DNA from: Nitrobacteraceae bacterium AZCC 2146
Lineage (GTDB): Bacteria > Pseudomonadota > Alphaproteobacteria > Rhizobiales > Xanthobacteraceae
Direction: 5' to 3'
Assembly (NCBI GenBank): GCA_036924855.1
Contig: JBAGRP010000001.1
Span: 2,356,001-2,420,000, forward strand
DNA: 64,000 nucleotides
The number at the start of each line of letters is the position of its first letter. Within the stretch, counting starts at the first letter, position 1. This document shows, in pieces, positions 1-64,000 of this stretch. The position numbers and the translations under genes are program-made. The notes beneath the pieces were generated by a model. It was given only the letters and a program-made list of their open reading frames with translations. It ran no database searches and was not told the origin of the DNA.

Positions 1-614
1 TCGTCATGATCGTTGTGATGATCGAATCGCTGGGCATGTTCCTGGCGCTTGGCGAGATCACCGGCAAGACCATCGACCGCGATGCGCTGACCCGCGGCTT
101 GCGCGCCGACGGCGTCGGCACCGTGCTCGGCGGCATCTTCAACACCTTCCCCTACACCTCGTTCTCGCAGAATGTCGGCCTGGTCGGCATCACCGGCGTA
201 CGCTCGCGCTGGGTCACCATCGCCGGCGGCGCCATCATGCTGGTGCTCGGCCTGCTGCCGAAGATGGCGGCGCTGGTGGAAGCCGTGCCGCTGGTGGTGC
301 TTGGCGGCGCCGGCCTGGTGATGTTTGGCATGGTCGCCGCAACCGGCGCCCGCATCCTCACCGCGGTGGATTTCAAGACCAACCAGCGCAATCTGTTCGT
401 GGTGGCGATCTCGGTGGGCTTCGGCCTGATCCCGCTGGTGGCGCCGAATTTCTTCAAGAACCTGCCGCATGACCTGCAGCCGCTGCTGGAGTCCGGCATT
501 TTGCTTTGCGCGCTGGTCGCGGTGTTGCTCAACGCCTTCTTCAACGGTGTCGGCAGTGCGGCGGAAGCGGAAGCCGACGCCGCTGGGGTGGCATCGGCCG
601 CGCAGCATGTGTGA
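1..614 (+). CDS. NCS2-family purine/nucleobase permease, C-terminal part (5' end outside window)
   Basis: Inner-membrane nucleobase:cation symporter of the NCS2 (uracil-xanthine permease) family; only the last 200 or so residues are present because the frame is open to the left edge. The family signature around SFSQNVGLVGITGV is clear, followed by hydrophobic segments (AGGAIMLVLGLLPKM, VVLGGAGLVMFGMVAATG, a segment near GFGLIPLVAP and a final ILLCALVAVLLNAFF). The residues after the last helix are Ala-rich, as is usual for the cytosolic tail. Because it lies beside urate and allantoin genes, xanthine or urate is the likely substrate (inference). It converges on the minus-strand binding-protein gene that follows. 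Confidence 0.88.
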   Translation, partial: VMIVVMIESLGMFLALGEITGKTIDRDALTRGLRADGVGTVLGGIFNTFPYTSFSQNVGLVGITGVRSRWVTIAGGAIMLVLGLLPKMAALVEAVPLVVLGGAGLVMFGMVAATGARILTAVDFKTNQRNLFVVAISVGFGLIPLVAPNFFKNLPHDLQPLLESGILLCALVAVLLNAFFNGVGSAAEAEADAAGVASAAQHV

Positions 615-617
615 GGA

Positions 618-790
618 CTTAACCTCTCCCGACTTGCGGGGAGAGGTCGATGCCTGAGCGCAGCGAAGGCGTCGGATGAGGGGAGTTCGTGAGTCTCTCT
701 AGCTCCCCCTCACCCGACGCAACAAGCTACGCTTGTCGCGCCACCCTCTCCCCGCCTAGCGAAGCTTTGCTTCGCGGGGCGGGACGAGGG
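618..790. repeat. Intergenic inverted repeats between convergent genes
   Basis: The gap after the permease stop contains a perfect 8-bp stem (CCTCTCCC at 623-630 with GGGAGAGG at 639-646), starting 9 bp after the stop codon. A second inverted pair follows (GTCGGATGAGGGG near 672-684 with CCCCTCACCCGAC near 706-718), then a GC-rich CCTCTCCCCGC/GCGGGGCGGGACGAGGG pair. There is no U-run, so intrinsic termination is only possible. The composition matches the dispersed palindromic repeats common in bradyrhizobial genomes. No gene is evident here. Confidence 0.6.
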
Positions 791-803
791 AAGCAAGCTT
801 TCA

Positions 804-1577
804 TTACTTCACCTTCGGCTCGAGCCCGCTCGCCACAATCACCGGCGCAGCCTGCTTCGAGGCCAGGAACGCAATCAGCGCCTTGCCGGCGTCCGGCTGC
901 GGCGCGGCGCTGGCGAGGCCTGCGGAGAACACCGTGATCTGCTGCAAGGCCGGCGGCAACGGGCCAACGATGTCGATGCCGGCGACCGGCTTGAGTTCGC
1001 TGATCTGCTGGAAGCCGATCTCGGCCATGCCCTGGGCCACGACCTCACCGACCGGGGTCGCCGGGATCTTGCGGGCCTTGCCCTGCATCTGTTCGACAAT
1101 CCCCAGCTTCTGAAACATTTCAGTGCTGACATAGACGCCGCTGGCACTGTCGGAATAGGCAATCGTCGGCGCCGCGAGCAACGCGGCCTTCAGCGTGTCC
1201 GGCGACGAGAGATCGGGCCGCGGGGCGCCCGCCTTCACCGCGACGCCGATCGGCGAATCAGCGAGATCGACGCGGCTGTCGGCGACGACCTTCCCCTTGC
1301 CGACGAGATCGCCAAGCGCATAGCCGACCATGATCAGCACATCGGCCGGCTCGCCGCGCGACAGCCGCATCGGGATCGCCTGCGGCGTCTCGCCCATCGA
1401 CGGCCCATAGGCAGTGACCACGGTGTTGCCCGTCGCCTTCTCGAACTGCGGCACCAGCTCCTTGTAGGCCGCGGTGAAGCCACCGGAGATCATCACCTTG
1501 ACCTCAGCGGCGAACGCGCTTTGCGCCGTGACGAATGTGAACCCTGCAAGCAGCAGCGTGCGAATGATGCGACGCAT
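804..1577 (-). CDS. ModA-like periplasmic substrate-binding protein (orphan)
   Basis: Exported solute-binding protein of the molybdate-binding (ModA, type II periplasmic binding) family, 257 aa. I chose the ATG at 1577 because it begins a standard signal peptide (MRRIIRTLLLAGFTFVTAQSA, cleavage after SAFA) and has a GGGAGGA ribosome site just upstream; an upstream ATG at 1727 would add 50 residues unlike any signal. Mature motifs such as VMISGGFTAAYKELVPQFEKA and the PADVLIMVG segment fit the family. No permease or ATPase gene is adjacent, so it either borrows another transporter or has a binding role. Molybdate is plausible given the molybdenum hydroxylases nearby, but other oxyanions or organic ligands cannot be excluded. 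Confidence 0.82.
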   Translation of the reverse strand: MRRIIRTLLLAGFTFVTAQSAFAAEVKVMISGGFTAAYKELVPQFEKATGNTVVTAYGPSMGETPQAIPMRLSRGEPADVLIMVGYALGDLVGKGKVVADSRVDLADSPIGVAVKAGAPRPDLSSPDTLKAALLAAPTIAYSDSASGVYVSTEMFQKLGIVEQMQGKARKIPATPVGEVVAQGMAEIGFQQISELKPVAGIDIVGPLPPALQQITVFSAGLASAAPQPDAGKALIAFLASKQAAPVIVASGLEPKVK

Positions 1578-1704
1578 GACGTCCTCCCGTTTCTTTTGAT
1601 CGCGCCACCATGTGGCAGCAATCGCCCACCGTTGCGGCGGTGCGGATCTAGCGTAGCTCAGGATGGCTAAGCGCGCCATGCCAGGCGCGCGGGGGTCGCC
1701 TGCG

Positions 1705-2592
1705 TCAGCTTCCCCGATAGGTCGCATAGCTCCACGGCGTCACCAGCAAGGGCACGTGGAGATGGCCTTCGGGGTCGGACACCGAAAACCGCAGCGGGAT
1801 CTGGTCGAGGAATGGCGGATCGGACATCGGCACGCCCTGCTCGGAAAAATAGCTGCCGACCTTGAAGGTCAGCTCATAGCGCCCGATCGGCACCGGGCGG
1901 CCGCCGATCAAAGGCACATCGGTGCGGCCATCCTGGTTGGTCACGGCGCGCGCGATGACGCGGCTGGCGCCCAAGTCTGACAGTTCCACCAGTTCGACCG
2001 CGATGCCGGCCGCCGGTCGGCCGCTGTGGGTATCGAGCACATGGGTCGACAGCCGGCCATGCACTTTCAGTGGATGATCGCCTTTCACGAGCAGATCGAC
2101 GCGCAGCGCCGCGATCTTGCAGATCTCCGCGAGCGACGTCGCGATTTCCGTGGTCTTGTCGTTCGGCAGCCTTCGCGCGAAATCGCGCAGGATGGAATCC
2201 TTGGTATGGCGGCGGACGCAGACGATGTAGGGAATGCCGAACTTTTCGCGATAGGCGTTGTTGACGCGCTCGAAGGCTTCGTATTCGGCGTCCGACAGCC
2301 GGTCCAGCCCGACGCCGTTCTGCTCGGCGCTGGACTCCGCCGTCAACCCCGCGTCGCGCTGGGTCTTGTTGGCGAGATCGGGATGCGCCTTGATCAGCAC
2401 CAGCCGCAACTCCTCGCCTGCGCCATCCACTGCCGCCTTCATCGCCGCGAACAATTGTGTGACGCCGCTGAACGGCCGGCTATCCGCCGCCTTCTCCGCG
2501 ATCCATGGCGAGTACTCAAAAATATTCGCCAGCGCCGCGACGAAATCCGCCTTGCTGCAGTCGTTCAGTTCGGCGAGCGTCTTTTCCGGCAT
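1705..2592 (-). CDS. uraD/uraH: Fused OHCU decarboxylase / 5-hydroxyisourate hydrolase
   Basis: Bifunctional urate-degradation enzyme, 295 aa. Residues 1-170 are the all-helical 2-oxo-4-hydroxy-4-carboxy-5-ureidoimidazoline decarboxylase domain (catalytic His70 in KAHPDL, Glu90 in SAEQNG). Residues 177-295 are the transthyretin-like hydroxyisourate hydrolase, with His184 in LSTHVLD, the HLHVPLLVTPWSYAT stretch and the diagnostic C-terminal YRGS. The hydrolase opens 5-hydroxyisourate and the decarboxylase gives S-allantoin, which PuuE next door would use. The domain order matches the plant transthyretin-like protein fusion; most bacteria have two genes. The stop overlaps nothing downstream, and its start lies 7 bp after the puuE stop. 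Confidence 0.95.
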   Translation of the reverse strand: MPEKTLAELNDCSKADFVAALANIFEYSPWIAEKAADSRPFSGVTQLFAAMKAAVDGAGEELRLVLIKAHPDLANKTQRDAGLTAESSAEQNGVGLDRLSDAEYEAFERVNNAYREKFGIPYIVCVRRHTKDSILRDFARRLPNDKTTEIATSLAEICKIAALRVDLLVKGDHPLKVHGRLSTHVLDTHSGRPAAGIAVELVELSDLGASRVIARAVTNQDGRTDVPLIGGRPVPIGRYELTFKVGSYFSEQGVPMSDPPFLDQIPLRFSVSDPEGHLHVPLLVTPWSYATYRGS

Positions 2593-2598
2593 GTGCGA

Positions 2599-3534
2599 TT
2601 ATCCGATGGGGCGTGCGTCGGCGGCGAGATGTTTCAGGTTGGCGTGCCAGTGTTTTGCGATATCCAGCCGCGTTGGCACCCAGACCTTGTCGTGGCTCAT
2701 GATGTAATCGAGAAACCGCGCGAGCGCCGCGGCGCGGCCGGGCCGGCCGACGACGCGGCAATGCAGCCCCACCGACATCATCCTCGGTGCCGTCTTGCCC
2801 TCGGCATAGAGCACGTCAAAGCTATCCTTCAGATAGGTGTAGAACTGGTCGCCGCCGCCAAAACCCTGCGGGTTGACGAAGCGCATGTCGTTGGCATCGA
2901 GGCTATATGGAATCATCAGTTGCGGGCCGGCCGGTCCCTTGATCCAGTACGGTAGATCGTCGGCATAGGTATCGCACAGATACATGAAGCCGCCGGCTTC
3001 CATCAGCAGCCGGTTGGTATTGATCGAACTGCGCCCGGTGTACCAGCCGAGCGGACGCGCGCCGGTGGCCTCGGTATGGACGCGGATAGCGTCCGCGATC
3101 TCGACGCGCTCCTCGACTTCCGACATGTCCTTGTGCTCGATCCATTTGAGGCTGTGGCTGGCGATGTCCCAGCCCGCCTCCTGCATCGCCGCGACGATCT
3201 CGGGATTGCGCATCAACGCGGTGGCGACGCCAAACACGGTGGTCGGCAGCTTGCGCTCGGTGAACATCCGCCACAGCCGCCAGAAGCCGGCGCGCGAGCC
3301 ATATTCGAACATCGATTCGATATTGGCGTGGCGCTGCCCCGGCCAGGGCTGCGCGCCCAATACGTCGGACAAGAACGCCTCCGAGGCGCGGTCGCCATGC
3401 AGGATGTTGTTCTCGCCGCCCTCCTCGAAATTGACCACGAACTGCACAGCGACGCGGGCGCCGCCCGGCCACTGCGGATCGGGCGGATTGCGGCCGTAGC
3501 CGCGGAGGTCGCGGGGATATTCGGTCTCGGCCAT
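2599..3534 (-). CDS. puuE: Allantoinase, PuuE type (polysaccharide-deacetylase fold)
   Basis: Cytoplasmic metal-independent allantoinase of the PuuE/NodB-like family, 311 aa, hydrolysing allantoin to allantoate. Recognisable features are NFEEGGENNILHGD near residues 35-48, the FEYGSRAGFWRLWRMF block, DIASHSLKWIEH, GWYTGRSS and the C-terminal GRPGRAAALARFLDYI. I start it at the ATG at 3534: the stop of the upstream DUF3830 gene and this start share one base (TGATG), indicating translational coupling. An ATG at 3573 lies inside the upstream gene and is less likely. It sits directly upstream of the fused uraD/uraH gene, completing urate to allantoate except for the first oxidation step. Confidence 0.93.
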   Translation of the reverse strand: MAETEYPRDLRGYGRNPPDPQWPGGARVAVQFVVNFEEGGENNILHGDRASEAFLSDVLGAQPWPGQRHANIESMFEYGSRAGFWRLWRMFTERKLPTTVFGVATALMRNPEIVAAMQEAGWDIASHSLKWIEHKDMSEVEERVEIADAIRVHTEATGARPLGWYTGRSSINTNRLLMEAGGFMYLCDTYADDLPYWIKGPAGPQLMIPYSLDANDMRFVNPQGFGGGDQFYTYLKDSFDVLYAEGKTAPRMMSVGLHCRVVGRPGRAAALARFLDYIMSHDKVWVPTRLDIAKHWHANLKHLAADARPIG

Positions 3535-3947
3535 CACACGATCTCGAAGCGGACTTTCTGCGCGCCCTTCCACAGCACGGTCTTGCCCATCTCTTTCAGG
3601 CTTTCGAGATTCGACGTCAACGTGATGAAATGATTGCCGGCAAGCTGGCCCATCTTGCTGGCGAAATGCACGCCGCTATAGGCCAGCAGGATCTCGGTCT
3701 CACTGATGCCGCCGGGATACAGGATGACATGGCCGGGCGCGGGATAGCTGGTGTGGTTTTCATAGGGCACGCCGAAGTCGAGATCGCCGAGCGGCATCCA
3801 CACCCCCTCGCCGCTCCAGCGCACATGGATCGCCTGGCTGTCGAACGGCATCGCCTTCTTGAACGCCGCGCAGGTTTTCGGCGCCAGTTCCTCCTCGAAC
3901 TTCGCGTTGAAGGTGAAGTCGCCGACGTGGACTAGAAGCTGGCTCAT
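3534..3947 (-). CDS. DUF3830 family protein (cyclophilin-like fold)
   Basis: Small cytoplasmic protein of 137 aa that I recognise as DUF3830. The family pattern is obvious: an N-terminal beta strand (LLVHVGDFTFNAKFEEELAP), KTCAAFKKAMPF, IHVRWSGEGVWMPLGDLDFG, YENHTSYPAPGHVILYPGG, ISETEILLAYSG and ASKMGQLAGNHF. No biochemical function is known to me. It is the first gene of the urate/allantoin operon and is translationally coupled to puuE through TGATG. The start at 3947 matches the start of homology; the longer in-frame opening to 4118 gives atypical sequence. Confidence 0.82.
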   Translation of the reverse strand: MSQLLVHVGDFTFNAKFEEELAPKTCAAFKKAMPFDSQAIHVRWSGEGVWMPLGDLDFGVPYENHTSYPAPGHVILYPGGISETEILLAYSGVHFASKMGQLAGNHFITLTSNLESLKEMGKTVLWKGAQKVRFEIV

Positions 3948-4162
3948 CCGGATGATCTCATGAATTGGCGTGAATAAAGGACAATGACGAAGCCAGATGA
4001 CAGCGGAGAATGGACAAAGCAAGGACCATTCCAGCTGAAACCGGCAGGTTCCCCGACACTGCCGCAATCGCCGGGCGGAGGCAATCCGTCTGAAAAATGG
4101 GCTGTCGCGGGCGGCCAAAATCGGTTTTGCTTGGGCACCTATCCAGCGACGGAGCGAGCGGC

Positions 4163-5179
4163 ATGAACGGACTTGGTGGCCTCAACAAATCGCCGGAAGG
4201 CGTCGTCATCGGGCTGGTGCAACTGCAATTGCCGGTGGTGGTCACGAAGGAGGACCTGGCGCGGCAGACCGAGAAAATCGTCACTATGGTCGGCAAGGCG
4301 CGGCGTAATTTGGGCACCATGGACCTCGTCGTGTTCCCGGAATATGCGCTGCACGGCCTGTCGATGGACACCAATCCGGCGATCATGTGCCGGCTCGACG
4401 GCCCGGAGGTCGCGGCCTTCAAGAAGGCCTGCGTGGACAACAGGATCTGGGGCTGCTTCTCGATCATGGAGTTCAACCCCGATGGCAACCCGTATAATTC
4501 CGGCCTGATCATCGACGACCTCGGCGAGATCAAGCTGTACTATCGCAAATTCCATCCGTGGATTCCGGTCGAGCCGTGGGAGCCCGGCAATGTCGGCATT
4601 CCCGTCATAGACGGGCCGAAAGGTGCAAAACTGGCGCTGATCATCTGCCACGACGGCATGTTCCCGGAGATGGCGCGGGAATGCGCCTACAAGGGCGCCG
4701 AGATCATGATCCGCACCGCCGGCTACACCGCGCCGATCCGCGACAGCTGGCGCTTCACCAACCAGGCCAACGCGTTCCAGAACCTGATGGTCACCGCCAA
4801 TGTCTGCATGTGCGGCTCTGACGGCTCGTTCGATTCGATGGGCGAAGGCATGATCGTGAATTTCGACGGCAGCGTCATCGCCCACGGCACCACCGGCCGC
4901 GCCGACGAGATCATCACCGCGGAGGTGCGCCCCGACCTGGTGCGCGAGGCGCGGATCCACTGGGGCGTCGAGAACAACATCTACCAGCTCTGGCACCGCG
5001 GTTATGTGGCGGTGAAAGGCGGCGCGATGGACTGCCCCTATACCTTCATGCAGGACATGGTCGCCGGCACGTACCGCTTGCCGTGGGAAGACCAGGTCAA
5101 GGTCACCGACGGCACGTCATGCGGGTATCCGACGCCGACAAGGGTGTTCCGGCAGCCGCGGGCGAAGGCAGCGGAATAA
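4163..5179 (+). CDS. amiF: Formamidase (nitrilase superfamily)
   Basis: Carbon-nitrogen hydrolase, 338 aa, very similar in layout to AmiF formamidase, which converts formamide to formate and ammonia. The nitrilase catalytic triad is visible: Glu60 in VVFPEYALHG, Lys129 in LYYRKFHPW and Cys162 in LIICHDGMFPE. The C-terminal WGVENNIYQLWHRGYVAVKGG and YRLPWEDQVKVTDG blocks are characteristic of the amidase/formamidase branch. I use the ATG at 4163, where homology begins (MNGLGGLNKSPEGVVIG). It is divergent from the urate operon with about 215 bp between starts, so the two may share a regulatory region. Aliphatic amidase activity on other small amides is possible. Confidence 0.9.
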   Translation: MNGLGGLNKSPEGVVIGLVQLQLPVVVTKEDLARQTEKIVTMVGKARRNLGTMDLVVFPEYALHGLSMDTNPAIMCRLDGPEVAAFKKACVDNRIWGCFSIMEFNPDGNPYNSGLIIDDLGEIKLYYRKFHPWIPVEPWEPGNVGIPVIDGPKGAKLALIICHDGMFPEMARECAYKGAEIMIRTAGYTAPIRDSWRFTNQANAFQNLMVTANVCMCGSDGSFDSMGEGMIVNFDGSVIAHGTTGRADEIITAEVRPDLVREARIHWGVENNIYQLWHRGYVAVKGGAMDCPYTFMQDMVAGTYRLPWEDQVKVTDGTSCGYPTPTRVFRQPRAKAAE

Positions 5180-5189
5180 CACCGACGTC

Positions 5190-5301
5190 GTCATCCTGAG
5201 GTGCTCGCCGACTTCGGCGAGCCTCGAAGGATGCGGCCACGCGCGCAGTGCCCGCCGCCGCCCTTCGAGACGCGCGCGAGAGCGCGCTCCTCAGGGTGAC
5301 G
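5190..5301. repeat. Intergenic palindromic repeat (GTCATCCTGAGG type)
   Basis: An imperfect long inverted repeat: CGTCATCCTGAGGTGCTCGCC at the left end and GCGCTCCTCAGGGTGACGG at the right end, with an internal hairpin (GCTCGCCGACTTCGGCGAGC). It lies between the convergent formamidase and binding-protein genes and resembles dispersed repeats of bradyrhizobia. No coding potential is supported. Confidence 0.6.
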
Positions 5302-5379
5302 GCTCATTTGGATCGCGTGGATTGCAGCGGCACCACCGGGCTCAGCAGTCGCCCCCGCAAAAGCAGTGCGTCCTGGCTC

Positions 5380-5458
5380 CGTCCTGCCCGGCCCTGTGCC
5401 GGGCATCCACGTTCCTGCAGAACATCGTGGATGGCCGGGACAAGCCCGGCCATGACGG
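5380..5458. repeat. Intergenic palindromic repeat (CCGTCCTGCCCGG type)
   Basis: A second type of inverted repeat in the same gap: CCGTCCTGCCCGGCC on the left pairs with GCCCGGCCATGACGG on the right, with an inner arm ATCCACG/CGTGGAT. It ends 8 bp before the minus-strand binding-protein stop codon and could form a terminator-like structure for either convergent transcript. Confidence 0.6.
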
Positions 5459-5465
5459 TAACTTC

Positions 5466-6452
5466 CTACTTCATCGCGTCGGTGATCGCGGTCGTCGTCG
5501 CGCCTTCCGGTTTCTTGGTAATGACCGGATCGGAGCCGCCGGCCATCAGCGTGGCCACCGTGCGCTCATAGTCCTTCGGATCGAGCTTGCCGTCGGCGGG
5601 GCCGAGCAGCTTGGCGATTTCCGTCATCATCCGCTTCTGGTCCTTCTCGGTCTTGGCGCCGGTGGAATCGCCGGCGAGGATGATCTTCACGGCTTCATCC
5701 GGATGCGCCTTGGCGTACTCCCAGCCCTTCATCGAGGCCTTGACGAATTTCGCCATCTTGGCGACGAAGGCGGGATCCTTGAGGTTCTTCTCGAGCACGT
5801 AGAGACCATCCTCCAGCGTGGCGACACCCTCGTCCTCATATTTGAAGACCACGAGCTGGCTCGGCTTGTAGCCGCCATCGATCACCTGCCAGTATTCGTT
5901 ATAGGACATGGTGGAGACGCAGTCGGCCTGCTTCTGCAGGATCGGATCGACGTTGAAGCCCTGCTTGATGATCTTGATGCCATCCTTGGAGCCATCGGTC
6001 TTGTAGCCCAGCTTCGACATCCACGACAGGAACGGATATTCGTTGCCGCCGTACCAGATGCCGACGGTCTTGCCCTTCAAATCAGTGGGCTTCTTGATGC
6101 CGGTATCGGCGCGGCAGGTCAGCATCAGGCCGGACTTCTTGAAGGTCTGCGAGATGTTGACCAGCGGCACGCCCTTTTCGCGCGACGCCAAGGCCGACGG
6201 CATCCAGTCCACCACCACATCGGCGCCGCCGCCGGCGATCACCTGCGGCGGCGCAACATCGGGGCCGCCCGGCTTGATGGTGACGTCGAGCCCGGCTTCC
6301 TTGTAGAAGCCCTTCTCCTTGGCGACGAAGTAACCGGCGAACTGGGCCTGCGAGACCCATTTCAGCTGGATCGTCACCTTGTCCGCCGCCTGCGCCGACG
6401 CAAGCGACAGTCCCATCGTCATGCCTACCGTCAGTGCAATGATCTTTTTCAT
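5466..6452 (-). CDS. ABC importer substrate-binding protein (NMT1/THI5-like)
   Basis: Periplasmic binding protein of the NMT1/ThiY-like family, 328 aa. The start at 6452 gives a signal peptide (MKKIIALTVGMTMGLSLASA, cleavage near AQA) and has a GGAG site upstream. The mature start VTIQLKWVSQAQFAGYFVAKEKGFYKEAGLDV is the family hallmark, and CRADTGIKKPTDLKGKTVGIW and NVDPILQKQADCVSTMSYNEYW follow. Family members bind pyrimidine-like, taurine-like or aromatic ligands; the surroundings suggest a nitrogen heterocycle or ureide. It is the last gene of a four-gene minus-strand operon (ATPase, two permeases, binding protein). Confidence 0.92.
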   Translation of the reverse strand: MKKIIALTVGMTMGLSLASAQAADKVTIQLKWVSQAQFAGYFVAKEKGFYKEAGLDVTIKPGGPDVAPPQVIAGGGADVVVDWMPSALASREKGVPLVNISQTFKKSGLMLTCRADTGIKKPTDLKGKTVGIWYGGNEYPFLSWMSKLGYKTDGSKDGIKIIKQGFNVDPILQKQADCVSTMSYNEYWQVIDGGYKPSQLVVFKYEDEGVATLEDGLYVLEKNLKDPAFVAKMAKFVKASMKGWEYAKAHPDEAVKIILAGDSTGAKTEKDQKRMMTEIAKLLGPADGKLDPKDYERTVATLMAGGSDPVITKKPEGATTTAITDAMK

Positions 6453-6483
6453 ATAAAACTCCGGAAGCTGAGAACCCGCCGAA

Positions 6484-7614
6484 CTAGGTTCGAATGGATG
6501 GATGCCAGAAAGTGGTCGCGCGTTCGGCCAGCGCGACAAGTCCGTAAAAAACCATGCCGGCGATGGCGGCGAGCGCGATCTCCGCCCACACCATGTCGAG
6601 CGCCATGCGCCCGGCTTCCGTCGAGATCCGGAAGCCGATGCCTTGCGTCGGCGTGCCGAAGAACTCCGCGACGATGGCGCCGATCAGCGCCAGCGTGGCG
6701 TTGATCTTCAGCGCGTTGAAGATGAACGGCAGCGCCGCCGGCAGATAGAGCTTTGTCAATGTCTGCGGGTAGCTCGCGCCATAGGAGCGCATCAGGTCGC
6801 GCTCGATATGCCCGGAGGCGGAAAGCCCCGCGAGCGTGTTCACCAGCATCGGGAAGAACGTCACCAACGCCACCACCGCGGCCTTCGATGGCCAGTCGAA
6901 GCCGAACCACATCACCATGATCGGGGCGACGCCGACCAGCGGCAGCGCCGAGAAGAAGTTGCCGAGCAGCAATAGCCCGCGGCCGAGGAATTCGAAGCGA
7001 TGCGCCAGGATCGCCACCAGCAATCCGGCGCCGCAGCCGATCACATAGCCGATCAGCACGCCGCGAATGAAGGTCTGGACGAAATCGCCTGATAGCACCG
7101 GCAGCGACACCGCGAATTTTGCAGCCGCCGCGCTGGGCGACGGCAGCAGCACGGACGGCACGCCAGCACCGCGCACCAGCACTTCCCAGAGATAGAACAC
7201 CACGATGCCGAACAGCAGCGGGATCGCGAGGTCGAGCGCCCGACGCGCGAAGGCATCGCGCGGCTTCAGGGCCGCCAGCACCATCACGCAAAGCCCGGAC
7301 GCCAGCCAGACCGCCAGCACGATCATCCAGAACCCCGAAGCCGCAGAACCGGCAATGCCCGGGTCCCGCAGAAGTAGAAGCGTCATCGTCGCTGCGCAGA
7401 TCGCCCCGGCGAATCCGAAAGCGATGGCGACGGCGCCACCGAAGCCGGCGGCGATTCCGAACAGCAGTGTCACCACCGCGGTGAGCAGAAACATCAGCGG
7501 CCGCGCCATCAAGGCGGCCACCGGCTGCGACGACAACGACATCGGCAGCAGCAACACCAGCAGCACACTCACCGCCGACAGAATGAACCCCAATCGAAGT
7601 TGGCGCGCGTTCAT
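6484..7614 (-). CDS. ABC importer permease with extra N-terminal membrane domain
   Basis: Inner-membrane permease of the SsuC/TauC/ThiX type, 376 aa. The C-terminal 245 residues are the usual binding-protein-dependent permease domain (FYLWEVLVRGAGVPSVLLPSP, then the EAA-like loop RDLMRSYGASYPQTLTKLYLPAALPFIFNALKI). The first 120 residues contain about four further hydrophobic helices (LGFILSAVSVLLVLLLP, FLLTAVVTLLFGIAAGF, IAFGFAGAICAATMTLLLL, FWMIVLAVWLASGLCVMV) not found in a normal permease of about 255 aa. Its ATG overlaps the TGA of the upstream permease gene by four bases (ATGA), supporting this start. Confidence 0.9.
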   Translation of the reverse strand: MNARQLRLGFILSAVSVLLVLLLPMSLSSQPVAALMARPLMFLLTAVVTLLFGIAAGFGGAVAIAFGFAGAICAATMTLLLLRDPGIAGSAASGFWMIVLAVWLASGLCVMVLAALKPRDAFARRALDLAIPLLFGIVVFYLWEVLVRGAGVPSVLLPSPSAAAAKFAVSLPVLSGDFVQTFIRGVLIGYVIGCGAGLLVAILAHRFEFLGRGLLLLGNFFSALPLVGVAPIMVMWFGFDWPSKAAVVALVTFFPMLVNTLAGLSASGHIERDLMRSYGASYPQTLTKLYLPAALPFIFNALKINATLALIGAIVAEFFGTPTQGIGFRISTEAGRMALDMVWAEIALAAIAGMVFYGLVALAERATTFWHPSIRT

Positions 7615-8534
7615 GCCCTCGTCCCCATCCGCCGCGCCACCAGACGCTCTGCCAGGCCCACCAGCCCGATCAGTCCGGAGGCCAGCACCGCCGCCGCCAC
7701 CAGCGCCGCCCAGATCTGTACGGTCTGGCCGTAGTAAGAGCCTGCCAGCAACCGCGCGCCGATGCCGGCTTCGGCGCCGGTCGGCAATTCCGCGACGATG
7801 GCGCCAATCAGCGAGATCGTGATCGCCACCTTGAGGCTGGCGAACAGATAGGGCGTCGCCGTCGGCCAGCGCAGCTTCGACAGCACCTGCCTGGATGTCG
7901 CCGACCAGGTCCGCATCAGGTCGAGTTGCATCGGCTCCGGCGCATTGAATCCCTTGACCATGCCGATGGTGATCGGGAAGAAACTCAGATAGGCGGAGAT
8001 GATCGACTTCGGCAGCAGCCCCTGCAGGCCGATCGCGCCGAGCACCACGATGAAGATCGGCGCCAACGCCAGAATCGGCACCATCTGCGAGCAGATGATC
8101 CACGGCAGCAGGCTGCGCTCCAGCACCCGGCTGTGCACGATCAGCAGCGCCAGCGCGATGCCGAGCCCCGCGCCGAGCACGAAGCCCAGCAGCGTCGCCG
8201 ACAGCGTCACCGCGGAATGATAGACGAGGCTGCGCGGGGCGTTCGGCGCATAGCCGAACACACCATCGACGAAGGCCGCGATCACCTGATGCGGCGCCGG
8301 CAGCAGCGGCCGCTCGGCATCCATGGTGCCGGCGATCAGCTCCGACGTCGTGTAGGGCGCTTCCTCGCGCTCGAATCCGCCGCGCACCAGCGACAGGTTC
8401 ATCAGTACCGCGGCGATGTACCAGAGCACGATCAGCGCCGCGACCACCGTCACGATCGGCGCCAGGCGCAGCACCAGCGGATGCTGCCGCCACGCGCCAG
8501 CCCGCGGCAGCGCGAGGGTGGCGCTACTCGTCAT
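7611..8534 (-). CDS. ABC importer permease
   Basis: Second integral-membrane subunit, 307 aa, of the same importer. A first helix (LAPIVTVVAALIVLWYIAAVL) is followed by a periplasmic stretch and the BPD_transp_1 core, including the coupling loop QLDLMRTWSATSRQVLSKLRWPTATPYLFASLKVA and the ISLIGAIVAEL helix. The start at 8534 overlaps the ATPase gene end by 11 bp and is the first good ATG. The two different permeases imply a heterodimeric membrane channel. Confidence 0.9.
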   Translation of the reverse strand: MTSSATLALPRAGAWRQHPLVLRLAPIVTVVAALIVLWYIAAVLMNLSLVRGGFEREEAPYTTSELIAGTMDAERPLLPAPHQVIAAFVDGVFGYAPNAPRSLVYHSAVTLSATLLGFVLGAGLGIALALLIVHSRVLERSLLPWIICSQMVPILALAPIFIVVLGAIGLQGLLPKSIISAYLSFFPITIGMVKGFNAPEPMQLDLMRTWSATSRQVLSKLRWPTATPYLFASLKVAITISLIGAIVAELPTGAEAGIGARLLAGSYYGQTVQIWAALVAAAVLASGLIGLVGLAERLVARRMGTRA

Positions 8535-9354
8535 AGGAATGCCCTGTCCGCAGTCCGGTGCGCACCCGCTGCGCGATAGCGATGAATTCCGGCGTCTCGC
8601 GGATTTCCAAAGTGCGGTCGCGCGGAAAATTGCAGTCGATGATGTCGGTGATGCGGCCCGGCCGCGGCGACATCACCACGATCTTGGTGGAGAGAAATAC
8701 CGCCTCCGGAATCGAATGGGTGACGAACAAAACGGTCTTGCGGGTTTTGTCCCAGAGCTTGAGCAATTGCTCGTTGAGATGATCGCGCACAATTTCGTCC
8801 AGCGCACCGAACGGCTCGTCCATCAGCAACAACGCGGGATCGAACGACAGCGCGCGGGCAATCGACACCCGCTGCTGCATGCCGCCCGAAAGTTGCCAGG
8901 GAAATTTCCGCTCGAAGCCGGTCAGATTGACCAGCGCCAAATACCGCGCCGCCAGCGCCTTCCGCTCGCCTTCGGAATAGCCCATGATCTCCAGCGGCAG
9001 CTTCAGATTGGCCTCGATGGTGCGCCAGGGAAACAACGCCGGCGCCTGGAACACGTAACCGTAGGCGCGACTGAGGCGCGCCTGGTCGGCGGTCATACCA
9101 TTGACCGTAAGACTGCCCGAGGTCGGCTGCTGCAGATCGGCAATCACCCGCAGCATCGTGGTCTTGCCGCAGCCACTTGGTCCGATGAAGGAGACGAATT
9201 CACCGTCGGCGATCTGCAGGCTGACGTTGGAGAGTGCCTCGACCTTGCCGTCGGCGGTGTCGAAGGTCAGCGACACGTTGCTGACATCGACCGCGAGGCG
9301 TCGCGACGAAGAGCTCACTGCAGTCGTGGCGTCGGCAACAATGTTCATACGCAC
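8524..9354 (-). CDS. ABC importer ATP-binding protein
   Basis: Cytoplasmic ATPase, 276 aa, of the SsuB/TauB/ThiZ class that energises the two permeases downstream. Walker A GPSGCGKTT, Q-loop in GYVFQAPALFPWRT, signature LSGGMQQR, Walker B LLLMDEPFGALD and the H-loop in LFVTHSIPEAVFLS are all intact. An ATG at 9348, two codons in, is an equally possible start. It is the first gene of the operon; its promoter should lie in the 9355-9675 gap shared with the divergent molybdenum hydroxylase operon. Confidence 0.93.
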   Translation of the reverse strand: MRMNIVADATTAVSSSSRRLAVDVSNVSLTFDTADGKVEALSNVSLQIADGEFVSFIGPSGCGKTTMLRVIADLQQPTSGSLTVNGMTADQARLSRAYGYVFQAPALFPWRTIEANLKLPLEIMGYSEGERKALAARYLALVNLTGFERKFPWQLSGGMQQRVSIARALSFDPALLLMDEPFGALDEIVRDHLNEQLLKLWDKTRKTVLFVTHSIPEAVFLSTKIVVMSPRPGRITDIIDCNFPRDRTLEIRETPEFIAIAQRVRTGLRTGHSYDE

Positions 9355-9675
9355 CGGTTCGACCAGAGGTTCAACGCATCTCGCCAGACCGTTCGGGCTC
9401 GAAGACTGCGTTATCTGGTCGCAGATGATATCGGCATTGCCGACCGCATCAATAGAATACTTCGTGTCGAGACACCGTGAGCGCGCTTATAGTTTGCGCA
9501 GCACGGAGAACTTCTTGAGCAAGGAGATTATCGGCATCAAACATGCCATTATCGGAAATTCAGATGGCGGCAAAGTCGTCAATTTTTGACGTGGATTTTG
9601 ACTTGAGATGGCCGCCGTCTCATACTTCGCACGCGGCGTCACAACGACCGCAGTCGATTTCCGCATGCGAGCGCC
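9355..9675. other. Divergent intergenic region (putative shared promoter region)
   Basis: About 320 bp between the divergent ABC importer and molybdenum hydroxylase operons. It is visibly more AT-rich near 9500-9610 than the flanking genes. I see no convincing ORF, riboswitch or long palindrome in it. No thi-box consensus is present despite the ThiY-like importer. Both operon promoters are expected here by position only. Confidence 0.5.
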
Positions 9676-10554
9676 ATGAAGCCAGCCCCCTTCAGATACG
9701 TCGCCGCCACGTCGCTCGCCCACGCGCTGGCGCTGAAGTCGGAATATGGCGACGAGGCGAAATTTCTCGCCGGCGGCCAGAGCCTGATGCCGACAATGAA
9801 TTTTCGGCTGGCGCGGCCCATGGTGCTGATCGATATCAACGGGATCGACGAGCTATCCGGCATCCACCTGTCGGAGACAGCACCGACGCGCATCGGCGCC
9901 ATCACCCGCTATCGCGCGCTGGAGCGCGACGCCGCCATCGCCAAGACCTTTCCATTGATCAGCGAAGCGCTGCCCGAAATCGCCCACCCGCAGATCCGCA
10001 ACCGCGGCACCATCGGCGGCAATCTCTCCCATGCCGATCCCGCCTCCGAGATGCCGGCGATATCGGTGGCGCTGCGGGCGCGGCTGCGGATTCAATCGGC
10101 GACGCAGGAACGCTGGGTGGCAGCAGCCGATTTCTTTCTCGGCTCGCTCACCACCGACCTGCAGCCGGATGAGATGCTGACCGAGATCGAACTGCCGCAA
10201 CCAAAACCACGCACCGGTTCCTGCTTCCTGGAGATCGCGCGACGCCGCGGCGATTTTGCCATTGTCGGCATCGCCGCGGTGGTGACGCTGGGTGACAGCG
10301 CACAATGCATCGATGCCCGGCTGGTGTTCTGTGGCGTCGGCGAGATGCCGGTCGATGCCAGCGAAGCGGCGAGCCTCCTCATCGGCCAAACCGTTACCGA
10401 CGATGCGATCTGCGCGGTCGCCGCATCGGCGCAGCAGATGATCGATCCCGGCGGCAGCGTCCACGCTACCGCCGACTATCAGCGCCACATCGCCGGCGTG
10501 CTGACCGAACGCGCGCTGACCGCGGCCAACCGGCGAGCCCACCATGGACAATGA
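9676..10554 (+). CDS. Molybdenum hydroxylase FAD-binding (medium) subunit
   Basis: CoxM/XdhB-type FAD subunit, 292 aa, passing electrons from the iron-sulfur subunit to an acceptor. FAD-binding motifs AGGQSLMPTMNFRLARP (near residues 32-48) and HPQIRNRGTIGGNLSHADPA (near 105-124) are intact, and the C-terminal CO-dehydrogenase-flavoprotein domain follows. First gene of a medium-small-large operon, the order of bacterial CoxMSL-type oxidoreductases. It overlaps the next gene by 11 bp. The substrate is not determined by this subunit. Confidence 0.93.
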   Translation: MKPAPFRYVAATSLAHALALKSEYGDEAKFLAGGQSLMPTMNFRLARPMVLIDINGIDELSGIHLSETAPTRIGAITRYRALERDAAIAKTFPLISEALPEIAHPQIRNRGTIGGNLSHADPASEMPAISVALRARLRIQSATQERWVAAADFFLGSLTTDLQPDEMLTEIELPQPKPRTGSCFLEIARRRGDFAIVGIAAVVTLGDSAQCIDARLVFCGVGEMPVDASEAASLLIGQTVTDDAICAVAASAQQMIDPGGSVHATADYQRHIAGVLTERALTAANRRAHHGQ

Positions 10555-11026
10555 TCTTCACGACATCACGCTGAAGGTGAACGGCACGGCGTATAACGCC
10601 CGCGTCGAATCGCGGCTGCTGCTCAGCGATTTCCTGCGCCATGATCTGGCGCTGGCCGGCACCCATGTCGGCTGCGAACATGGCGTCTGCGGCGCCTGTA
10701 CCGTGCTGCTCGACGGCGAGCCGGTGCGCTCCTGCCTGATGCTGGCGGTGCAGGCGAACCAGCACGCGATCTCCACCATCGAGGGCCTCACCGGCCCGAG
10801 CGGCGACTATCATCCGCTGCAGCAGGCGATGCACGATCACCACGGCCTGCAATGCGGCTATTGCACGCCGGGCATATTGATGACCATGACGGCATTCCTT
10901 GACGAGAACGCCTCGCCCAGCGAAGACGAGGTGCGCGAGGCGCTGTCCGGCAACCTGTGCCGCTGCACCGGCTACCAGAACATCGTCGATGCCGTGATGA
11001 CGGCCGCAGCGCGGATGCGGGGCTAG
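10544..11026 (+). CDS. Molybdenum hydroxylase [2Fe-2S] (small) subunit
   Basis: 160-aa iron-sulfur subunit with both cluster motifs: the plant-ferredoxin type CEHGVCGACTVLLDG with a later Cys in VRSCLM, and the helical-domain motifs CGYCTPG and CRCTGYQNIV. It carries electrons from the molybdenum centre to FAD. No signal peptide is present, so the complex is cytoplasmic. The start codon lies inside the upstream FAD-subunit gene and the stop lies 2 bp before the large subunit start. Confidence 0.95.
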   Translation: MDNDLHDITLKVNGTAYNARVESRLLLSDFLRHDLALAGTHVGCEHGVCGACTVLLDGEPVRSCLMLAVQANQHAISTIEGLTGPSGDYHPLQQAMHDHHGLQCGYCTPGILMTMTAFLDENASPSEDEVREALSGNLCRCTGYQNIVDAVMTAAARMRG

Positions 11027-11028
11027 GG

Positions 11029-13377
11029 ATGTCGACGCGCACTTTCGGCCAGCCGGTCAAACGCAACGAGGACCGCAAGCTGCTCACCGGCCAGGCGCTG
11101 TTCGTCGACGACGTCGAATTGCCCGGCATGCTGCACGTCGCCTTCCTGCGCAGCCAGGTCGCGCATGCGAACATCATCAGCATCGATGTGTCCCGGGCGC
11201 TGCAGCGCCCCGGCGTGATCGCCGCCTATACCGCCGACGACCTCGGCGACTACTGGCGGCACGGGCCGCTATTGGTACCGCCGCCGCCGATTGCCGGCAC
11301 CATCTTCAACGAGCGCACGCATGTGCCGCTCGCCAAGCACAAAATCCGGCATGTCGGCGAGCCGCTCGTCATCGTCATCGCCGAAAGCCGCTACATCGCC
11401 GAGGACGCGCTCGACGAGATAGATATCGAGCTTGAACAGCTTGATGCCGTGGTCGATCTCGAACGCGCCCTCAAAGCCGGCTCCGCCCTGGTGCACGACG
11501 ATGTCGGTTCCAACGTCTCCGCCCATGTGCGGCAGAGCAAGGGCAATTACGCGGCGGCCGCTGCCAGGGCCGACCGCATCATCGCCAGGCGCTTTCACTA
11601 CGAGCACGGCATCTCGTCGCCGATCGAGACTCGCGGTGTGGTGGCGCAGTGGGATCAGCGCGCCAGCCAGATGACAATCTGGGACACCACGCAGGCGCCG
11701 GTGTTCGTCCGCAATGGCCTTGCCGCCATGCTGGGCCTCAACGAACGCAACGTCCGCGTCATCGCGCCGTTCGTCGGCGGCGGCTTCGGGCCGAAGATCA
11801 TGATGTTCTATCCCGAGGAAGTGCTGCTGCCGTGGGTGTCGATGAAGCTTAACCGGCCGGTCAAGTGGATCGAGGACCGGCTCGAGCATTTCTTCGCCAC
11901 CACCCATGAGCGCGGCCAGATCCACGACGCCGAGATCGCGCTGGCGAGCGACGGCCGCATCCTGGGCATCAAGGACGTCTTCCTGCATGACGGCGGCGCC
12001 TATGACCCCTACGGGCTGACGGTGCCGATCAACAGTCAGTGCACGTTGCTGGGCCCCTATGTGGTGCCGAACTACGACAGCACCTTCACGCAGGTCTTCA
12101 CCAACCTGCCGATCGTCACGCCCTATCGCGGCGCCGGCCGCCAGCACGGCGTGTTCGTGATGGAGCGGCTGCTCGATCTCGCCGCGCATGAACTGAACAT
12201 CGACCGCGCCGAAATCCGCCGCATCAATCTCATTCCCGCCGATGCCTTCCCCTACAACAACGAGATCATCTATCAGGATTTTGCCCCGCTTTCCTACGAC
12301 AGCGGCAATTACGAGCCGGTGCTCGATATGGCACTCGAGGCGATCGGCTATGCGGACTTCAAGCAGCAGCAAACAGAAGCCCGCGCGCAGGGCCGCCACA
12401 TCGGCCTCGGCCTCGCCTGCTATGTGGAGGGCACCGGCATCGGCCCCTATGAGGGCGCCAAGGTTCAGGTGCAGTCCAATGGCAAGGTCAGCATCGCCAC
12501 CGGCATCGGCACCCAGGGCCAGAGCCATTTCACCGTGTTCGCACAGATCGCCGCCGAGCAACTCGGCGTCGAGGTCAGCGACATCGACGTGGTCACCGGC
12601 GATACCGACCAGTTCTACTGGGGCGCCGGCACCTTCGCCAGCCGCGGCGCCGTGGTCGCCGGCAATGCGGTCAACGAGGCCGCGAAGGTGGTGCGCCAAA
12701 AGGCGCTGAAACTCGCCAGCGACCTGTTCGAATGCTCGGAAGACGATCTGGTCATCGCCGACGGCAAGGTGTCCATCACCGGCGTGCCCGGCAAATTCGT
12801 CACGCTCGGCGATCTCGCCGCGCGCGCCAATCCGATGCGCGGCGCGGTGAAGCCGGGCACCGAGCCCGGGCTGGAATCGACGCAGTATTTCGGGCCGCCC
12901 AGCGGCGCCACGGCCAATGGCGTCCATGCCATGATCGTCGAAATGGACCCGCGCACGTTTGATCTGAAGATTTTGAAATACGTGGTGGTGCATGACTGCG
13001 GCACCGTGATCAATCCGATGATCCTCGCGGGGCAAATTCACGGCGGCGTCGCGCAGGGGATCGGCAATGCGTTCTTTGAGAAGCTCGCCTTCGACGATCA
13101 GGGCCAACTGCTGAATGCGTCGCTCGCCGACTACCTGCTGCCGACCTCGCTCGACGTGCCGCGCATGGAATTGGATCATACCGTCACGCCGTCGCCGCTG
13201 AATCCGATGGGTATCAAGGGCGCAGGCGAGGCCGGGGCGATTCCGGTCGGCCCGCTGTTCGCGCAGGCCATCGAAGATGCGCTCGACCTGAACAACAAAG
13301 GCGTCGAACTGCTGGAGATTCCGTTGAGCCCGAGCCGGCTGTTCGAACTGACGCGAAAGGCGGGAGAACGCCCATGA
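11029..13377 (+). CDS. Molybdenum hydroxylase large (molybdopterin) subunit
   Basis: 782-aa catalytic subunit of the xanthine-dehydrogenase/CoxL superfamily. The start at 11029 fits the family N-terminus (GQPVKRNEDRKLLTGQALFVDDV). The Moco-binding segment APFVGGGFGPK, the loop TPYRGAGR near residues 364-371, and the catalytic-Glu region KGAGEAGAIPVG near 730-741 are present. The loop lacks the Cys of true CO dehydrogenase (AYRCSFR), so this is a general hydroxylase of an N-heterocycle, aldehyde or purine. Given a barbiturase-family gene nearby, uracil/thymine hydroxylation is a hypothesis. It overlaps the next gene by ATGA. Confidence 0.93.
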   Translation: MSTRTFGQPVKRNEDRKLLTGQALFVDDVELPGMLHVAFLRSQVAHANIISIDVSRALQRPGVIAAYTADDLGDYWRHGPLLVPPPPIAGTIFNERTHVPLAKHKIRHVGEPLVIVIAESRYIAEDALDEIDIELEQLDAVVDLERALKAGSALVHDDVGSNVSAHVRQSKGNYAAAAARADRIIARRFHYEHGISSPIETRGVVAQWDQRASQMTIWDTTQAPVFVRNGLAAMLGLNERNVRVIAPFVGGGFGPKIMMFYPEEVLLPWVSMKLNRPVKWIEDRLEHFFATTHERGQIHDAEIALASDGRILGIKDVFLHDGGAYDPYGLTVPINSQCTLLGPYVVPNYDSTFTQVFTNLPIVTPYRGAGRQHGVFVMERLLDLAAHELNIDRAEIRRINLIPADAFPYNNEIIYQDFAPLSYDSGNYEPVLDMALEAIGYADFKQQQTEARAQGRHIGLGLACYVEGTGIGPYEGAKVQVQSNGKVSIATGIGTQGQSHFTVFAQIAAEQLGVEVSDIDVVTGDTDQFYWGAGTFASRGAVVAGNAVNEAAKVVRQKALKLASDLFECSEDDLVIADGKVSITGVPGKFVTLGDLAARANPMRGAVKPGTEPGLESTQYFGPPSGATANGVHAMIVEMDPRTFDLKILKYVVVHDCGTVINPMILAGQIHGGVAQGIGNAFFEKLAFDDQGQLLNASLADYLLPTSLDVPRMELDHTVTPSPLNPMGIKGAGEAGAIPVGPLFAQAIEDALDLNNKGVELLEIPLSPSRLFELTRKAGERP

Positions 13378-14225
13378 TCCTCATCACCGGCGCCGGCGGC
13401 AAGACGGGCAAGGCTGTCATCGCGGCGCTGCTGGCGCGCGGCGCCAAGGTGCGCGCCTTTGTGCGCAGCGCGGCGCATGAGGATGCGCTGAAAAAAATCG
13501 GCGCCAGCGATGTCGCAGTCGGCGCTCTGGACGATGAAGCGGCGTTGTTGCGTGCCATGCAGGGCGTGGTCGCGATCTATCATATCTGCCCCAACGTGAG
13601 CCCGCATGAGGTCATGTTCGCCGAAGCTGTCATCGCCGCGGCGGAGGCCGCCGAGGTGCCGCGCTTCGTCTATCACTCCGTCTTGCATCCGCAGACCGAG
13701 GCGATGCCGCATCATTGGGCCAAGCTAAAGGTCGAGGAGATGCTGTTCAGCTCAGAGCTCAATGTCACCGTCCTGCAGCCCACCGCCTATATGCAGAACA
13801 TCCTCGCCGAATGGGATCGCATGAAGCGCGAAGGCATCTTTCGCGTGCCCTACCCGGTCGAGACGCAACTCAGCCTCGTCGACCTCGACGACGTCGCCGA
13901 GGTGGCGGCGCTGGTGCTAACGTCAGACGGTCATGCCAATGCGACCTATGAGCTGGTCGGCACGCCACCGCTGAGCCAAGCAGAGGTTGCGGAAGCATTC
14001 GCAACCGCGCTCGGCCAGCTGGTGCGCGCCGAAGCCGAATCCGTCAAGGCCTGGCAGCAGCGCGCCCGCCTGGGGGGCATGGACGAGCACACGCTCACGA
14101 CGCTGACGAAAATGTTCGTCAGCTACGCCGGCGACGGGCTGAAGGGCAATCCGAACGTGCTGGGCTGGCTGCTCGGACGTAAGCCAGCGACGCTGGCAGA
14201 TTTCGCGGCGCGGGTCGCATTCTGA
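13374..14225 (+). CDS. NmrA-like NAD(P)-binding protein (atypical SDR)
   Basis: 283-aa Rossmann-fold protein of the atypical short-chain dehydrogenase class (NmrA/TMR/HSCARG-like). The nucleotide loop ILITGAGGKTGKAVIAALLARG opens the protein and RAFVRS follows; there is no classical YxxxK pair in the usual place, but VYHSVLHP and TVLQPTAYMQNIL are typical of NmrA-like proteins. It is translationally coupled to the large subunit (ATGA), so it belongs to the hydroxylase operon, perhaps as a reductase or redox sensor (inference). Confidence 0.85.
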   Translation: MILITGAGGKTGKAVIAALLARGAKVRAFVRSAAHEDALKKIGASDVAVGALDDEAALLRAMQGVVAIYHICPNVSPHEVMFAEAVIAAAEAAEVPRFVYHSVLHPQTEAMPHHWAKLKVEEMLFSSELNVTVLQPTAYMQNILAEWDRMKREGIFRVPYPVETQLSLVDLDDVAEVAALVLTSDGHANATYELVGTPPLSQAEVAEAFATALGQLVRAEAESVKAWQQRARLGGMDEHTLTTLTKMFVSYAGDGLKGNPNVLGWLLGRKPATLADFAARVAF

Positions 14226-14260
14226 GCTCTATTAAGTTGAACCGACCCAACACAAGCACT

Positions 14261-14388
14261 GTCATTCCGGGATGCACCCCAGCCGGCGAAAGCCGGATGG
14301 GGTGCAGGCCCGGAATCCATACTCTCTGCAGCGGTTATGGATTCCGGGTTCGCTCGCAGCTTTCGCTGCTCGCGCCCCCGAATGACAG
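14261..14388. repeat. Intergenic palindromic repeat (GTCATTCCGGG type)
   Basis: Long inverted repeat between the convergent hydroxylase operon and amidase gene. Outer arms are GTCATTCCGGGATGC and its imperfect complement ending GAATGAC; inner arms include GGAATCCAT/ATGGATTCC. The same family recurs near 24586, 25703 and 37059. Confidence 0.75.
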
Positions 14389-14416
14389 TCTTTGAAAGCG
14401 ATCGCGCAGCGCAACA

Positions 14417-15826
14417 TCACCCATATGTCGGCCACCCGATCGGATGCAGCTGCTGCACGATCTTCATCGCCGACAGGATCAGCGGTTCCTCGAAGCGCGG
14501 GCCGACGATCTGGATGCCCACCGGCAGGCCGTCGTCGGTCATGCCCGCGGGCACCGCGCCGCCGGGCAGGCTCATCAGCGTGATCAGGAACGAGCCGGCG
14601 ATCCAGTCGGTGTAGTTGTCGAGCTTCTTGCCGTTGATCTCGGTCGGGAAGTTCATCTCCACCGGAAACTGTTTGACGGGCGATTGCGGCGTGATCAGCA
14701 GATCGTAGCTCTCGAAGAACTTCGCGAAGCGCAGGAACAGCTCCTGCCGCTTCTGCTCGGAGGCGGCGAATTCCAGCGGCGTCACTTTCAGGCCGGCCTT
14801 GACGTTGCCCTTCAGGTTGACGCCGAACTCCTCGAGCTGACCGAGATTGGCAAATTGCTGGCCGACCATCCACAGCCCGCGCCACGCCTGATACGGCTCC
14901 TTGCCGTCGGAAATATCGAAGCTGATTTCTTCCACGGTCGCGCCGGCGTCGCGCAGCGACAGCGCACAGGCGCGGCAGATGGTGTCAATTTCGGGATCGA
15001 CCCCGATTCCGGAAATATCCGAGACATAGGCGATGCGCAGGCCTTTCACATCCTGCGCCTTGGCGACGATGGCGCGCGCGCTGGCCCAGGGCGGCGCCAC
15101 CGAAATCGGCGACATCCGGCTGTAGCCGACCAGCGCATCGAGCATCAGCGCGGCATCCTCCGCGGTGCGCGCCAGCGGGCCATGCACCTGGCCGGGATCC
15201 CACGCCATCGGCATCGGCCAGTTCGGCGTCAGGCCAGGCGTCGGGCGAATGCCGACAATGCCGTTGAACGAGGCCGGCATGCGGATCGAGCAGCCGAAGT
15301 CCGTACCCTGCGCCAGCGGCACCATGCCGGTGGCAACAGCGACGGCCGAGCCGCCTGAAGAGCCGGACGGGCTGAGCGCCGGATTCCACGGATTACGCGT
15401 CACGCCGAACACGTCGTTGAACGTATTGGCGCCGGCAGCGAATTCCGGCGTGTTGGTCTTGCCGAGCACGATGGCGCCGGCGGCCTTCAGCCGCCTGACA
15501 GCTTCGGCGTCCTCGGTCGGCACATTGTCCACAAAACGCGGCGAACCATAGGTGGTGCGAATGCCCGCGGTCGGCGTGACGTCCTTGATCGCCAGTGGCA
15601 GCCCATGCAGCGCGCCGAGCGTGTCGCCGCGCATCACGGCGGCTTCGGCCTCTTTCGCCGCTGTGCGCGCGCGGCCGTCGGCCAGCGTCACGATGGCGTT
15701 GAGTTTCGGGTTGACGCGCGCGATGGTTTCGAGATGCGCGTCAAGCACTTCGACCGGGCTGACGGCCTTGCTGGATATTAGCGACGCGAGTTCGCACGCG
15801 GTCTTGCGCGAGAGATTTTCGGGCAT
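14417..15826 (-). CDS. Amidase-signature family hydrolase
   Basis: 469-aa amidase of the Ser-cisSer-Lys family. The catalytic Lys is in LPLAIKDVTPTAG, and the Gly/Ser-rich signature SPSGSSGGSAVAVATGMVPLAQGTDFGCSIRMPA carries both serines. Substrate cannot be read directly; members cleave aryl, glutamyl, biuret or ureido amides. Its position at the end of an operon with a barbiturase/cyanurate-hydrolase homologue suggests ureidomalonate or biuret-type substrates (inference). I start it at 15826, preceded by GAGGAG with good spacing; an ATG at 15847 lies in the repeat. The long open frame to 16639 is out-of-frame reading of the permease gene. Confidence 0.9.
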   Translation of the reverse strand: MPENLSRKTACELASLISSKAVSPVEVLDAHLETIARVNPKLNAIVTLADGRARTAAKEAEAAVMRGDTLGALHGLPLAIKDVTPTAGIRTTYGSPRFVDNVPTEDAEAVRRLKAAGAIVLGKTNTPEFAAGANTFNDVFGVTRNPWNPALSPSGSSGGSAVAVATGMVPLAQGTDFGCSIRMPASFNGIVGIRPTPGLTPNWPMPMAWDPGQVHGPLARTAEDAALMLDALVGYSRMSPISVAPPWASARAIVAKAQDVKGLRIAYVSDISGIGVDPEIDTICRACALSLRDAGATVEEISFDISDGKEPYQAWRGLWMVGQQFANLGQLEEFGVNLKGNVKAGLKVTPLEFAASEQKRQELFLRFAKFFESYDLLITPQSPVKQFPVEMNFPTEINGKKLDNYTDWIAGSFLITLMSLPGGAVPAGMTDDGLPVGIQIVGPRFEEPLILSAMKIVQQLHPIGWPTYG

Positions 15827-15842
15827 GTCGTTCTCCTCGTTC

Positions 15843-15923
15843 GTCATTGCGAGGAGCACTTGCGACGAAGCAATCCAGCCTTCGCTTGCGGCCTCTGGAT
15901 TGCTTCGCTGCGCTCGCAATGAC
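15843..15923. repeat. Intergenic palindromic repeat (GTCATTGCGAGG type)
   Basis: Inverted repeat with outer arms GTCATTGCGAGG and GCTCGCAATGAC and inner arms GAAGCAATCCAG and CTGGATTGCTTC. It separates the permease and amidase genes of one operon and is closely similar to the copy at 54639-54719. Confidence 0.8.
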
Positions 15924-15939
15924 GGAGTTGCGTATGAAT

Positions 15940-16701
15940 TTATTTCCCGGCCCAGTGCACGAAGCGGCGCTCGATGCTGAGAAACAGCAGGTTGAGGCCG
16001 TAACCCAGCGCGCCGGCGGCGAAGATCGCGGCATACATGTCCGGCATTTCGAACATCTGCTGCGCCTCGAACACCCGCTGGCCGAGGCCGTCCACCGAGC
16101 CGATGAACATCTCGGCGACCACGACGATCACCAGCGCCAGCGAGACGCCGTTGCGCAGGCCCACAAAAGTCGCCGGCATCGATTCCAGCAGCATCACATC
16201 CCACAGCACACGGACGCGCGACGCACCCATCACCTTGGCCGCGAGAATCCGAGTCTTGCGCGCATTCATCACGCCATAAGCGACGTTGAACAGGATGACG
16301 AGCGCGGCGCCGAACGCCGCCACGGAAATCTTGGTGCGGTCGCCGACACCGAACAGCACAAGAAACAGCGGAAACATCGCGGACGCCGGCGTCGAGCGGA
16401 AGAAGTCGATCAGGAATTCCACCGAGCGATACAGCTTTTCCGAAGAGCCGAGCAGAATGCCGAGCGGAATCGCGATGACGGCGGCGATGATGGTGGAATA
16501 GATCGTGCGTTCCACCGTCTTGAGGAAGTCGATGCCGAGCTTGCCGTGGAACATGCCAGCCCACATCGCCTTGAAGGTGGCGATCGGCGACGGCAGCAGC
16601 ACGGGATCGACGATCCGCATCCAGACCGTGAACGACCACACCGCCAGCAGCACGATGACGCCGACGAAGGGCAGAAGAACTTCGAGACGCTTCCAGTTCA
16701 T
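15940..16701 (-). CDS. ABC importer permease (second NMT1-type importer)
   Basis: 253-aa inner-membrane permease of the SsuC/TauC family. The first helix LLPFVGVIVLLAVWSFTVWM, DPVLLPSPIATFKAMW, the TPASAMFPLFLVLFG helix and the coupling loop AAKVMGASRVRVLWDVMLLESMPATFVGLRNG are standard. It begins 4 bp after the ATPase stop and completes the importer with the ATPase and binding protein immediately upstream. A single permease implies a homodimeric channel, in contrast to the importer at 5.5-9.4 kb. Confidence 0.92.
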   Translation of the reverse strand: MNWKRLEVLLPFVGVIVLLAVWSFTVWMRIVDPVLLPSPIATFKAMWAGMFHGKLGIDFLKTVERTIYSTIIAAVIAIPLGILLGSSEKLYRSVEFLIDFFRSTPASAMFPLFLVLFGVGDRTKISVAAFGAALVILFNVAYGVMNARKTRILAAKVMGASRVRVLWDVMLLESMPATFVGLRNGVSLALVIVVVAEMFIGSVDGLGQRVFEAQQMFEMPDMYAAIFAAGALGYGLNLLFLSIERRFVHWAGK

Positions 16702-16705
16702 GGCA

Positions 16706-17527
16706 TCACCCCTTGCGCACTTCGCGCTGGAAAATCTCCAGGCAATGCGCCTTGGTGCTGATGAAATCAGACTCGGTCATGGTCCTGTCGGTGCGCGGTC
16801 GCGGCGCGTCGTAATGCACGAATTCGACGGCGCGCGCCGGATGCCGCGACAGCAGCAGGATGCGGTCGGACAGGTACACCGCCTCCTCGAGATCGTGAGA
16901 GACCAGCACCGTGGTGGTGTGGGTCTCGACGAAGACGCGCTGCAGCTGTTCGCGCATGAACAAGGTCATCTCGTAATCGAGCGCCGAGAACGGTTCATCG
17001 AGAAACAGGATTTCCGGGTCCACCACCAGCGCGCGCATGATCGACACCAGCTGCTGCTGGCCGCCGGACATCTGGTAGGGATACAGCTTCAGATCAATCT
17101 TGACGTTGAGATTGGCGACGATCTTCTCGACGCGGACGACGCGATCCTTCTTCGGCACACCCATCACCTTGAGAGGATAGGCGATGTTGTCGAAGGCGCT
17201 CAGCCAGGGAAACACGGCTTCGCGGTAGTTCTGGAACACGTAGCCGAACTTGATCTTGTTGAGCGGCTGGCCGTCGAACAGGATCTCGCCCGCATCCATC
17301 GGAAACAGCCCGGCGATCATGTTGATCAGCGTGCTCTTGCCGCAGCCGTTCGGCCCAAATACCGACATCAGTTTGCCGCGCGGAATGTCGAAGTCGAAAT
17401 TGTCGTAGATGGTGGCGTCGGAAAACCGCTTGCTCAGGCCACGAATGGTGACATGCGGCGCGGTCCGCGTTGCCGCGGCCCGCGCCTTCTCCGACAGTTC
17501 GATCTTGGCAGCAGGCTGTGCCGTCAC
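16706..17527 (-). CDS. ABC importer ATP-binding protein
   Basis: 273-aa ATPase. Walker A GPNGCGKST, Q-loop GYVFQNYREAVFPW, signature MSGGQQQL, Walker B ILFLDEPFSALD and the H-loop VLVSHDLEEAVYL are intact. The start is a GTG at 17527, 7 bp downstream of the binding-protein stop; no better ATG precedes the conserved IRGLSKRFSDATIYDNF region. The signature has Gln-Leu rather than Gln-Arg after GGQQ, a small variation. Confidence 0.92.
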   Translation of the reverse strand: MTAQPAAKIELSEKARAAATRTAPHVTIRGLSKRFSDATIYDNFDFDIPRGKLMSVFGPNGCGKSTLINMIAGLFPMDAGEILFDGQPLNKIKFGYVFQNYREAVFPWLSAFDNIAYPLKVMGVPKKDRVVRVEKIVANLNVKIDLKLYPYQMSGGQQQLVSIMRALVVDPEILFLDEPFSALDYEMTLFMREQLQRVFVETHTTTVLVSHDLEEAVYLSDRILLLSRHPARAVEFVHYDAPRPRTDRTMTESDFISTKAHCLEIFQREVRKG

Positions 17528-17534
17528 GAGAACC

Positions 17535-18512
17535 TCAATACTTGTAGATGTATTTGGTGACGTCGAGCTTTTCCGGAACCACGCCGATCGAGGTGCCGAA
17601 GTCAGACAGCTTCTGCAGGTCGCCGATCTGCTTCGGCGTCATGTCCTTGGTCATGGTGTAGCCGAGCATCGACACCATATCGACCACGTTGTCGGGCGTG
17701 AACGTGTTCTTGGCGAGATACTTGCGGGCATCATCGGGATTCTTGTTGATGTAGTCGAGCGCCTTGGACCAGGCCATCGCGAAGCGTTTTGCGACTTCCG
17801 GGCGCTTCTGGATGAAGTCGCTGGTGATGGCGCAGCCCGCCGCATAGGCGTCGGCCTTCTCGTCACCGAGAATGTATTTCGAGATCACGCCGGCCTCGAG
17901 CGTTCGCGCCACGCCGGCCTTGATCATCATCGAGGCGTTGGGTTCCAGCGTGTAGCCACCGTCGAAGGTACCGGCGGTCATGGCGTTGACGTGCTGGCTC
18001 ATGTCGAGCTGGTCGATGGTATATTCGCCATCCTTGACGCCGTTCTTGGCCAGAATGCCCTTGGCGGTGTTGAGGTTGGCTGGGCCCGGCGCCGACATCA
18101 GCTTCATCCCCTTCAGATCGGAGATCTTGTCGGCCTTGACGCCGGTGCGGACGACGAATTGCTCCATCTTCCAGACCGGGGTCTGGCTGTTGAGCGCGAT
18201 GTACATCGCCACGCCCGGCTTCTTGATGTTGGCGTTGAGGCCTTCGAGCGTGACGAGGACCGCGGAGACCTCGATCTGGCCGGTGATCATCGCCGCGACA
18301 TTGGCCGGGCCGCCCATCAGCTTGGTCATTTCCGGCTCGATGTTCTGCTCCTTGAAGAAGCCCTTCTCCACCGCCACGAAATACGGCAGCGACGAGCTCA
18401 GCGGAAACACACCGACCGCGACCTTGTCCTGGGCCGACGCCCGGTCGGTGGTGAAACCGGCCAGAGCCAGCACCGCCACCATGGCGAACATCATCCGATT
18501 CAGCGATTTCAT
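17535..18512 (-). CDS. ABC importer substrate-binding protein (NMT1/TauA-like)
   Basis: 325-aa periplasmic binding protein. The ATG at 18512 begins a clear signal peptide (MKSLNRMMFAMVAVLALAGF, cleavage near RASAQ) and has an AGGAG site upstream. The mature protein opens VAVGVFPLSSSLPYFVAVEKGFFKEQNI and has LKGMKLMSAPGPANLNTAKGILAKNG, as in SsuA/TauA/NMT1 proteins. It is cotranscribed with the barbiturase-family gene upstream and the ATPase and permease downstream, so its ligand is probably a cyclic amide or the substrate of that pathway. Confidence 0.92.
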   Translation of the reverse strand: MKSLNRMMFAMVAVLALAGFTTDRASAQDKVAVGVFPLSSSLPYFVAVEKGFFKEQNIEPEMTKLMGGPANVAAMITGQIEVSAVLVTLEGLNANIKKPGVAMYIALNSQTPVWKMEQFVVRTGVKADKISDLKGMKLMSAPGPANLNTAKGILAKNGVKDGEYTIDQLDMSQHVNAMTAGTFDGGYTLEPNASMMIKAGVARTLEAGVISKYILGDEKADAYAAGCAITSDFIQKRPEVAKRFAMAWSKALDYINKNPDDARKYLAKNTFTPDNVVDMVSMLGYTMTKDMTPKQIGDLQKLSDFGTSIGVVPEKLDVTKYIYKY

Positions 18513-18613
18513 GCGTCGTGCTCCTGTTATCCTCATGGCGAGGCCCCTCGCGACAAAATTCCACTCGCCGGATCGCGGCGATTGCCCAATTTCAGAGCAA
18601 GACTCGTGCCGGT

Positions 18614-19708
18614 TTATTCGCCGACATCGACGATGGCGATCACCGGGCCGCCGCCATGCGGGCCCTGATGCATGGCGTCCACCGAGACGAATACCGCGGG
18701 ATCGCCGATCGCCAGCGCCGCGATGCTGCCCACCGCCGCCTTGGAGTGGCGGTGGTGATGGACGTCGGAATCGTCGAGCATGATCTGGCGGCGGCCGCGC
18801 AGCTGGCCGGTGCGGTCGGCCTCGCATTTCATGAAGCAATTGACGACGCGGCCCTTGAGGTCTTCCGAGCGCGGCCGCTCCGGCAGCTCGATTCCGGCGT
18901 CGCGGATCGAATCGTAGATGCCGTCGATGTCGAGAGCGTCCTTCATCACCGAATGGCCGATCCGATAGCGTCCGCCGGCGCCGGCCTTGTTGCCGAGCAG
19001 CACGATCTGCGCCTGCGTCAATTCGACGCCCGACGAGCACGACGCGACCGCCGAATAGAGATCGAGGTCTTTGCAGATCTGTTCGGCGCGGGGCATCGGC
19101 ACTTCGCCAAGCGCGACCGCGATGCCGAGCGCGGTGGTGCCGTTGGAGACGCCCATGGAATCATGGACCTCGCAAGCCAGCGTCTGGCCGCGGGATTCCG
19201 CGTCGCGGGTGGAGTCGATGGTCAGCAGCGGCGTCTTGGTCTGGACGTAGTGCACATCCCGGGGATCGGTAATCCCCGCATCCTTCATCGCCGCCTTGAC
19301 GGCGTCGGCGACCTTCTGGACCATGGCGAGACGGCCGATATCCTCCGGCAGCAATTCGGCTGACAACGCGGTACCGATCACCAAACGCGATTTGTCGGCG
19401 GGGCCGATCTTGGCGTTGCGCGCGAAGATGGTGGCGTGTGGTGTGATGACGCCGTCGCAGCCGCCGGACCACACCATCGGCACGTCGTGGATCTCATCCT
19501 CGGAGCGCGTGCCGTGCTTCTTCAGCACGCGGCGATAGGCCTGGTCGGCGAGAATGCGGGTGAAATCGTTGACGCCGCCATTGCCTTCGGTCTTGCCGAT
19601 CACGCCGATCACTTCATCCGCGCCGAATTGGCCCGACGTGATCAGCGCCTCGAGGCCGCTGGCATCCTGAACGGTCTTCAGCTCGACCTTCGCCACTTCA
19701 ATCGCCAT
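18614..19708 (-). CDS. Ring-opening amidohydrolase, barbiturase / cyanuric acid hydrolase family
   Basis: 364-aa enzyme of the unusual three-domain AtzD/barbiturase family, found only in this fold. The three repeated units each offer a Lys and a Ser: Lys39 (GKTEGNG) with Ser81 ([12 protein letters not shown]), Lys158 (VQTKTPLL) with Ser225/226 (SCSSGVEL), and Lys294 (CFMKCEA) with Ser342 ([10 protein letters not shown]). The terminal [14 protein letters not shown] is typical. The reaction would be hydrolytic opening of barbiturate to ureidomalonate or of cyanurate to carboxybiuret; sequence alone does not tell which. The genomic setting (molybdenum hydroxylase and amidase nearby) leans towards barbiturate. 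It lies 4 bp after the GST gene in the same operon. Confidence 0.93.
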
Positions 19709-19712
19709 TCTC

Positions 19713-20483
19713 TCAAACTCCTGAAACGTAAGATTTCTGTATCAACGGCAGCGGCGCCGGAATGCGCTGGCCTGCTTTTGGAAGTGCTTCCCGATAGCCG
19801 GGACGATCCTTGATGCGTGCGATCCAGTTCTGAACCGCCGGCTTGTTCGACCACATCCCGGCAAAGTTCAGTTCCTCGAGCCTGTCGACAAATGGCGCAA
19901 TCGAAATATCCGCAAGCGAAAATGCATCGCCGCCAAACCATCGCGATTGTTGAAGGCGCGCTTCCATTTTGTCCAGCGCCTTGACCATGACCACCCGCGC
20001 TGCCTCGACCTCGGCAAAATCCGGCGCGAGGCTACGCGACGCATCGCGCAGCCGCGCGGCCTTCTCAGCCGTCGGCGCAAACGCGATCCGCTCCTCGATC
20101 AATGCCGCCGGCATCTCCGCGAACGCCTTGCGCAGCATGAGCTGATAGGTCGGTCCCTTGACGGCCGGATGCAAAACCTCTTCTTCGAACCTGACCCAGA
20201 GCCGCATCTGCGCCCGCTCGAACGGATCGGCCGGCGAAAGTCGTGGCCCGTCGAAACATTCGTCGATGTACTCATTGATGACCGACGACTCAACGATGAT
20301 GCGACCATCGTGCAGCACCGTCGGAACCACCCCTTTCGGATTCAGCGCCAGATAGTCCGGCATGAGCTGTTCCATCCGCTGCAGGTCGATGTGACGGCCC
20401 ACCCATGGCACGCCCTTCTCGGCCAGACAGAATCGCACCTTGATGCAACAAAACGCGTCCCAATCGTGGTAGAGTTCAAACAT
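19713..20483 (-). CDS. Glutathione S-transferase family protein
   Basis: 256-aa GST. The N-terminal thioredoxin-like domain runs from [24 protein letters not shown] to [18 protein letters not shown], with VPTVLHDGR (cis-Pro) and ESSVI (glutathione-binding Ser). The helical domain includes [15 protein letters not shown]. The length is a little above the usual 200-220 aa. Start at 20483 coincides with the beginning of the fold. It is placed tightly between hyuB (7 bp) and the barbiturase-family gene (4 bp), so it likely has a catabolic or thiol-adduct role in that pathway rather than general detoxification (inference). Confidence 0.9.
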
Positions 20484-20490
20484 CGCGATC

Positions 20491-22387
20491 CTAGGGTGTG
20501 GCTCGCATCCGCGGCAAGTGCTCGCCGCGCAGCATCTTTTCATAGCCCTCGCCGCGGTCAATCATCGGCAGGTTGCCCGAACGCGACTTTGCCAGATCGG
20601 CGCGCCGCGCCGACGTCGCGGCCTCGTCGATGGCAGGCTCATCCGCCGAACTGCCGGCGGTAAAAACGACGCCGTAGTCGGACGCGGCAGCCGCCAATGA
20701 TACCCGGCCTTCGATCACGTCGCGCAATACCAGCGGCAGTTCGCGCGTCAGCGGATCGCCCCAGCCGCCGCCACCGGTGGTGACCACGCGCACCACCTGC
20801 CCCTTCAGCACCTGCTCGCCATCGACGAGGCCGCCAAGATCGCGCGCCTCGCCTTCGGCATCGACGGTGACGCAGAACGGCTCACCGGCCTTGCCGCCAT
20901 TCAACCCGTAGCAGCCGAGCCGCACGCGATCGGCGGTGACGATGGTGCGGCAATCCACCAGCGCGCGGTAATGTTTCTCATAGCCCTGCCCCGCCGCGGC
21001 GCAGACCGGCGCCGCCGGAGTCGGTGCTCAAAGCCAGCTTCTCCACCAGCAGCGGAAACCGCGTCTCGGTGAATTCCGCCGGCTGGTTGCGCGAATCCGG
21101 CACGATGTGGATGGCGTCATTGCCGTCGGCGTAATAGCGCCCGCCGGAACCGCCGCCGAGCACTTCGCGCGACAGAAACGATTTGCCCTCCGCGTCCTTG
21201 CCGAAGAAGCCGGTGTAACGGATGGTTTCCTGATCCGCCGGCATCCGGCCGTCCACTGCCTGCGCGACGACGCCGGCTAAGAGGCCGAGGCAGCGCAGCA
21301 GCACGAAGGAGCGCGCATTGGTCGCCGCCGGCCATTCCGGCGTGATCAGCGTGCCCTTCGGCGGGAAGATGATCTCGAACACATCGCAGACGCCTTCATT
21401 GACGTGGATTTCCGCGGCGCGTTCCGGCGTATCGGCGAGGTTGCGCAGGATCGGCGCGATCCATTTGATCAGGAACGCGCCGTCGGCATAATCCGCCGGC
21501 CAGTTGATCGGCCCGGTGGATTGCGGATCGGTACCGTTGAAGTCGAGCGTGATCTTGCCGCCCTTCTTCGTCATCTTGATCGCGATCTTGTGCAGCTTGG
21601 GATCAGTGATGCCGTCGTGCTCGACGTAGTCCTCCCAGGCATATTCGCCGTCGGCGATCTTGCTCAGGAGTTCGTGGCGGTAGATGTCGCGGCACTTCTC
21701 AAGGATAGCCTGGAAGCAGGCCTCGACCTGGTCCTTCCCGAAACGTTCGAACAGCCCGGCCATTCGCCGCGCGCCCATCAGGCAGGCCTGCACCTCGCTG
21801 TCCAGATCGGCGGACAGCATCTCCGGCACCCGGGTGTTGCGCCGGACGATGGTGAACACCGCCTCGTTGCGCACGCCTTCGCTGTAGATTTTTACGGGCG
21901 GAATCGCGATGCCTTCCTCGAACACCGTCGCCGCCGTGCCCGGCATTGAGCCCGGCACCCTTCCGCCGACATCGTCGTGATGGCCGAAGGCCTGGATGTA
22001 GGCGACCACAACGCCGTCATGAAACACCGGCACCGTGCTGCATAAGTCGGGCAGATGGCCGATCGAGCCTTCGGTGAGATAAGTGTCGTTCATCAGGAAC
22101 ACGTCGCCAGGCTTCATGGTCTCCGGCGGAAAGTCGCGCACCACGCCGTTGGGCATCGCCGAATAGGAACGCCCCGTCAGCTTGCGGCAGTAACAATCGA
22201 ACAGGCCGACGCGAAAATCATGTGCTTCGCGGATCATCGGCGAGCGCGCGGTGCGCTCGATGGCGTATTCGATTTCCGCCTCGATGGAATTCAGCGTGCC
22301 TTCGACGATCTGCAGCACGATGGGATCGACGGTCGTGGCTTCGCGCAAGGGCGCGGTCGGCCAGGGATGGGTCTTGTGCATGTTCAT
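20491..22387 (-). pseudogene. hyuB: HyuB (hydantoinase B / oxoprolinase subunit), frameshifted
   Basis: Beta subunit of the HyuAB ATP-dependent hydantoinase/5-oxoprolinase/acetone-carboxylase family, split by one frameshift. The first frame (22387 to a TGA at 20978) ends STDSGGAGLRRGG then reads out. The second frame (to 20491) continues GYEKHYRALVDCRTIVTADRVRLGC. The two join perfectly if one base is removed from the run of four C (plus strand) at 20989-20992. Rejoined, the protein is about 630 aa, the normal HyuB length. Either the gene is inactivated, or this is a sequencing error or a slippage site. The start at 22387 shares one base with the hyuA stop and has AGGAGG upstream. Confidence 0.85.
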
Positions 22388-24471
22388 CACACCACCTCCT
22401 TCGCCGACACGGGGCGAATAACCAGAATGCCGTGCGGATCGACCTCGACGCTCTGCTTCGGGAACACCACCGTGGTGGAGCCGAATTCCTCGACAATGGC
22501 CGGGCCCAGCACGCGCCCGCCGGGCGGCAACGAGGCACGGTCATAGACCGGCGTGTCCTGAAACACGGTGCCGAAATACACGCTGCGGTGGGCGATCGCC
22601 GCCGGGTTGCCGGCGCGCGGTGCCAGTTTCGGCATCTGCGGCCGCTCGATCAGGCCGAAGCCGGAGACACAGAGATTGACCAGTTCGATCTTCTGCTGGC
22701 CGGCATAGTCATAGCCGAAGGTCTTGCGATGCGCGGCGTTGAACGCGCCGATCAGCCCCGCGAGGAACGAGGCATCGACCGCGCCCGACGGCGCAGTGAT
22801 ACGTACTTCCATCGACTGACCGGCGTAGCGAACATCGGCCTCGCGCACCAGACGGATCCGCGACGCCTCGATGCCATCGCGCATCAGCGTCGCCGTCGCC
22901 TCGCGCTCCAGCGTCGCATAACGCGTCGCGATATCGGCGAGATCGATGGCGTCCTCATGCATCACCTTGGTGACGATGTGATCGGTGCGCCAGTCCACCG
23001 CCAGCAGGCCGAATGCCGAGAGATTGCCGGGGTTCGGCGGCACGATGCAGGCCTTCATGTTCAGCAAGTCCATCACCGCCGCGGACTGCGCGGGGCCGGC
23101 GCCGCCGAACGACAGCAGAGCGAATGTGCGGGGATCGATGCCGCGCTGGATCGTCATCTGCCGGATTGCATTGGCCTGGCTCCAGTTGGCAATCTCGATG
23201 ATGCCGGAGGCCAGTTGTTCGACGCTCATATTGCCCGGCAAACGCTCAGCGAGCGCCGCGATACCCGCGCGGGCGCGTTCGACATTGAGCGCGATGCCGC
23301 CGCCGATCAGCGACGGCGGGATCCGCCCGAGCACCAGATTGGCGTCGGTAATGGTCGGCTCCTGGCCGCCCTTCGGGTAGCACATCGGTCCAGGCTCGGC
23401 GCCAGCGCTGCGCGGCCCGACTTTCAAATGACCTTCGCGGCTGATCCAGGCGATCGAACCGCCGCCGGTGCCGATGGTCTCGATGTCAATCATGGGAATG
23501 CGAACCGGGAACGGTCCGACCGAACCACCATTGGTGACCTGCGGCTTACCGCCTTCGATCAGGCACAGATCGGTGGAAGTGCCGCCGGCATCCAGCGTCA
23601 CCAGATCGGGAAAGCCCGCAATTTCCGCAATCACCGCGCTGCCGAGCGCACCCGCTGCCGGGCCGGACAACGCCGTGGTGATCGGCTTCTTCACCACCTG
23701 ATCGGCGCTGGCGACACCGCCGCTGGATTGCATCACCAGGAACGGCTTGTCCTGTAGCCCGGCGCCGAGTTCTTCGTGCACGCGCTTGAGATAGCGTTCC
23801 ATATGCGGCTTGACGAAAGCATCGACCAAAGTGGTCACCGTGCGCTCATATTCGCGATATTCCGGCAGCACTTCGCAGGACAGCGACAGCGTCGCCTCCG
23901 GATATTCCTCGGTAACGATGGCCGCGGCGCGGCGCTCATGGGCGTCGTTGGCGTAGGAATGCAAAAGGCAGATGCCGATGGCGCGAATACCCTTGCCGCG
24001 GAAAAAGCGCGCCGCCGCGCGCACCGTGTCCTCGTCGAGCGGACGCAACTCGCCGCCGCGAAAATCCAGCCGGCCGGTGACCTCGCGGACGAATTGCAGC
24101 GGCACGATACGGTCGGGCTTCACCCAGAAGTAGGAATTGCCGTAGCCTTCCGGCACCGACTGCCGCGCGATCTCCAGAATGTGCCGGAAGCCGGCATTGA
24201 CGATCAACCCGAGCGAATTGATCTCGCCCTGCAGCAGCGCATTAGTTGCGACGGTCGTGCCATGCGCGAGACCGACCACATCGTCGCTCCCGGCGTCGTG
24301 AGCGGCAAGAATTTCGTTGACGCCGCGCAACAGCGCGATGCCGGGATTGGCCGGCGTGCTCGCGACTTTCGTCACCTTGGTGGCGCCGGAGATCGTGTCC
24401 ACCGAGACGATGTCGGTAAAAGTACCGCCGGTATCGATGCCGATGCGAAAGCGGGGAGAAGCCTGGGACAT
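22387..24471 (-). CDS. hyuA: HyuA (hydantoinase A / oxoprolinase subunit)
   Basis: 694-aa alpha subunit of a hydantoinase/oxoprolinase-type enzyme with ASKHA (actin-like) ATPase fold. Phosphate-binding motifs FRIGIDTGGTFTDIVSV at residues 8-24 and DAGGTSTDLCLIEGG at 294-308 are intact, as are GTTVATNALL and the SGPAAGALGS stretch at 269-278. The usual HyuA length is 680-710 aa. With HyuB it would hydrolyse or carboxylate a cyclic amide or ketone at the cost of ATP; the operon favours a hydantoin-like or cyclic ureide substrate. First gene of a long minus-strand operon. Confidence 0.93.
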   Translation of the reverse strand: MSQASPRFRIGIDTGGTFTDIVSVDTISGATKVTKVASTPANPGIALLRGVNEILAAHDAGSDDVVGLAHGTTVATNALLQGEINSLGLIVNAGFRHILEIARQSVPEGYGNSYFWVKPDRIVPLQFVREVTGRLDFRGGELRPLDEDTVRAAARFFRGKGIRAIGICLLHSYANDAHERRAAAIVTEEYPEATLSLSCEVLPEYREYERTVTTLVDAFVKPHMERYLKRVHEELGAGLQDKPFLVMQSSGGVASADQVVKKPITTALSGPAAGALGSAVIAEIAGFPDLVTLDAGGTSTDLCLIEGGKPQVTNGGSVGPFPVRIPMIDIETIGTGGGSIAWISREGHLKVGPRSAGAEPGPMCYPKGGQEPTITDANLVLGRIPPSLIGGGIALNVERARAGIAALAERLPGNMSVEQLASGIIEIANWSQANAIRQMTIQRGIDPRTFALLSFGGAGPAQSAAVMDLLNMKACIVPPNPGNLSAFGLLAVDWRTDHIVTKVMHEDAIDLADIATRYATLEREATATLMRDGIEASRIRLVREADVRYAGQSMEVRITAPSGAVDASFLAGLIGAFNAAHRKTFGYDYAGQQKIELVNLCVSGFGLIERPQMPKLAPRAGNPAAIAHRSVYFGTVFQDTPVYDRASLPPGGRVLGPAIVEEFGSTTVVFPKQSVEVDPHGILVIRPVSAKEVV

Positions 24472-24585
24472 GCGCGCGCCATTCGGTGGTGAAGCTGCAG
24501 CAGCATGGGTCGGCGAAGGCCGCTAAGTCAAAAACCGATTATCGATGCGGGTATCGGAAAATCAGATGACCCGAAATTTGAGCTC

Positions 24586-24693
24586 GTCATTCCGAGGCGC
24601 AAGCAGCGCCAGCTGCGAGCGAGCCCGGAATCCATAACCACCACCGGGCGTATGGATTCCGGGCCCACGTCAAGAGGCGTGTCCCGGAATGAC
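24586..24693. repeat. Intergenic palindromic repeat (GTCATTCCGGG type)
   Basis: Inverted repeat between the LysR gene and hyuA: left arm GTCATTCCGAGGCGC, inner arms CCCGGAATCCATA and TATGGATTCCGGG, right arm CCCGGAATGAC. It occupies much of the 250-bp gap, so the hyuA promoter must lie on either side of it. Confidence 0.75.
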
Positions 24694-24724
24694 GAATTTG
24701 AAGTCATTCAGAGCCGCGGAAACA

Positions 24725-25618
24725 TCACCCCTTCAGCATATCCCGCAGCTTCAGCAGCGCCGCTTCCTTGCGCCGGGACATCGGCTGCCTCCGCCGGAAC
24801 AGGCTGAAGGCGACGTTGCGCGCCGGCGCGATGGCCATCGCCTTCAGGAAGCCGAGCGCCACCTCGTTCGCGGCGCAGGCGCGCGGCACGATGGCGATGC
24901 CGCCGCCGGACTGCACGATCATCTTGATGGTCTCGATATTATCCACCACCGCCAGCACGTTGGGACGGATGCCCAGATCGGTGAACAGCGACAGCACCAC
25001 CTGGCCGTAGCCGACGGTGAGTTCGCTCATGATGAAAGGCTCGGCAAGCAACCGCCCGATATCCACCGGCTGCTTGCTGCGCGCCAGTGCGTGTTTCGGC
25101 GGAATGATCAGCGCCATCTCGGCATCGATCAACCGGTCGAACACCAGCCCGGCCGGCAGTCGCTCCGGGTCGGATTCGATGGCGAGGCCGGCGTCGATCC
25201 GCTCCTCGTGCAATTCGGTGAAGATGTTGCGCGTCGGCGCCGTCAGAATCTCCAGCCGCACGCCGGGCAGATTGTTCCTGAGATCGTCGAACAGCCGCGG
25301 AATGAAGATCTGCGCCATGCCCGAACCCATGGCGATGGTCAGCGTATCCGACAACGCGCCGCGCAGCCGCCGCGCAGTGTCGGTGAGGCTGAGCAGATCG
25401 CCCATCACCCGCTCGGATTCATAGAGAAAGGTGCGGCCGCGATCGGTGGATTCGATGCCGCGCGAGGTCCGCGTGAACAGTTCGAAGCCGATTTCCTCCT
25501 CGAGCAGTTTGACCTGCTCGCTGACCGCGGATTGCGAAATATTCAGCCGCTTCGCCGCCTTGGTGAAGCTGCGTTCCTTCGACACCGAAAGCGCGTAACG
25601 CAATTGCCGGAAATCCAA
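24725..25618 (-). CDS. LysR-family transcriptional regulator
   Basis: 297-aa LysR regulator. The N-terminal winged helix is FRQLRYALSVSKERSFTKAAKRLNISQSAVSEQVKLLEEEIGFELFTRTSRGIE, and the effector-binding domain follows (TIAMGSGMAQIFIPRLFDDLRNNLPGV). I propose the TTG at 25618 as the start, because the family N-terminus begins exactly there and AAGGA lies 7 bp upstream; the longer ATG frame to 25762 runs through a repeat. Gene order and strand suggest it controls the hyuA-to-amidase operon. Confidence 0.88.
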   Translation of the reverse strand: MDFRQLRYALSVSKERSFTKAAKRLNISQSAVSEQVKLLEEEIGFELFTRTSRGIESTDRGRTFLYESERVMGDLLSLTDTARRLRGALSDTLTIAMGSGMAQIFIPRLFDDLRNNLPGVRLEILTAPTRNIFTELHEERIDAGLAIESDPERLPAGLVFDRLIDAEMALIIPPKHALARSKQPVDIGRLLAEPFIMSELTVGYGQVVLSLFTDLGIRPNVLAVVDNIETIKMIVQSGGGIAIVPRACAANEVALGFLKAMAIAPARNVAFSLFRRRQPMSRRKEAALLKLRDMLKG

Positions 25619-25649
25619 ATGAACATTCCTTGATGGACAGCCCACTTGT

Positions 25650-25761
25650 AGCCCGGATAGAGCACAGCGCAATCCGGGATTCGCGCCACGCCCCTCTCCT
25701 CCGTCATTCCGGGACGCGCCGTGGTCGGCGATAGTCGACCAAGGCGCGGGCCCGGAATCCA
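25650..25761. repeat. Intergenic palindromic repeats
   Basis: Two adjacent elements upstream of the LysR gene: a short one with TAGCCCGGATAG and CAATCCGGGA arms (25650-25681), and a truncated GTCATTCCGGGACGCG copy with internal GGTCGGCGATAGTCGACC (25703-25761). Confidence 0.6.
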
Positions 25762-25772
25762 ACGGTCAGACT

Positions 25773-26027
25773 CTATCGCTCGTCGCTCATTGGCGACTGG
25801 AACGTCCGCGGGTTTTCCTGCGAGCGCTTACGAGCCATCGCCAGCGCTTCGGCGAAATCGGCGGCATCGAACCACGGCTCGGCGCGCATCGGCGCGTCGA
25901 GATCGTCATCCCAGATCCGCGCCGCCGCCACGTCGAAGCGCATCTCGTGCTTGTCGCTGACCGACTGAATTCCATAGCCGGTGACGGCCCATTGCTTGCC
26001 AAGCCAGTAGATATCCCGATGCAGCAC
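25773..26027 (-). CDS. Small hypothetical protein, 84 aa
   Basis: Unrecognised small acidic cytoplasmic protein without signal peptide or membrane segment. It begins LHRDIYWLGKQWAVTGYGIQSVSDKHEMRFDVAA and has several Trp residues, a well-ordered composition that looks like a real folded domain and not a shadow frame. The start would be GTG at 26027. No neighbour overlaps it. Function unknown. Confidence 0.55.
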   Translation of the reverse strand: MLHRDIYWLGKQWAVTGYGIQSVSDKHEMRFDVAAARIWDDDLDAPMRAEPWFDAADFAEALAMARKRSQENPRTFQSPMSDER

Positions 26028-26164
26028 CGCTTACACCCATCCTCGTCTTGAATTCGCAGAGACAGAAAGAACCCCCGCCCGATGGGTGCGAGGTTCTCCT
26101 GAATCGGCAAATCGAATCAAAATTCTAGCAGACGCCGGCCGGCGCTGGCGGCATCGCGTCCGAA

Positions 26165-26410
26165 TCAGATGCGGCCATTCTGGTCTGACGGCTGCTGCTG
26201 TTGGTACGGGCGCTGCGCCCGTTCGGCATCCGCCTTGTTTGCCTCGTGGCGTCCGATCACGCAACCCGCGATGACGCCGACCTTGCCATGCCCGGCATAG
26301 TGCCCGGCGATGCCGCCGATGATCGCGCCCTTGATGCAGCCCTTGGCTTCAGCCGCGGCCGACGAAAGCAGCAGACCGGCAACCGCAGTGCACAGCACAA
26401 GATTTTTCAT
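26165..26410 (-). CDS. Small exported glycine-zipper-like protein
   Basis: 81-aa protein with a signal peptide (MKNLVLCTAVAGLLLSSAAA, cleavage after AEA) and a short glycine-rich segment GCIKGAIIGGIAGHYAGHG then GVIAGCVIGRHEA, followed by a polar Gln-rich tail. Two Cys flank the glycine-rich core. A GGAGGTCGCC ribosome site precedes the ATG. Such proteins are often envelope-associated; exact role unknown. It is divergent from metY. Confidence 0.75.
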   Translation of the reverse strand: MKNLVLCTAVAGLLLSSAAAEAKGCIKGAIIGGIAGHYAGHGKVGVIAGCVIGRHEANKADAERAQRPYQQQQPSDQNGRI

Positions 26411-26581
26411 GGCGACCTCCCCCGATGTTTGCGGCCTGATAATTCGCAGGTTGGATAAAGGTTCCGGCAATTGGCTGCCGACAGGCACAGCCCGGCTGCA
26501 TCTGAGACCAGGCCGCTAACGCCGGACCGCGATTCGTGCCATACAGGGCGCCCGTTCGCGCCGATGGATGGTCGAGTTCAC

Positions 26582-27877
26582 ATGCCCGCACCCAAGCCGC
26601 CTGCCTTCGAGACCTTGAGCCTGCATGCCGGACAACATCCGGATTCCCTCACCGGCGCACGCGCCGTGCCGATCTATCAAACCACGTCCTATGTGTTTCA
26701 GGATTCCGATCACGCCGCCGCTTTGTTCAATCTTGAACGCGCCGGCCACATCTATACCCGCATCTCCAATCCAACGACCGCCGTGCTCGAGGAGCGCCTT
26801 GCGGCGCTGGAAGGCGGCGTCGGCGCGATCTGCACCGCCAGCGGCATGGCGGCGCTGCATCTCGCCATCGCAACACTGCTCGGCGCCGGCGATCACATCG
26901 TCGCTTCCTCCTCGCTCTATGGCGGCACCATCAATCTGCTGGCGCATACGCTGCCGCGCTTCGGCATCACCACCAGCTTTGTGAAGCCGCGCGACCTCGG
27001 CGCCTTCCGCGCCGCGATCCAGCCGAACACGCGCCTCGTGATCGGCGAGACCATCGGCAATCCCGGCTTGGAAGTCCTGGACATCCCCGAAGTCGCCGCC
27101 ATCGCGCATGATGCGAAGATCCCGCTGCTGATCGACAACACCTTTGCCACGCCGTATCTCAGCCGGCCGATCGAGTTCGGCGCCGACATCGTGATGAATT
27201 CCGCCACCAAATGGATCGGCGGCCACGGCATCGCGATCGGCGGCGTCATCGTCGATGGCGGCCACTTCGACTGGCATGCGTCCAAAAAATTTCCGGTACT
27301 CACCGAACCCTATGCCGGCTATCACGGCATCGTCTTCGACGAGCAGTTCGGCCCCACGGCCTTCATCATGCGCGCCCGCACCGAAGGCCTGCGCGATTTC
27401 GGCGCCTGTCTCTCGCCGACCAATGCGTTCCAGTTGCTGCAGGGCGTCGAGACCCTGGGCATCCGGATGGAGCGTCATGTCGCCAACACCCATGCGGTGC
27501 TGGCGTTTCTCACAGCGAACAAGGCGGTCGACTGGGTGCTGCATCCCTCGCTGGAAAATCATCCCGACTATGACCTCGCCAAACGGCTGCTGCCGCGCGG
27601 CGCCGGCTCGATCATCTCGTTCGGCATCAAGGGCGGCCGCGCCGCCGGGCGGAAATTCATCGAGTCACTGCGGCTGATCAGCCATCTCGCCAACGTCGGC
27701 GACGCGAAGACGCTTGTCATTCATCCCGCCAGCACCACGCATCAGCAGATGGATGCCGAACAGTTGAAAGCAGCCGGCATCGGCGAAGAGCTGATCCGGC
27801 TGTCGATCGGCATCGAGGCGTCGCAGGATATCATCGATGATCTCGGCCAGGCGTTTCGCCTCTCGCAGAAGGTTTGA
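26582..27877 (+). CDS. metY: O-acetylhomoserine sulfhydrylase (aminocarboxypropyltransferase)
   Basis: 431-aa PLP enzyme of the Cys/Met metabolism family that makes homocysteine (or methionine) from O-acetylhomoserine and a sulfide. The N-terminus FETLSLHAGQHPDSLTGARAVPIYQTTSYVF, the RISNPTTAVLEERLAALEGG segment, and the PLP lysine in MNSATKWIGGHGIAIGG match the family, as does the LSIGIEASQDIIDDLGQAF C-terminus. The ATG at 26582 starts the conserved region. No SAM-II riboswitch is visible upstream. The next gene starts 3 bp after its stop. Confidence 0.94.
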   Translation: MPAPKPPAFETLSLHAGQHPDSLTGARAVPIYQTTSYVFQDSDHAAALFNLERAGHIYTRISNPTTAVLEERLAALEGGVGAICTASGMAALHLAIATLLGAGDHIVASSSLYGGTINLLAHTLPRFGITTSFVKPRDLGAFRAAIQPNTRLVIGETIGNPGLEVLDIPEVAAIAHDAKIPLLIDNTFATPYLSRPIEFGADIVMNSATKWIGGHGIAIGGVIVDGGHFDWHASKKFPVLTEPYAGYHGIVFDEQFGPTAFIMRARTEGLRDFGACLSPTNAFQLLQGVETLGIRMERHVANTHAVLAFLTANKAVDWVLHPSLENHPDYDLAKRLLPRGAGSIISFGIKGGRAAGRKFIESLRLISHLANVGDAKTLVIHPASTTHQQMDAEQLKAAGIGEELIRLSIGIEASQDIIDDLGQAFRLSQKV

Positions 27878-27880
27878 GCG

Positions 27881-28666
27881 ATGCAGATCACAGTCAATGG
27901 CATCGAGACCTTCGTCGCTACCGGCGGCCGCGCCTTCAATCCGGCATTGCCAGTCGTCGTGATGATCCACGGCGCCGGCTTCGATCATTCGACCTGGGCG
28001 CTGCACAGCCGCTGGTTCGCGCATCATGGCTATGCCGTGCTGGCGCCGGATCTGCCGGGCCATGGCCGCTCGTCAGGCGCCCCACTGACAACGATCGCCG
28101 ATCTCGCCGACTGGACCGCGGCGCTGATCGATGCCGCCGGCGCGACAAGTGCGCGACTTATCGGCCATTCGATGGGCTCGCTGATCGCGCTGGAAACCGC
28201 GGCGCGGCATCCGGCCAAGATCACGCGGCTCGATCTGATGGGTACCGCGGCGACGATGACGGTCGGCCCGGACCTGCTGAAGGACGCCGAGGCCAATGCG
28301 CATAGCGCGATCGACATGGTGTCGATCTGGGGCCTCGGCTTTCAGGCCGAACTCGGCGGCAGCCTCGCGCCCGGCCTGTGGATGCATGGCGGCGCGCAGC
28401 GTGTGCTCGAAACCACAAAGCCCGGCGTGCTATTCACCGATCTCGCCGCCTGCAACGCCTATCAGAATGCGCTCGCCGCCGCCGCGCAGATGGCGATTCC
28501 GGTCACGCTCATTCTCGGCGAACGCGACATGATGACTCCCGCGAAGGCCGGCAAGGCGCTGGCCTCGGCGTTACCAAATGCCCGCACGGTGATTCTGCCC
28601 GGCGCCGGCCACATGATGATGGTGGAACGCCCCGACGACGTCCTCGCCGCCTTGCAGGGCGAGTAA
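27881..28666 (+). CDS. Alpha/beta-hydrolase
   Basis: 261-aa alpha/beta-hydrolase, cytoplasmic. Oxyanion-hole region MIHGAGFDHSTWA, nucleophile elbow LIGHSMGSLIALE (Ser within GHSMG), acid in ILGERDMMTPAKAG and catalytic His in LPGAGHMMMVERPDDV form a complete triad. Specificity unknown; the sequence is closest in style to lipase/esterase and MhpC-type enzymes. It is 3 bp from metY, so it is probably cotranscribed with it. Confidence 0.88.
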   Translation: MQITVNGIETFVATGGRAFNPALPVVVMIHGAGFDHSTWALHSRWFAHHGYAVLAPDLPGHGRSSGAPLTTIADLADWTAALIDAAGATSARLIGHSMGSLIALETAARHPAKITRLDLMGTAATMTVGPDLLKDAEANAHSAIDMVSIWGLGFQAELGGSLAPGLWMHGGAQRVLETTKPGVLFTDLAACNAYQNALAAAAQMAIPVTLILGERDMMTPAKAGKALASALPNARTVILPGAGHMMMVERPDDVLAALQGE

Positions 28667-28717
28667 TGCGTCGATGCCAGTTGCGTGACGCCGCGCACTG
28701 TGCTTCCTGTCTATCGT

Positions 28718-28892
28718 CATCGGTGCCTCCGCGAGGAGGTGAAACGGGAATGCGGTGCGGGGATTACTCCCCAATGCCGCGGCTGCCCCCGCAACTGTAA
28801 GCGGCCATTTTCGGTCCATTAAGCCACTGAACCTGCACGCAGGTTCGGGAAGGCGGACCGGGAGAAGACCGCGAGCCAGGAGACCGGCCAGT
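28718..28892 (+). promoter_or_regulatory. Cobalamin (B12) riboswitch upstream of btuB
   Basis: Adenosylcobalamin-responsive leader. The 5' part GGTGCCTCCGCGAGGAGG then TGAAACGGGAA, the core GCCGCGGCTGCCCCCGCAACTGTAA, the GCCACTG segment at 28823-28829, GGGAAGGC and the B12 box GCGAGCCAGGAGACCGGC at 28871-28888 are all present in order. It ends about 45 bp before the btuB ATG, so ligand binding would block expression of the uptake genes when B12 is plentiful. Confidence 0.95.
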
Positions 28893-28937
28893 GACTCATT
28901 TCAACTCGTTCGACGGTGGGTCGACGGAAGGGGTCCT

Positions 28938-30914
28938 ATGGCTATCCGGAATCTTGCTGCCGGTACGGCAGCCGTGTTTGCTTTCTCCTGCTACAATGGC
29001 GCCGCGCGCGCCCAGTCCAGTCCCGAAAAACTGCCAGACCTCGTGGTCACGGCCGACCGAACCTCCGAGCCGATCAGCAAGTCCGGCAGCGCCATCAGCG
29101 TTGTCAGCGCCGAGACGATTGCAACCAGCAATCCCGGCTCGCTGGTCGATGCGCTGCGCACCGTCCCCGGCCTCGACATTACCGAAACCGGCGGCCCCGG
29201 CTCGACCACCAATATCCGTTTGCGCGGCGGCAACACCGGCCAGACGCTGGTGATGATCGACGGCATCCGCATCAACGATCCCACCGCCGCGAGCGGCGAC
29301 TACGATTTCGCGATGTTCGCGCCGTCGGCGATCGAACGCATCGAAGTGCTGAAGGGGCCGCAAAGCGCGCTCTACGGTTCCGATGCGATGACTGGCGTCG
29401 TCAACATCATTACCACGAAGGGCAGCGGCCCGGCGCAGTTCAACGTGCGCACCGAGGGCGGCAGCTACGGAACCGCCTCGACCAGCGGCTCGCTGACCGG
29501 TTCGACGGGCCCATGGTCCTACGCCTTCACCGGCAGCGGCCAGCACAGCAACGGTTTTTCGCGCTTCGGCTACCGCATTCCGGCGCTCGAAGCCAAGTTT
29601 CCAAATCTTGAACGCGACGGCTTTGATCGCGTCGGTGGCTCAGCGCGGATAGGCTACGACGCAGGTGAAGGCGTGAAGCTGGAATCCGGCATCCTGTCGT
29701 CATTCACACGATCCGCTTACGACAACGCTGTGTATAGCGCGACCTCAACCAAGCCGCAGTTCCCCGACACACCCAATACGGCCACGCGTCAGCTTGACCA
29801 GGTGTGGGGGAAGGCCACGTTCGATAGCTTGAACGGCGTGCTGACCCATGAAGTCAGCGTCTTCGACACCCACATCGAACGCACCTTCAATGAAACGACC
29901 TACACGACCAATACGCTACCAGCGAATACGAAGGTCGTCGCGTCGAGCTACATCGGCAACAGTATCGGCGCGGAATACCAGGGCACGCTCAAGCTGGGAC
30001 CAGCGGGATTGCTGGTTTATGGCACCAAGACCCAGCACGAGACGGCAGATATTTCGCAGACCAATCTCCTACCGTTGCCTGGTCCGGCGACGCCACAACT
30101 CAACAAATCGCAGGAAACCAACGCCCTGTTCGCACTCTGGCAACTTCCGATCGGTGAACGGCTGAGCGTCACCGTTGGCGGCCGCATCGATGACGTCGTG
30201 GATGTGGCCCGGTTCGAGACATGGCGCACGACCGCCGCCTACAATATCGCTGAAACCGGGACCAAGTTGCACGCCAGCGCCGGAACCGGCGCAAAGGCTC
30301 CGACGCTTTTTCAGCTCTACTCGCCAGTTAACGGCAATCCCGCGCTCACTCCCGAGGAAAGCTTCGGCTACGACGCCGGCATCGACCAGTCGTTCTTCAA
30401 TGGCCGGGCCGTGCTGTCGATCACCGCATTTGAAAACAAGTTCAGCAATCTCATCAACTTCACCACCGACAGTGCCCATCCGCTCGGGTACTACGTCAAC
30501 GTCGCGCGCGCCGAGACCAGTGGTTTGGAAGTCGGGTCGACCATCGATATCCTGCCCGGACTGCTGAAATTCAACGCAGCTTACACCTATCTCCACGCCA
30601 TCGATCTTTCGAACGGCGCCATCCTCGCGCGGCGGCCGAAAAACCTGGCCCGCTTTGCGCTGACAATTACGCCTACCGACAAATGGCTGATCGAACCGCG
30701 GGTCACGACCGTGTCGAAACGCTTCAGCAGCGCCAACCAGATCGGCCAGGTCGATGCCTATACCCGCGTCGACCTCTATACCGAGTACAAGATCGCCCCC
30801 AACTGGAAGGTGTTTGCCCGCGGCGAGAACATCCTGAACGAACATTATCAGGAGGTTCTCAATTTCGGCACCACGGGTCCTGCCGCTTACGCAGGATTCA
30901 ACGCCACATGGTGA
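28938..30914 (+). CDS. btuB: TonB-dependent outer-membrane cobalamin receptor
   Basis: 658-aa outer-membrane beta-barrel receptor. The ATG at 28938 begins a signal peptide (MAIRNLAAGTAAVFAFSCYN, cleavage near ARAQS); the mature N-terminus has a TonB box-like PDLVVTADR. The plug includes LVDALRTVPGLDITETGGPGSTTNIRLRGGNTGQTLVMIDGIRINDP and IERIEVLKGPQSALYGSDAMTGVVNIIT. The barrel ends in an aromatic C-terminus (AYAGFNATW). The B12 riboswitch directly upstream identifies cobalamin as the ligand. Confidence 0.94.
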   Translation: MAIRNLAAGTAAVFAFSCYNGAARAQSSPEKLPDLVVTADRTSEPISKSGSAISVVSAETIATSNPGSLVDALRTVPGLDITETGGPGSTTNIRLRGGNTGQTLVMIDGIRINDPTAASGDYDFAMFAPSAIERIEVLKGPQSALYGSDAMTGVVNIITTKGSGPAQFNVRTEGGSYGTASTSGSLTGSTGPWSYAFTGSGQHSNGFSRFGYRIPALEAKFPNLERDGFDRVGGSARIGYDAGEGVKLESGILSSFTRSAYDNAVYSATSTKPQFPDTPNTATRQLDQVWGKATFDSLNGVLTHEVSVFDTHIERTFNETTYTTNTLPANTKVVASSYIGNSIGAEYQGTLKLGPAGLLVYGTKTQHETADISQTNLLPLPGPATPQLNKSQETNALFALWQLPIGERLSVTVGGRIDDVVDVARFETWRTTAAYNIAETGTKLHASAGTGAKAPTLFQLYSPVNGNPALTPEESFGYDAGIDQSFFNGRAVLSITAFENKFSNLINFTTDSAHPLGYYVNVARAETSGLEVGSTIDILPGLLKFNAAYTYLHAIDLSNGAILARRPKNLARFALTITPTDKWLIEPRVTTVSKRFSSANQIGQVDAYTRVDLYTEYKIAPNWKVFARGENILNEHYQEVLNFGTTGPAAYAGFNATW

Positions 30915-31936
30915 TATCAGCTCCATCAGCACGGCGTCCGGTGATCGCGACCACCATCGCGCTCGCCGTGCTGGTGGCGCTGCTGGCGCTGGGCTCGCTC
31001 GGCACTGGCCCTGTCAAGCTGTCGCCGGTCACCGTTCTTGACGCGCTGTTCGGCGGCGGCAGCGACGTGCAGCAGACCATCGTGCGCGAAATCCGTCTGC
31101 CGCGCGCGATCCTCGGCCTCGCGATCGGCGCCATTCTGGGACTGTCCGGCGCGGCGCTGCAGGGCCTGCTACGCAATCCCCTCGCCTCGCCGTCGCTGTT
31201 CGGCGCGCCGCAATCCGCGGCGTTCGGCGCGGTGCTGATCATCGCGCTCGGCTGGGCCGACGTCCGTTCATGGGCGCTGCCGGTCGCCGGCATCACCATG
31301 GCATTCACCTCGGTATTCGTGCTGCTGAGCATTGCCGGACGCAGCGCCGGGCTGCTGCTGCTGATCCTTGCCGGGCTTGCGATCTCCAGCCTTGCGGGGG
31401 CCGCGACCTCCCTGGTGATGAACCTGTCGGCCAATCCATTCGCCGCCCTCGAAATCGCGTTCTGGCTGCTGGGATCGCTGGAGGACCGCAGTTTTCGCCA
31501 TGTCACGCTGGCGCTGCCGTTCATCACCGCCGGCGCGATATTGCTGATGAGTCAGCGCAGCGCCTTCCGCGCGCTGAGCCTCGGCGAGGAGACCGCACAG
31601 AGCCTCGGCGTCGATGTCAGCCGATTGAGATTGCTGGTGATTATCGGCGTCGCGCTTGGCGTCGGCGGCGCCGTCGCCGTCACCGGCACCATCGGTTTCA
31701 TCGGTCTCGTTGCGCCGCATCTGATGCGGCCGTTGATCGGTCATGATCCCACGCGTCTATTGGTGCCAAGCGCACTGACCGGCTCCGCACTGCTGCTTGC
31801 CGCTGACATCGCGGTGCGTATCATTCCGTCGACCACCGACATCAAGGTCGGCGTGCTGACCTCGATCATCGGCGTGCCGTTCTTCCTCTATCTGATCGTG
31901 CGCGAACGCCGCGCACTGGGAGGAGGCATTGCATGA
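30908..31936 (+). CDS. btuC: Cobalamin ABC importer permease
   Basis: 342-aa FecCD/BtuC-type permease with about ten hydrophobic helices. Family motifs are IRLPRAILGLAIGAILGLSGAALQGLLRNPLASPSLFG, ALSLGEETAQSLGVDVSRLR, VTGTIGFIGLVAPHLMRPLIGHDPTRLLVPSALTGS and FFLYLIVRERR. The start overlaps the btuB stop (ATGGTGA) by 7 bp, and the end overlaps btuD by 4 bp. It moves cobalamin across the inner membrane with BtuD and BtuF. Confidence 0.94.
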   Translation: MVISAPSARRPVIATTIALAVLVALLALGSLGTGPVKLSPVTVLDALFGGGSDVQQTIVREIRLPRAILGLAIGAILGLSGAALQGLLRNPLASPSLFGAPQSAAFGAVLIIALGWADVRSWALPVAGITMAFTSVFVLLSIAGRSAGLLLLILAGLAISSLAGAATSLVMNLSANPFAALEIAFWLLGSLEDRSFRHVTLALPFITAGAILLMSQRSAFRALSLGEETAQSLGVDVSRLRLLVIIGVALGVGGAVAVTGTIGFIGLVAPHLMRPLIGHDPTRLLVPSALTGSALLLAADIAVRIIPSTTDIKVGVLTSIIGVPFFLYLIVRERRALGGGIA

Positions 31937-32715
31937 GCGATCAGGCGCTACTTACCGCGAACCATCTCGACGTAACGCTGTCCGGCCGTGCCGTACTGCA
32001 GGACGTATCGCTTTCACTTCAACGCCGGCATCTGGTCGCGCTGGTCGGGCCGAACGGCGCCGGCAAGACCACGCTGTTGCGCGCGCTGGCGGGATTGCAG
32101 CCATCGAGCGGCGCGGTCCATGTGGGTGGCGAGGTGCTGTCATCCCTGTCGCTGCGCGAACGCGCCAAACGGTTCGGCTATCTGCCGCAAGGCCACGTCG
32201 TGCACTGGCCGCTCGATGTGAAGGATGTCGTCGCGCTCGGCCGTTATCCGCATGGCGGCACCGACCCGGGACGGCTTTCGCCGGCAGACGAAGCCGCGGT
32301 GCTGCGCGCGATGCAGGCCACTGACGTGATGCCGTTCGCGGCGCGCCGCGTCACTGAACTGTCCGGCGGCGAACGCAGCCGCGTGGCGCTGGCGCGCGTG
32401 CTGGCGGTGGAAGCGCCGATCGTGCTGGCTGACGAGCCGACCGCCTCGCTCGATCCGCGCCACCAGATCGACGTGATGAAGAAGCTGCGCGATGTCGCCG
32501 ACAGCGGCGTGCTGGTGATCGTGGTGACCCATGATCTTGGTCTCGCCGCCCGCTTCGCCGATACCGTGCTGGTGATGTCGGAGGGCCGCCTCGTCGCGCA
32601 TGGCTCGCCAGCCGACGCATTGTCGAACCAGATCATGGCAGACGTGTTCCGGATATCAGCCTATCGCGCCGACTATCAAAGCGAGACCGTGATCCTGCCT
32701 TGGGCGGGGATTTGA
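31933..32715 (+). CDS. btuD: Cobalamin ABC importer ATP-binding protein
   Basis: 260-aa ATPase of the FepC/BtuD class. Walker A GPNGAGKTT, Q-loop near FGYLPQGHVVHWPLDV, signature LSGGERSR, Walker B IVLADEPTASLD and the H-loop VVTHDLGLAARFAD are intact. The ATG overlaps the btuC stop in ATGA, which fixes the start. Downstream lies cobC on the opposite strand, 15 bp from its stop. Confidence 0.94.
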   Translation: MSDQALLTANHLDVTLSGRAVLQDVSLSLQRRHLVALVGPNGAGKTTLLRALAGLQPSSGAVHVGGEVLSSLSLRERAKRFGYLPQGHVVHWPLDVKDVVALGRYPHGGTDPGRLSPADEAAVLRAMQATDVMPFAARRVTELSGGERSRVALARVLAVEAPIVLADEPTASLDPRHQIDVMKKLRDVADSGVLVIVVTHDLGLAARFADTVLVMSEGRLVAHGSPADALSNQIMADVFRISAYRADYQSETVILPWAGI

Positions 32716-32730
32716 TCGATGTCCGGGTCA

Positions 32731-33720
32731 TTAGCCCAGCGTCAGCGCGGCAGCCAATCGATCCAGCGCGGCCTCGTCCGGCGGCAGGCCGAAACGCAGA
32801 AGATCGTCGGCGAAATCGAAGCTGCGGCACCAGATATGCTTTCGCGCCAGAACGGCGTGCAGCTTCAATGCATCGCAATGGCGCGCCAGCCTGAACAGGG
32901 ACGTGCCGCCGCCAATCTCAAAACCGGTTTCTATCAGGACATTGTCGAGCCTGTTCGCCTGCTGTATCAGCGCATCGCGTGCGCGGTCCGCCCAGGCCTG
33001 ATCGCGCAGCGCCGCGGCGCCAATGTGAAGCGCGGGGCCGGAGCAAGCCCATGGACCGAGCGCGGTTGCGACGCGCTGCGCGATATCCGGTGCTCCAATC
33101 GCGAAACCGAGCCGCAATCCGGCAAGGCCATAGAATTTGCCGAACGAGCGCAGGATGACGACGGGCAGGTCCTCGCACAACGCAACGGCGCTGATCGCCG
33201 GATCGAGATCGGCAAAGGCCTCGTCGATCACAAGCCAGCCGCCGCGATGTTGCAGCGTCGCCGCGATATCAGCGAGCGTGGCGTGGTCGGCGATGCGGCC
33301 ATCGGGGTTGTTGGGGTTGACGATCACGGCATGAACGGCGAGTTCGGGCAATTCGCTGAGATCCGTGATCGTGATAACGTCGTGGCCGGCATTGCGCCAG
33401 GCCGGCGCGTGTTCGTTATAGGTCGGGCCGACGATGGCAACAGGTCCGGGCGAAGCAAGATGGGGCAGCCACTGGATCAGCGTCTGTGTGCCGGCAGCGG
33501 CGACGATGTCGGTGCGATCCGGCACACGATAGGCGCTTCGCGCAGCGGCGAGCAGCGCTGCTTCGTCCGCGCGCACCGGCAGTCGCTGCCAGACAAGGTC
33601 GGGCAATTCAGCAGAAATCGGCCACGGCCACGGATTAATCCCGGTCGAGAGGTCAAGCCACGCCTCCGGCGCGCCGCCGTAACGCGTCATTGCTTCGGTG
33701 AGATCGCCGCCATGCTTCAT
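32731..33720 (-). CDS. cobC: L-threonine-O-3-phosphate decarboxylase (cobalamin side arm)
   Basis: 329-aa PLP enzyme of fold type I that supplies aminopropanol phosphate (CobC in Pseudomonas denitrificans, CobD in Salmonella naming). Motifs are HGGDLTEAMTRYGG, LDLSTGINPWPWP, VVNPNNPDGR (reads AVIVNPNNPDG) and the PLP-binding Lys195 in RSFGKFYGLAGLRLGF. It stands alone on the minus strand between btuD and btuF. Its start codon region overlaps that of btuF, so the two transcripts begin face to face. Confidence 0.92.
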   Translation of the reverse strand: MKHGGDLTEAMTRYGGAPEAWLDLSTGINPWPWPISAELPDLVWQRLPVRADEAALLAAARSAYRVPDRTDIVAAAGTQTLIQWLPHLASPGPVAIVGPTYNEHAPAWRNAGHDVITITDLSELPELAVHAVIVNPNNPDGRIADHATLADIAATLQHRGGWLVIDEAFADLDPAISAVALCEDLPVVILRSFGKFYGLAGLRLGFAIGAPDIAQRVATALGPWACSGPALHIGAAALRDQAWADRARDALIQQANRLDNVLIETGFEIGGGTSLFRLARHCDALKLHAVLARKHIWCRSFDFADDLLRFGLPPDEAALDRLAAALTLG

Positions 33721-33729
33721 GTCAGCTTC

Positions 33730-34596
33730 ATGCCATCATCCGCGTCAAAGCGCGAGGGGGTGCGGCGCCTGTTGGCAGCGCTGGCGATGACGCTCGGCAT
33801 CGGAACGGCCAATGCAGGGTACGCCGCCGAGCCACCGCGCATCGCCTCGATCAACCTGTGCACCGATCAATTGCTGATGACGCTGGCCGATCCCGCGCAG
33901 ATTCTGGGCCTCAGCCCCTATGCCCGCGATGCCACCCGCTCTTGGGATGCCGCAAAGGCCGCGCAATTTCCGCTGCTGTCTGGCGAGGCCGAGGATGTGC
34001 TGGTGCTGCAGCCGGACATCGTCGTATCCGGCCGCTACACCAAGCGCGCGACGCGCGAATTGCTCAAGGACAAAGGGCTGCGCGTTGCCGAGTTCGACGT
34101 GCCGCGTTCGATGGAGGATGTCAAAAAACAGATTCGGCGAATGGGCGATCTGGTGCAGCATCCCGATCGCGCCGAAGCGGAAGTCGTGCGGCTGGAAGCG
34201 GCCATTGCCCGCACACGGGAAGTCGCCGCGCGAAAACGCTATCGCGTGCTGGCATTGTCGCGGCGTGGCTGGGTTTCGGGCAGCGACAGCCTCACCGGCG
34301 CATTGCTGGCGACTGTCGGACTTGACAGTGCCGCGCGTGATCTCGGCCTCAAGCTCGGTGGCTACGCATCGCTGGAAGCCATCGTCAGCCTGAAGCCTGA
34401 TTTCCTGCTGCTCTCCGAAGGCAGCAATTTTGCCGAGGACGAAGGCCGCGCCTTTCTGCTGCATCCAGCGTTGCAGCGCTTCTATCCCGCATCGAAACGC
34501 CTCGTGATTCCGGAAAAGCTGATCAATTGCGGCGGGCCGATGCTGTCGGAAGCGCTGGACAGGCTGGCCTCGGAACTCGAGCGTGTGGAGCGCTGA
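33730..34596 (+). CDS. btuF: Cobalamin-type periplasmic binding protein
   Basis: Periplasmic binding protein of the BtuF/FhuD (helical-backbone, type III) class, 288 aa. The signal peptide ends near GTANAGYAAE and the mature start is PPRIASINLCTDQLLMTLADPAQILGLSPYA, with VLVLQPDIVVSGRYT and PDFLLLSEGS. The ATG at 33730 is preferred; one at 33712 would place the start inside the cobC coding region. The long open frame reading through from 32719 is antisense to cobC. It completes the btuBCDF uptake set although cobC is inserted between. Confidence 0.88.
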   Translation: MPSSASKREGVRRLLAALAMTLGIGTANAGYAAEPPRIASINLCTDQLLMTLADPAQILGLSPYARDATRSWDAAKAAQFPLLSGEAEDVLVLQPDIVVSGRYTKRATRELLKDKGLRVAEFDVPRSMEDVKKQIRRMGDLVQHPDRAEAEVVRLEAAIARTREVAARKRYRVLALSRRGWVSGSDSLTGALLATVGLDSAARDLGLKLGGYASLEAIVSLKPDFLLLSEGSNFAEDEGRAFLLHPALQRFYPASKRLVIPEKLINCGGPMLSEALDRLASELERVER

Positions 34597-34597
34597 G

Positions 34598-35569
34598 GTG
34601 CAGATAGCCGACGACATGATGTTAGTTGTCGTCGCGGCGATTGTTTTCGATGCGGTGATCGGCGATCCCGATTTTATCTGGCGGCGCGTGCCGCATCCGG
34701 TGGTGTGGATCGGCAATGCTATCGGATTCCTGGAGCGGACGCTCAATCGCACGGACTGGTCGCCCCAACAGCGGAAAATCGCTGGGGTTGGCACCGTGAT
34801 TTTACTAGTTGCCGGCGCCGTAATCATTGGCTTATTGCTTGAGAAAATCTTGCGGCAAAGCTGGTCCGGAATTGCGGCAGAGGGCCTCCTGGCTTCCGCG
34901 CTGCTCGCGCAGCGCAGCCTGTACCAGCACGTCGCCCGTGTCCGCGTCGCCTTCGCCGAGGGCGGCCTTGTTGCCGCGCGGAAGGCTGTGGCGATGATCG
35001 TCGGGCGCGATCCGGAGCAACTCGATGAAGCAGCTGTGTCGCGCGCGGCGATCGAATCGACAGCCGAGAATTTTTCCGACGGCATCGTCGCGCCCATCTT
35101 CTGGCTGGCGCTGCTCGGCCTGCCCGGCCTGATCGCCTACAAGGCCATCAACACCGCCGATTCGATGATCGGACATCGCTCTCAGCGCTATGAATCCTTC
35201 GGCTGGGCGGCGGCGCGGCTCGACGATCTCGTCAATCTCATTCCGGCGCGAATATCCGGCCTGCTGATCGCGCTCGTCGCGCCGATCGTCCATGGATCGA
35301 TGGCGACGTCATTCAACGTCATGCTGCGCGATGCGCCAAAGCATCGCTCGCCGAACGCCGGTTGGCCGGAAAGCGCCATGGCCGGCGCCCTGGGCATCGC
35401 GCTGGCCGGGCCGCGGCGCTATGCCGAAGGCGAAGTGAACGATCCCTTCCTCAACGCCGACGCGCGCAAGGACGCGACGCCGAACGATATCGGCCACGCG
35501 CTCGATCTGTTCGTGGCGGCCTGTCTGCTGCAGGCGGCGGTCTATGCCGCGCTGGCGCTGGTGCTCTGA
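34598..35569 (+). CDS. cobD: Adenosylcobinamide-phosphate synthase
   Basis: Integral-membrane enzyme (CobD in P. denitrificans, CbiB in Salmonella) that attaches the aminopropanol arm to adenosylcobyric acid, about 323 aa. The family start [31 protein letters not shown] is plain, and [38 protein letters not shown] and [20 protein letters not shown] follow. The GTG at 34598 has GGAG 7 bp upstream; GTG at 34583 or ATG at 34616 are alternatives. It follows btuF closely and may be cotranscribed with it. Confidence 0.92.
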
Positions 35570-37029
35570 CGGCTGCGGGCGATTTTGAGGATCTGCTCGA
35601 TATCGAGGTTTTTCTCGAAATGATCGGCCAGCGCGTCGAGCGCGGATTCGATCCGCGCCTCATAGGCCAGCGTTGACCCGATGCCGAGATAAGCGAGCCA
35701 GGCCTTGCGAAAGGCGTCGCCGGTGAACAGCCCATGCACATAGGTGCCCTGCACGCGGCCATCGGGCGACGCTGCGCCATCGGCACGGCCGCCGATCATC
35801 AACAACGGCCTGATGCAGTCGGCGCCTTCGCTGCGGCCGAGATGGATCTCATAGCCCTCGATCGCCGCGCCCGTGGCGCAATGCGTGCCTGTGATCAGCG
35901 TGGTGGATTTATCCGGACTCATGACGGTGGCGATATCGAGCAGGCCGAGGCCATCGACCGTCCCCGCTGACCCATCAACGCCATCGGGATCGGTGATGGT
36001 GTTGCCGAGCATCTGATAGCCGCCACACAAGCCCAGCACATGGCCACCGCGTCGGACATGGGCCTTGATGTCGATGTCCCAGCCCTGCGCACGCAGATAA
36101 GCGAGGTCGCCGATGGTGGATTTGCTGCCAGGCAGAATGACCACGTCGGCATTGCCCGGGATCGGTTCACCCGGCCGCACGAACACCAGCTTCACGCCGG
36201 GCTCCATGCCAAGCGGATCGAAGTCGTCGAAATTGGCGATGCGTGCCAACACGGGCACGGCGATGATGCGCGTCGCGGATGATGCGTGGATACGATCGAG
36301 ACCAACGGCATCTTCCGCCGGCAGCCAGGCCGCCAGCGGCAGCCATGGCACCACGCCGAGCGACGGCCAGCCAGTGAGACGCGTGATCGCCGTCAGGCCC
36401 TGGTCGAACAGACTGGGATCGCCGCGAAACTTGTTGATGATGAAGCCATGGATCCGCGCGCGCTCGTCCGGCTCCAGCACGAGATGGGTGCCGGCGAGGC
36501 TGGCGATGACGCCGCCGCGATCGATGTCACCGGCGAGCACGACAGGCACATTGGCAGCGGCAGCGAAGCCCATATTGGCGATGTCGCCAGCGCGCAGATT
36601 GATCTCCGCCGGGCTGCCGGCGCCTTCGACGAGGACAATGTCGGCATCGCGGGCGAGATGCGCAAAGCTCTCCAGCACGGCGGGCAGCAGCGCCGCCTTC
36701 TTCTCCAGATAATTTTTCGCTCGCAGCGTGCCCCAGCGTTGGCCTTGCACGATGATCTGCGCGCCGGTGTCGGTCTCCGGCTTCAACAGCACCGGGTTCA
36801 TGTGCACGCTGGGCGCCATCCTTGCCGCACGCGCTTGCACCGCCTGGGCGCGGCCGATCTCGCCGCCGTCGACCGCGACGGCGGCATTGTTCGACATGTT
36901 CTGCGGCTTGAACGGCGCCACCTTCAACCCGCGCCGCACCAGCGCCCGCGCGAGTCCGGCCACCAAGGTCGACTTGCCGGCATTGGAGCCGGTGGCCTGG
37001 ATCATCAGTGCGGGGGTGGGTGTGATCAT
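35542..37029 (-). CDS. cobQ: Cobyric acid synthase
   Basis: 495-aa glutamine amidotransferase that amidates adenosylcobyrinic acid a,c-diamide at positions b, d, e and g. The N-terminal dethiobiotin-synthetase-like domain carries the phosphate loop GSNAGKST (residues 14-21) and [15 protein letters not shown] [23 protein letters not shown]. The C-terminal type 1 amidotransferase has the nucleophile in [10 protein letters not shown] and a His in YVHGLF. It converges on cobD with a 28-bp overlap of the 3' ends, and is separated from cobO by a palindromic repeat. Confidence 0.94.
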
Positions 37030-37058
37030 GAGAATATCATGTCCGGCAGAATCAGATT

Positions 37059-37184
37059 GTCATTCCGGGATGCGCCTTGGTCGGCGCAGCCGACGAAGGT
37101 GCAGACCCGCAATCCAGAGATGGATGAACATCTCGGGATTCCGGGTTCGCGTGCAGCTGGCGCTGCGCGCGCCCCGGAATGACA
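37059..37184. repeat. Intergenic palindromic repeat (GTCATTCCGGG type)
   Basis: Inverted repeat with outer arms GTCATTCCGGGATGCGC and GCGCCCCGGAATGAC. It sits between cobO and cobQ on the same strand and could process or attenuate readthrough within the cob operon. Confidence 0.75.
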
Positions 37185-37201
37185 GCGAAATATTTCATAT
37201 C

Positions 37202-37831
37202 CTAGAACTCGATGCCCTTCTGGCCCTTCACGCCGGCGCGGAACGGATGCTTGATCAGCGTCATCTCGGTGACCAGGTCGGCCATCTCGATCAACTCCGG
37301 CTTGGCATTGCGGCCGGTGATGACGACATGCTTGTCGGCCGGCTTCTCGTCGCGCAGGAATTTCAGCACATCCTCCAGCGGCAGATAGTCGTAGCGCAGC
37401 ACGATATTGAGCTCGTCGAGCAGCACCATGCGGTGACGATCATCGCGGATCATCTCCTTGGCGCGTTCCCAGCCGGCGGTGGCCGCGGCGATGTCGCGTT
37501 CGCGATCCTGGGTAAGCCATGTAAAACCCTCGCCCATGATGTGCAGTGTCACCAGATCGGGAAATGTCTTCAGGAGGCGCGCTTCGCCGGTGTCCCATTC
37601 GGGCGACTTGGTGAACTGCACGATGCCGACCGGGTAGCCATGGCCGATGTGGCGAAACACCATGCCGAGCGCCGCCGACGTCTTGCCCTTGCCAGTGCCC
37701 GTGTTGACGATCAGCAGACCTTTCTCGCCAGTCTTGGTCGCCATGATCTTGTCGCGCGCCGCCTTATGCTTCTGCGCCTTGGCCTTGTGGCGGGCGTTCT
37801 CGGCCTCTTCGTCGTGTGAGATTCCGGTCAT
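37202..37831 (-). CDS. cobO: Cob(I)yrinic acid a,c-diamide adenosyltransferase
   Basis: 209-aa CobO/BtuR-type enzyme transferring the adenosyl group of ATP to cob(I)alamin-type corrinoids. Walker A-like GTGKGKTS (residues 44-51), the N-terminal basic segment AENARHKAKAQKHKA and MVLLDELNIVLRYDYLPLEDVLKFL, plus VVITGRNAKPELIEMADLVTEM, are diagnostic. The ATG overlaps the cobN stop (ATGA), indicating coupled translation. Confidence 0.95.
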   Translation of the reverse strand: MTGISHDEEAENARHKAKAQKHKAARDKIMATKTGEKGLLIVNTGTGKGKTSAALGMVFRHIGHGYPVGIVQFTKSPEWDTGEARLLKTFPDLVTLHIMGEGFTWLTQDRERDIAAATAGWERAKEMIRDDRHRMVLLDELNIVLRYDYLPLEDVLKFLRDEKPADKHVVITGRNAKPELIEMADLVTEMTLIKHPFRAGVKGQKGIEF

Positions 37832-40800
37832 GCGATTTCCCTGTGTGCAGTCGGCAAAAGTTCGGCGATCAGATCAGCAGCGCGATTCGAGCGTGGCGTC
37901 CACAAGCCCCTGCGGATCGCTTCGGCAAAGCGCGCGGCGGTCTCGCGCAGCGCGGCCGGATTGGCGGTTTGCATGAAATCACGTACGTGCTCGTCCTCCA
38001 GATAGGAAGCGAACAATTGATCGAAATGGTGATTGGACACCGCGTCGGTCGAGGCAGCAAAGCCGAACAGGTAATCCACAGTGGCGGCGATCTCGAACGC
38101 GCCCTTGTAGCCATGGCGCATCACGCCGGCGATCCATTTCGGATTGGCGGCGCGGCCGCGCACTACCCGGGAGATTTCATGGCTCAGCGGCCGCGACAGC
38201 GGCGCTTCCGGCCGTGAGGTGTCGATATGCGCGATGCGGGGCGCGGAGCCGCGCAGGGTCTGCACCGTCGCGGCGAGGCCGCCGATGAATTGATAGTAGT
38301 CGTCGGAATCCAGAATGTCGTGTTCGCGGTTGTCTTGCGTCTGCGCCACAAGATCAATGCCTGCAAGCCGCTCGGCGAAATCGCTGCGCGCGTCCTCGCC
38401 ATCGACGCCGCTACCATACGCATAACCGCCCCAGTCGAGATAGACGTCGGCGATATCCGCGCGCTTGTCCCAGCCGCCCTCGTCCATCAACGCCTGCAGC
38501 CCCGCGCCATAGGCGCCGGGTTTTGAGCCGAACACGCGGCGCGCCGCCTGCCGCCGCGCGATCTCGCAGTTCATGCCGCCGGCTTCCAGCACCAGCGCCT
38601 TGGCGCGGACATTGGCGGCAATCGGATTGGCTTCATCGGACTCATCCAGCAGAGCGATGGCGCCGACGGCTGAGCCGATGATGTCCATCTGGGTGGGGAA
38701 CGCATCGCGAAACAGGCCGGAGACGCGAAACGTCACATCGACGCGCGGACGCTTTAGTTCGGACAGCGGCGTGATGGCAAAGCCGGTGACGCGACCGGAG
38801 GTTTCTTCCCACAGCGGACGGGCGCCGATCAGCGCCAGTGCCTGCGCGACATCGTCGCCGCCGGTGCGCATGTTCGAGGTGCCCCAGGCCGATAGCGCGA
38901 TGGCGCGCGGCCATTCGCCGGCCTCCTGCCAGTAGCCTTCGACAAGGCGCTCAGCGGCAAGTTGCCCGATCCGCCACGCCGACGGCGTCGGCACCGCGCG
39001 GACATCCACGGCGAAGAAATTGCGCCCGGTCGGCAGCACGTCCGGTCGGCCGCGCGTCGGCGCACCGGACGGTCCGGGCCGGATGAAATGGCCGTCGAGA
39101 CCGCGCAGGAACGCAGCCATTTCGGCATCGCCGCAAGCGTCGATGGCGGGGCGGAGTTTTGCATCGATCCAACCGAGCACCTCGGTCGTGCGCGTCCATG
39201 CGGGGTTGCAAGACCGCTCGCCGGAGACGAGCTGAAGCGCCAGCATCTCGATGCGTTCGACCGTATCGCCGGTCGTACGCCACGCGTCCGCGCTGATCTC
39301 CGCAAGAATCGCCGGGCGAGACCCCAGAAATTCATCGGCGAGATCACGGGTCAGCGGATCGAACGCACCGAGGCCGAGATCGGCTGCCAGTGCGCGATGT
39401 AGCGAAGCATCCTGCGGCTTCGTCTCCGAGCGTGGCAACCGCGCGATCGAGACCAGCAGGTCGTTGCGCTGGGCGTCTGCCGGTATGCGGCCGAACACAT
39501 GCAGGCCGTCACGGATCTGCATTTCCTTGAGATCGCAGAGATGCGCATCGAGCGCGCGCAGCGCCTCGTTGGTCGGCGTGTCCCTGTTGACGTTAACGTC
39601 GGCATCGAGCTGCTGCGCCCGCGCCATCGACAGAATGTCTTCGGCAATCAGTGCGGCGCGTTTCGGGTCGAGATCGGTGGCGAGAGCGTATTCGTCCACC
39701 AGGTTTTCCAGCCGGGCCAGATCGTCATGCAGTTCGGCGCGGGTCATCGGTGGCGTCAGGTGATCGATGATCACGGCTGACGCGCGGCGCTTGGCCTGGA
39801 TGCCCTCGCCGGGGTCATTGACGATGAAGGGATAGAGATGCGGCAGCGGCCCCAGCACCGCATCGGGCAGACAGTCCGCGGACAGGCCTGCGCTTTTGCC
39901 CGGCAGCCATTCGAGATTGCCGTGCTTGCCGAGATGGACGATGGCGTGGGTATCGAAGGTGCGCCTGATCCAGAGATAGAACGCGAGGTAATGATGCGGC
40001 GGCACCAGATCGGGATCGTGATAGGTGCTCTTTGGATCGATGTTGTAGCCTCGCGCCGGCTGCACGCCGACCACGATGTTGCCGAAGCGATGCAGGCCAA
40101 GGCGAAACGCGCCATCGGCGACATGCGGATCCTGCTCCGGCTGGCCCCAGCGATTCTCGATCGCGCGCTGCACATTGACCGGTAGCGTCGCGAAAGCAGC
40201 GCGATAGTCGGTGAGCGGCCACGACGCGCCGCCGCTGCGATCGGTGCGTCCAGCCAGCGCGTTGGTTGGGCCGTCCTGCAGCAGTTGCATCATGATGGCG
40301 GCATCATCGGGCGCATTGTCGGTGGCGTAGCCGGCGCTGCGCATCGCGCCAAGCACATCGATCAGGCTTTGCGGCGTATCCAAGCCGACGCCATTGGCGA
40401 GGCGGCCATCGCGATTCGGATAGTTAGCGAGGATCAGCGCGACGCGGCGGTTCGGGATTTGCGTTCGGCGCAAGCGCACCCAGGCGCGCGCCAGATCGGC
40501 GGTGGCATCGATGCGATCTGCTACCGGCCGCAACGTGGTCGGCGCAAAACCGGTGTCGCTGTCGTCGCGCTCCTTGAAGGCGATGGCGTTGGCGAAGATT
40601 CGGCCATCGACCTCCGGCAACACCACATGCATCGCGAGATCACGCGGCGTCAGGCCGCGGGTCGAGGACTCCCAGTTGGCCCGCGAAATGCCGGCCTGTG
40701 CCACCTGCAGGATCGGACATCCCGACGCCGCCAGCACGCCGGCATCGTCATGGGCGGTGGCTGTCGCAAAAGCGGTGGCGTTGATGATGATATCGGGCGG

Positions 40801-41538
40801 ATGCGCCGCTAGTGCCGCGCGCAGAAATGCAGCAGAACGTTCGTCCTTCAAACTGGTCACATAGAGGCAGACTGCGTTGAGGCCGCGCGCTCCCAGCGCC
40901 ACGCGCAGCGCCTCGATCGCCGCTGTATCGCCGCCGGCAACCAGCGCGCGGTAGAAAATCACGATGGCATTTGGGCGATCGTCACTCGCGGGTTCGCTCG
41001 GCCAGAACCCGGCCGACGGCATCGGCCGAGCCGCAGGCGGCATGTCGCCGTGGCCGATCAGATGCGCGGCGAAGCGAAGCGCCAGTTGCGCGTTATCGAC
41101 GCCGCCCTCGGTGCAGTAGCACCACAATGAGTGAGTATCCTCGCTATTCAATGTACCGCGCTTGGCGAGACCGAGGTCCCAGTGCAACTCGCCGGGAATA
41201 CAGGCGAACAGCGTGCCGCGGCGCAGCGCATCGCTGCGCAGGCTCTCGACGCCATGCGGCCAGTAGCTCTCGCCGCCGAGCATGCGCAGCACGACGATCT
41301 TGGCGTCACGCAGCGTGCGCTCGACATAGAGATCCACCGAGGCGGGATGGCCGAGCGCCAGCAGGTTGGTCAGCCGCACGCTCGGGAAATCGTTCGGCAG
41401 CATCGCATGCGCTGCGTTGAACGCAGAGAGATCGCTGTCTGCCGCCGACAGCACGACGATATCGGCGGTGTCCTGCCCGAGATCGCGGGCGACGTCGCCG
41501 TCGTCAATATTGCCGGTGGGATCGAGCTTCAGGTGCAT
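37828..41538 (-). CDS. cobN: Cobaltochelatase large subunit
   Basis: 1236-aa CobN, the corrin-binding subunit of the ATP-dependent aerobic cobaltochelatase that inserts cobalt into hydrogenobyrinic acid a,c-diamide. Diagnostic segments are FYLWIRRTFDTHAIVHLGKHGNLEWLPGKSAGLS, LPHLYPFIVNDPGEGIQAKRRASAVIIDHLTPPMTRAEL, GRNFFAVDVRAVPTPSAW and AWGTSNMRTGGDDVAQALALIG. Length is near the family norm of about 1250 aa. The partner ATPase subunits (P. denitrificans CobS and CobT) are not in this window. It lies 6 bp after cobW and overlaps cobO. Confidence 0.96.
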   Translation of the reverse strand: MHLKLDPTGNIDDGDVARDLGQDTADIVVLSAADSDLSAFNAAHAMLPNDFPSVRLTNLLALGHPASVDLYVERTLRDAKIVVLRMLGGESYWPHGVESLRSDALRRGTLFACIPGELHWDLGLAKRGTLNSEDTHSLWCYCTEGGVDNAQLALRFAAHLIGHGDMPPAARPMPSAGFWPSEPASDDRPNAIVIFYRALVAGGDTAAIEALRVALGARGLNAVCLYVTSLKDERSAAFLRAALAAHPPDIIINATAFATATAHDDAGVLAASGCPILQVAQAGISRANWESSTRGLTPRDLAMHVVLPEVDGRIFANAIAFKERDDSDTGFAPTTLRPVADRIDATADLARAWVRLRRTQIPNRRVALILANYPNRDGRLANGVGLDTPQSLIDVLGAMRSAGYATDNAPDDAAIMMQLLQDGPTNALAGRTDRSGGASWPLTDYRAAFATLPVNVQRAIENRWGQPEQDPHVADGAFRLGLHRFGNIVVGVQPARGYNIDPKSTYHDPDLVPPHHYLAFYLWIRRTFDTHAIVHLGKHGNLEWLPGKSAGLSADCLPDAVLGPLPHLYPFIVNDPGEGIQAKRRASAVIIDHLTPPMTRAELHDDLARLENLVDEYALATDLDPKRAALIAEDILSMARAQQLDADVNVNRDTPTNEALRALDAHLCDLKEMQIRDGLHVFGRIPADAQRNDLLVSIARLPRSETKPQDASLHRALAADLGLGAFDPLTRDLADEFLGSRPAILAEISADAWRTTGDTVERIEMLALQLVSGERSCNPAWTRTTEVLGWIDAKLRPAIDACGDAEMAAFLRGLDGHFIRPGPSGAPTRGRPDVLPTGRNFFAVDVRAVPTPSAWRIGQLAAERLVEGYWQEAGEWPRAIALSAWGTSNMRTGGDDVAQALALIGARPLWEETSGRVTGFAITPLSELKRPRVDVTFRVSGLFRDAFPTQMDIIGSAVGAIALLDESDEANPIAANVRAKALVLEAGGMNCEIARRQAARRVFGSKPGAYGAGLQALMDEGGWDKRADIADVYLDWGGYAYGSGVDGEDARSDFAERLAGIDLVAQTQDNREHDILDSDDYYQFIGGLAATVQTLRGSAPRIAHIDTSRPEAPLSRPLSHEISRVVRGRAANPKWIAGVMRHGYKGAFEIAATVDYLFGFAASTDAVSNHHFDQLFASYLEDEHVRDFMQTANPAALRETAARFAEAIRRGLWTPRSNRAADLIAELLPTAHREIA

Positions 41539-41544
41539 GCGTCC

Positions 41545-42558
<1,014 letters not shown>

Positions 42559-42561
42559 TTT

Positions 42562-43095
42562 TTACGACTCCTGAGAATGGCGTTTCAGCCAGAGCGGAAG
42601 CCCGGCTGCAATGAACACGACTTGCGGCACGGCGGCCGCGACGATCTGGTTGAGGCGGCCCTGCGCATCGCGGAATGCGCGGCCGAGCGGCGTCTCCGGC
42701 ACCAGGCCGAGGCCGATCTCGTTGGAAACGAAAACGATCGGATATTTCGCAACGCCGAGGAATCGCACCAGGCGGCGCGCTTCGATCTCGGGGTCGCGTT
42801 CGGCGAACATCAGGTTCGACAGCCACAGCGTCAGGCAATCCACCAGCACGGCACGGCCGTGGGTCGCCTCGCGCGTCAGCGCATCGACCAGCGCCAGCGG
42901 CTCCTCGATGGTGATCCAACCGTCATCGCGCTGTTTGCGATGCTGCGCGATGCGGGTTGTCATCTCGTCATCGCCGGCGGTCGCGGTGGCGAGATAGACG
43001 CGCGTCAACCCGCTGTCGTGGATCAGACGTTCGGCGAAGGCAGACTTGCCGGAGCGCGCGCCGCCGAGCACCAGTGTGGTGGCACGCGACGTCAT
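42562..43095 (-). CDS. cobU: Adenosylcobinamide kinase / GTP:adenosylcobinamide-phosphate guanylyltransferase
   Basis: 177-aa bifunctional enzyme (CobU in Salmonella, CobP in P. denitrificans) acting in the nucleotide-loop assembly. P-loop GGARSGKSAFAE (residues 11-22), VLVDCLTLWLSNLMF and SNEIGLGLVPETPLGRAFRDAQGRLNQ are characteristic. Its ATG overlaps the DUF1636 stop (ATGA). Length equals the usual 170-180 aa. Confidence 0.95.
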   Translation of the reverse strand: MTSRATTLVLGGARSGKSAFAERLIHDSGLTRVYLATATAGDDEMTTRIAQHRKQRDDGWITIEEPLALVDALTREATHGRAVLVDCLTLWLSNLMFAERDPEIEARRLVRFLGVAKYPIVFVSNEIGLGLVPETPLGRAFRDAQGRLNQIVAAAVPQVVFIAAGLPLWLKRHSQES

Positions 43096-43544
43096 TTCGG
43101 CGCGCGCCCGTCGTCCGGCGACCAGCGCATCGGCGGGACCCGCGCCACCATGCCCTTACGCAACACCTCGGCGCGCTCGCGCCACGGCACCAGCCCGTAA
43201 TCGGACTTCTGATAGGATTGAACGAACGACACCAAGGCGGCGGTGCCGCTCTCGGTCTGCAGATCGCCGAACAGGAAGGTGTAGCCGTCGGGGCTGGTCA
43301 CCGCGACCGTCGCAGGCCGCTTGCAGACGCTGAGGCATTGCACCGGACGAACAATAATGGCCGCATCGGCACTGCCAAGCGCGGCCTGCACGGCGGCAAA
43401 CATTTCGGGGCCCACCACTGCGCCGCTGCCGTCGGCGGCCTTGCAGGTGGTGCAGACGCTGACGACGACGGGACCCACCGGCGCGGGGCGCGGCGGTTCA
43501 GCCAAAATCTGTTCACCAAAAAAATCGGCGCTGTCGCGATCCAT
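43092..43544 (-). CDS. DUF1636 family metal-binding protein
   Basis: 150-aa protein that I recognise as DUF1636. It has four conserved Cys, Cys31 and Cys34 in VCTTCK and Cys70 and Cys74 in VQCLSVCKRP, a spacing like thioredoxin-fold [2Fe-2S] ferredoxins. No signal peptide or membrane segment. As the first gene after the cob riboswitch, translationally coupled to cobU, it likely serves cobalamin synthesis, perhaps as an electron donor for corrinoid reduction or a metal handler (inference). I use the ATG at 43544; the GTG just before is an alternative. Confidence 0.85.
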   Translation of the reverse strand: MDRDSADFFGEQILAEPPRPAPVGPVVVSVCTTCKAADGSGAVVGPEMFAAVQAALGSADAAIIVRPVQCLSVCKRPATVAVTSPDGYTFLFGDLQTESGTAALVSFVQSYQKSDYGLVPWRERAEVLRKGMVARVPPMRWSPDDGRAPK

Positions 43545-43671
43545 CACATGCTCACATCAGTGCCCTCATTAAGAGGGCCGCGAGCTTTGTTGGGTCGCGC
43601 TGACGGCCCACGCCGTCAACTCGCTCCCGCCCGGTGCACCCCGCCCGACGACGCCTCCAAAGCACAGTTCG

Positions 43672-43840
43672 TGATGGCAGGTCTCCTGGCTCGCGGGTCG
43701 TTGCCCTCGGCCGCCTTCCCAGGGATTCCCAGTGGCACCGGCGAGGGCTCGTCGCTTACAGTTGCGGGGGCAGCGCCGGCATTGAGGATTCTCGCACCGG
43801 CTTCCCTTTTCACCTTCCACGCGGAAGGACCATCGGGCGC
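43672..43840 (-). promoter_or_regulatory. Cobalamin (B12) riboswitch upstream of the cob operon
   Basis: Reading the minus strand, a complete B12 riboswitch is present: GAAGGTGAAAAGGGAAGCCGG at the 5' side, the core TGCCCCCGCAACTGTAAGCG, CACTGGGAATCCCTGGGAAGGC, and the B12 box CGCGAGCCAGGAGACCTGCC at 43676-43695. It lies about 130 bp upstream of the DUF1636-cobU-cobW-cobN-cobO operon, so cobalamin synthesis is feedback-controlled. The remainder of the 43545-43958 gap holds the spacer and the cobT promoter region. Confidence 0.95.
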
Positions 43841-43958
43841 GACGCTACCGGGCGGGGTCCCCGCGGTCAACCGCTCCGGCGACAGCCGCTCCGGCGAGTG
43901 CCGGTGTTGACCTGATCCCGCCGGATGCGTCAGTTAGGTCTCCGCGAAAAGGAACAAA

Positions 43959-45014
43959 ATGTCCGCAAATTCCCAGCCTCTGTGGCAGCCGCCCGCCATT
44001 ACGCCGCTCGATCCAGCGATCGAGGCGGTTGCGCGCGCGCGAATCGACGGCAAGGCCAAGCCGCCGGGCTCGCTGGGCCGGATCGAGGACCTCGCCGTGC
44101 AGCTCGGCATGATCCGGCATCCCGGGGAGCCGCGCGGCGACAATGCCGTGCTGCTGGTGTTCGCCGCCGACCATGGCCTGGTCGCCGAAGGCGTGTCGCA
44201 ATATCCATCCGCAGTGACGGTGGCGATGGTGATGACCTATCTGGCCGGCCGCGCCAGTGCCAATGCCTTTGCCGCCGCCAGCAACGTCGAAATCCGCGTC
44301 ATCGATGCCGGCGTTGCTGCCGAATTGCCGGGGCATCCGCGCCTGATCGATGCGAAGATCCGCATGAGCACCGCGAATGCGGCCCGCGGGCCGGCGATGA
44401 CACCGCAAGAGGCGGCCGAAGCGCTGGATCACGGCTGCAAGTTGGCGATCCGCGAGATCAGGAACGGCGCCGACATTCTCGCGCTCGGCGAGATGGGAAT
44501 CGGCAACACCGCCTCCTCCGCACTGCTGGTGCATCGCCTCGCGCCGGCGCCGCTCAATGACTGCATCGGCGTCGGTGCCGGGCAGGACGACAGCGGTATG
44601 GCGCGCAAGCGTGCCGCGATCGAGATGGCGGCCACGCGCAGCAATGCATCGGCGCCATTAGACGTGCTCAGCGAATTCGGCGGGCTGGAAATCGCCATGA
44701 TGGCGGGTGCGGTGCTGGGCACGGCGTCGCAACGGCGACCGGTGATCATCGACGGGTTTATTTCCAGCGCCGCAGCGCTGCTGGCGATCCGGCTCTGCCC
44801 GGAAGCGCGCGGCTATTGCGTGTTCGCGCATCGCTCCGCCGAGCGCGGCCACGACATCGTGCTCGCCGCACTCGACGCCACACCGCTGCTCGACCTCGGG
44901 CTGCGGCTCGGCGAAGGCACCGGCGCCCTGCTCGCGGTCCCCCTCGTGCGCGCGGCGGCGCGGCTGCTGACCGATGTCGCGGATCTCAGCGACGTGCTGA
45001 CGGGAAACATCTGA
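43959..45014 (+). CDS. cobT: Nicotinate-nucleotide--dimethylbenzimidazole phosphoribosyltransferase
   Basis: 351-aa enzyme (CobT in Salmonella, CobU in P. denitrificans) making alpha-ribazole phosphate. KPPGSLGRIEDLAVQLG, VFAADHGLVAEGVSQYPSAVTVAMVMTYLAG, EMGIGNTASSALLVHRLA, GAGQDDSG-like VGAGQDDSGM and ILGEGTGALLAVPL-like RLGEGTGALLAVPLVRAAARLL are diagnostic. An AAAAGGAAC ribosome site precedes the ATG. It is divergent from the riboswitch-controlled operon and directly abuts cobS. Confidence 0.95.
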   Translation: MSANSQPLWQPPAITPLDPAIEAVARARIDGKAKPPGSLGRIEDLAVQLGMIRHPGEPRGDNAVLLVFAADHGLVAEGVSQYPSAVTVAMVMTYLAGRASANAFAAASNVEIRVIDAGVAAELPGHPRLIDAKIRMSTANAARGPAMTPQEAAEALDHGCKLAIREIRNGADILALGEMGIGNTASSALLVHRLAPAPLNDCIGVGAGQDDSGMARKRAAIEMAATRSNASAPLDVLSEFGGLEIAMMAGAVLGTASQRRPVIIDGFISSAAALLAIRLCPEARGYCVFAHRSAERGHDIVLAALDATPLLDLGLRLGEGTGALLAVPLVRAAARLLTDVADLSDVLTGNI

Positions 45015-45779
45015 ATGCGCTTCGACGCCCATCTGCTCAACGCGATCAGATTCCTCACCATCGCGCGGGTGCCGGATGCCCATGAGGCGATGGCACCCGA
45101 CTGGCTCGCGCGGGCGATGAAATATTTTCCGCTGGTGGGCGCGGGCGTCGGACTTGCTTCGGCAATTGTCCTGCTGATCGCCAGCAGTTTCGGGGGGCCG
45201 ACGGTCGCCGCCTTGCTCGCGGTAGCAACGAGCATCATCATGACTAGCGCATTGCACGAAGATGGCCTTGCCGACACCGCCGACGGTTTTGGCGGCGGCC
45301 GGAGCGTCGAGAAGCGCCTCGCGATCATGAAGGACAGCCGCATCGGCACCTATGGCGCGCTGGCGCTTGGGCTCGGCGTGGCGCTGCGCGTCGCAGCACT
45401 CGCTGAATTGCCGTTGTGGGCCGCCGCCGCGGCCCTGATCGCAGCCCATGCGGCGGCGCGCGCGGCGCCAGCCTTCGTGATGAATCATCTGAGCTATGCC
45501 GGCGACACCGCGACGATGAAAGTGAGCTATGCAGAAGCGCCGGTCCGGTCCGAAGAATTGTGGTTCGCGCTGATCGTCGTGACGCTGGCGGCGCTGCCGT
45601 TGGCGTTTGTTTCCATCGCGACGGTTGTCACCGGCCTGCTCTGCGGCGCGGTCCTTGCCGCCGCGCTCGCGCGATGGTCGCGCCGCCTGCTCAGCGGTTA
45701 CACCGGCGACGTGCTCGGCGCGATCGAGCAAGTGTTCGAGATCGGGTTTCTGCTCGGCGCCGCGGCGATGCTCAGATAG
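45015..45779 (+). CDS. cobS: Adenosylcobinamide-GDP ribazoletransferase
   Basis: 254-aa polytopic membrane enzyme (CobS in Salmonella, CobV in P. denitrificans) that joins alpha-ribazole to adenosylcobinamide-GDP. HEDGLADTADGFGGGRSVEKRLAIMKDSRIGTYGALALGL is the family signature with its Asp-rich metal site. The ATG follows the cobT stop with no gap. About six hydrophobic helices are visible. The final bases overlap the convergent phosphatase gene by 8 bp. Confidence 0.95.
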   Translation: MRFDAHLLNAIRFLTIARVPDAHEAMAPDWLARAMKYFPLVGAGVGLASAIVLLIASSFGGPTVAALLAVATSIIMTSALHEDGLADTADGFGGGRSVEKRLAIMKDSRIGTYGALALGLGVALRVAALAELPLWAAAAALIAAHAAARAAPAFVMNHLSYAGDTATMKVSYAEAPVRSEELWFALIVVTLAALPLAFVSIATVVTGLLCGAVLAAALARWSRRLLSGYTGDVLGAIEQVFEIGFLLGAAAMLR

Positions 45780-46296
45780 GCCATACTACGGGCAATTGAT
45801 ACGGCGCGCCTTCGAATGCTTCGGCGCCGCGGCCGATGCGAGTGATGGCATCTACCATCGCACCGCCGCGGCTCAGTAAGTCATCCGCGAGCTGCACCAT
45901 CAGCCTGTTCGGCGTCACATAAGGCGAACGCCGGCGCAGCTCATCAGCAATTTCTCGCTCAAAGCCGGGGTTGCGGTCGCAAGCGATCGCGTAGACCGCG
46001 GCGCTGGAGCGGCTGATGCCAGCCCAGCAGTGAATCAGCATCGGCCGTTCCGCCGTGCCGCCGCGGCCAAAATCGAGGATCTCCCGCAGGGTATTCACAT
46101 CGGGCGCGATCAGGCCCGGCGTCGGCACCACGATGTCGTGAAACGCCAATTGCAGATGTCGCTCACGCGCGAGCCCGCTCCAGTCGTGCGCGGCGGCGCT
46201 CGGCGACAGCAGCGTCAGCAGATCGAAGGAACCTAACGTGACGGCGACATCGGCGAGGCCGCTGAGAGAGCTGACGTGGATCATGCGGCCTGCCAT
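45772..46296 (-). CDS. Tyrosine/dual-specificity protein phosphatase-like protein
   Basis: 174-aa protein with the Cys-based phosphatase P-loop HCWAGISRS (Cys90 and Arg96 in the HCxxGxxRS pattern) and an upstream general-acid candidate Asp54 in HDIVVPTPG. No signal peptide or membrane helix, so cytoplasmic. Substrate unknown. Its 3' end overlaps cobS by 8 bp, convergently; this is physical proximity and no evidence of a cobalamin role. A start at the second Met (46284) is possible. Confidence 0.85.
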   Translation of the reverse strand: MAGRMIHVSSLSGLADVAVTLGSFDLLTLLSPSAAAHDWSGLARERHLQLAFHDIVVPTPGLIAPDVNTLREILDFGRGGTAERPMLIHCWAGISRSSAAVYAIACDRNPGFEREIADELRRRSPYVTPNRLMVQLADDLLSRGGAMVDAITRIGRGAEAFEGAPYQLPVVWPI

Positions 46297-46483
46297 GGGG
46301 TAGCGATACCTATCATTGATGGCATGATGGGCATCACCGATGCAACGCGCGTGGCGTCATGCCAGCTCCACCTATAATCATCAAAAACGTTGCATCGCCT
46401 TGACCGGGCATCGCGGCCAGTCGATTTTGCCGGTGGCCCGCCGGTGTGGGGTCCCGTACAAGGCAATCAGATTCCCCTGGGGC

Positions 46484-48259
46484 ATGCAGACGTCCGCCAT
46501 GGCTTCATCCAATCCCTATCTTGAGGCGCCGCGCTGGCTGCGCACTTTCGTGCGCGCACGAGAGACCAGCCTCGTCGCGGTCGCGGCCCTGATCGGCGGC
46601 ATCGCCGGACTGCTGGTGGCGGCGATGAGCGCCGTGGTGAACCTGCTGCACGTGGTGCTGTTCAACCTGCCGCTCGGCGAGCGATTGTCGAGCCAGACCG
46701 CGATCGATCCGGTCCGCGCGATCCTGGTACCGACGCTTGGCGGTCTCGTTCTCGGGGTGGCCCTGCTGGTGCTGCTGCGCTGGCGGCCGAAGCGCGAGAT
46801 CGATCCGATCGAGGCCAATGCGCTGCATGGCGGCATGATGTCGTTCCGCGGCAGCGTCATCGTTGCGTTGCAAACAGTGTGGTCGAGCGGTGTCGGTGGC
46901 TCGGTCGGGCTGGAAGCCGGCTACACCCAGATCGCCAGCGGCGTCGCGGCGTCGATCGGCCGCGCGCTGCATCTGCGGCGAAGCGACCAACGCATCATGG
47001 TCGGCTGCGGCGCCGCGGCGGCCATCGCCGGCGCGTTCGGCGCACCGCTGGCGGGTGCGTTTTACGCCTTCGAACTGATCATCGGCGGCTATACGCCGGC
47101 AAGCCTGACGCCGATCGGCGTCGCTGCGGTGGCGGGCTATGCCGCGACACGGGCGTTTTCGCCGCTGTCGCTCGGCATCTCCGTCAACCAGATTGGCGAG
47201 GTCGCCAGCCAGGATCTCGCGGTCGCCGCCCTGCTCGGTCTGATCGCTGCGCTGGTCGGCATCGGCATCATGCGCGGCGTCGCGCTATGCGACAGTGTGC
47301 TGGCAAAAATCCGGCTGTGGCCGCCGCTGCGGCCCGCACTCGGCGGCCTGGTCGTCGGACTGCTGGCGCTGATCACGCCGGAGGTGCTGTCGTCGGGTCA
47401 TGGCGCCCTACAGGTCAGCGGCGGGTTCACCATGCCGATCGCCGTCATCGCCTCGGTGTTCGCACTGAAGGCCATCGCCTCCGTGATCTCGCTGGGGTCG
47501 GGCTTCCGCGGCGGCCTGTTCTTTGCCTCGTTGCTGCTCGGTGCGCTCGGCGGCCACCTGTTTGCAGCGGGCCTCTCCGCGCTCTTGCCCGCCCACAATC
47601 TCGACACCAGCGTCTATGCGGTGATCGGCATGAGCGCGCTGTCAGCCTCGATCATCGGCGGGCCGCTAACCATGATCTTCATCGCGCTGGAGGCCACCGG
47701 CAATCTCTGGCTCACCACCGCAGTGCTGATCGCGGTGATCGTCTCCACACAAACCACGCGCGAACTGTTCGGCTATTCCTTCGCGACATGGCGCCTGCAC
47801 CTGCGCGGCGAGACCATTCGCAGCGCCGCCGATGTCGGCTGGATTCGCGACCTCACCGTTCGCAGCATGATGCGCGCGGACATGGTGACAGTGAACGCCG
47901 ATCTCAGCATCGCGCAATTTCGCGAGACATTTCCCCTCGGCTCCAAGACCCAGGTGATCGCGATCGACAGCGACGAACGCTATGCCGGCATCGTGCTGGT
48001 CGCGGAAGCGCATGCGCCGGAACTGAAAGCCGCCGGCGGCATCCGCGAGATTTTGCGCAGCCGCGGCTTTACTTTGCTCCCTACCTGGAATGTGCGGGAG
48101 GCCGTTGCCGCATTCGATCGCGCCGAGGCGGAATCGCTCGCAGTGCTCGATACGCTGGATCGCGCCCGGGTCATCGGCGTGCTTACCGAGGCCCATGTGC
48201 TGCGGCGTTACGCGGAAGAGTCGGAAAAACGTCGGCGCGATGTGCTCGGCGAAGTTTGA
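46484..48259 (+). CDS. ClC-family chloride channel/antiporter with C-terminal CBS domains
   Basis: 591-aa membrane protein of the voltage-gated ClC superfamily. About ten to twelve hydrophobic helices cover residues 30-440; the anion-pore segments read GVGGSVGLEAGYTQIAS and LGSGFRGGLFFASLLLGALGG. These differ from the canonical GREGP and GxFxP. The C-terminal 130 residues (from SMMRADMVTVNADLSIAQF) are a pair of CBS domains, usually nucleotide-binding regulators. Starts at 46484 or 46499 are both plausible. It is divergent from the phosphatase gene. Confidence 0.88.
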   Translation: MQTSAMASSNPYLEAPRWLRTFVRARETSLVAVAALIGGIAGLLVAAMSAVVNLLHVVLFNLPLGERLSSQTAIDPVRAILVPTLGGLVLGVALLVLLRWRPKREIDPIEANALHGGMMSFRGSVIVALQTVWSSGVGGSVGLEAGYTQIASGVAASIGRALHLRRSDQRIMVGCGAAAAIAGAFGAPLAGAFYAFELIIGGYTPASLTPIGVAAVAGYAATRAFSPLSLGISVNQIGEVASQDLAVAALLGLIAALVGIGIMRGVALCDSVLAKIRLWPPLRPALGGLVVGLLALITPEVLSSGHGALQVSGGFTMPIAVIASVFALKAIASVISLGSGFRGGLFFASLLLGALGGHLFAAGLSALLPAHNLDTSVYAVIGMSALSASIIGGPLTMIFIALEATGNLWLTTAVLIAVIVSTQTTRELFGYSFATWRLHLRGETIRSAADVGWIRDLTVRSMMRADMVTVNADLSIAQFRETFPLGSKTQVIAIDSDERYAGIVLVAEAHAPELKAAGGIREILRSRGFTLLPTWNVREAVAAFDRAEAESLAVLDTLDRARVIGVLTEAHVLRRYAEESEKRRRDVLGEV

Positions 48260-48282
48260 ATTTCGCGCGTTGCCGGCGGGAG

Positions 48283-49287
48283 CTACTTCCTGACCTTGCT
48301 GGCGTCCATCTTGATCGCGGGATCGAGCAGCCTGGTGGTGAAGGCGGTTTCCACCGCGAACGGCTTTTCCATGCCGAGATAGGTCTGCACCAGTTCGTAA
48401 TCTTTCTGCATCCGGGCGGCGTCGATCCAGCCCAGCGCCTTGGTGGTGGTGAATTCATCGGTCATCAGGAACTTGATGCGCTCCCACTGCTTCTGCTGGT
48501 TATCCTTGTCGAGGCCGGAGGCCTGATCGAGCAACGCCTTCAGACAGGGATCGACATCGGCGACGCAGGCGGCAAAGGCCTTCTGGGTGATGCGGACGAA
48601 ATCCTCGGACAGTTTTGGGTTCTTGGCCAGGAACGCGCCATTGACGATCAGCGAATTGCCGTAGGGATTGAGGCCAATGTCCTTCCAGTTGATGTAGCCG
48701 AGATCGTCGCCGAACTCCTTCACCTTCAGGTCGTGCTCATTGTAGAAATCGCTGATGATATCGACGGTGTGGCTCTTCAGCGCCGCGATTTTTGCCGTCG
48801 GCCCTATATTCACAAAACTCACCGAGTCCGGCGCGATGCCCGCCGCCTTGGCAAAGGCCGGCCACATCACCCGCGAGGCATCGCCGGGCGGATTGCCGAT
48901 CTTGTGGCCGGCGAATCCCTTGGCACCATCGACGCCGTAGCTCTTCAGCCAGTAGAAAGTCTGGCCGGTGTTGGCATAGACGCTCATCAGCGCGACCACA
49001 TCGGCGCCCTTGCTCTTCGCTACCAGCGTGGTGGCGAGATCGGCGACGCCGAAGGCCGAGCCGCCGGAGCCAACCTTCAGCGACGAGACGCCGGACCCCT
49101 TGCCGACCTCGATATTGAGATCGATGCCGGCCTTCTCGTACCAGCCCTGCGCCTTGGCATAGTAATAAGGCGAGTGATCCGCGGTCGGCGTCCAGTTCAG
49201 GATCAGATTGACGGACTCCGCGGCGCCGGCGGGAATGGCTGGCGTGAGCAATGCGAGCGCCAGCCCTGCAATCCCAAAACCCTTCAT
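48283..49287 (-). CDS. ABC importer substrate-binding protein (NMT1/THI5-like)
   Basis: 334-aa periplasmic binding protein with a signal peptide (MKGFGIAGLALALLTPAIPA, cleavage after AGA). The mature start VNLILNWTPTADHSPYYYAKAQGWYEKAGIDLNIEVGKG is the NMT1/ThiY hallmark; YWLKSYGVDGAKGFAGHKIGNPPGDASRVMWPAFAKAAG continues it. A GGGAGAG ribosome site precedes the ATG. It is divergent from a TetR regulator and the rest of its importer (permease 50152-50925, ATPase 53856-54632) lies on the other strand of the same locus. Confidence 0.93.
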   Translation of the reverse strand: MKGFGIAGLALALLTPAIPAGAAESVNLILNWTPTADHSPYYYAKAQGWYEKAGIDLNIEVGKGSGVSSLKVGSGGSAFGVADLATTLVAKSKGADVVALMSVYANTGQTFYWLKSYGVDGAKGFAGHKIGNPPGDASRVMWPAFAKAAGIAPDSVSFVNIGPTAKIAALKSHTVDIISDFYNEHDLKVKEFGDDLGYINWKDIGLNPYGNSLIVNGAFLAKNPKLSEDFVRITQKAFAACVADVDPCLKALLDQASGLDKDNQQKQWERIKFLMTDEFTTTKALGWIDAARMQKDYELVQTYLGMEKPFAVETAFTTRLLDPAIKMDASKVRK

Positions 49288-49388
49288 GGCAGCTCTCCCG
49301 TGTGAGACCGGCTGACCGGCCGAAGCGATGACGCTTGTGGTCGCGCGTCCGTCTGGCTACCAATGCAACAAGGGACCACACGAATTGT

Positions 49389-49402
49389 CAACTGTCTGGT
49401 TG
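49389..49402. promoter_or_regulatory. Second candidate TetR operator overlapping the regulator start
   Basis: CAACTGTCTGGTTG is an inverted repeat CAAC-N6-GTTG that matches 11 of 14 positions of the core of the perfect operator at 50056-50077. It lies 4 bp upstream of the TetR ATG and in the divergent promoter region with the binding-protein gene, a suitable position for autoregulation and control of that gene. Confidence 0.55.
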
Positions 49403-49405
49403 GAA

Positions 49406-50053
49406 ATGCCGCAACAACGATCAACTGCCGCCGAACCACGCAGGCGCGATCCGGCCGCGACACAGAAGAAGCTGCTAGTGGCGGCGCGGCGCGAATTCGC
49501 GCAGAGCGGCCTCGCCGGCGCCCGGGTCGATGAAATCGCCGCGCGGGCCGGCGTCAACAAGCAGCTGGTCTATCACTATTTCGGCGACAAGGACGCGCTG
49601 TACCTGGCGGTACTCGAATGGGTCTATGAGGAGATCCGCGCGAAGGAGCGCGAACTCAATCTGGCAGGCCTGCCGCCGGACAAGGCGATCAGGAAGCTGA
49701 TCGAGGCCTCGTTCGATCACCTCGCTGCGCACCCGGATTTCATTGTCCTGCTCAACGACGAAAACCGCAGCGGCGCCAGACACGTGCGCGGCTCGCGCAA
49801 GCTCGCGGCAATGCATTCGCCGCTGGTCGACATGGTCTCAAAGATCCTCGCCGAAGGCATCAAGGCCGGCACCTTCCGCAAGGGCATCAATCCGGTGCAT
49901 CTGTACATTTCGATTGCAGGGCTGAGCTACTTCTTCTTTTCGAATACGCCGACGCTGTCGGCGATCTTCGGCAAGGACCTGTCGAGCGCTGGCGCCAAGC
50001 GCGCGCGCCGCAGGCATGTCGTCGATCTGGTGATGCAGGCGCTACGGCCGTGA
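49406..50053 (+). CDS. TetR-family transcriptional regulator
   Basis: 215-aa TetR/AcrR repressor. The N-terminal DNA-binding domain is KKLLVAARREFAQSGLAGARVDEIAARAGVNKQLVYHYFGDKDALYLAVLEWVYEEI, and the C-terminal part is an all-helical ligand-binding domain. The ATG at 49406 is used; longer in-frame starts would add unrelated sequence. Adjacent palindromes with an ACCATATGGT core resemble RutR-type operators, so a pyrimidine or related ligand is possible. It probably represses the divergent binding protein, itself and the downstream operon. Confidence 0.9.
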   Translation: MPQQRSTAAEPRRRDPAATQKKLLVAARREFAQSGLAGARVDEIAARAGVNKQLVYHYFGDKDALYLAVLEWVYEEIRAKERELNLAGLPPDKAIRKLIEASFDHLAAHPDFIVLLNDENRSGARHVRGSRKLAAMHSPLVDMVSKILAEGIKAGTFRKGINPVHLYISIAGLSYFFFSNTPTLSAIFGKDLSSAGAKRARRRHVVDLVMQALRP

Positions 50054-50055
50054 TC

Positions 50056-50077
50056 TAATCAACCATATGGTTGATTA
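50056..50077. promoter_or_regulatory. Perfect 22-bp palindromic operator
   Basis: Half-site TAATCAACCAT is followed immediately by its exact complement ATGGTTGATTA. The centre ACCATATGGT equals the core of the RutR consensus (TTGACCAnnTGGTCAA). It lies 2 bp after the TetR stop and 75 bp before the permease start, so it likely controls the 50152-54632 operon. Confidence 0.8.
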
Positions 50078-50151
50078 ACGCATGCGATCGCGCTAGGCTG
50101 ACAAGTGCCCGCGGCAGCTTGGCGCTGGCGGGACGGCGGAAGGAGCACGCG

Positions 50152-50925
50152 GTGTCCAGCGACGGAATGCGATCGGCCCGGTCGTTTGCGATCATCATGA
50201 TCGTGCATCTCGCCGTGATCGTGCTGTGGCAAATTCTGGTCGATGCCTTTCATGTCCCGAAGTTCATTCTGCCCTCGCCGCTGGCGACCCTGAAGACGCT
50301 GGCCGCGCCGAATTACGCGTGGCTGTCCAATCTTGCCGTCACGGCTATTGAAATCCTCGGCGACTTTGCACTCGGCGCTGTCGTGGGCGTGGCGCTCGCC
50401 GTAATGTTCTGCTGGTCGCCGCTGATCAGCCTGGCGCTGCTGCCGCTGTTCGTGACGCTGAACATGATTCCGAAAGTGGCGCTCGGCCCGCTGTTCATCG
50501 TCTGGTTCAGCTACGGCATCTTTCCCAACATCCTGATCGCCTTCAGCATCTGCTTCTTCCCGATCCTGCTGACGACGGCGCGCGGCCTCAGCGAGGTCGA
50601 ACCCGACCTGCTCGATCTGGTGAAATCGCTGCGCGGCTCGCGCTGGACGCTGTTCCGCAAGATCCAGCTGCCGGGCGCGCTGCCTTATGTATTTTCCGGC
50701 ATGAAAGTCGGCGCCATCCTGGCCGTAGCCGGTGCCATTGTCGGCGAGTTCATCGCCTCCGAACGCGGGCTCGGCTACCTGATGATCCAGGTGCAGTCGT
50801 CGCTCGATACGCCCGCCATGGTGATGGCGGTGGTGCTGCTGACCCTGCTTGGGGTCGCGCTTTACGGCCTGGTGCTTGGCCTCGAACGAATGTTCGTGGT
50901 CCGGGATGTCCGGCTGCAACAATAA
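50152..50925 (+). CDS. ABC importer permease
   Basis: 257-aa inner-membrane permease of the SsuC/TauC type. First helix FAIIMIVHLAVIVLWQILVDAF, then VPKFILPSPLATLKTL, and the coupling loop LLDLVKSLRGSRWTLFRKIQLPGALPYVFSGMKVGA. The start is a GTG at 50152 with AAGGAG 8 bp upstream; the ORF extends further 5' only through non-homologous sequence. First gene of the operon downstream of the palindrome. Confidence 0.93.
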   Translation: MSSDGMRSARSFAIIMIVHLAVIVLWQILVDAFHVPKFILPSPLATLKTLAAPNYAWLSNLAVTAIEILGDFALGAVVGVALAVMFCWSPLISLALLPLFVTLNMIPKVALGPLFIVWFSYGIFPNILIAFSICFFPILLTTARGLSEVEPDLLDLVKSLRGSRWTLFRKIQLPGALPYVFSGMKVGAILAVAGAIVGEFIASERGLGYLMIQVQSSLDTPAMVMAVVLLTLLGVALYGLVLGLERMFVVRDVRLQQ

Positions 50926-50941
50926 CAATCAGGGACGAAAC

Positions 50942-51979
50942 ATGCTGCTGACGCGTGACAATCTGCCGGACACCATTCCCGATATCGAAGCCCTCGACGA
51001 CTTGCTGTGCCGGCCGAGCCAGGCGCTGATCGACGAACTCGCCGATCTCGAAGGCGACATCATGATCCTCGGCGTCGCCGGCAAGATGGGCCCGACGCTG
51101 GCCGGCCTCGCCAAGGCTGCCCAACCTGATCGCCGCGTCATCGGCGTCGCACGTTTCAGCGACCCCGAAGCCAAAGCGTGGCTGGAGATCCGCGGCATCG
51201 AGACCATCAGTTGCGACCTGCTCGACGAGGCCGCGATCCAAACGCTGCCGAAATCGCCGAACATTATCTTTATGGCCGGCCGAAAATTCGGCGCCGAGGG
51301 CGACCTGTCGCTGACCTGGGCGATGAATGCCCACGTGCCGGCGCTGATCGCACAGGCATTTCCGGACAGCCGGATCGTCGCCTTCTCGACCGGCTGCGTC
51401 TATCCCTTCGTGCCGGTGACCGGCAAAGGCGCCGATGAAAGCCTGCAGCCCGATCCGCCCGGCGAATACGCGCAATCCTGCGTCGGCCGCGAGCGCATGT
51501 TCGAATATTTTTCGCGCAAGTTTTCGACGCCGGGCCGGCTGTTCCGGCTGAACTACGCGATCGACATGCGCTACGGCGTGCTGCACGACATCGCCAGCAA
51601 AATCTTGCAGGGCAAGCCGATCGACGTCAGCCTCGGCCATGTCAATTTCATCTGGCAGGGCGATGCCGCGTCGCAAGCGCTGCGCTGCCTCGCGCATTGC
51701 GACACGCCGACCTCCGCTATCAACGTCAGCGGCCACGAGATCCTCGCGGTGCGCGATCTCGCGGCGAAGCTTGGCACCCGCCTCGGCCGTACGCCTGTCA
51801 TCACCGGCATCGAGCAGCCGACAGCGTGGCTGACCGACACATCGCTGGCAACAAAGCTGTTCGGGCTGCCGATCGTCGATACCGACCAATTGATCGCCTG
51901 GACCGCGGACTGGGTGGCACGTTCGATGCCGAGCTTCGGCAAGCCGACAAAATACGAGGTCCGCGATGGGCGGTACTGA
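50942..51979 (+). CDS. NAD-dependent epimerase/dehydratase family protein
   Basis: 345-aa extended short-chain dehydrogenase-like protein. The nucleotide loop is IMILGVAGKMGPTLAGLAKAAQPD, followed by RRVIGVARF, NIIFMAGRKFGA and a VAFSTGCVYPF block; a Tyr or Lys in EYAQSCVGRERM replaces the usual YxxxK position only partly, and I do not see a strict YxxxK. It may reduce or epimerise the imported compound. It sits between the permease and GNAT genes. Confidence 0.82.
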   Translation: MLLTRDNLPDTIPDIEALDDLLCRPSQALIDELADLEGDIMILGVAGKMGPTLAGLAKAAQPDRRVIGVARFSDPEAKAWLEIRGIETISCDLLDEAAIQTLPKSPNIIFMAGRKFGAEGDLSLTWAMNAHVPALIAQAFPDSRIVAFSTGCVYPFVPVTGKGADESLQPDPPGEYAQSCVGRERMFEYFSRKFSTPGRLFRLNYAIDMRYGVLHDIASKILQGKPIDVSLGHVNFIWQGDAASQALRCLAHCDTPTSAINVSGHEILAVRDLAAKLGTRLGRTPVITGIEQPTAWLTDTSLATKLFGLPIVDTDQLIAWTADWVARSMPSFGKPTKYEVRDGRY

Positions 51980-52796
51980 CCACAGCGCCATCCGCGAACT
52001 GCATATCGACGATACGCTTGCGTGCCTCGCACTGTCCGAGGAAGCGCGCTGGAATCAGACCGAGGCCGACTGGCGCTTTTTTCTGATCGAGGGCACCGTG
52101 TTCGGTATCTGCGACAGCGAGGGCCAGCTGATCGCTACCGCGGCGCTGCTGCCTTACGGCGGCGGCAACGCCTGGATCAGCATGGTGCTGGTCACGGCGG
52201 ATTGGCAGCGGCGCGGCATCGCCACCAAGCTGCTCGATGCCTGCCTCGATACAGCCGCCAGATTAAAACTCACGACCTGGCTCGATGCCACGTCGGCCGG
52301 CGCCGCAGTCTATGGCCCGCTTGGATTTACGCCGTCGGGAGAGTCGCAGCGGCTGCGTTTCGAAGGTACGATGGCGCCGACATCTGCACCGCAGCTGTTG
52401 TCGGTCGGGAATATTGCAGACCTGATCGCGCGCGACCGCCGCGCCATGGGCTTCGACCGTAGTGCCCTGCTACACGAACTCGCCGGACGTCCAGGCTCGC
52501 GCATCGTGGCGCGCGACGGCGCGATGGCACTGATCCGCGACGGCCGACAGGCACGCCACATCGGCCCGCTGTTTGCGGACCACACCGCCTCGGCGGCAAC
52601 ACTGCTCCAGGCGATCGTTCAATCCGAAACCGGACCATTCCTGCTCGATGTGGTCGGCGACCAGCGCAGGCTGCTCGACAGCCTCACGCCATCCGGATGG
52701 ACCGTCGAGCGGCCATTCCGGCGCATGCGCTTCGGCCGGATCAGAACGACGGGCACCGAGCCGCCATTCGCCGGCGCCGGTCCTGAATACGGATAG
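51966..52796 (+). CDS. GNAT-family N-acetyltransferase
   Basis: 276-aa acetyltransferase. The acetyl-CoA-binding loop is ADWQRRGIATKLLDACLDTA, with AAVYGPLGFTPSGES in the usual final strand; the C-terminal half (from AMGFDRSALLHELAGR) is a second domain typical of GNAT proteins with an added Acetyltransf_18-like tail. Its start overlaps the epimerase gene end by 14 bp. Probably N-acylates an amine intermediate of the pathway (inference). Confidence 0.85.
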   Translation: MGGTDHSAIRELHIDDTLACLALSEEARWNQTEADWRFFLIEGTVFGICDSEGQLIATAALLPYGGGNAWISMVLVTADWQRRGIATKLLDACLDTAARLKLTTWLDATSAGAAVYGPLGFTPSGESQRLRFEGTMAPTSAPQLLSVGNIADLIARDRRAMGFDRSALLHELAGRPGSRIVARDGAMALIRDGRQARHIGPLFADHTASAATLLQAIVQSETGPFLLDVVGDQRRLLDSLTPSGWTVERPFRRMRFGRIRTTGTEPPFAGAGPEYG

Positions 52797-52803
52797 GGAA
52801 GTC

Positions 52804-53859
52804 ATGCACCATAGCGAGATGAATCCGAGTGTGCGCCGCCTGATTGCCGAGGGCACGGTGATCCCCGCGCATCCGCTAGCGTTGGACTCCGGCCGCAAAC
52901 TCAACACCGCGCATCAGCGCGCGCTGACACGCTATTACATCGATGCCGGCGCCGGCGGGCTTGCCGTCGGCGTCCACACCACGCAATTCGCGATCCGCGA
53001 TGTCGGGTTGTACCGGCCGGTGCTTGAACTGGCCGCCGAGACCGCGGCGGCCTGGACAACGCGACCGCTTGCATTGGTGGCCGGCCTCGCCGGACCGACA
53101 GCGCAGGCTGTGGCGGAAGCGCAGACCGCGCGAGCGATCGGCTATCACGCCGGTCTCCTCAGCCTGGCCGCGATGAAGGCTGCGTCCGAGGACGACATCA
53201 TCGCACACTGCAAGGCGGTGGCCCGCGAAATTCCGCTGGTCGGCTTCTATCTGCAGCCCGCGGTCGGCGGCGTGATCCTGAGCACGGATTTCTGGCGGCG
53301 CTTCGCCGCGATCGACAACGTCATCGCCATCAAGATGGCGCCGTTCAACCGCTATCGCACCCTCGATGTATTGCGCGGCGTCTGCACCGCCGGTGCACTG
53401 GATCGCGTTACGCTTTATACCGGCAATGACGACCACATCCTGCTTGACCTCACATTGCCGTTCGATCTACGCGACCAGGGCGTCACCACCCGCGTGCATA
53501 TTCGCGGCGGCCTGCTCGGCCACTGGTCGGTGTGGACGGCGAGCGCGGTGAAGCAGTTTGAAAGGTGTTGCGAAGCGCGCGGCCAGGACAGCCTGCCCGC
53601 CGATCTCCTTGCGCTCGATGCCCGTGTCACCGACTGCAACAGCGCGTTCTTCGACGTCGCCAACAATTTCCACGGCTGCATTGCCGGCTGCCACGAAATC
53701 CTGCGGCGGCAAGGATTGCTCGACGGCATCTGGTGCCTCGATCCCGCCGAGGGCCTCAGTCCCGGCCAGATGCAGGAGATCGACCGGGTCTGCCGCGAAC
53801 ATGCCGATCTCAGCGACGACGCTTTCGTCGCCGCAAATTTGCAGAAATGGCTGGCATGA
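52804..53859 (+). CDS. Dihydrodipicolinate-synthase-family aldolase/lyase
   Basis: 351-aa class I aldolase-like TIM-barrel protein of the DapA/NAL family. Family features are VIPAHPLALDSGRKLNTAHQRALTRYYIDAGAGGLAVG at the N-terminus, VGFYLQPAVGG (equivalent of the substrate-binding Tyr loop) and the Schiff-base Lys in VIAIKMAPFNRY. It is longer than the typical 290-300 aa; extra residues lie at the C-terminus. It could cleave or condense a keto acid derived from the imported substrate. It overlaps the ATPase gene by ATGA. Confidence 0.88.
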   Translation: MHHSEMNPSVRRLIAEGTVIPAHPLALDSGRKLNTAHQRALTRYYIDAGAGGLAVGVHTTQFAIRDVGLYRPVLELAAETAAAWTTRPLALVAGLAGPTAQAVAEAQTARAIGYHAGLLSLAAMKAASEDDIIAHCKAVAREIPLVGFYLQPAVGGVILSTDFWRRFAAIDNVIAIKMAPFNRYRTLDVLRGVCTAGALDRVTLYTGNDDHILLDLTLPFDLRDQGVTTRVHIRGGLLGHWSVWTASAVKQFERCCEARGQDSLPADLLALDARVTDCNSAFFDVANNFHGCIAGCHEILRRQGLLDGIWCLDPAEGLSPGQMQEIDRVCREHADLSDDAFVAANLQKWLA

Positions 53860-54632
53860 CCGACGAGCCCTTCATTCGCCTGCGCAACGTGCGAAAAGTC
53901 TATCGTTCGCAAGGCACGGAATTTTTGGCGGTCTCCGACGTCACCATGGACGTGCAGGAGGGTGAATTGGTGTCGCTGGTCGGCCCCTCCGGCTGCGGCA
54001 AGACCACGGTGCTGAAAATTCTCGCCGGGCTGCACGAGGCTGACGGCGGCAGCATCCAGATCGGCAACGCCCGCACGCCGTTCAATCCCGAGCGTGACAT
54101 CGGCATGGTGTTCCAGCAGGCGCTGCTGCTGAAATGGCGCACCATTCTGGACAACGTGCTGCTGCCTGCGGAAATCGTCGGCCTGCCGATCAAGGCGGCG
54201 CGGTCCCGTGCGCGCGATCTGCTGCAGCTCGTCGGCCTCGCCGGCCATGAAGACAAGTATCCGCAGCAACTCTCCGGTGGCATGCAGCAGCGCACCGCCA
54301 TCGCACGCGCCTTCATCCACGATCCCAAACTGATCCTGATGGACGAACCGTTCGGCGCGCTGGATGCGCTGACGCGAGAACAGATGAACCTGGAAATGCT
54401 ACGGATCTGGCGCGAGAGCGGCAAGACGATCCTGTTCGTTACCCACAGCATCCAGGAAGCGGTGTTCCTCGCTTCGCATTGCGCCGTGCTCACCGCGGGC
54501 CCGGCGCGGATGGCGGAATATTTCCCGATCGACCTGCCGTTTCCGCGCACGCTTGATATCAAGACGACGGATGCGTTCGGGGTCTATGCGCGAAGGATTT
54601 ATGCGAGCCTGGGATTGGCGCCGGGGAGGTGA
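53856..54632 (+). CDS. ABC importer ATP-binding protein
   Basis: 258-aa ATPase of the SsuB/TauB class. Walker A GPSGCGKTT, Q-loop near GMVFQQALLLKWRT, signature LSGGMQQR, Walker B LILMDEPFGALD and H-loop LFVTHSIQEAVFL are intact. It ends the operon and energises the permease at 50152-50925. The start is fixed by overlap with the aldolase gene (ATGA). Confidence 0.93.
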   Translation: MTDEPFIRLRNVRKVYRSQGTEFLAVSDVTMDVQEGELVSLVGPSGCGKTTVLKILAGLHEADGGSIQIGNARTPFNPERDIGMVFQQALLLKWRTILDNVLLPAEIVGLPIKAARSRARDLLQLVGLAGHEDKYPQQLSGGMQQRTAIARAFIHDPKLILMDEPFGALDALTREQMNLEMLRIWRESGKTILFVTHSIQEAVFLASHCAVLTAGPARMAEYFPIDLPFPRTLDIKTTDAFGVYARRIYASLGLAPGR

Positions 54633-54638
54633 AGCGGT

Positions 54639-54719
54639 GTCATTGCGAGGAGCGCATGCGACGAAGCAACCCAGCTCTTGCTATTGCGCACTGGATTGCT
54701 TCGCTTCGCTCGCAATGAC
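54639..54719. repeat. Intergenic palindromic repeat (GTCATTGCGAGG type)
   Basis: Outer arms GTCATTGCGAGG and GCTCGCAATGACG, inner arms GAAGCAACCCAG and CTGGATTGCTTC. It lies between the convergent ATPase gene and ubiD and closely resembles the element at 15843-15923. Confidence 0.8.
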
Positions 54720-54740
54720 GATGAATCATCTCCGAACGCG

Positions 54741-56096
54741 TTAGTAATTTGCCAGCTCTTTCCGCACCCGATCGAGAATCTCCTTCGGCGCCAGCACCAG
54801 TTCCGACCGCGTCAACGGCTCACCGTCGCCTGGGCGGGTGGTGGCGATCATGCCGATCTTGGTCACGGTCAGCTCGTCATGGACGGGATCGCAGCGGTCG
54901 GCTTTGACGCCCTCGATGACCATGAGATCCTCGTCACCGCGGAAACGCGCGGCGAGCGCCCATTCGACTTCGCGGGGATTTTCGATGTCGATGTCGTCAT
55001 CGACTACGGTGACGAGCTTGACCAGATTGACCTGCCCCATCGCCAGCAACACCGCGCGCTTGCCTTCGCCGAGCTTTGGCTTGTGCATCGAGATGACCGC
55101 ATGCAGCCGGCCCATACCACCTTCGGTGATCAGCACACGCTTCACCGCCGGGATCATCCGCTGCAGCGCCTGGCATAACGTCGCACCGATGGCGACGCCG
55201 CCGAGCAGGCAATGCTCGCTGGCATAGCCCGGCAGGATCGCCTGGTAGATCGCATCCCTGCGATGGGTGACGCAGCGAATGCTGCCGCCGATGCCGGCGC
55301 CGTAATTGACGTAAAAACCGTGGAATTCGGAGACAGGCCCCTCCTCGATCAGATCGGCGGGATCGAGTTCGCCTTCGAGCACAATCTCGGCCTGAGCGGG
55401 CACTTCGAGATCGACGGTCCTGCATTTGACCAGTTGCAGTGGTTCGTCCAGCAAACCGCCAATATTGTCGTATTCGTCATCGCCGAGGCCGAGATAGAGT
55501 TGCGAGCCCAGCAGCACCGCGGTGTGGTTACCGATCGCCACCGCGATCTCCAGCTTATGGCCCCGTGCCCTGGCCTTTTCGGCGAGGATGTAGAGATGAT
55601 GATTCTTGGCGATGCCGGCCATGATCCTGGCTCCGCCTTCCAGTCGCAGCCGCGCGATCGAGACATTGCGGCGGCCGGTCTCCGGATCCTTGGCGATGAT
55701 CACGCCGGCGGTGATGTAAGGCCCGGTCTCGCGCTCAAACCAGGTCGGGACCGGCAGCAGTCTTGCGAGATCCACGTTGTCGGTGTGAACGACGTCCTGT
55801 GCCGGGCCGCTCGCGACCACCACCGGCTTGATAGGATCCGTCAGCGCTTGCAGACATCGCGTATCCAGTTGATCCCCAGCGATGCCGAGCCCCTCCGCAA
55901 AGCGTTTTCGCGACGCCAGCAGATTGCCGATCACCGGCAGCGTGCCGGTGTTTTCGAACAGCACCGCGGGCCCGCGGTCGCGCAACGCCAGTACCGCGCC
56001 GAGTTCGAATTTCGGATCGACCTTTCGCGTCACGCGATGCAGTTCGCCGGTCGCGCCCAGCGTAGCAATCAGGCCGCGCATGCTCTGGTCGGTCAT
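54741..56096 (-). CDS. UbiD-family (de)carboxylase
   Basis: 451-aa prFMN-dependent UbiD family enzyme. Motifs are GPYITAGVIIAKDPETGRRNVSIARLRLEGG, EKARARGHKLEIAVAIGNHTAVLLGSQL and GPVSEFHGFYVNYG. It removes or adds CO2 on an unsaturated acid; substrate unknown, and no UbiX flavin prenyltransferase is seen in this window. I prefer the ATG at 56096 to one at 56120 as conservation begins there. It lies 40 bp downstream of the M20 hydrolase stop and is likely cotranscribed. Confidence 0.9.
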   Translation of the reverse strand: MTDQSMRGLIATLGATGELHRVTRKVDPKFELGAVLALRDRGPAVLFENTGTLPVIGNLLASRKRFAEGLGIAGDQLDTRCLQALTDPIKPVVVASGPAQDVVHTDNVDLARLLPVPTWFERETGPYITAGVIIAKDPETGRRNVSIARLRLEGGARIMAGIAKNHHLYILAEKARARGHKLEIAVAIGNHTAVLLGSQLYLGLGDDEYDNIGGLLDEPLQLVKCRTVDLEVPAQAEIVLEGELDPADLIEEGPVSEFHGFYVNYGAGIGGSIRCVTHRRDAIYQAILPGYASEHCLLGGVAIGATLCQALQRMIPAVKRVLITEGGMGRLHAVISMHKPKLGEGKRAVLLAMGQVNLVKLVTVVDDDIDIENPREVEWALAARFRGDEDLMVIEGVKADRCDPVHDELTVTKIGMIATTRPGDGEPLTRSELVLAPKEILDRVRKELANY

Positions 56097-56136
56097 GGAA
56101 ACATCATTTCCTGCGCGCATCGGTCAGCGCGATCGG

Positions 56137-57402
56137 TCAAATATTCTGACCATCGAGCAGCCGGATCGCCTCGTATAGCGTGGCCGCGCCGACCGCTAGT
56201 TGTTCGGGTTCGGACCATTCTTCCGGCGTGTGGCTCTTGCCGGCGCGGCAGGGAATGAACAGCATCGCGCTCGGTCCGATATGCGAGATGAAGGCGGCGT
56301 CGTGGCCGGCACCGGAGGCCAGCGTCGTGGTGGAGTAGCCAAGCTTTTCGGCGCTGCGGCCGAGCAAATCGCGCAGATGCGCATCGCACGGCGCCGGGGG
56401 ATTTTGCGACAGAATGGCAAAGCGCTCGCGATCGACTTTGGCGCGTTCCGCAATCGCCGCGCTCTCGCGGTCGAACAGCGCCACGAACTCATCGACCAGT
56501 GCCGGCTTCTCGGCCCGGATGTCCAGAATCATCCGCGCTCCGCCGGGCACGACGTTGGCGGCATTCGGACTGATCTCCAGCACGCCGGTGGTGGCAACGA
56601 AATGGCCTTCCTTGCGCGCGGCGAAGGCGTGCGCCTGCTGCGCCACCAGCAGCACCAGTTCGGCGGCGGCGAGGCTGGCGTCGCGGCGATATTGCATCAG
56701 CGTGCTGCCGGCGTGATCGGCGGCGCCCTTCAACACAATCTCAACGCGGGTAATACCGGCGATCCCGGTCACCAGGCCAAGGTCGAGCTTGTTGCTTTCC
56801 AGCACGACGCCCTGCTCGATGTGCAGTTCCAGATAACCGGCGATGACCGGCCGCGGCATGCTGGCGATAGCCGCGGGATCGCCGCCGACGCGAACGATAG
56901 CGTCAGACAGCGTCTCCCCCTGCGCGTTGGTGTAGGTCAGCATCTTGGCATCCAATTCACCGACCATGGCGCGGCTGCCGACGCAGGACAGGCCGTATTC
57001 GCTCGGTTCTTCGGCCAGGAAGTCGACGATCTCGATCGGATGCCGGAATTGATAGCCGGAGGCCTGCAGCGCACGCACCGCTTCCAGCGCGGTCAAAATT
57101 CCGGCGGTGCCATCGAAGCGACCGCCGGACGGCACGGTGTCGGAATGCGAGCCCAGCATGATCGGCGGTGCGCCGGCGACGCTGCCTTCAAGCCGTGCGA
57201 TCAGGTTGGCGCCAGCGTCGAGCCGCACGCTCATGCCGGCGCCGAGAAACTGCTGGCGCAGCCAGGCGCGGCCTTCGAGAAAGCGCGGCGAGAAAGAGCG
57301 TCGCGTCCACGGCTTGCCGGGATCGGTGATGACGGCGAGCGCCATCAGGTCATCCCACAGGCGCTGCTGGTCGATGGGCGGTTTTGCGGTGTCTGTCGGC
57401 AT
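56137..57402 (-). CDS. M20-family ureido hydrolase (allantoate amidohydrolase / N-carbamoyl-L-amino acid hydrolase type)
   Basis: 421-aa cytoplasmic dimetal hydrolase (hydantoinase/carbamoylase family). Metal ligands are His86 in GSHSDTVPSGG, Asp97 in GRFDG, Glu131/132 in AEEPSEYG, His194 in ELHIEQG, and a late His near GKSHTPEEWSEP. The GSHSDTV and LELHIEQGVVLE blocks distinguish this branch from aminoacylases. Allantoate (from PuuE) or an N-carbamoyl amino acid are the likely substrates; the urate cluster is about 50 kb away. The ATG at 57402 is where homology starts. Confidence 0.9.
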   Translation of the reverse strand: MPTDTAKPPIDQQRLWDDLMALAVITDPGKPWTRRSFSPRFLEGRAWLRQQFLGAGMSVRLDAGANLIARLEGSVAGAPPIMLGSHSDTVPSGGRFDGTAGILTALEAVRALQASGYQFRHPIEIVDFLAEEPSEYGLSCVGSRAMVGELDAKMLTYTNAQGETLSDAIVRVGGDPAAIASMPRPVIAGYLELHIEQGVVLESNKLDLGLVTGIAGITRVEIVLKGAADHAGSTLMQYRRDASLAAAELVLLVAQQAHAFAARKEGHFVATTGVLEISPNAANVVPGGARMILDIRAEKPALVDEFVALFDRESAAIAERAKVDRERFAILSQNPPAPCDAHLRDLLGRSAEKLGYSTTTLASGAGHDAAFISHIGPSAMLFIPCRAGKSHTPEEWSEPEQLAVGAATLYEAIRLLDGQNI

Positions 57403-57583
57403 GGTCAAAGTTTGAAACTCGCTCGGTTCAATAGCCAATAGCTCTTGCCTAACCGGGGCATCAGAACTGCCAATATCTCGATCTCCGAGATCGGCATCCC
57501 TGATATCCGCGGGGACTGGCGCTTGTGTCGTAATTGTTGAACACTTTGCACGCAATGAATCAAGAAACGAACGGGAGAATGGA

Positions 57584-58330
57584 ATGACTGGCAAGAGCAA
57601 AAAAATCGCATGGGTGACCGGCGGCGGCACCGGCATCGGCAAGGCCGGCGCAGAAGCGCTGCTGGCGGACGGCTGGACGGTGATCCTCTCCGGACGCCGC
57701 GCCGAGGTGCTGAAGGGCGTCGCCGACGAACTCGGCTCCAGGGGTCAGCCGGTCGAGGCGATGGCGCTCGATGTCAGCAATGCCGATGATGTCGGCAAGG
57801 TCGCCAACGCGATTTTGGCCAAACATGGTCGCATTGATCTCCTCGTCAACAGCGCCGGCGTCAACGTGCCGAAGCGCAACTGGGAAGACGTTACCCAGCA
57901 AGGCTGGGACCAGATCGTGGATATCAATCTCAACGGCGTGATGTATTGCATGCGCGCGGTGCTGCCAGCGATGCGCGCTCAAAAGGACGGCTGCATCATC
58001 AATGTCGCCTCCTGGGCGGGCCGCATCGTCTCAAAGATGACCGGGCCGGCCTATACCGCGACCAAGCACGCGGTGCTGGCGCTGACGCACTCCTTCAACA
58101 TGGACGAATGCGTCAACGGCCTGCGCGCGTGCTGCCTGTCGCCGGGCGAGGTCGCGACGCCGATCATGAAGAACCGGCCAGTGCCGCCGAGCGAGGAAGT
58201 GATGGCGCGGATGCTGCAGCCGGACGATCTCGGCCGCACCATCGCCTTCATCGCCAGCATGCCGCCGCATGTCTGCGTCAACGAGGTGTTGATCAGCCCG
58301 ACGTGGAATCGCTCGTTTATGGCAATGTGA
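57584..58330 (+). CDS. Short-chain dehydrogenase/reductase
   Basis: 248-aa classical SDR. Cofactor loop VTGGGTGIGKAG, NSAGVNVP (NAG equivalent), Ser in INVASWAG and the YTATK active site are intact. The ILSGRR start of beta-2 suggests NADP(H) preference. It is divergent from the M20/UbiD pair, with 180 bp between starts. Substrate unknown; a role in the same catabolic context is possible. Confidence 0.9.
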   Translation: MTGKSKKIAWVTGGGTGIGKAGAEALLADGWTVILSGRRAEVLKGVADELGSRGQPVEAMALDVSNADDVGKVANAILAKHGRIDLLVNSAGVNVPKRNWEDVTQQGWDQIVDINLNGVMYCMRAVLPAMRAQKDGCIINVASWAGRIVSKMTGPAYTATKHAVLALTHSFNMDECVNGLRACCLSPGEVATPIMKNRPVPPSEEVMARMLQPDDLGRTIAFIASMPPHVCVNEVLISPTWNRSFMAM

Positions 58331-58335
58331 GGGAG

Positions 58336-59925
58336 TTACTTCCCGCGCGGTTTCGGTGTGAACGGTCCCTGCGGCGCATTGCCGATCAGCGATACACAGG
58401 CCAGTGCCGCGATGGCTAACCATACCGTCAGCCAGAACCCATCGATATAGGCCAGCGTGTTGGCCTCGCGTTGCACCAGGCTGGCCAGCGTGCCGACGCC
58501 GCGCGCTTGGGCCAGGCCGGTGCCATGACTGGCGAAACGGCCGCTCAGTTGCGCGAGAATGCCGGTGACATCGGCATCGCCACTGGCGACGTGCTGGCCG
58601 AGCAGATTGGAATGGATCTGCTCGCGAATTCGCAGCCAGGTGCCCATCAGCGCGATGCCGATCTCGGCGCCGCCGAGCCGCATCACCTGGATATAGGCGG
58701 CGAAGGCGGTAGCGCGGGTCGGATCGGAATTCGACAGCGCGATGATCACGATCGGCAGCAACGTGAAGGACTGCCCGAGCGACTGCAGCAGCACCATCGG
58801 GATGAAATCGCAGAGCGACCAGTCGTGTGTCAGTTGCGTGCCGAGCAGGGCAGCGGCGGCAAAAGCCGACAGACCAATGATCAGCGTCAGTTTCACGTCG
58901 TAATGGCGGACCAGGTAGATCGACAGCGGCACCAGCACGAGCATCGGCAAGATGGCGTAAGTGAGAAACAGCGAACCGGATTGCTCCGGGCGCAATTGTG
59001 CGATGGCGATGAGAAAATTCGGCGCCAGCGACGAATTCGACAGGCCGGTCAGCGTGTACAAAAGGATCACCACCAGCGCGAGACCGATATTGCGCGACAG
59101 CAGCACCTCGGCATGCGCCCATGGCCGCTGCACGAGAGACTCATTGATGAAGAAGCCGACCACTAGCAGCGCGCCGCCCGACAGCAGCGCGACCACGGTG
59201 CCGGAGCCCAGCCAGTCGAGCCGGTTGCCCTGGTCCAGCCCGGCATAGACCATCGCCATCCCCGTCCCGAGCAGCAGCATGCCGCCCCAGTCGGCCTTTT
59301 CGACCAAGTCCTTGTTCACCGGCTCATGTGGCGTACCGAGATAGACGAACAGCGCCAGCAACGGCGCAATGATCACATCCTGCCAGAACAGCCATTGCCA
59401 GCCGATGTGGTCCACATAGAAACCAACCAGCGAGATGCCGGAATTCAGCGTGAAGCCGACGCGGATCGAATAGATCGCGATCGCCGGCAGCCACCATTTC
59501 ATCGGCAGATTGCGAAAGATGATCAGCAGCGTCGCCGGAACGAAGGTGCCCAGGAACAACCCATGGAGGATGTTGAGCACCATCAGGAGATTGTAGTCGC
59601 GAACCAAGGGGATGATCAGCGAGATCACCGCGTAAACGAGGGCCGGAATGCCGAGCACCCGGCGTAGCCCGAACGCCGTCGCCATCCAGGCCACCGCCGG
59701 TGCGATGAAGATTTGCGATGCGGTCGCGGCAGTGCTGAGCCAGGCGCCCTCGTCAAAGCTCAGCGACATCGCGCCACGAATATCGGGCAGGCCGATCGAG
59801 AACAGCCGCGTGTCGAAATTGGCGAGGAACGCCCCGAGCAAAACCGCGCCGACCGCGAAGATCGGCCGGTGCGAGATTCCGCCGGTCGAGACCGGGCCGC
59901 TTTCGATGACCTTATTTTCCGCCAT
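58336..59925 (-). CDS. MFS drug-efflux transporter, DHA2 (EmrB) type
   Basis: 529-aa inner-membrane transporter with fourteen hydrophobic helices. LFSIGLPDIRGAMSLSFDEGAWLSTAATASQIFIAPAVAWMATAFGLRRVL and the VHQWLFWQD-like IGWQWLFWQDVIIAPLL block fit EmrB/QacA. It works with the adjacent HlyD-like protein as a proton-driven efflux pair; the outer-membrane partner is not in the window. The start overlaps the HlyD gene by 14 bp. Confidence 0.91.
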   Translation of the reverse strand: MAENKVIESGPVSTGGISHRPIFAVGAVLLGAFLANFDTRLFSIGLPDIRGAMSLSFDEGAWLSTAATASQIFIAPAVAWMATAFGLRRVLGIPALVYAVISLIIPLVRDYNLLMVLNILHGLFLGTFVPATLLIIFRNLPMKWWLPAIAIYSIRVGFTLNSGISLVGFYVDHIGWQWLFWQDVIIAPLLALFVYLGTPHEPVNKDLVEKADWGGMLLLGTGMAMVYAGLDQGNRLDWLGSGTVVALLSGGALLVVGFFINESLVQRPWAHAEVLLSRNIGLALVVILLYTLTGLSNSSLAPNFLIAIAQLRPEQSGSLFLTYAILPMLVLVPLSIYLVRHYDVKLTLIIGLSAFAAAALLGTQLTHDWSLCDFIPMVLLQSLGQSFTLLPIVIIALSNSDPTRATAFAAYIQVMRLGGAEIGIALMGTWLRIREQIHSNLLGQHVASGDADVTGILAQLSGRFASHGTGLAQARGVGTLASLVQREANTLAYIDGFWLTVWLAIAALACVSLIGNAPQGPFTPKPRGK

Positions 59926-61024
59926 TGCCGCCGGCCGCCGGCTCGTCGGTATTGATGCTTGCGGTCACCGACATGCCCGGCAACAGGCGCTCGAGCAATG
60001 GCTGGCCCTTGTCGAGTACGATCCGCACTGGCACGCGCTGCACCACCTTGGTGAAATTGCCGGTGGCGTTGTCCGGCGGCAGCAGCGCGAATTGCGATCC
60101 GCTGGCCGGCGAGATGCGCTCGACACGGCCTCGCAGCGTCTCGTTGGAAAACGTATCGACGACGATCTCGACTGGCTGGCCGGGTTTTACCCGCGTCAGC
60201 TGGGTTTCCTTGTAGTTGGCGATCACATAGACGTTCGGCAGCGGCACCACGCTGATCAGACTGCTGCCAACGTTGACATAATCGCCGGGCTGCACCTGCC
60301 GTTCGCTGACCACGCCATCGAACGGCGCGATGATTCTGGTGTAACCGAGCCGCAGTTTCGCGGCATCGAGCGCAGCCTTGGCGCCAAGCAAATCCGCGGC
60401 GCGCTGTTTTCGCGTTCCGGCCAGCACTTCCAGCTGGTGACGCTGCGCGGCGATGATGGCGCCGCTGGCTTTCACATCGGCCTGCGCCTTGGCATAGGCG
60501 GCGATGGCCTGTTCGAATTTCTGCCGCGTCCCGGCTTCGGTTTTGGTCAGCGATTGCTGGCGCTCCTGCTCCTGCTGCGCCTCGACTTCCAGCGCCTGCG
60601 CAGACACCCGCTGCGCCTCCGCCTGCGCGATAGTGGCGTATTGCAGCTCGACCTGATTGGCGAGGTTGTCGAGCGCGGCCTGCGCGCCGGCAACGCCGGC
60701 TTCCGCCTGTGCGACCTGTGCCTCGTAATCCGCGGGATCGATCTGGATCAGGAGATCGCCCGCCTTGACGTGCTGGAAATCATTGACGGCGACGGCCTTC
60801 ACGGCGCCGGCGACCCGGCTGCTCAGCCGGGTCGTCTGCGCGCGGATATAGGCGTCATTGGTGGTCTGCACCGCGCGGTTGCCGACCCAGACATCCCAGC
60901 GCATGGTGGCCAGGATGATGAAAACCGCCACGGCGAACACGGCAAGCAGCGGGATTGCGAGGCGGCGCCATGCCTGTTGCGCTGGCGTCAGCGCGGGCGC
61001 CTGGGTCGGATCAACCTGAGACAT
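59912..61024 (-). CDS. HlyD/EmrA-family membrane fusion protein
   Basis: 370-aa periplasmic adaptor anchored by one N-terminal helix (RLAIPLLAVFAVAVFIILATM). Lipoyl-like halves appear at TTNDAYIRAQTTRLSSRVAGAVKAVAVNDFQHVKAGDLLIQIDP and later VVPLPNVYVIANYKETQL; between them is an Ala/Gln/Glu-rich coiled-coil segment. It pairs with the downstream MFS pump. The ATG at 61024 precedes the Pro/Gln-rich cytosolic start; the longer frame to 61075 is unlikely. Confidence 0.92.
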   Translation of the reverse strand: MSQVDPTQAPALTPAQQAWRRLAIPLLAVFAVAVFIILATMRWDVWVGNRAVQTTNDAYIRAQTTRLSSRVAGAVKAVAVNDFQHVKAGDLLIQIDPADYEAQVAQAEAGVAGAQAALDNLANQVELQYATIAQAEAQRVSAQALEVEAQQEQERQQSLTKTEAGTRQKFEQAIAAYAKAQADVKASGAIIAAQRHQLEVLAGTRKQRAADLLGAKAALDAAKLRLGYTRIIAPFDGVVSERQVQPGDYVNVGSSLISVVPLPNVYVIANYKETQLTRVKPGQPVEIVVDTFSNETLRGRVERISPASGSQFALLPPDNATGNFTKVVQRVPVRIVLDKGQPLLERLLPGMSVTASINTDEPAAGGNGGK

Positions 61025-61164
61025 CGCTCTCGTTCCCCAAATCGATGGAAGCGGACTGCCTCTTTCCCACGCCATCCCTGGAGATTCAACACCTCGCGTT
61101 TCATCGGCCGGTGATTTTCGCGGCGCTTCGCGAAATACACCGGCCTCGTGCCAATCCTCCCCGA

Positions 61165-63360
61165 CTACGAAGCGGACTTCAACTGCGACGTATCGATCGG
61201 CAACTTGCGCAGGCGCTTGCCGGTCAGGTTGAAGATCGCATTAACCACGGCCGGCGCGATCGTCGCGGTGCCAGGCTCGCCGATGCCACCAGGTTCTTCG
61301 TGGCTGTCGATCAGGTGAACCTCAATGGTCGGCACCTCGTTGATGCGCATCGCCTGATAACTATCGAAGTTGCCCTGCTCGACGCGGCCATCCTTCAGCG
61401 TGATCTCGCCATAGAGCGCGGCGGTCAGTCCGAACAGGATGCCGCCTTCCATCTGCGCCTTGATCGTGTCGGGGTTGATCATCTGGCCGCAATCGACGGC
61501 GCAGACCACGCGCTCGACCTTGACCTGGCCATCCTTGCCCACAGAAACTTCGGCGACCTGCGCAATATAGCTGCCGAAACCGAACACCACCGAAACGCCG
61601 CGGCCTTTGCCCGCTGGTAACGGCCTGAACCAATTGGCCTTGTCGGCGACGAGATCGAGCACCGCTTTGGCCCGCGGGGATTTATCCAGGAGCGCACGGC
61701 GATAGGCGACCGGATCCTGCTTCGCCGTGGCCGCCAGTTCATCGATAAAACCTTCGACCATGAAAGCATTATGCGTGGTGCCGACGCCGCGCCACCAGCC
61801 GGTGGTCAAGCCCGCCGGCGGCTCATGACGGACGTAGTCGACAAGCAGGTTGTCGAAATTGTAGGGACCGGAACCGGCTTCAACGGCATCTGAATCGAGG
61901 CCGTCCTTGAAAAACGGCGGTGCCCAGCGTGCGAGGATCGAAGAGCCGACGACGCGGTGGCCGAATGCGACGGGCTTACCCTTATCATCGAGACCAGCGC
62001 TCAGCGTGTCGTAATAATAAGGACGGTAAATGTCATGCTGGATGTCTTCCTCGCGGGTCCAGATCACCTTGACAGGAAAATCAACCTGTTTGGCGATCTG
62101 CACGGCCTGGGTGACACCATCGACGTCAAGCCGACGGCCGAAGCCGCCACCGAGCAAATGGTTGTGCACCTTGACCTTGTCGAGCGGCAGGCCGGTGACC
62201 GCCGCCGCTGTGGCTTGCGCGCGCGACACCACCTGCGTGCCGACCCAGACCTCGCAGCCATCCTTGCTGACATGCACGGTGCAATTCATCGGCTCCATCG
62301 TCGCATGGGCCAGGAACGGCATCTGATAGACTACGTCCAGTTTCGTTGTCGCAGCCGCGATTGCCTTTGCGGTATCGCCCTGCTTGACGGCAACGACGCC
62401 ATCCCTGGTCGAGGCATCCTTCATCTGCTGCACCATGTCGGCGCTGGAGAATTTGGCGTTGGCCCCCTCATCCCATGTGACGACCAGCGCTTCGAGGCCC
62501 TTCTTCGCCGCGCCCATGTGGTCGGCGATCACGGCGACGGCGTTGTCGAGTTTGACGATTTTGATCACGCCCTTGACCGCCTTGGCCTTGCTGTCATCGA
62601 CGCTGCCGAGCTTGCCGCCGATCACCGGACATGCCGCAACCGTTGCGATCTTCATGCCCGGCACCTTGGTGTCGATCCCATATTCGGCCGATCCGTTGAC
62701 CTTGCCGGGGCTGTCAGTGCGCTTCGCCGAAGTGCCGATCAGGGTGAAATCCTTGCGGTCCTTGAGCGCGACATTGGCGGGGACAGCGAGCTTCGCGGCC
62801 TGATCGACCAGTTTGCCATAGGCCAGCTTGCGGCCGGAGGCGGCGTGAATCACCTCGCCCTTAGCGGCATGACATGATGCGGCATCGACCTTCCAGGTCG
62901 CCGCCGCTGCTGCAATCAGCATGGTCCTTGCCGTGGCGCCCGCGACTCGCAGCGGCTTCCAGAAGCCGCGCACCGAGGTGGAGCCACCGGTGACCTGAAA
63001 GCCGATCAGCGGATTGCCGTAGAGCTTGTCATCCGGCGGCGCGTGTTCGAGCTTCACCTTCGACAACTCGACTTCGAGCTCCTCCGCGATCAACATCGGC
63101 ATCGAGGTGTAGGTGCCCTGCCCCATCTCAACCTGATTCATGACCAGGGTGACCTGGCCGTCGCGGCCGATGCGGACGAAGGCGTTCGGTGCAAAGCTCA
63201 CCGCGTCGGCAGCTTCGGCACCGGCGATCCAGCTGGGCATGCTGATGCTCAGCAACAACCCGCCGCCTGCGGCAGCGCCGGCGGTGAGCAGGGTCCGACG
63301 CGACAGACGCACCGCCAATGCATCGGTGATAGTTTCGCGATCAATCAATTTATCGAACAT
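61165..63360 (-). CDS. Molybdenum hydroxylase beta subunit, isoquinoline 1-oxidoreductase type
   Basis: 731-aa large subunit of the IorB-like branch (aldehyde/isoquinoline oxidoreductases). A twin-arginine-type N-terminus ([20 protein letters not shown]) suggests export folded with cofactor. [27 protein letters not shown], the [16 protein letters not shown] motif and [20 protein letters not shown], and the near-terminal [16 protein letters not shown] (catalytic Glu) are diagnostic. The ATG at 63360 follows the alpha subunit stop by 4 bp. The usual cytochrome c partner is not visible on this side. Confidence 0.93.
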
Positions 63361-63364
63361 GATG

Positions 63365-63844
63365 TCAGCCCTTCTGTCCGTTGGTCGCAGGCGTGGCGGC
63401 GGCGTGCTTGATGGCTTCGCGAATCCGGACATAGGTGCCGCAGCGGCAGATGTTGCCCGACATGGCCTCGTCGATGTCGCTGTCCTTGGGGCTCGGATTG
63501 CTGGCCAGCAGCGCCGTCGCCGACATGATCTGGCCGGACTGGCAATAACCGCATTGCACGACTTCGAGATCGAGCCAGGCCTTCTGGATCTTGGCGCCGG
63601 CCGGCGTCTTGCCGATCGCCTCGATGGTGGTGATTTTGGTGTCGCCGACGCTGTCGATCGGGGTGATGCAGGAGCGGATCGCGCTGCCATCCTGATGCAC
63701 CGTGCAGGCGCCGCACAGTGCCGCGCCGCAGCCAAATTTGGTACCTGTCATGCCGAGCACGTCGCGCAGCACCCAGAGCAAGGGCGTGTCGCTGTCGACA
63801 TCGACGGTGCGGCTGACGCCGTTGACGTTGATCTTGTAGGGCAT
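63365..63844 (-). CDS. Molybdenum hydroxylase alpha ([2Fe-2S]) subunit, isoquinoline 1-oxidoreductase type
   Basis: 159-aa iron-sulfur subunit. Motifs [18 protein letters not shown] and [15 protein letters not shown] with [13 protein letters not shown] bind the two [2Fe-2S] clusters. The CGACTV and CRCGT forms match IorA-type proteins rather than XdhA. It has no Tat signal of its own, so it would be exported with the beta subunit. A CGGAGATTT ribosome region precedes the ATG; the promoter should be in the 63845-64000 stretch, in which I see nothing more specific. Confidence 0.94.
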
Positions 63845-64000
63845 GGAAATCTCCGAAGATGCTCGATGCTTTGCGCGGCTGCAAAGATCATCTGCAACTC
63901 GCCGGCAAGTCAGATGCCGAAGGTGCAGGGTTGAATGGTATGATGGTTAGAATTCTTCTTGGCGGAACATAGCGCGCAAAATTGAATCTTGGAAAGCGCC

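Follow-up and report, generated by a model that had tools for sequence, protein, structure and literature searches.

Nitrobacteraceae bacterium AZCC 2146, a soil alphaproteobacterium, probably carries a conserved locus for the oxidative degradation of uracil and thymine, in which these pyrimidines would pass through (methyl)barbiturate and ureidomalonate to malonate and urea. The oxidative uracil route is little studied and known mainly from Rhodococcus. In the window, the whole stretch of 64,000 nucleotides that was analysed, a molybdenum (Mo) hydroxylase operon converges on an operon containing bar, a gene of the AtzD/barbiturase family, with 191 bases between their ends (Table 1). The gene set claimed by the earlier note was recovered at or near the positions it gave, with curated-family scores far above chance and with the two operons convergent. 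Neighbouring genes in both operons mostly overlap or lie a few bases apart, with gaps of ~100 bases upstream of the NMT1 binding protein and of the amidase. The unit proved larger than first noted: a LysR-type gene, presumably of that family judging by its sequence rather than by a family scan, lies before hyuA, and a second NMT1-type ABC importer, possibly accessory to the locus, lies to the left of the Mo operon. Of the 45 long loci, 21 have a LysR-type relative, scored by tblastn, no more than 9 kb from bar, and the ATPase and permease of the second importer adjoin moM also in relatives L005 and L006.

We infer every reaction from the gene content, ancestry, active-site residues and neighbourhoods, which were themselves observed. 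A pyrimidine or derivative would be imported by the ABC importer, and the ring carbon beside a ring nitrogen would be hydroxylated by the heterotrimeric Mo hydroxylase, giving barbiturate from uracil and 5-methylbarbiturate from thymine. The PF09663 enzyme would convert barbiturate into ureidomalonate by Ser-Lys chemistry, and the amidase may convert ureidomalonate into malonate and urea. Malonyl-CoA synthetase and malonyl-CoA decarboxylase could then feed the malonate into central metabolism, as urease could the urea; the genome encodes MatB (874 bits), two MCD and urease, all elsewhere than at the locus.

Table 1. Features of the locus and its flanks in window coordinates
Feature	Position	Strand	Families and remarks
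Second NMT1-type ABC importer	5466-9354	-	PF09084, PF00528, PF00005; divergent from Mo operon
Second importer, substrate-binding protein (SBP)	5466-6539		
Second importer, permease	7611-8534		
Second importer, ATPase	8524-9354		
Mo hydroxylase operon	9676-14225	+	curated-family scores far above chance
moM, FAD subunit of Mo hydroxylase	9676-10554	+	PF00941 + PF03450
moS, [2Fe-2S] subunit of Mo hydroxylase	10544-11026	+	PF00111 + PF01799
moL, molybdopterin subunit	about 11029-13377	+	PF01315, PF02738, PF20256; ORF opens at GTG 10957
NmrA-like NAD(P)-binding protein, fourth Mo-operon gene	13374-14225	+	PF05368
HyuAB / GST / AtzD-barbiturase-family / NMT1 ABC importer / amidase operon	24471-14417	-	
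Amidase-signature enzyme, candidate ureidomalonase	14417-15826	-	PF01425, 340.7 bits; another Met at 15847
ABC importer permease	15940-16701	-	PF00528
ABC importer ATPase	16706-17527	-	PF00005
NMT1/SsuA-type substrate-binding protein	17535-18512	-	PF09084, TIGR01728; start chosen at MKSL
bar, ring-opening amidohydrolase of barbiturase clade	18614-19708	-	PF09663, 466 bits, E 9.7e-140
GST-family protein	19713-20483	-	PF13409, PF13410; rare insertion between hyuB and bar
HyuB (hydantoinase B)	20491-22390	-	PF02538 in two frames; frameshifted
HyuA, N-methylhydantoinase-like	22387-24471	-	PF01968, PF05378, PF19278; 7hk5, 472.8 bits
LysR-type regulator	24725-25762	-	likely start near 25627; precedes hyuA

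The barbiturase-clade enzyme

Judged by its residues and ancestry, bar encodes a barbiturase-clade enzyme, predicted to open barbiturate. PMC3758960 and PMC4051656 describe the oxidative pyrimidine route as rare and the characterised barbiturase as coming from Rhodococcus. The PF09663 domain is full-length in bar (residues 4-361 of 364), and its seven catalytic and Arg columns read K, R, S, K, S, K, S in bar and in all 117 aligned rows; in PMC4051656, three Ser and three Lys residues act as dyads, together with a conserved Arg. The closest solved structure is the Rhodococcus barbiturase 5hwe (498 bits, 65.3% identity); the cyanurate hydrolases reach no more than 322 bits (6bum), and three of them are 41.9-47.2% identical to bar.

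The active-site comparison with barbiturases and AtzD that the earlier note had proposed was run on the five specificity positions. In PMC3758960, barbiturase (EC 3.5.2.1) forms group VI, with Asn195, His321, Lys325, Val345 and Ser or Ala at 346 (AtzD numbering), and the cyanuric acid hydrolase signature is Arg195, Thr321, Arg325, Gly345 and Gly346. bar reads N/H/K/V/D, matching four of the five published barbiturase residues and none of the five cyanurate residues, whereas 5hwe reads N/H/K/V/S, two actinobacterial relatives N/H/K/V/A and three solved cyanurate hydrolases R/T/R/G/G. In a tree of PF09663 enzymes built from 67 of the 117 rows, chosen by the analyst, the barbiturases and the bar clade separated from the 31 cyanurate-type rows at 100/100; a placement clearly with the cyanurate hydrolases, named beforehand as grounds for giving up the barbiturate reading, was not seen.

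The Ser or Ala that group VI requires at position 346 is absent from bar. Asp occupies it in bar and in each of the 82 other clade members (83/83; the search kept the best 80 of 108 relatives), an invariance partly favoured by the search, which used bar peptide patterns, one of them (DAMHQGPH) including the odd Asp. The same Asp is absent from 5hwe, from L083 and L084 and from the 31 cyanurate-type rows. Because of this residue, we call the bar clade a sister of the characterised barbiturases rather than a part of group VI, and the substrate could differ.

Genes around bar in relatives and the proposed fates of ureidomalonate

Of 45 barbiturase-type loci, 17 had uracil or cytosine genes (UPRT, URC1, URC4 or the cytosine-deaminase family) no more than 9 kb away, compared with 0 of 21 cyanurate-type control loci (Fisher p 6e-4; as the probes were taken from barbiturase loci themselves and the loci are related, the p values here are optimistic). 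Presence was scored by tblastn (E 1e-15), the identity floors being the analyst's choice. Malonyl-CoA synthetase or decarboxylase was found near bar in 6/45 loci against 0/21 controls, which is not significant (p 0.17), and L067 and L148 share the order bar-amidase-MCD-MatB. The window's ABC importer type occurred also beside 2 of 21 cyanurate-type loci. In Embleya L084 (Actinomycetota), bar, an Mo hydroxylase, NmrA, HyuAB, a carbamate-kinase-family gene and an NCS2-type permease lie within 31 kb. Two candidate members of the unit were dropped: the window's CN-hydrolase (4097-5179), seen in 0/45 barbiturase loci and 3/21 controls, and the genes of clusters 25-27, which lie downstream of bar in four loci (L026, L028, L056 and L070) and, judged on the L028 copies, are MetH-type, homocysteine methyltransferase and MTHFR genes.

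HyuAB was found near bar in 24 of the 45 long loci, so its listing as an extra part of the locus holds as to conservation. The HyuB of this genome is frameshifted. Its frame 1 ends with a stop at 20978, and the remainder, down to 20491, is read in another frame; the split is due to four G in a row (GGGG, 20989-20992) in place of the GGG that L003, L004, L005 and L006 show in the alignment. Both proteins scored below the CapAB cut-offs of 1000 each (NF050156, 519.3; NF050157, 147.3, the B score being that of the broken frame 1 only). As a guess, HyuAB might be an ATP-dependent opener of a cyclic amide beyond the reach of the barbiturase, e.g. a 5-substituted barbiturate. The GST, put forward with HyuAB as a further component, did not hold up as a conserved part of the pathway: a similar gene sits at the same place in 3 of 84 loci (L038, L058 and L064), and none was found between hyuB and bar in L003-L006.

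The Asp at position 346 and the frequency of HyuAB, an extra ring opener, would also suit a clade that opens another related ring, a 5-substituted barbiturate or cyclic ureide made by the Mo hydroxylase, in a pathway analogous to that of uracil. We regard this as rather unlikely, since in some relatives bar has URC/UPRT genes and malonate genes nearby, as expected if uracil goes in and malonate comes out, and malonate is the product of plain barbiturate. Taken together, the closest solved structure, the specificity residues, the tree and the gene neighbourhoods favour barbiturate as the substrate of bar, and likewise support the earlier assignment of the locus to the oxidative pyrimidine route.

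For the step after barbiturase, the candidate ureidomalonase contains GSSGG and GTDFGCSIR. Ten of the 84 loci have AllF/AllG-type transcarbamoylase genes close to bar, and nine of the ten show no amidase. The amidase was thus present in 1/10 AllF/AllG loci compared with 33/74 others, a marginal difference (Fisher p 0.044), and in 1/6 compared with 24/38 (p 0.07) when limited to loci with 5 kb on both sides. These marginal statistics suggest a phosphorolytic alternative to the amidase step in the relatives' loci, in which ureidomalonate would give malonamate and carbamoyl phosphate, and carbamate kinase would then yield ATP. A carbamate-kinase-family gene accompanies the FdrA/AllF- and AllG-type genes near bar in three loci; AllG was not found in the window's own genome. 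We tentatively put forward, as a possibility, a modular, multi-phylum barbiturate island in which ureidomalonate is processed by either the amidase or AllF/AllG, with the Asp clade and HyuAB tuned to barbiturates derived from uracil and thymine. If true, the phosphorolytic branch would add a pyrimidine route that conserves energy and is so far undescribed.

The molybdenum hydroxylase

The best solved match of moL is quinoline 2-oxidoreductase 1t3q (520.7 bits). The known uracil-thymine dehydrogenase has three subunits. Its sequence was reportedly published by Soong et al. in 2024. The placement of the window-type Mo hydroxylase varies: in L012, L021 and L050 it is flanked by hyuB and bar, in L005 and L006 it is convergent, in L034 it is upstream and in L078 downstream; the NmrA-like gene follows moL also in L005, L006, L182 and L183. 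In a tree for which 45 sequences were submitted and 41 retained by the program, nine of the ten rows of the moL clade came from barbiturase genomes; the bar-linked Mo hydroxylases overall did not form one clade (six label changes). Mo hydroxylases related to the window's were found in 7/45 bar loci against 0/21 cyanurate-type controls, which is not significant (p 0.087).

The expectation that every barbiturase genome has the window-type enzyme failed, with six positives among 30 searched whole; 33 of the 84 barbiturase loci had been submitted to this search and 31 were searched. An Mo hydroxylase of >52% identity to the window's was absent in the other 24 of the 30, so these may use another feeder of barbiturase, import barbiturate or be incomplete metagenome-assembled genomes (MAGs). 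Of 294 genomes in the order that lack a barbiturase-type gene, a set drawn from different groups than the 30, one had the enzyme; one genome-wide screen scored up to three candidates per genome. In the exception, L145, MatB, an amidase and two nucleobase permeases adjoin the Mo hydroxylase.

These absences would fit an Mo hydroxylase that merely adjoins an independent barbiturate operon and serves another heterocycle or the neighbouring purine pathway, of which OHCU decarboxylase/HIUase, an allantoinase-like gene and the CN-hydrolase lie at 1705-5179, in a genome with 0 genes above the TIGR02965 xanthine dehydrogenase cut-off. However, the genome has a better xanthine-dehydrogenase-like match (278 compared with 232 bits) at position 2351890, only ~4 kb away from those purine genes. 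The window-type enzyme scores 398 for XdhA, where the cut-off is 780, and is placed within the hyu-bar operon in L012, L021 and L050. A purine role is thus disfavoured and this reading unlikely.

Databases often label bar-type enzymes 'cyanuric acid amidohydrolase', and bar scored 444.8 against the NF052395 equivalog of that name (cut-off 360). The alternative that had been allowed for, in which an AtzD-type hydrolase would degrade cyanuric acid (s-triazine), is nevertheless very improbable and was rejected on the residues, the tree and the fact that this genome has a separate paralogue of cyanurate type (L002, R/T/R/G/G, 57% to AtzD), which suits that role; the amidase also stays well short of the cut-offs for AtzE and AtzF (TIGR02715, 193.6 of 425.75; TIGR02713, 178.5 of 511.05). 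Although its score for NF040766 CODH_aero_grp5 (938.7) comes close to the cut-off of 950, that the Mo enzyme is an aerobic carbon monoxide dehydrogenase is scarcely credible: CoxL 8uem (507.9 bits) is less close than quinoline 2-oxidoreductase, and moL has PYRGAGR aligned to AYACSFR of 8uem, a loop (AYxCSFR) that marks form I of that enzyme.

Comparison with known systems

If the uracil/thymine assignment is right, various Proteobacteria, together with MAGs labelled Rokubacteria, would encode the route or a close analogue, with candidate dehydrogenase and ureidomalonase genes outside the Actinomycetota; the change from Ser/Ala to Asp becomes a residue-level question, and ureidomalonate may have a testable second fate. 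AtzD and TrzD share the PF09663 family with bar and keep all seven checked catalytic and Arg positions, but all five substrate-determining positions differ and they form a separate clade. The quinoline 2-oxidoreductase and CoxL-like enzymes have FAD, [2Fe-2S] and Mo subunits as does the window enzyme; the match to 1t3q reaches ~520 bits only, and the substrate is not transferable. Among ATP-dependent HyuAB enzymes, N-methylhydantoinase and caprolactamase, HyuA is closest to the N-methylhydantoinase 7hk5; caprolactamase differs in that HyuA and HyuB fall below the CapA and CapB cut-offs, and here the A and B genes are separate and B is frameshifted. The FdrA/AllF- and AllG-type genes near bar in relatives resemble the coli system of PMC11326118; in the relatives, they would act on ureidomalonate, which is oxalurate's one-carbon homologue. 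A close counterpart of the whole locus is the route of Rhodococcus erythropolis JCM 3132, which consists of uracil-thymine dehydrogenase, barbiturase and ureidomalonase. The window differs from it in being alphaproteobacterial, in having Asp for Ser/Ala and in the addition of HyuAB, an ABC importer and the LysR-type gene, and is similar to it in the barbiturase-clade enzyme (65%), the three-subunit Mo hydroxylase, an amidase as candidate ureidomalonase and the malonate- and urea-using genes of its genome.

Ring specificity of the PF09663 enzyme

The ring-opening amidohydrolase of the locus (bar, PF09663) scored 498 bits against the solved Rhodococcus barbiturase 5hwe and at most 322 bits against solved cyanurate hydrolases, with aligned identities of 65.3% to 5hwe and of 47.2, 44.9 and 41.9% to three cyanurate hydrolases. 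Five positions distinguish barbiturase from cyanurate hydrolase activity (Peat and colleagues, PMC3758960, excerpt). At these positions (195/321/325/345/346 of the cyanuric acid hydrolase AtzD) the window protein carries N/H/K/V/D, 5hwe N/H/K/V/S, two actinobacterial relatives N/H/K/V/A and three solved cyanurate hydrolases R/T/R/G/G. Among 117 aligned rows, NHKVD occurred in 83 (the window included), RTRGG in 25, RERGG in 6, NHKVA in 2 and NHKVS in 1. When 67 of the rows were used to build a tree, the NHKVD clade (97/98) stood beside the actinobacterial barbiturases, and the two together were split from 31 cyanurate-type rows at 100/100. The residues favour the barbiturate reading of the earlier note over the cyanuric acid alternative that it left open, and the phylogeny, which it had named as a check, keeps bar apart from the cyanurate hydrolases.

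Bar nevertheless passes the NCBIfam cyanuric acid amidohydrolase model (NF052395, 444.8 against a cut-off of 360), so that automatic annotation misleads; a cyanurate hydrolase is countered by the score and identity to 5hwe, the N/H/K/V residues, the 100/100 split and a second PF09663 gene of the window genome (L002), which has RTRGG and 57% identity to AtzD and therefore provides cyanurate with a separate candidate enzyme. The model for CO dehydrogenase group 5 (NF040766) almost takes in the molybdenum subunit of the locus, as NF052395 takes in bar, and both models are likely sources of wrong database names. The Ser/Ala barbiturase feature at the fifth position is replaced by Asp (Asp344) in bar, for which reason bar is not assigned to the characterised barbiturase subgroup. 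By its sequence, bar is a member of a sister clade to the characterised barbiturases, and its predicted activity is most likely barbiturase-like. A bar-type gene (at least 77% identity) was present in 3 of 297 genomes of the order, the window's own counted, with the next matches at 46% or below; named relatives of bar came from Tardiphaga MAGs (99% and 96% identity) and, at 92%, from a Bradyrhizobium MAG.

Locus layout and neighbouring genes

The window lies on a single contig of 7.64 Mb (bases 2356001-2420000).

Features of the window, of its genome and of compared barbiturase-type loci
Feature	Sequence	Position	Strand
FAD, [2Fe-2S] and Mo subunits of molybdenum hydroxylase, then NmrA-like gene	window	9676-14225	+
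LysR-type gene, HyuA, HyuB, GST, bar, NMT1/SsuA-type binding protein, ATPase, permease, amidase (transcription order)	window	25762-14417	-
bar	window	18614-19708	-
HyuA	window	22387-24471	
GGGG run in HyuB	window	20989-20992	
Interspersed sequence, copy between permease and amidase	window	15897-15923	
Interspersed sequence, second copy	window	54693-54719	
OHCU decarboxylase/HIUase fusion, polysaccharide-deacetylase-type (allantoinase-like) gene, DUF3830, CN-hydrolase	window	1705-5179	
Further Mo-hydroxylase-type protein	window	61165-63735	
XDH-like Mo gene, just outside window	genome	2351890	
Dihydropyrimidinase/D-hydantoinase-type gene	G000:C1	2422546-2423898	
FAD_binding_3 monooxygenase after bar (Pfam scan)	L026	11117-12352	
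ORF of similar size, same place after bar	L028	11136-12356	
Luciferase-fold monooxygenase after bar	L033	3224-4534	

HyuB is frameshifted by its GGGG, where four relatives have GGG, and the gene is open past 560 codons in 32 of the 34 relatives with room for its full length; the frameshift may be genuine or may stem from an error in the assembly. HyuA shares 83% identity with its counterparts in loci L003 and L004 yet 89% with that in L005, and lysR, hyuB and bar of L003/L004 are 89-99% identical to the window copies, such uneven identities pointing to a mosaic history of the operon. The interspersed sequence differs at one variable base between its copies, with 0 expected in shuffles.

Altogether, 84 barbiturase-type loci were examined. 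The control comparison set 45 barbiturase-type loci that had 5 kb or more on either side (L148 among them) against 21 cyanurate-type loci whose flanks reached roughly 9 kb at most, and matches were counted up to 9 kb from bar or the control gene. HyuA, HyuB and the amidase were each found at 24/45 loci and at none of the controls, and three ABC importer genes at 23-24/45 and also at 2/21. Uracil/cytosine genes occurred at 17 of the 45 loci against none of the 21 controls (p 6e-4), cytosine-deaminase-family genes alone at 12 (p 0.007), and malonyl-CoA synthetase or decarboxylase genes at six against none (p 0.17), all p values being optimistic because barbiturase loci supplied the probes and the loci are related by descent. 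The uracil genes near bar included PRK07198, which we take to be URC1 (751 bits, cut-off 403), DUF1688 (PF07958), presumably URC4, and a uracil phosphoribosyltransferase (271.6, cut-off 114); all three came together in L004, L005, L044 and L073, the first two being among the window's nearest relatives. URC1, URC4 and URC6 have roles in yeast uracil catabolism (PMC7530994, excerpt). The cytosine-deaminase-family protein of locus L009 fell under its family cut-off (354.9 of 438), and its substrate is therefore only putative. At the other end of the route, L067 and L148 combine bar and the amidase with malonyl-CoA decarboxylase and synthetase. Uracil entry and malonate exit are what a barbiturate route predicts, and the neighbour genes, which suggest uracil in and malonate out, agree. 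The monooxygenases after bar in L026, L028 and L033 are possible non-molybdenum ways of making barbiturate.

Elsewhere, the window genome encodes MatB, a malonyl-CoA synthetase that passes its cut-off (874 bits), together with two malonyl-CoA decarboxylases and a urease alpha subunit (189 bits). At 683 kb it has URC1, URC4 and UPRT in a cluster, and another three genes pass the cut-off for the dihydropyrimidinase type, so that the organism, judged by gene content, may possess more than one route of pyrimidine use. About 2.5 kb beyond the right end of the window there is a dihydropyrimidinase/D-hydantoinase-type gene that passes its cut-off (578 bits). The genes from the OHCU decarboxylase/HIUase fusion to the CN-hydrolase are likely a purine (urate) catabolic cluster adjoining the pyrimidine locus.

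The amidase retains GSSGG and the GTD.G.SIR stretch, and is a natural candidate for ureidomalonase; it fails the curated cut-offs for AtzE and AtzF. Unexpectedly, FdrA/AllF- and/or AllG-type (transcarbamoylase-type) genes stood near bar in 10/84 loci (L030, L032, L043, L045, L046, L049, L061, L069, L075 and L086), with a carbamate-kinase-family gene between in L032, L061 and L069, the L069 protein being just below cut-offs (TIGR00746 314.9 of 358.25; PRK12352 264.7 of 266), and with malonyl-CoA decarboxylase and synthetase next in L032 and L069. An amidase match was found in one of these ten, L030, in two pieces, against 33 of the 74 others (p 0.044, or 0.07 among loci with 5 kb on both sides, which four of the ten lack on one or both). 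In E. coli, AllFGH makes oxamate and carbamoyl phosphate from oxalurate (PMC11326118, excerpt). Ureidomalonate is a one-carbon homologue of oxalurate, which makes a phosphorolytic ureidomalonate step conceivable and, by this analogy, a reasonable proposal for the AllF/AllG loci. AllG had no match in the window genome. The 3.7 kb contig L045, labelled a Klebsiella pneumoniae MAG, has bar together with an FdrA-type gene resembling that of betaproteobacterial L043, and is probably a mislabelled or mixed bin.

HyuA is closest to N-methylhydantoinase (472.8 bits), then to 5-oxoprolinase; as a caprolactamase it scored far under cut-off. Pseudomonas putida N-methylhydantoinase can spend ATP on rings left unopened (PMC11033972, excerpt), and family membership therefore does not give the HyuAB substrate. 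Loci that combine bar with the amidase, such as L057, L067, L073 and L148, gave no HyuAB match, so HyuAB is probably dispensable for the core route.

The molybdenum hydroxylase

Uracil-thymine dehydrogenase has three subunits. The genes for it are reportedly the subject of Soong et al. 2024. The closest solved structure to the Mo large subunit of the window is quinoline 2-oxidoreductase, and the window subunit has the motif PYRGAGR as opposed to AYACSFR in a CO dehydrogenase. In L012, L021 and L050 the window-type Mo enzyme is placed between hyuB and bar. It is convergent, as in the window, in L005 and L006, stands upstream in L034 and follows the amidase in L078. The window type made up a clade of 10 (100/100) in a tree of 41 rows; nine of the ten came from barbiturase genomes, among them L146, which has its barbiturase on a different contig. 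The tenth, L145, belongs to a genome without a match to the bar protein; its Mo gene adjoins an amidase, a malonyl-CoA synthetase (757.6 bits, cut-off 558), a cyclase-family gene and an M20 gene, together with NCS1 and NCS2 nucleobase permeases (nearest named families allantoin, with a score under the cut-off, and xanthine, with a score above it). Mo enzymes of six barbiturase loci (L009, L040, L065, L079, L080 and L084) fell outside the clade, that near bar in Embleya L084 being 46% identical to the window's.

The whole-genome search, given 33 barbiturase loci, ran on 31 records, one of them the Embleya plasmid and the other 30 genomes; L067 and, for its size, L083 were left out. A window-type enzyme (75-88%) was present in 6/30 barbiturase genomes, in three of which (L015, L029 and L049) it lay outside the bar flanks examined, and 24/30 had none above 52%; among genomes of the order sample without a barbiturase-type gene it was found in 1/294. 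Thus the link between Mo hydroxylase and barbiturase is strong, not universal. The further Mo-hydroxylase-type protein of the window stands beside genes for HlyD and MFS proteins, and UbiD and M20 genes are in the vicinity.

Relation to known pathways

In nitrifiers, allFGHK stand beside biuret genes (PMC12625717, excerpt); 'barbitur' is absent from the main text of that paper. Among the open-licence PMC papers searched we found none combining barbiturase with AllF/AllG, nor a description of a barbiturase locus with Mo hydroxylase and HyuAB in Proteobacteria, in keeping with the earlier note's remark that it knew of no locus of exactly such make-up. The catabolic island is real and conserved. 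From the residues and tree of bar, together with the uracil and malonate neighbours, its role is best read, as first proposed, as oxidative uracil/thymine catabolism, which would differ in make-up from the known pathway.
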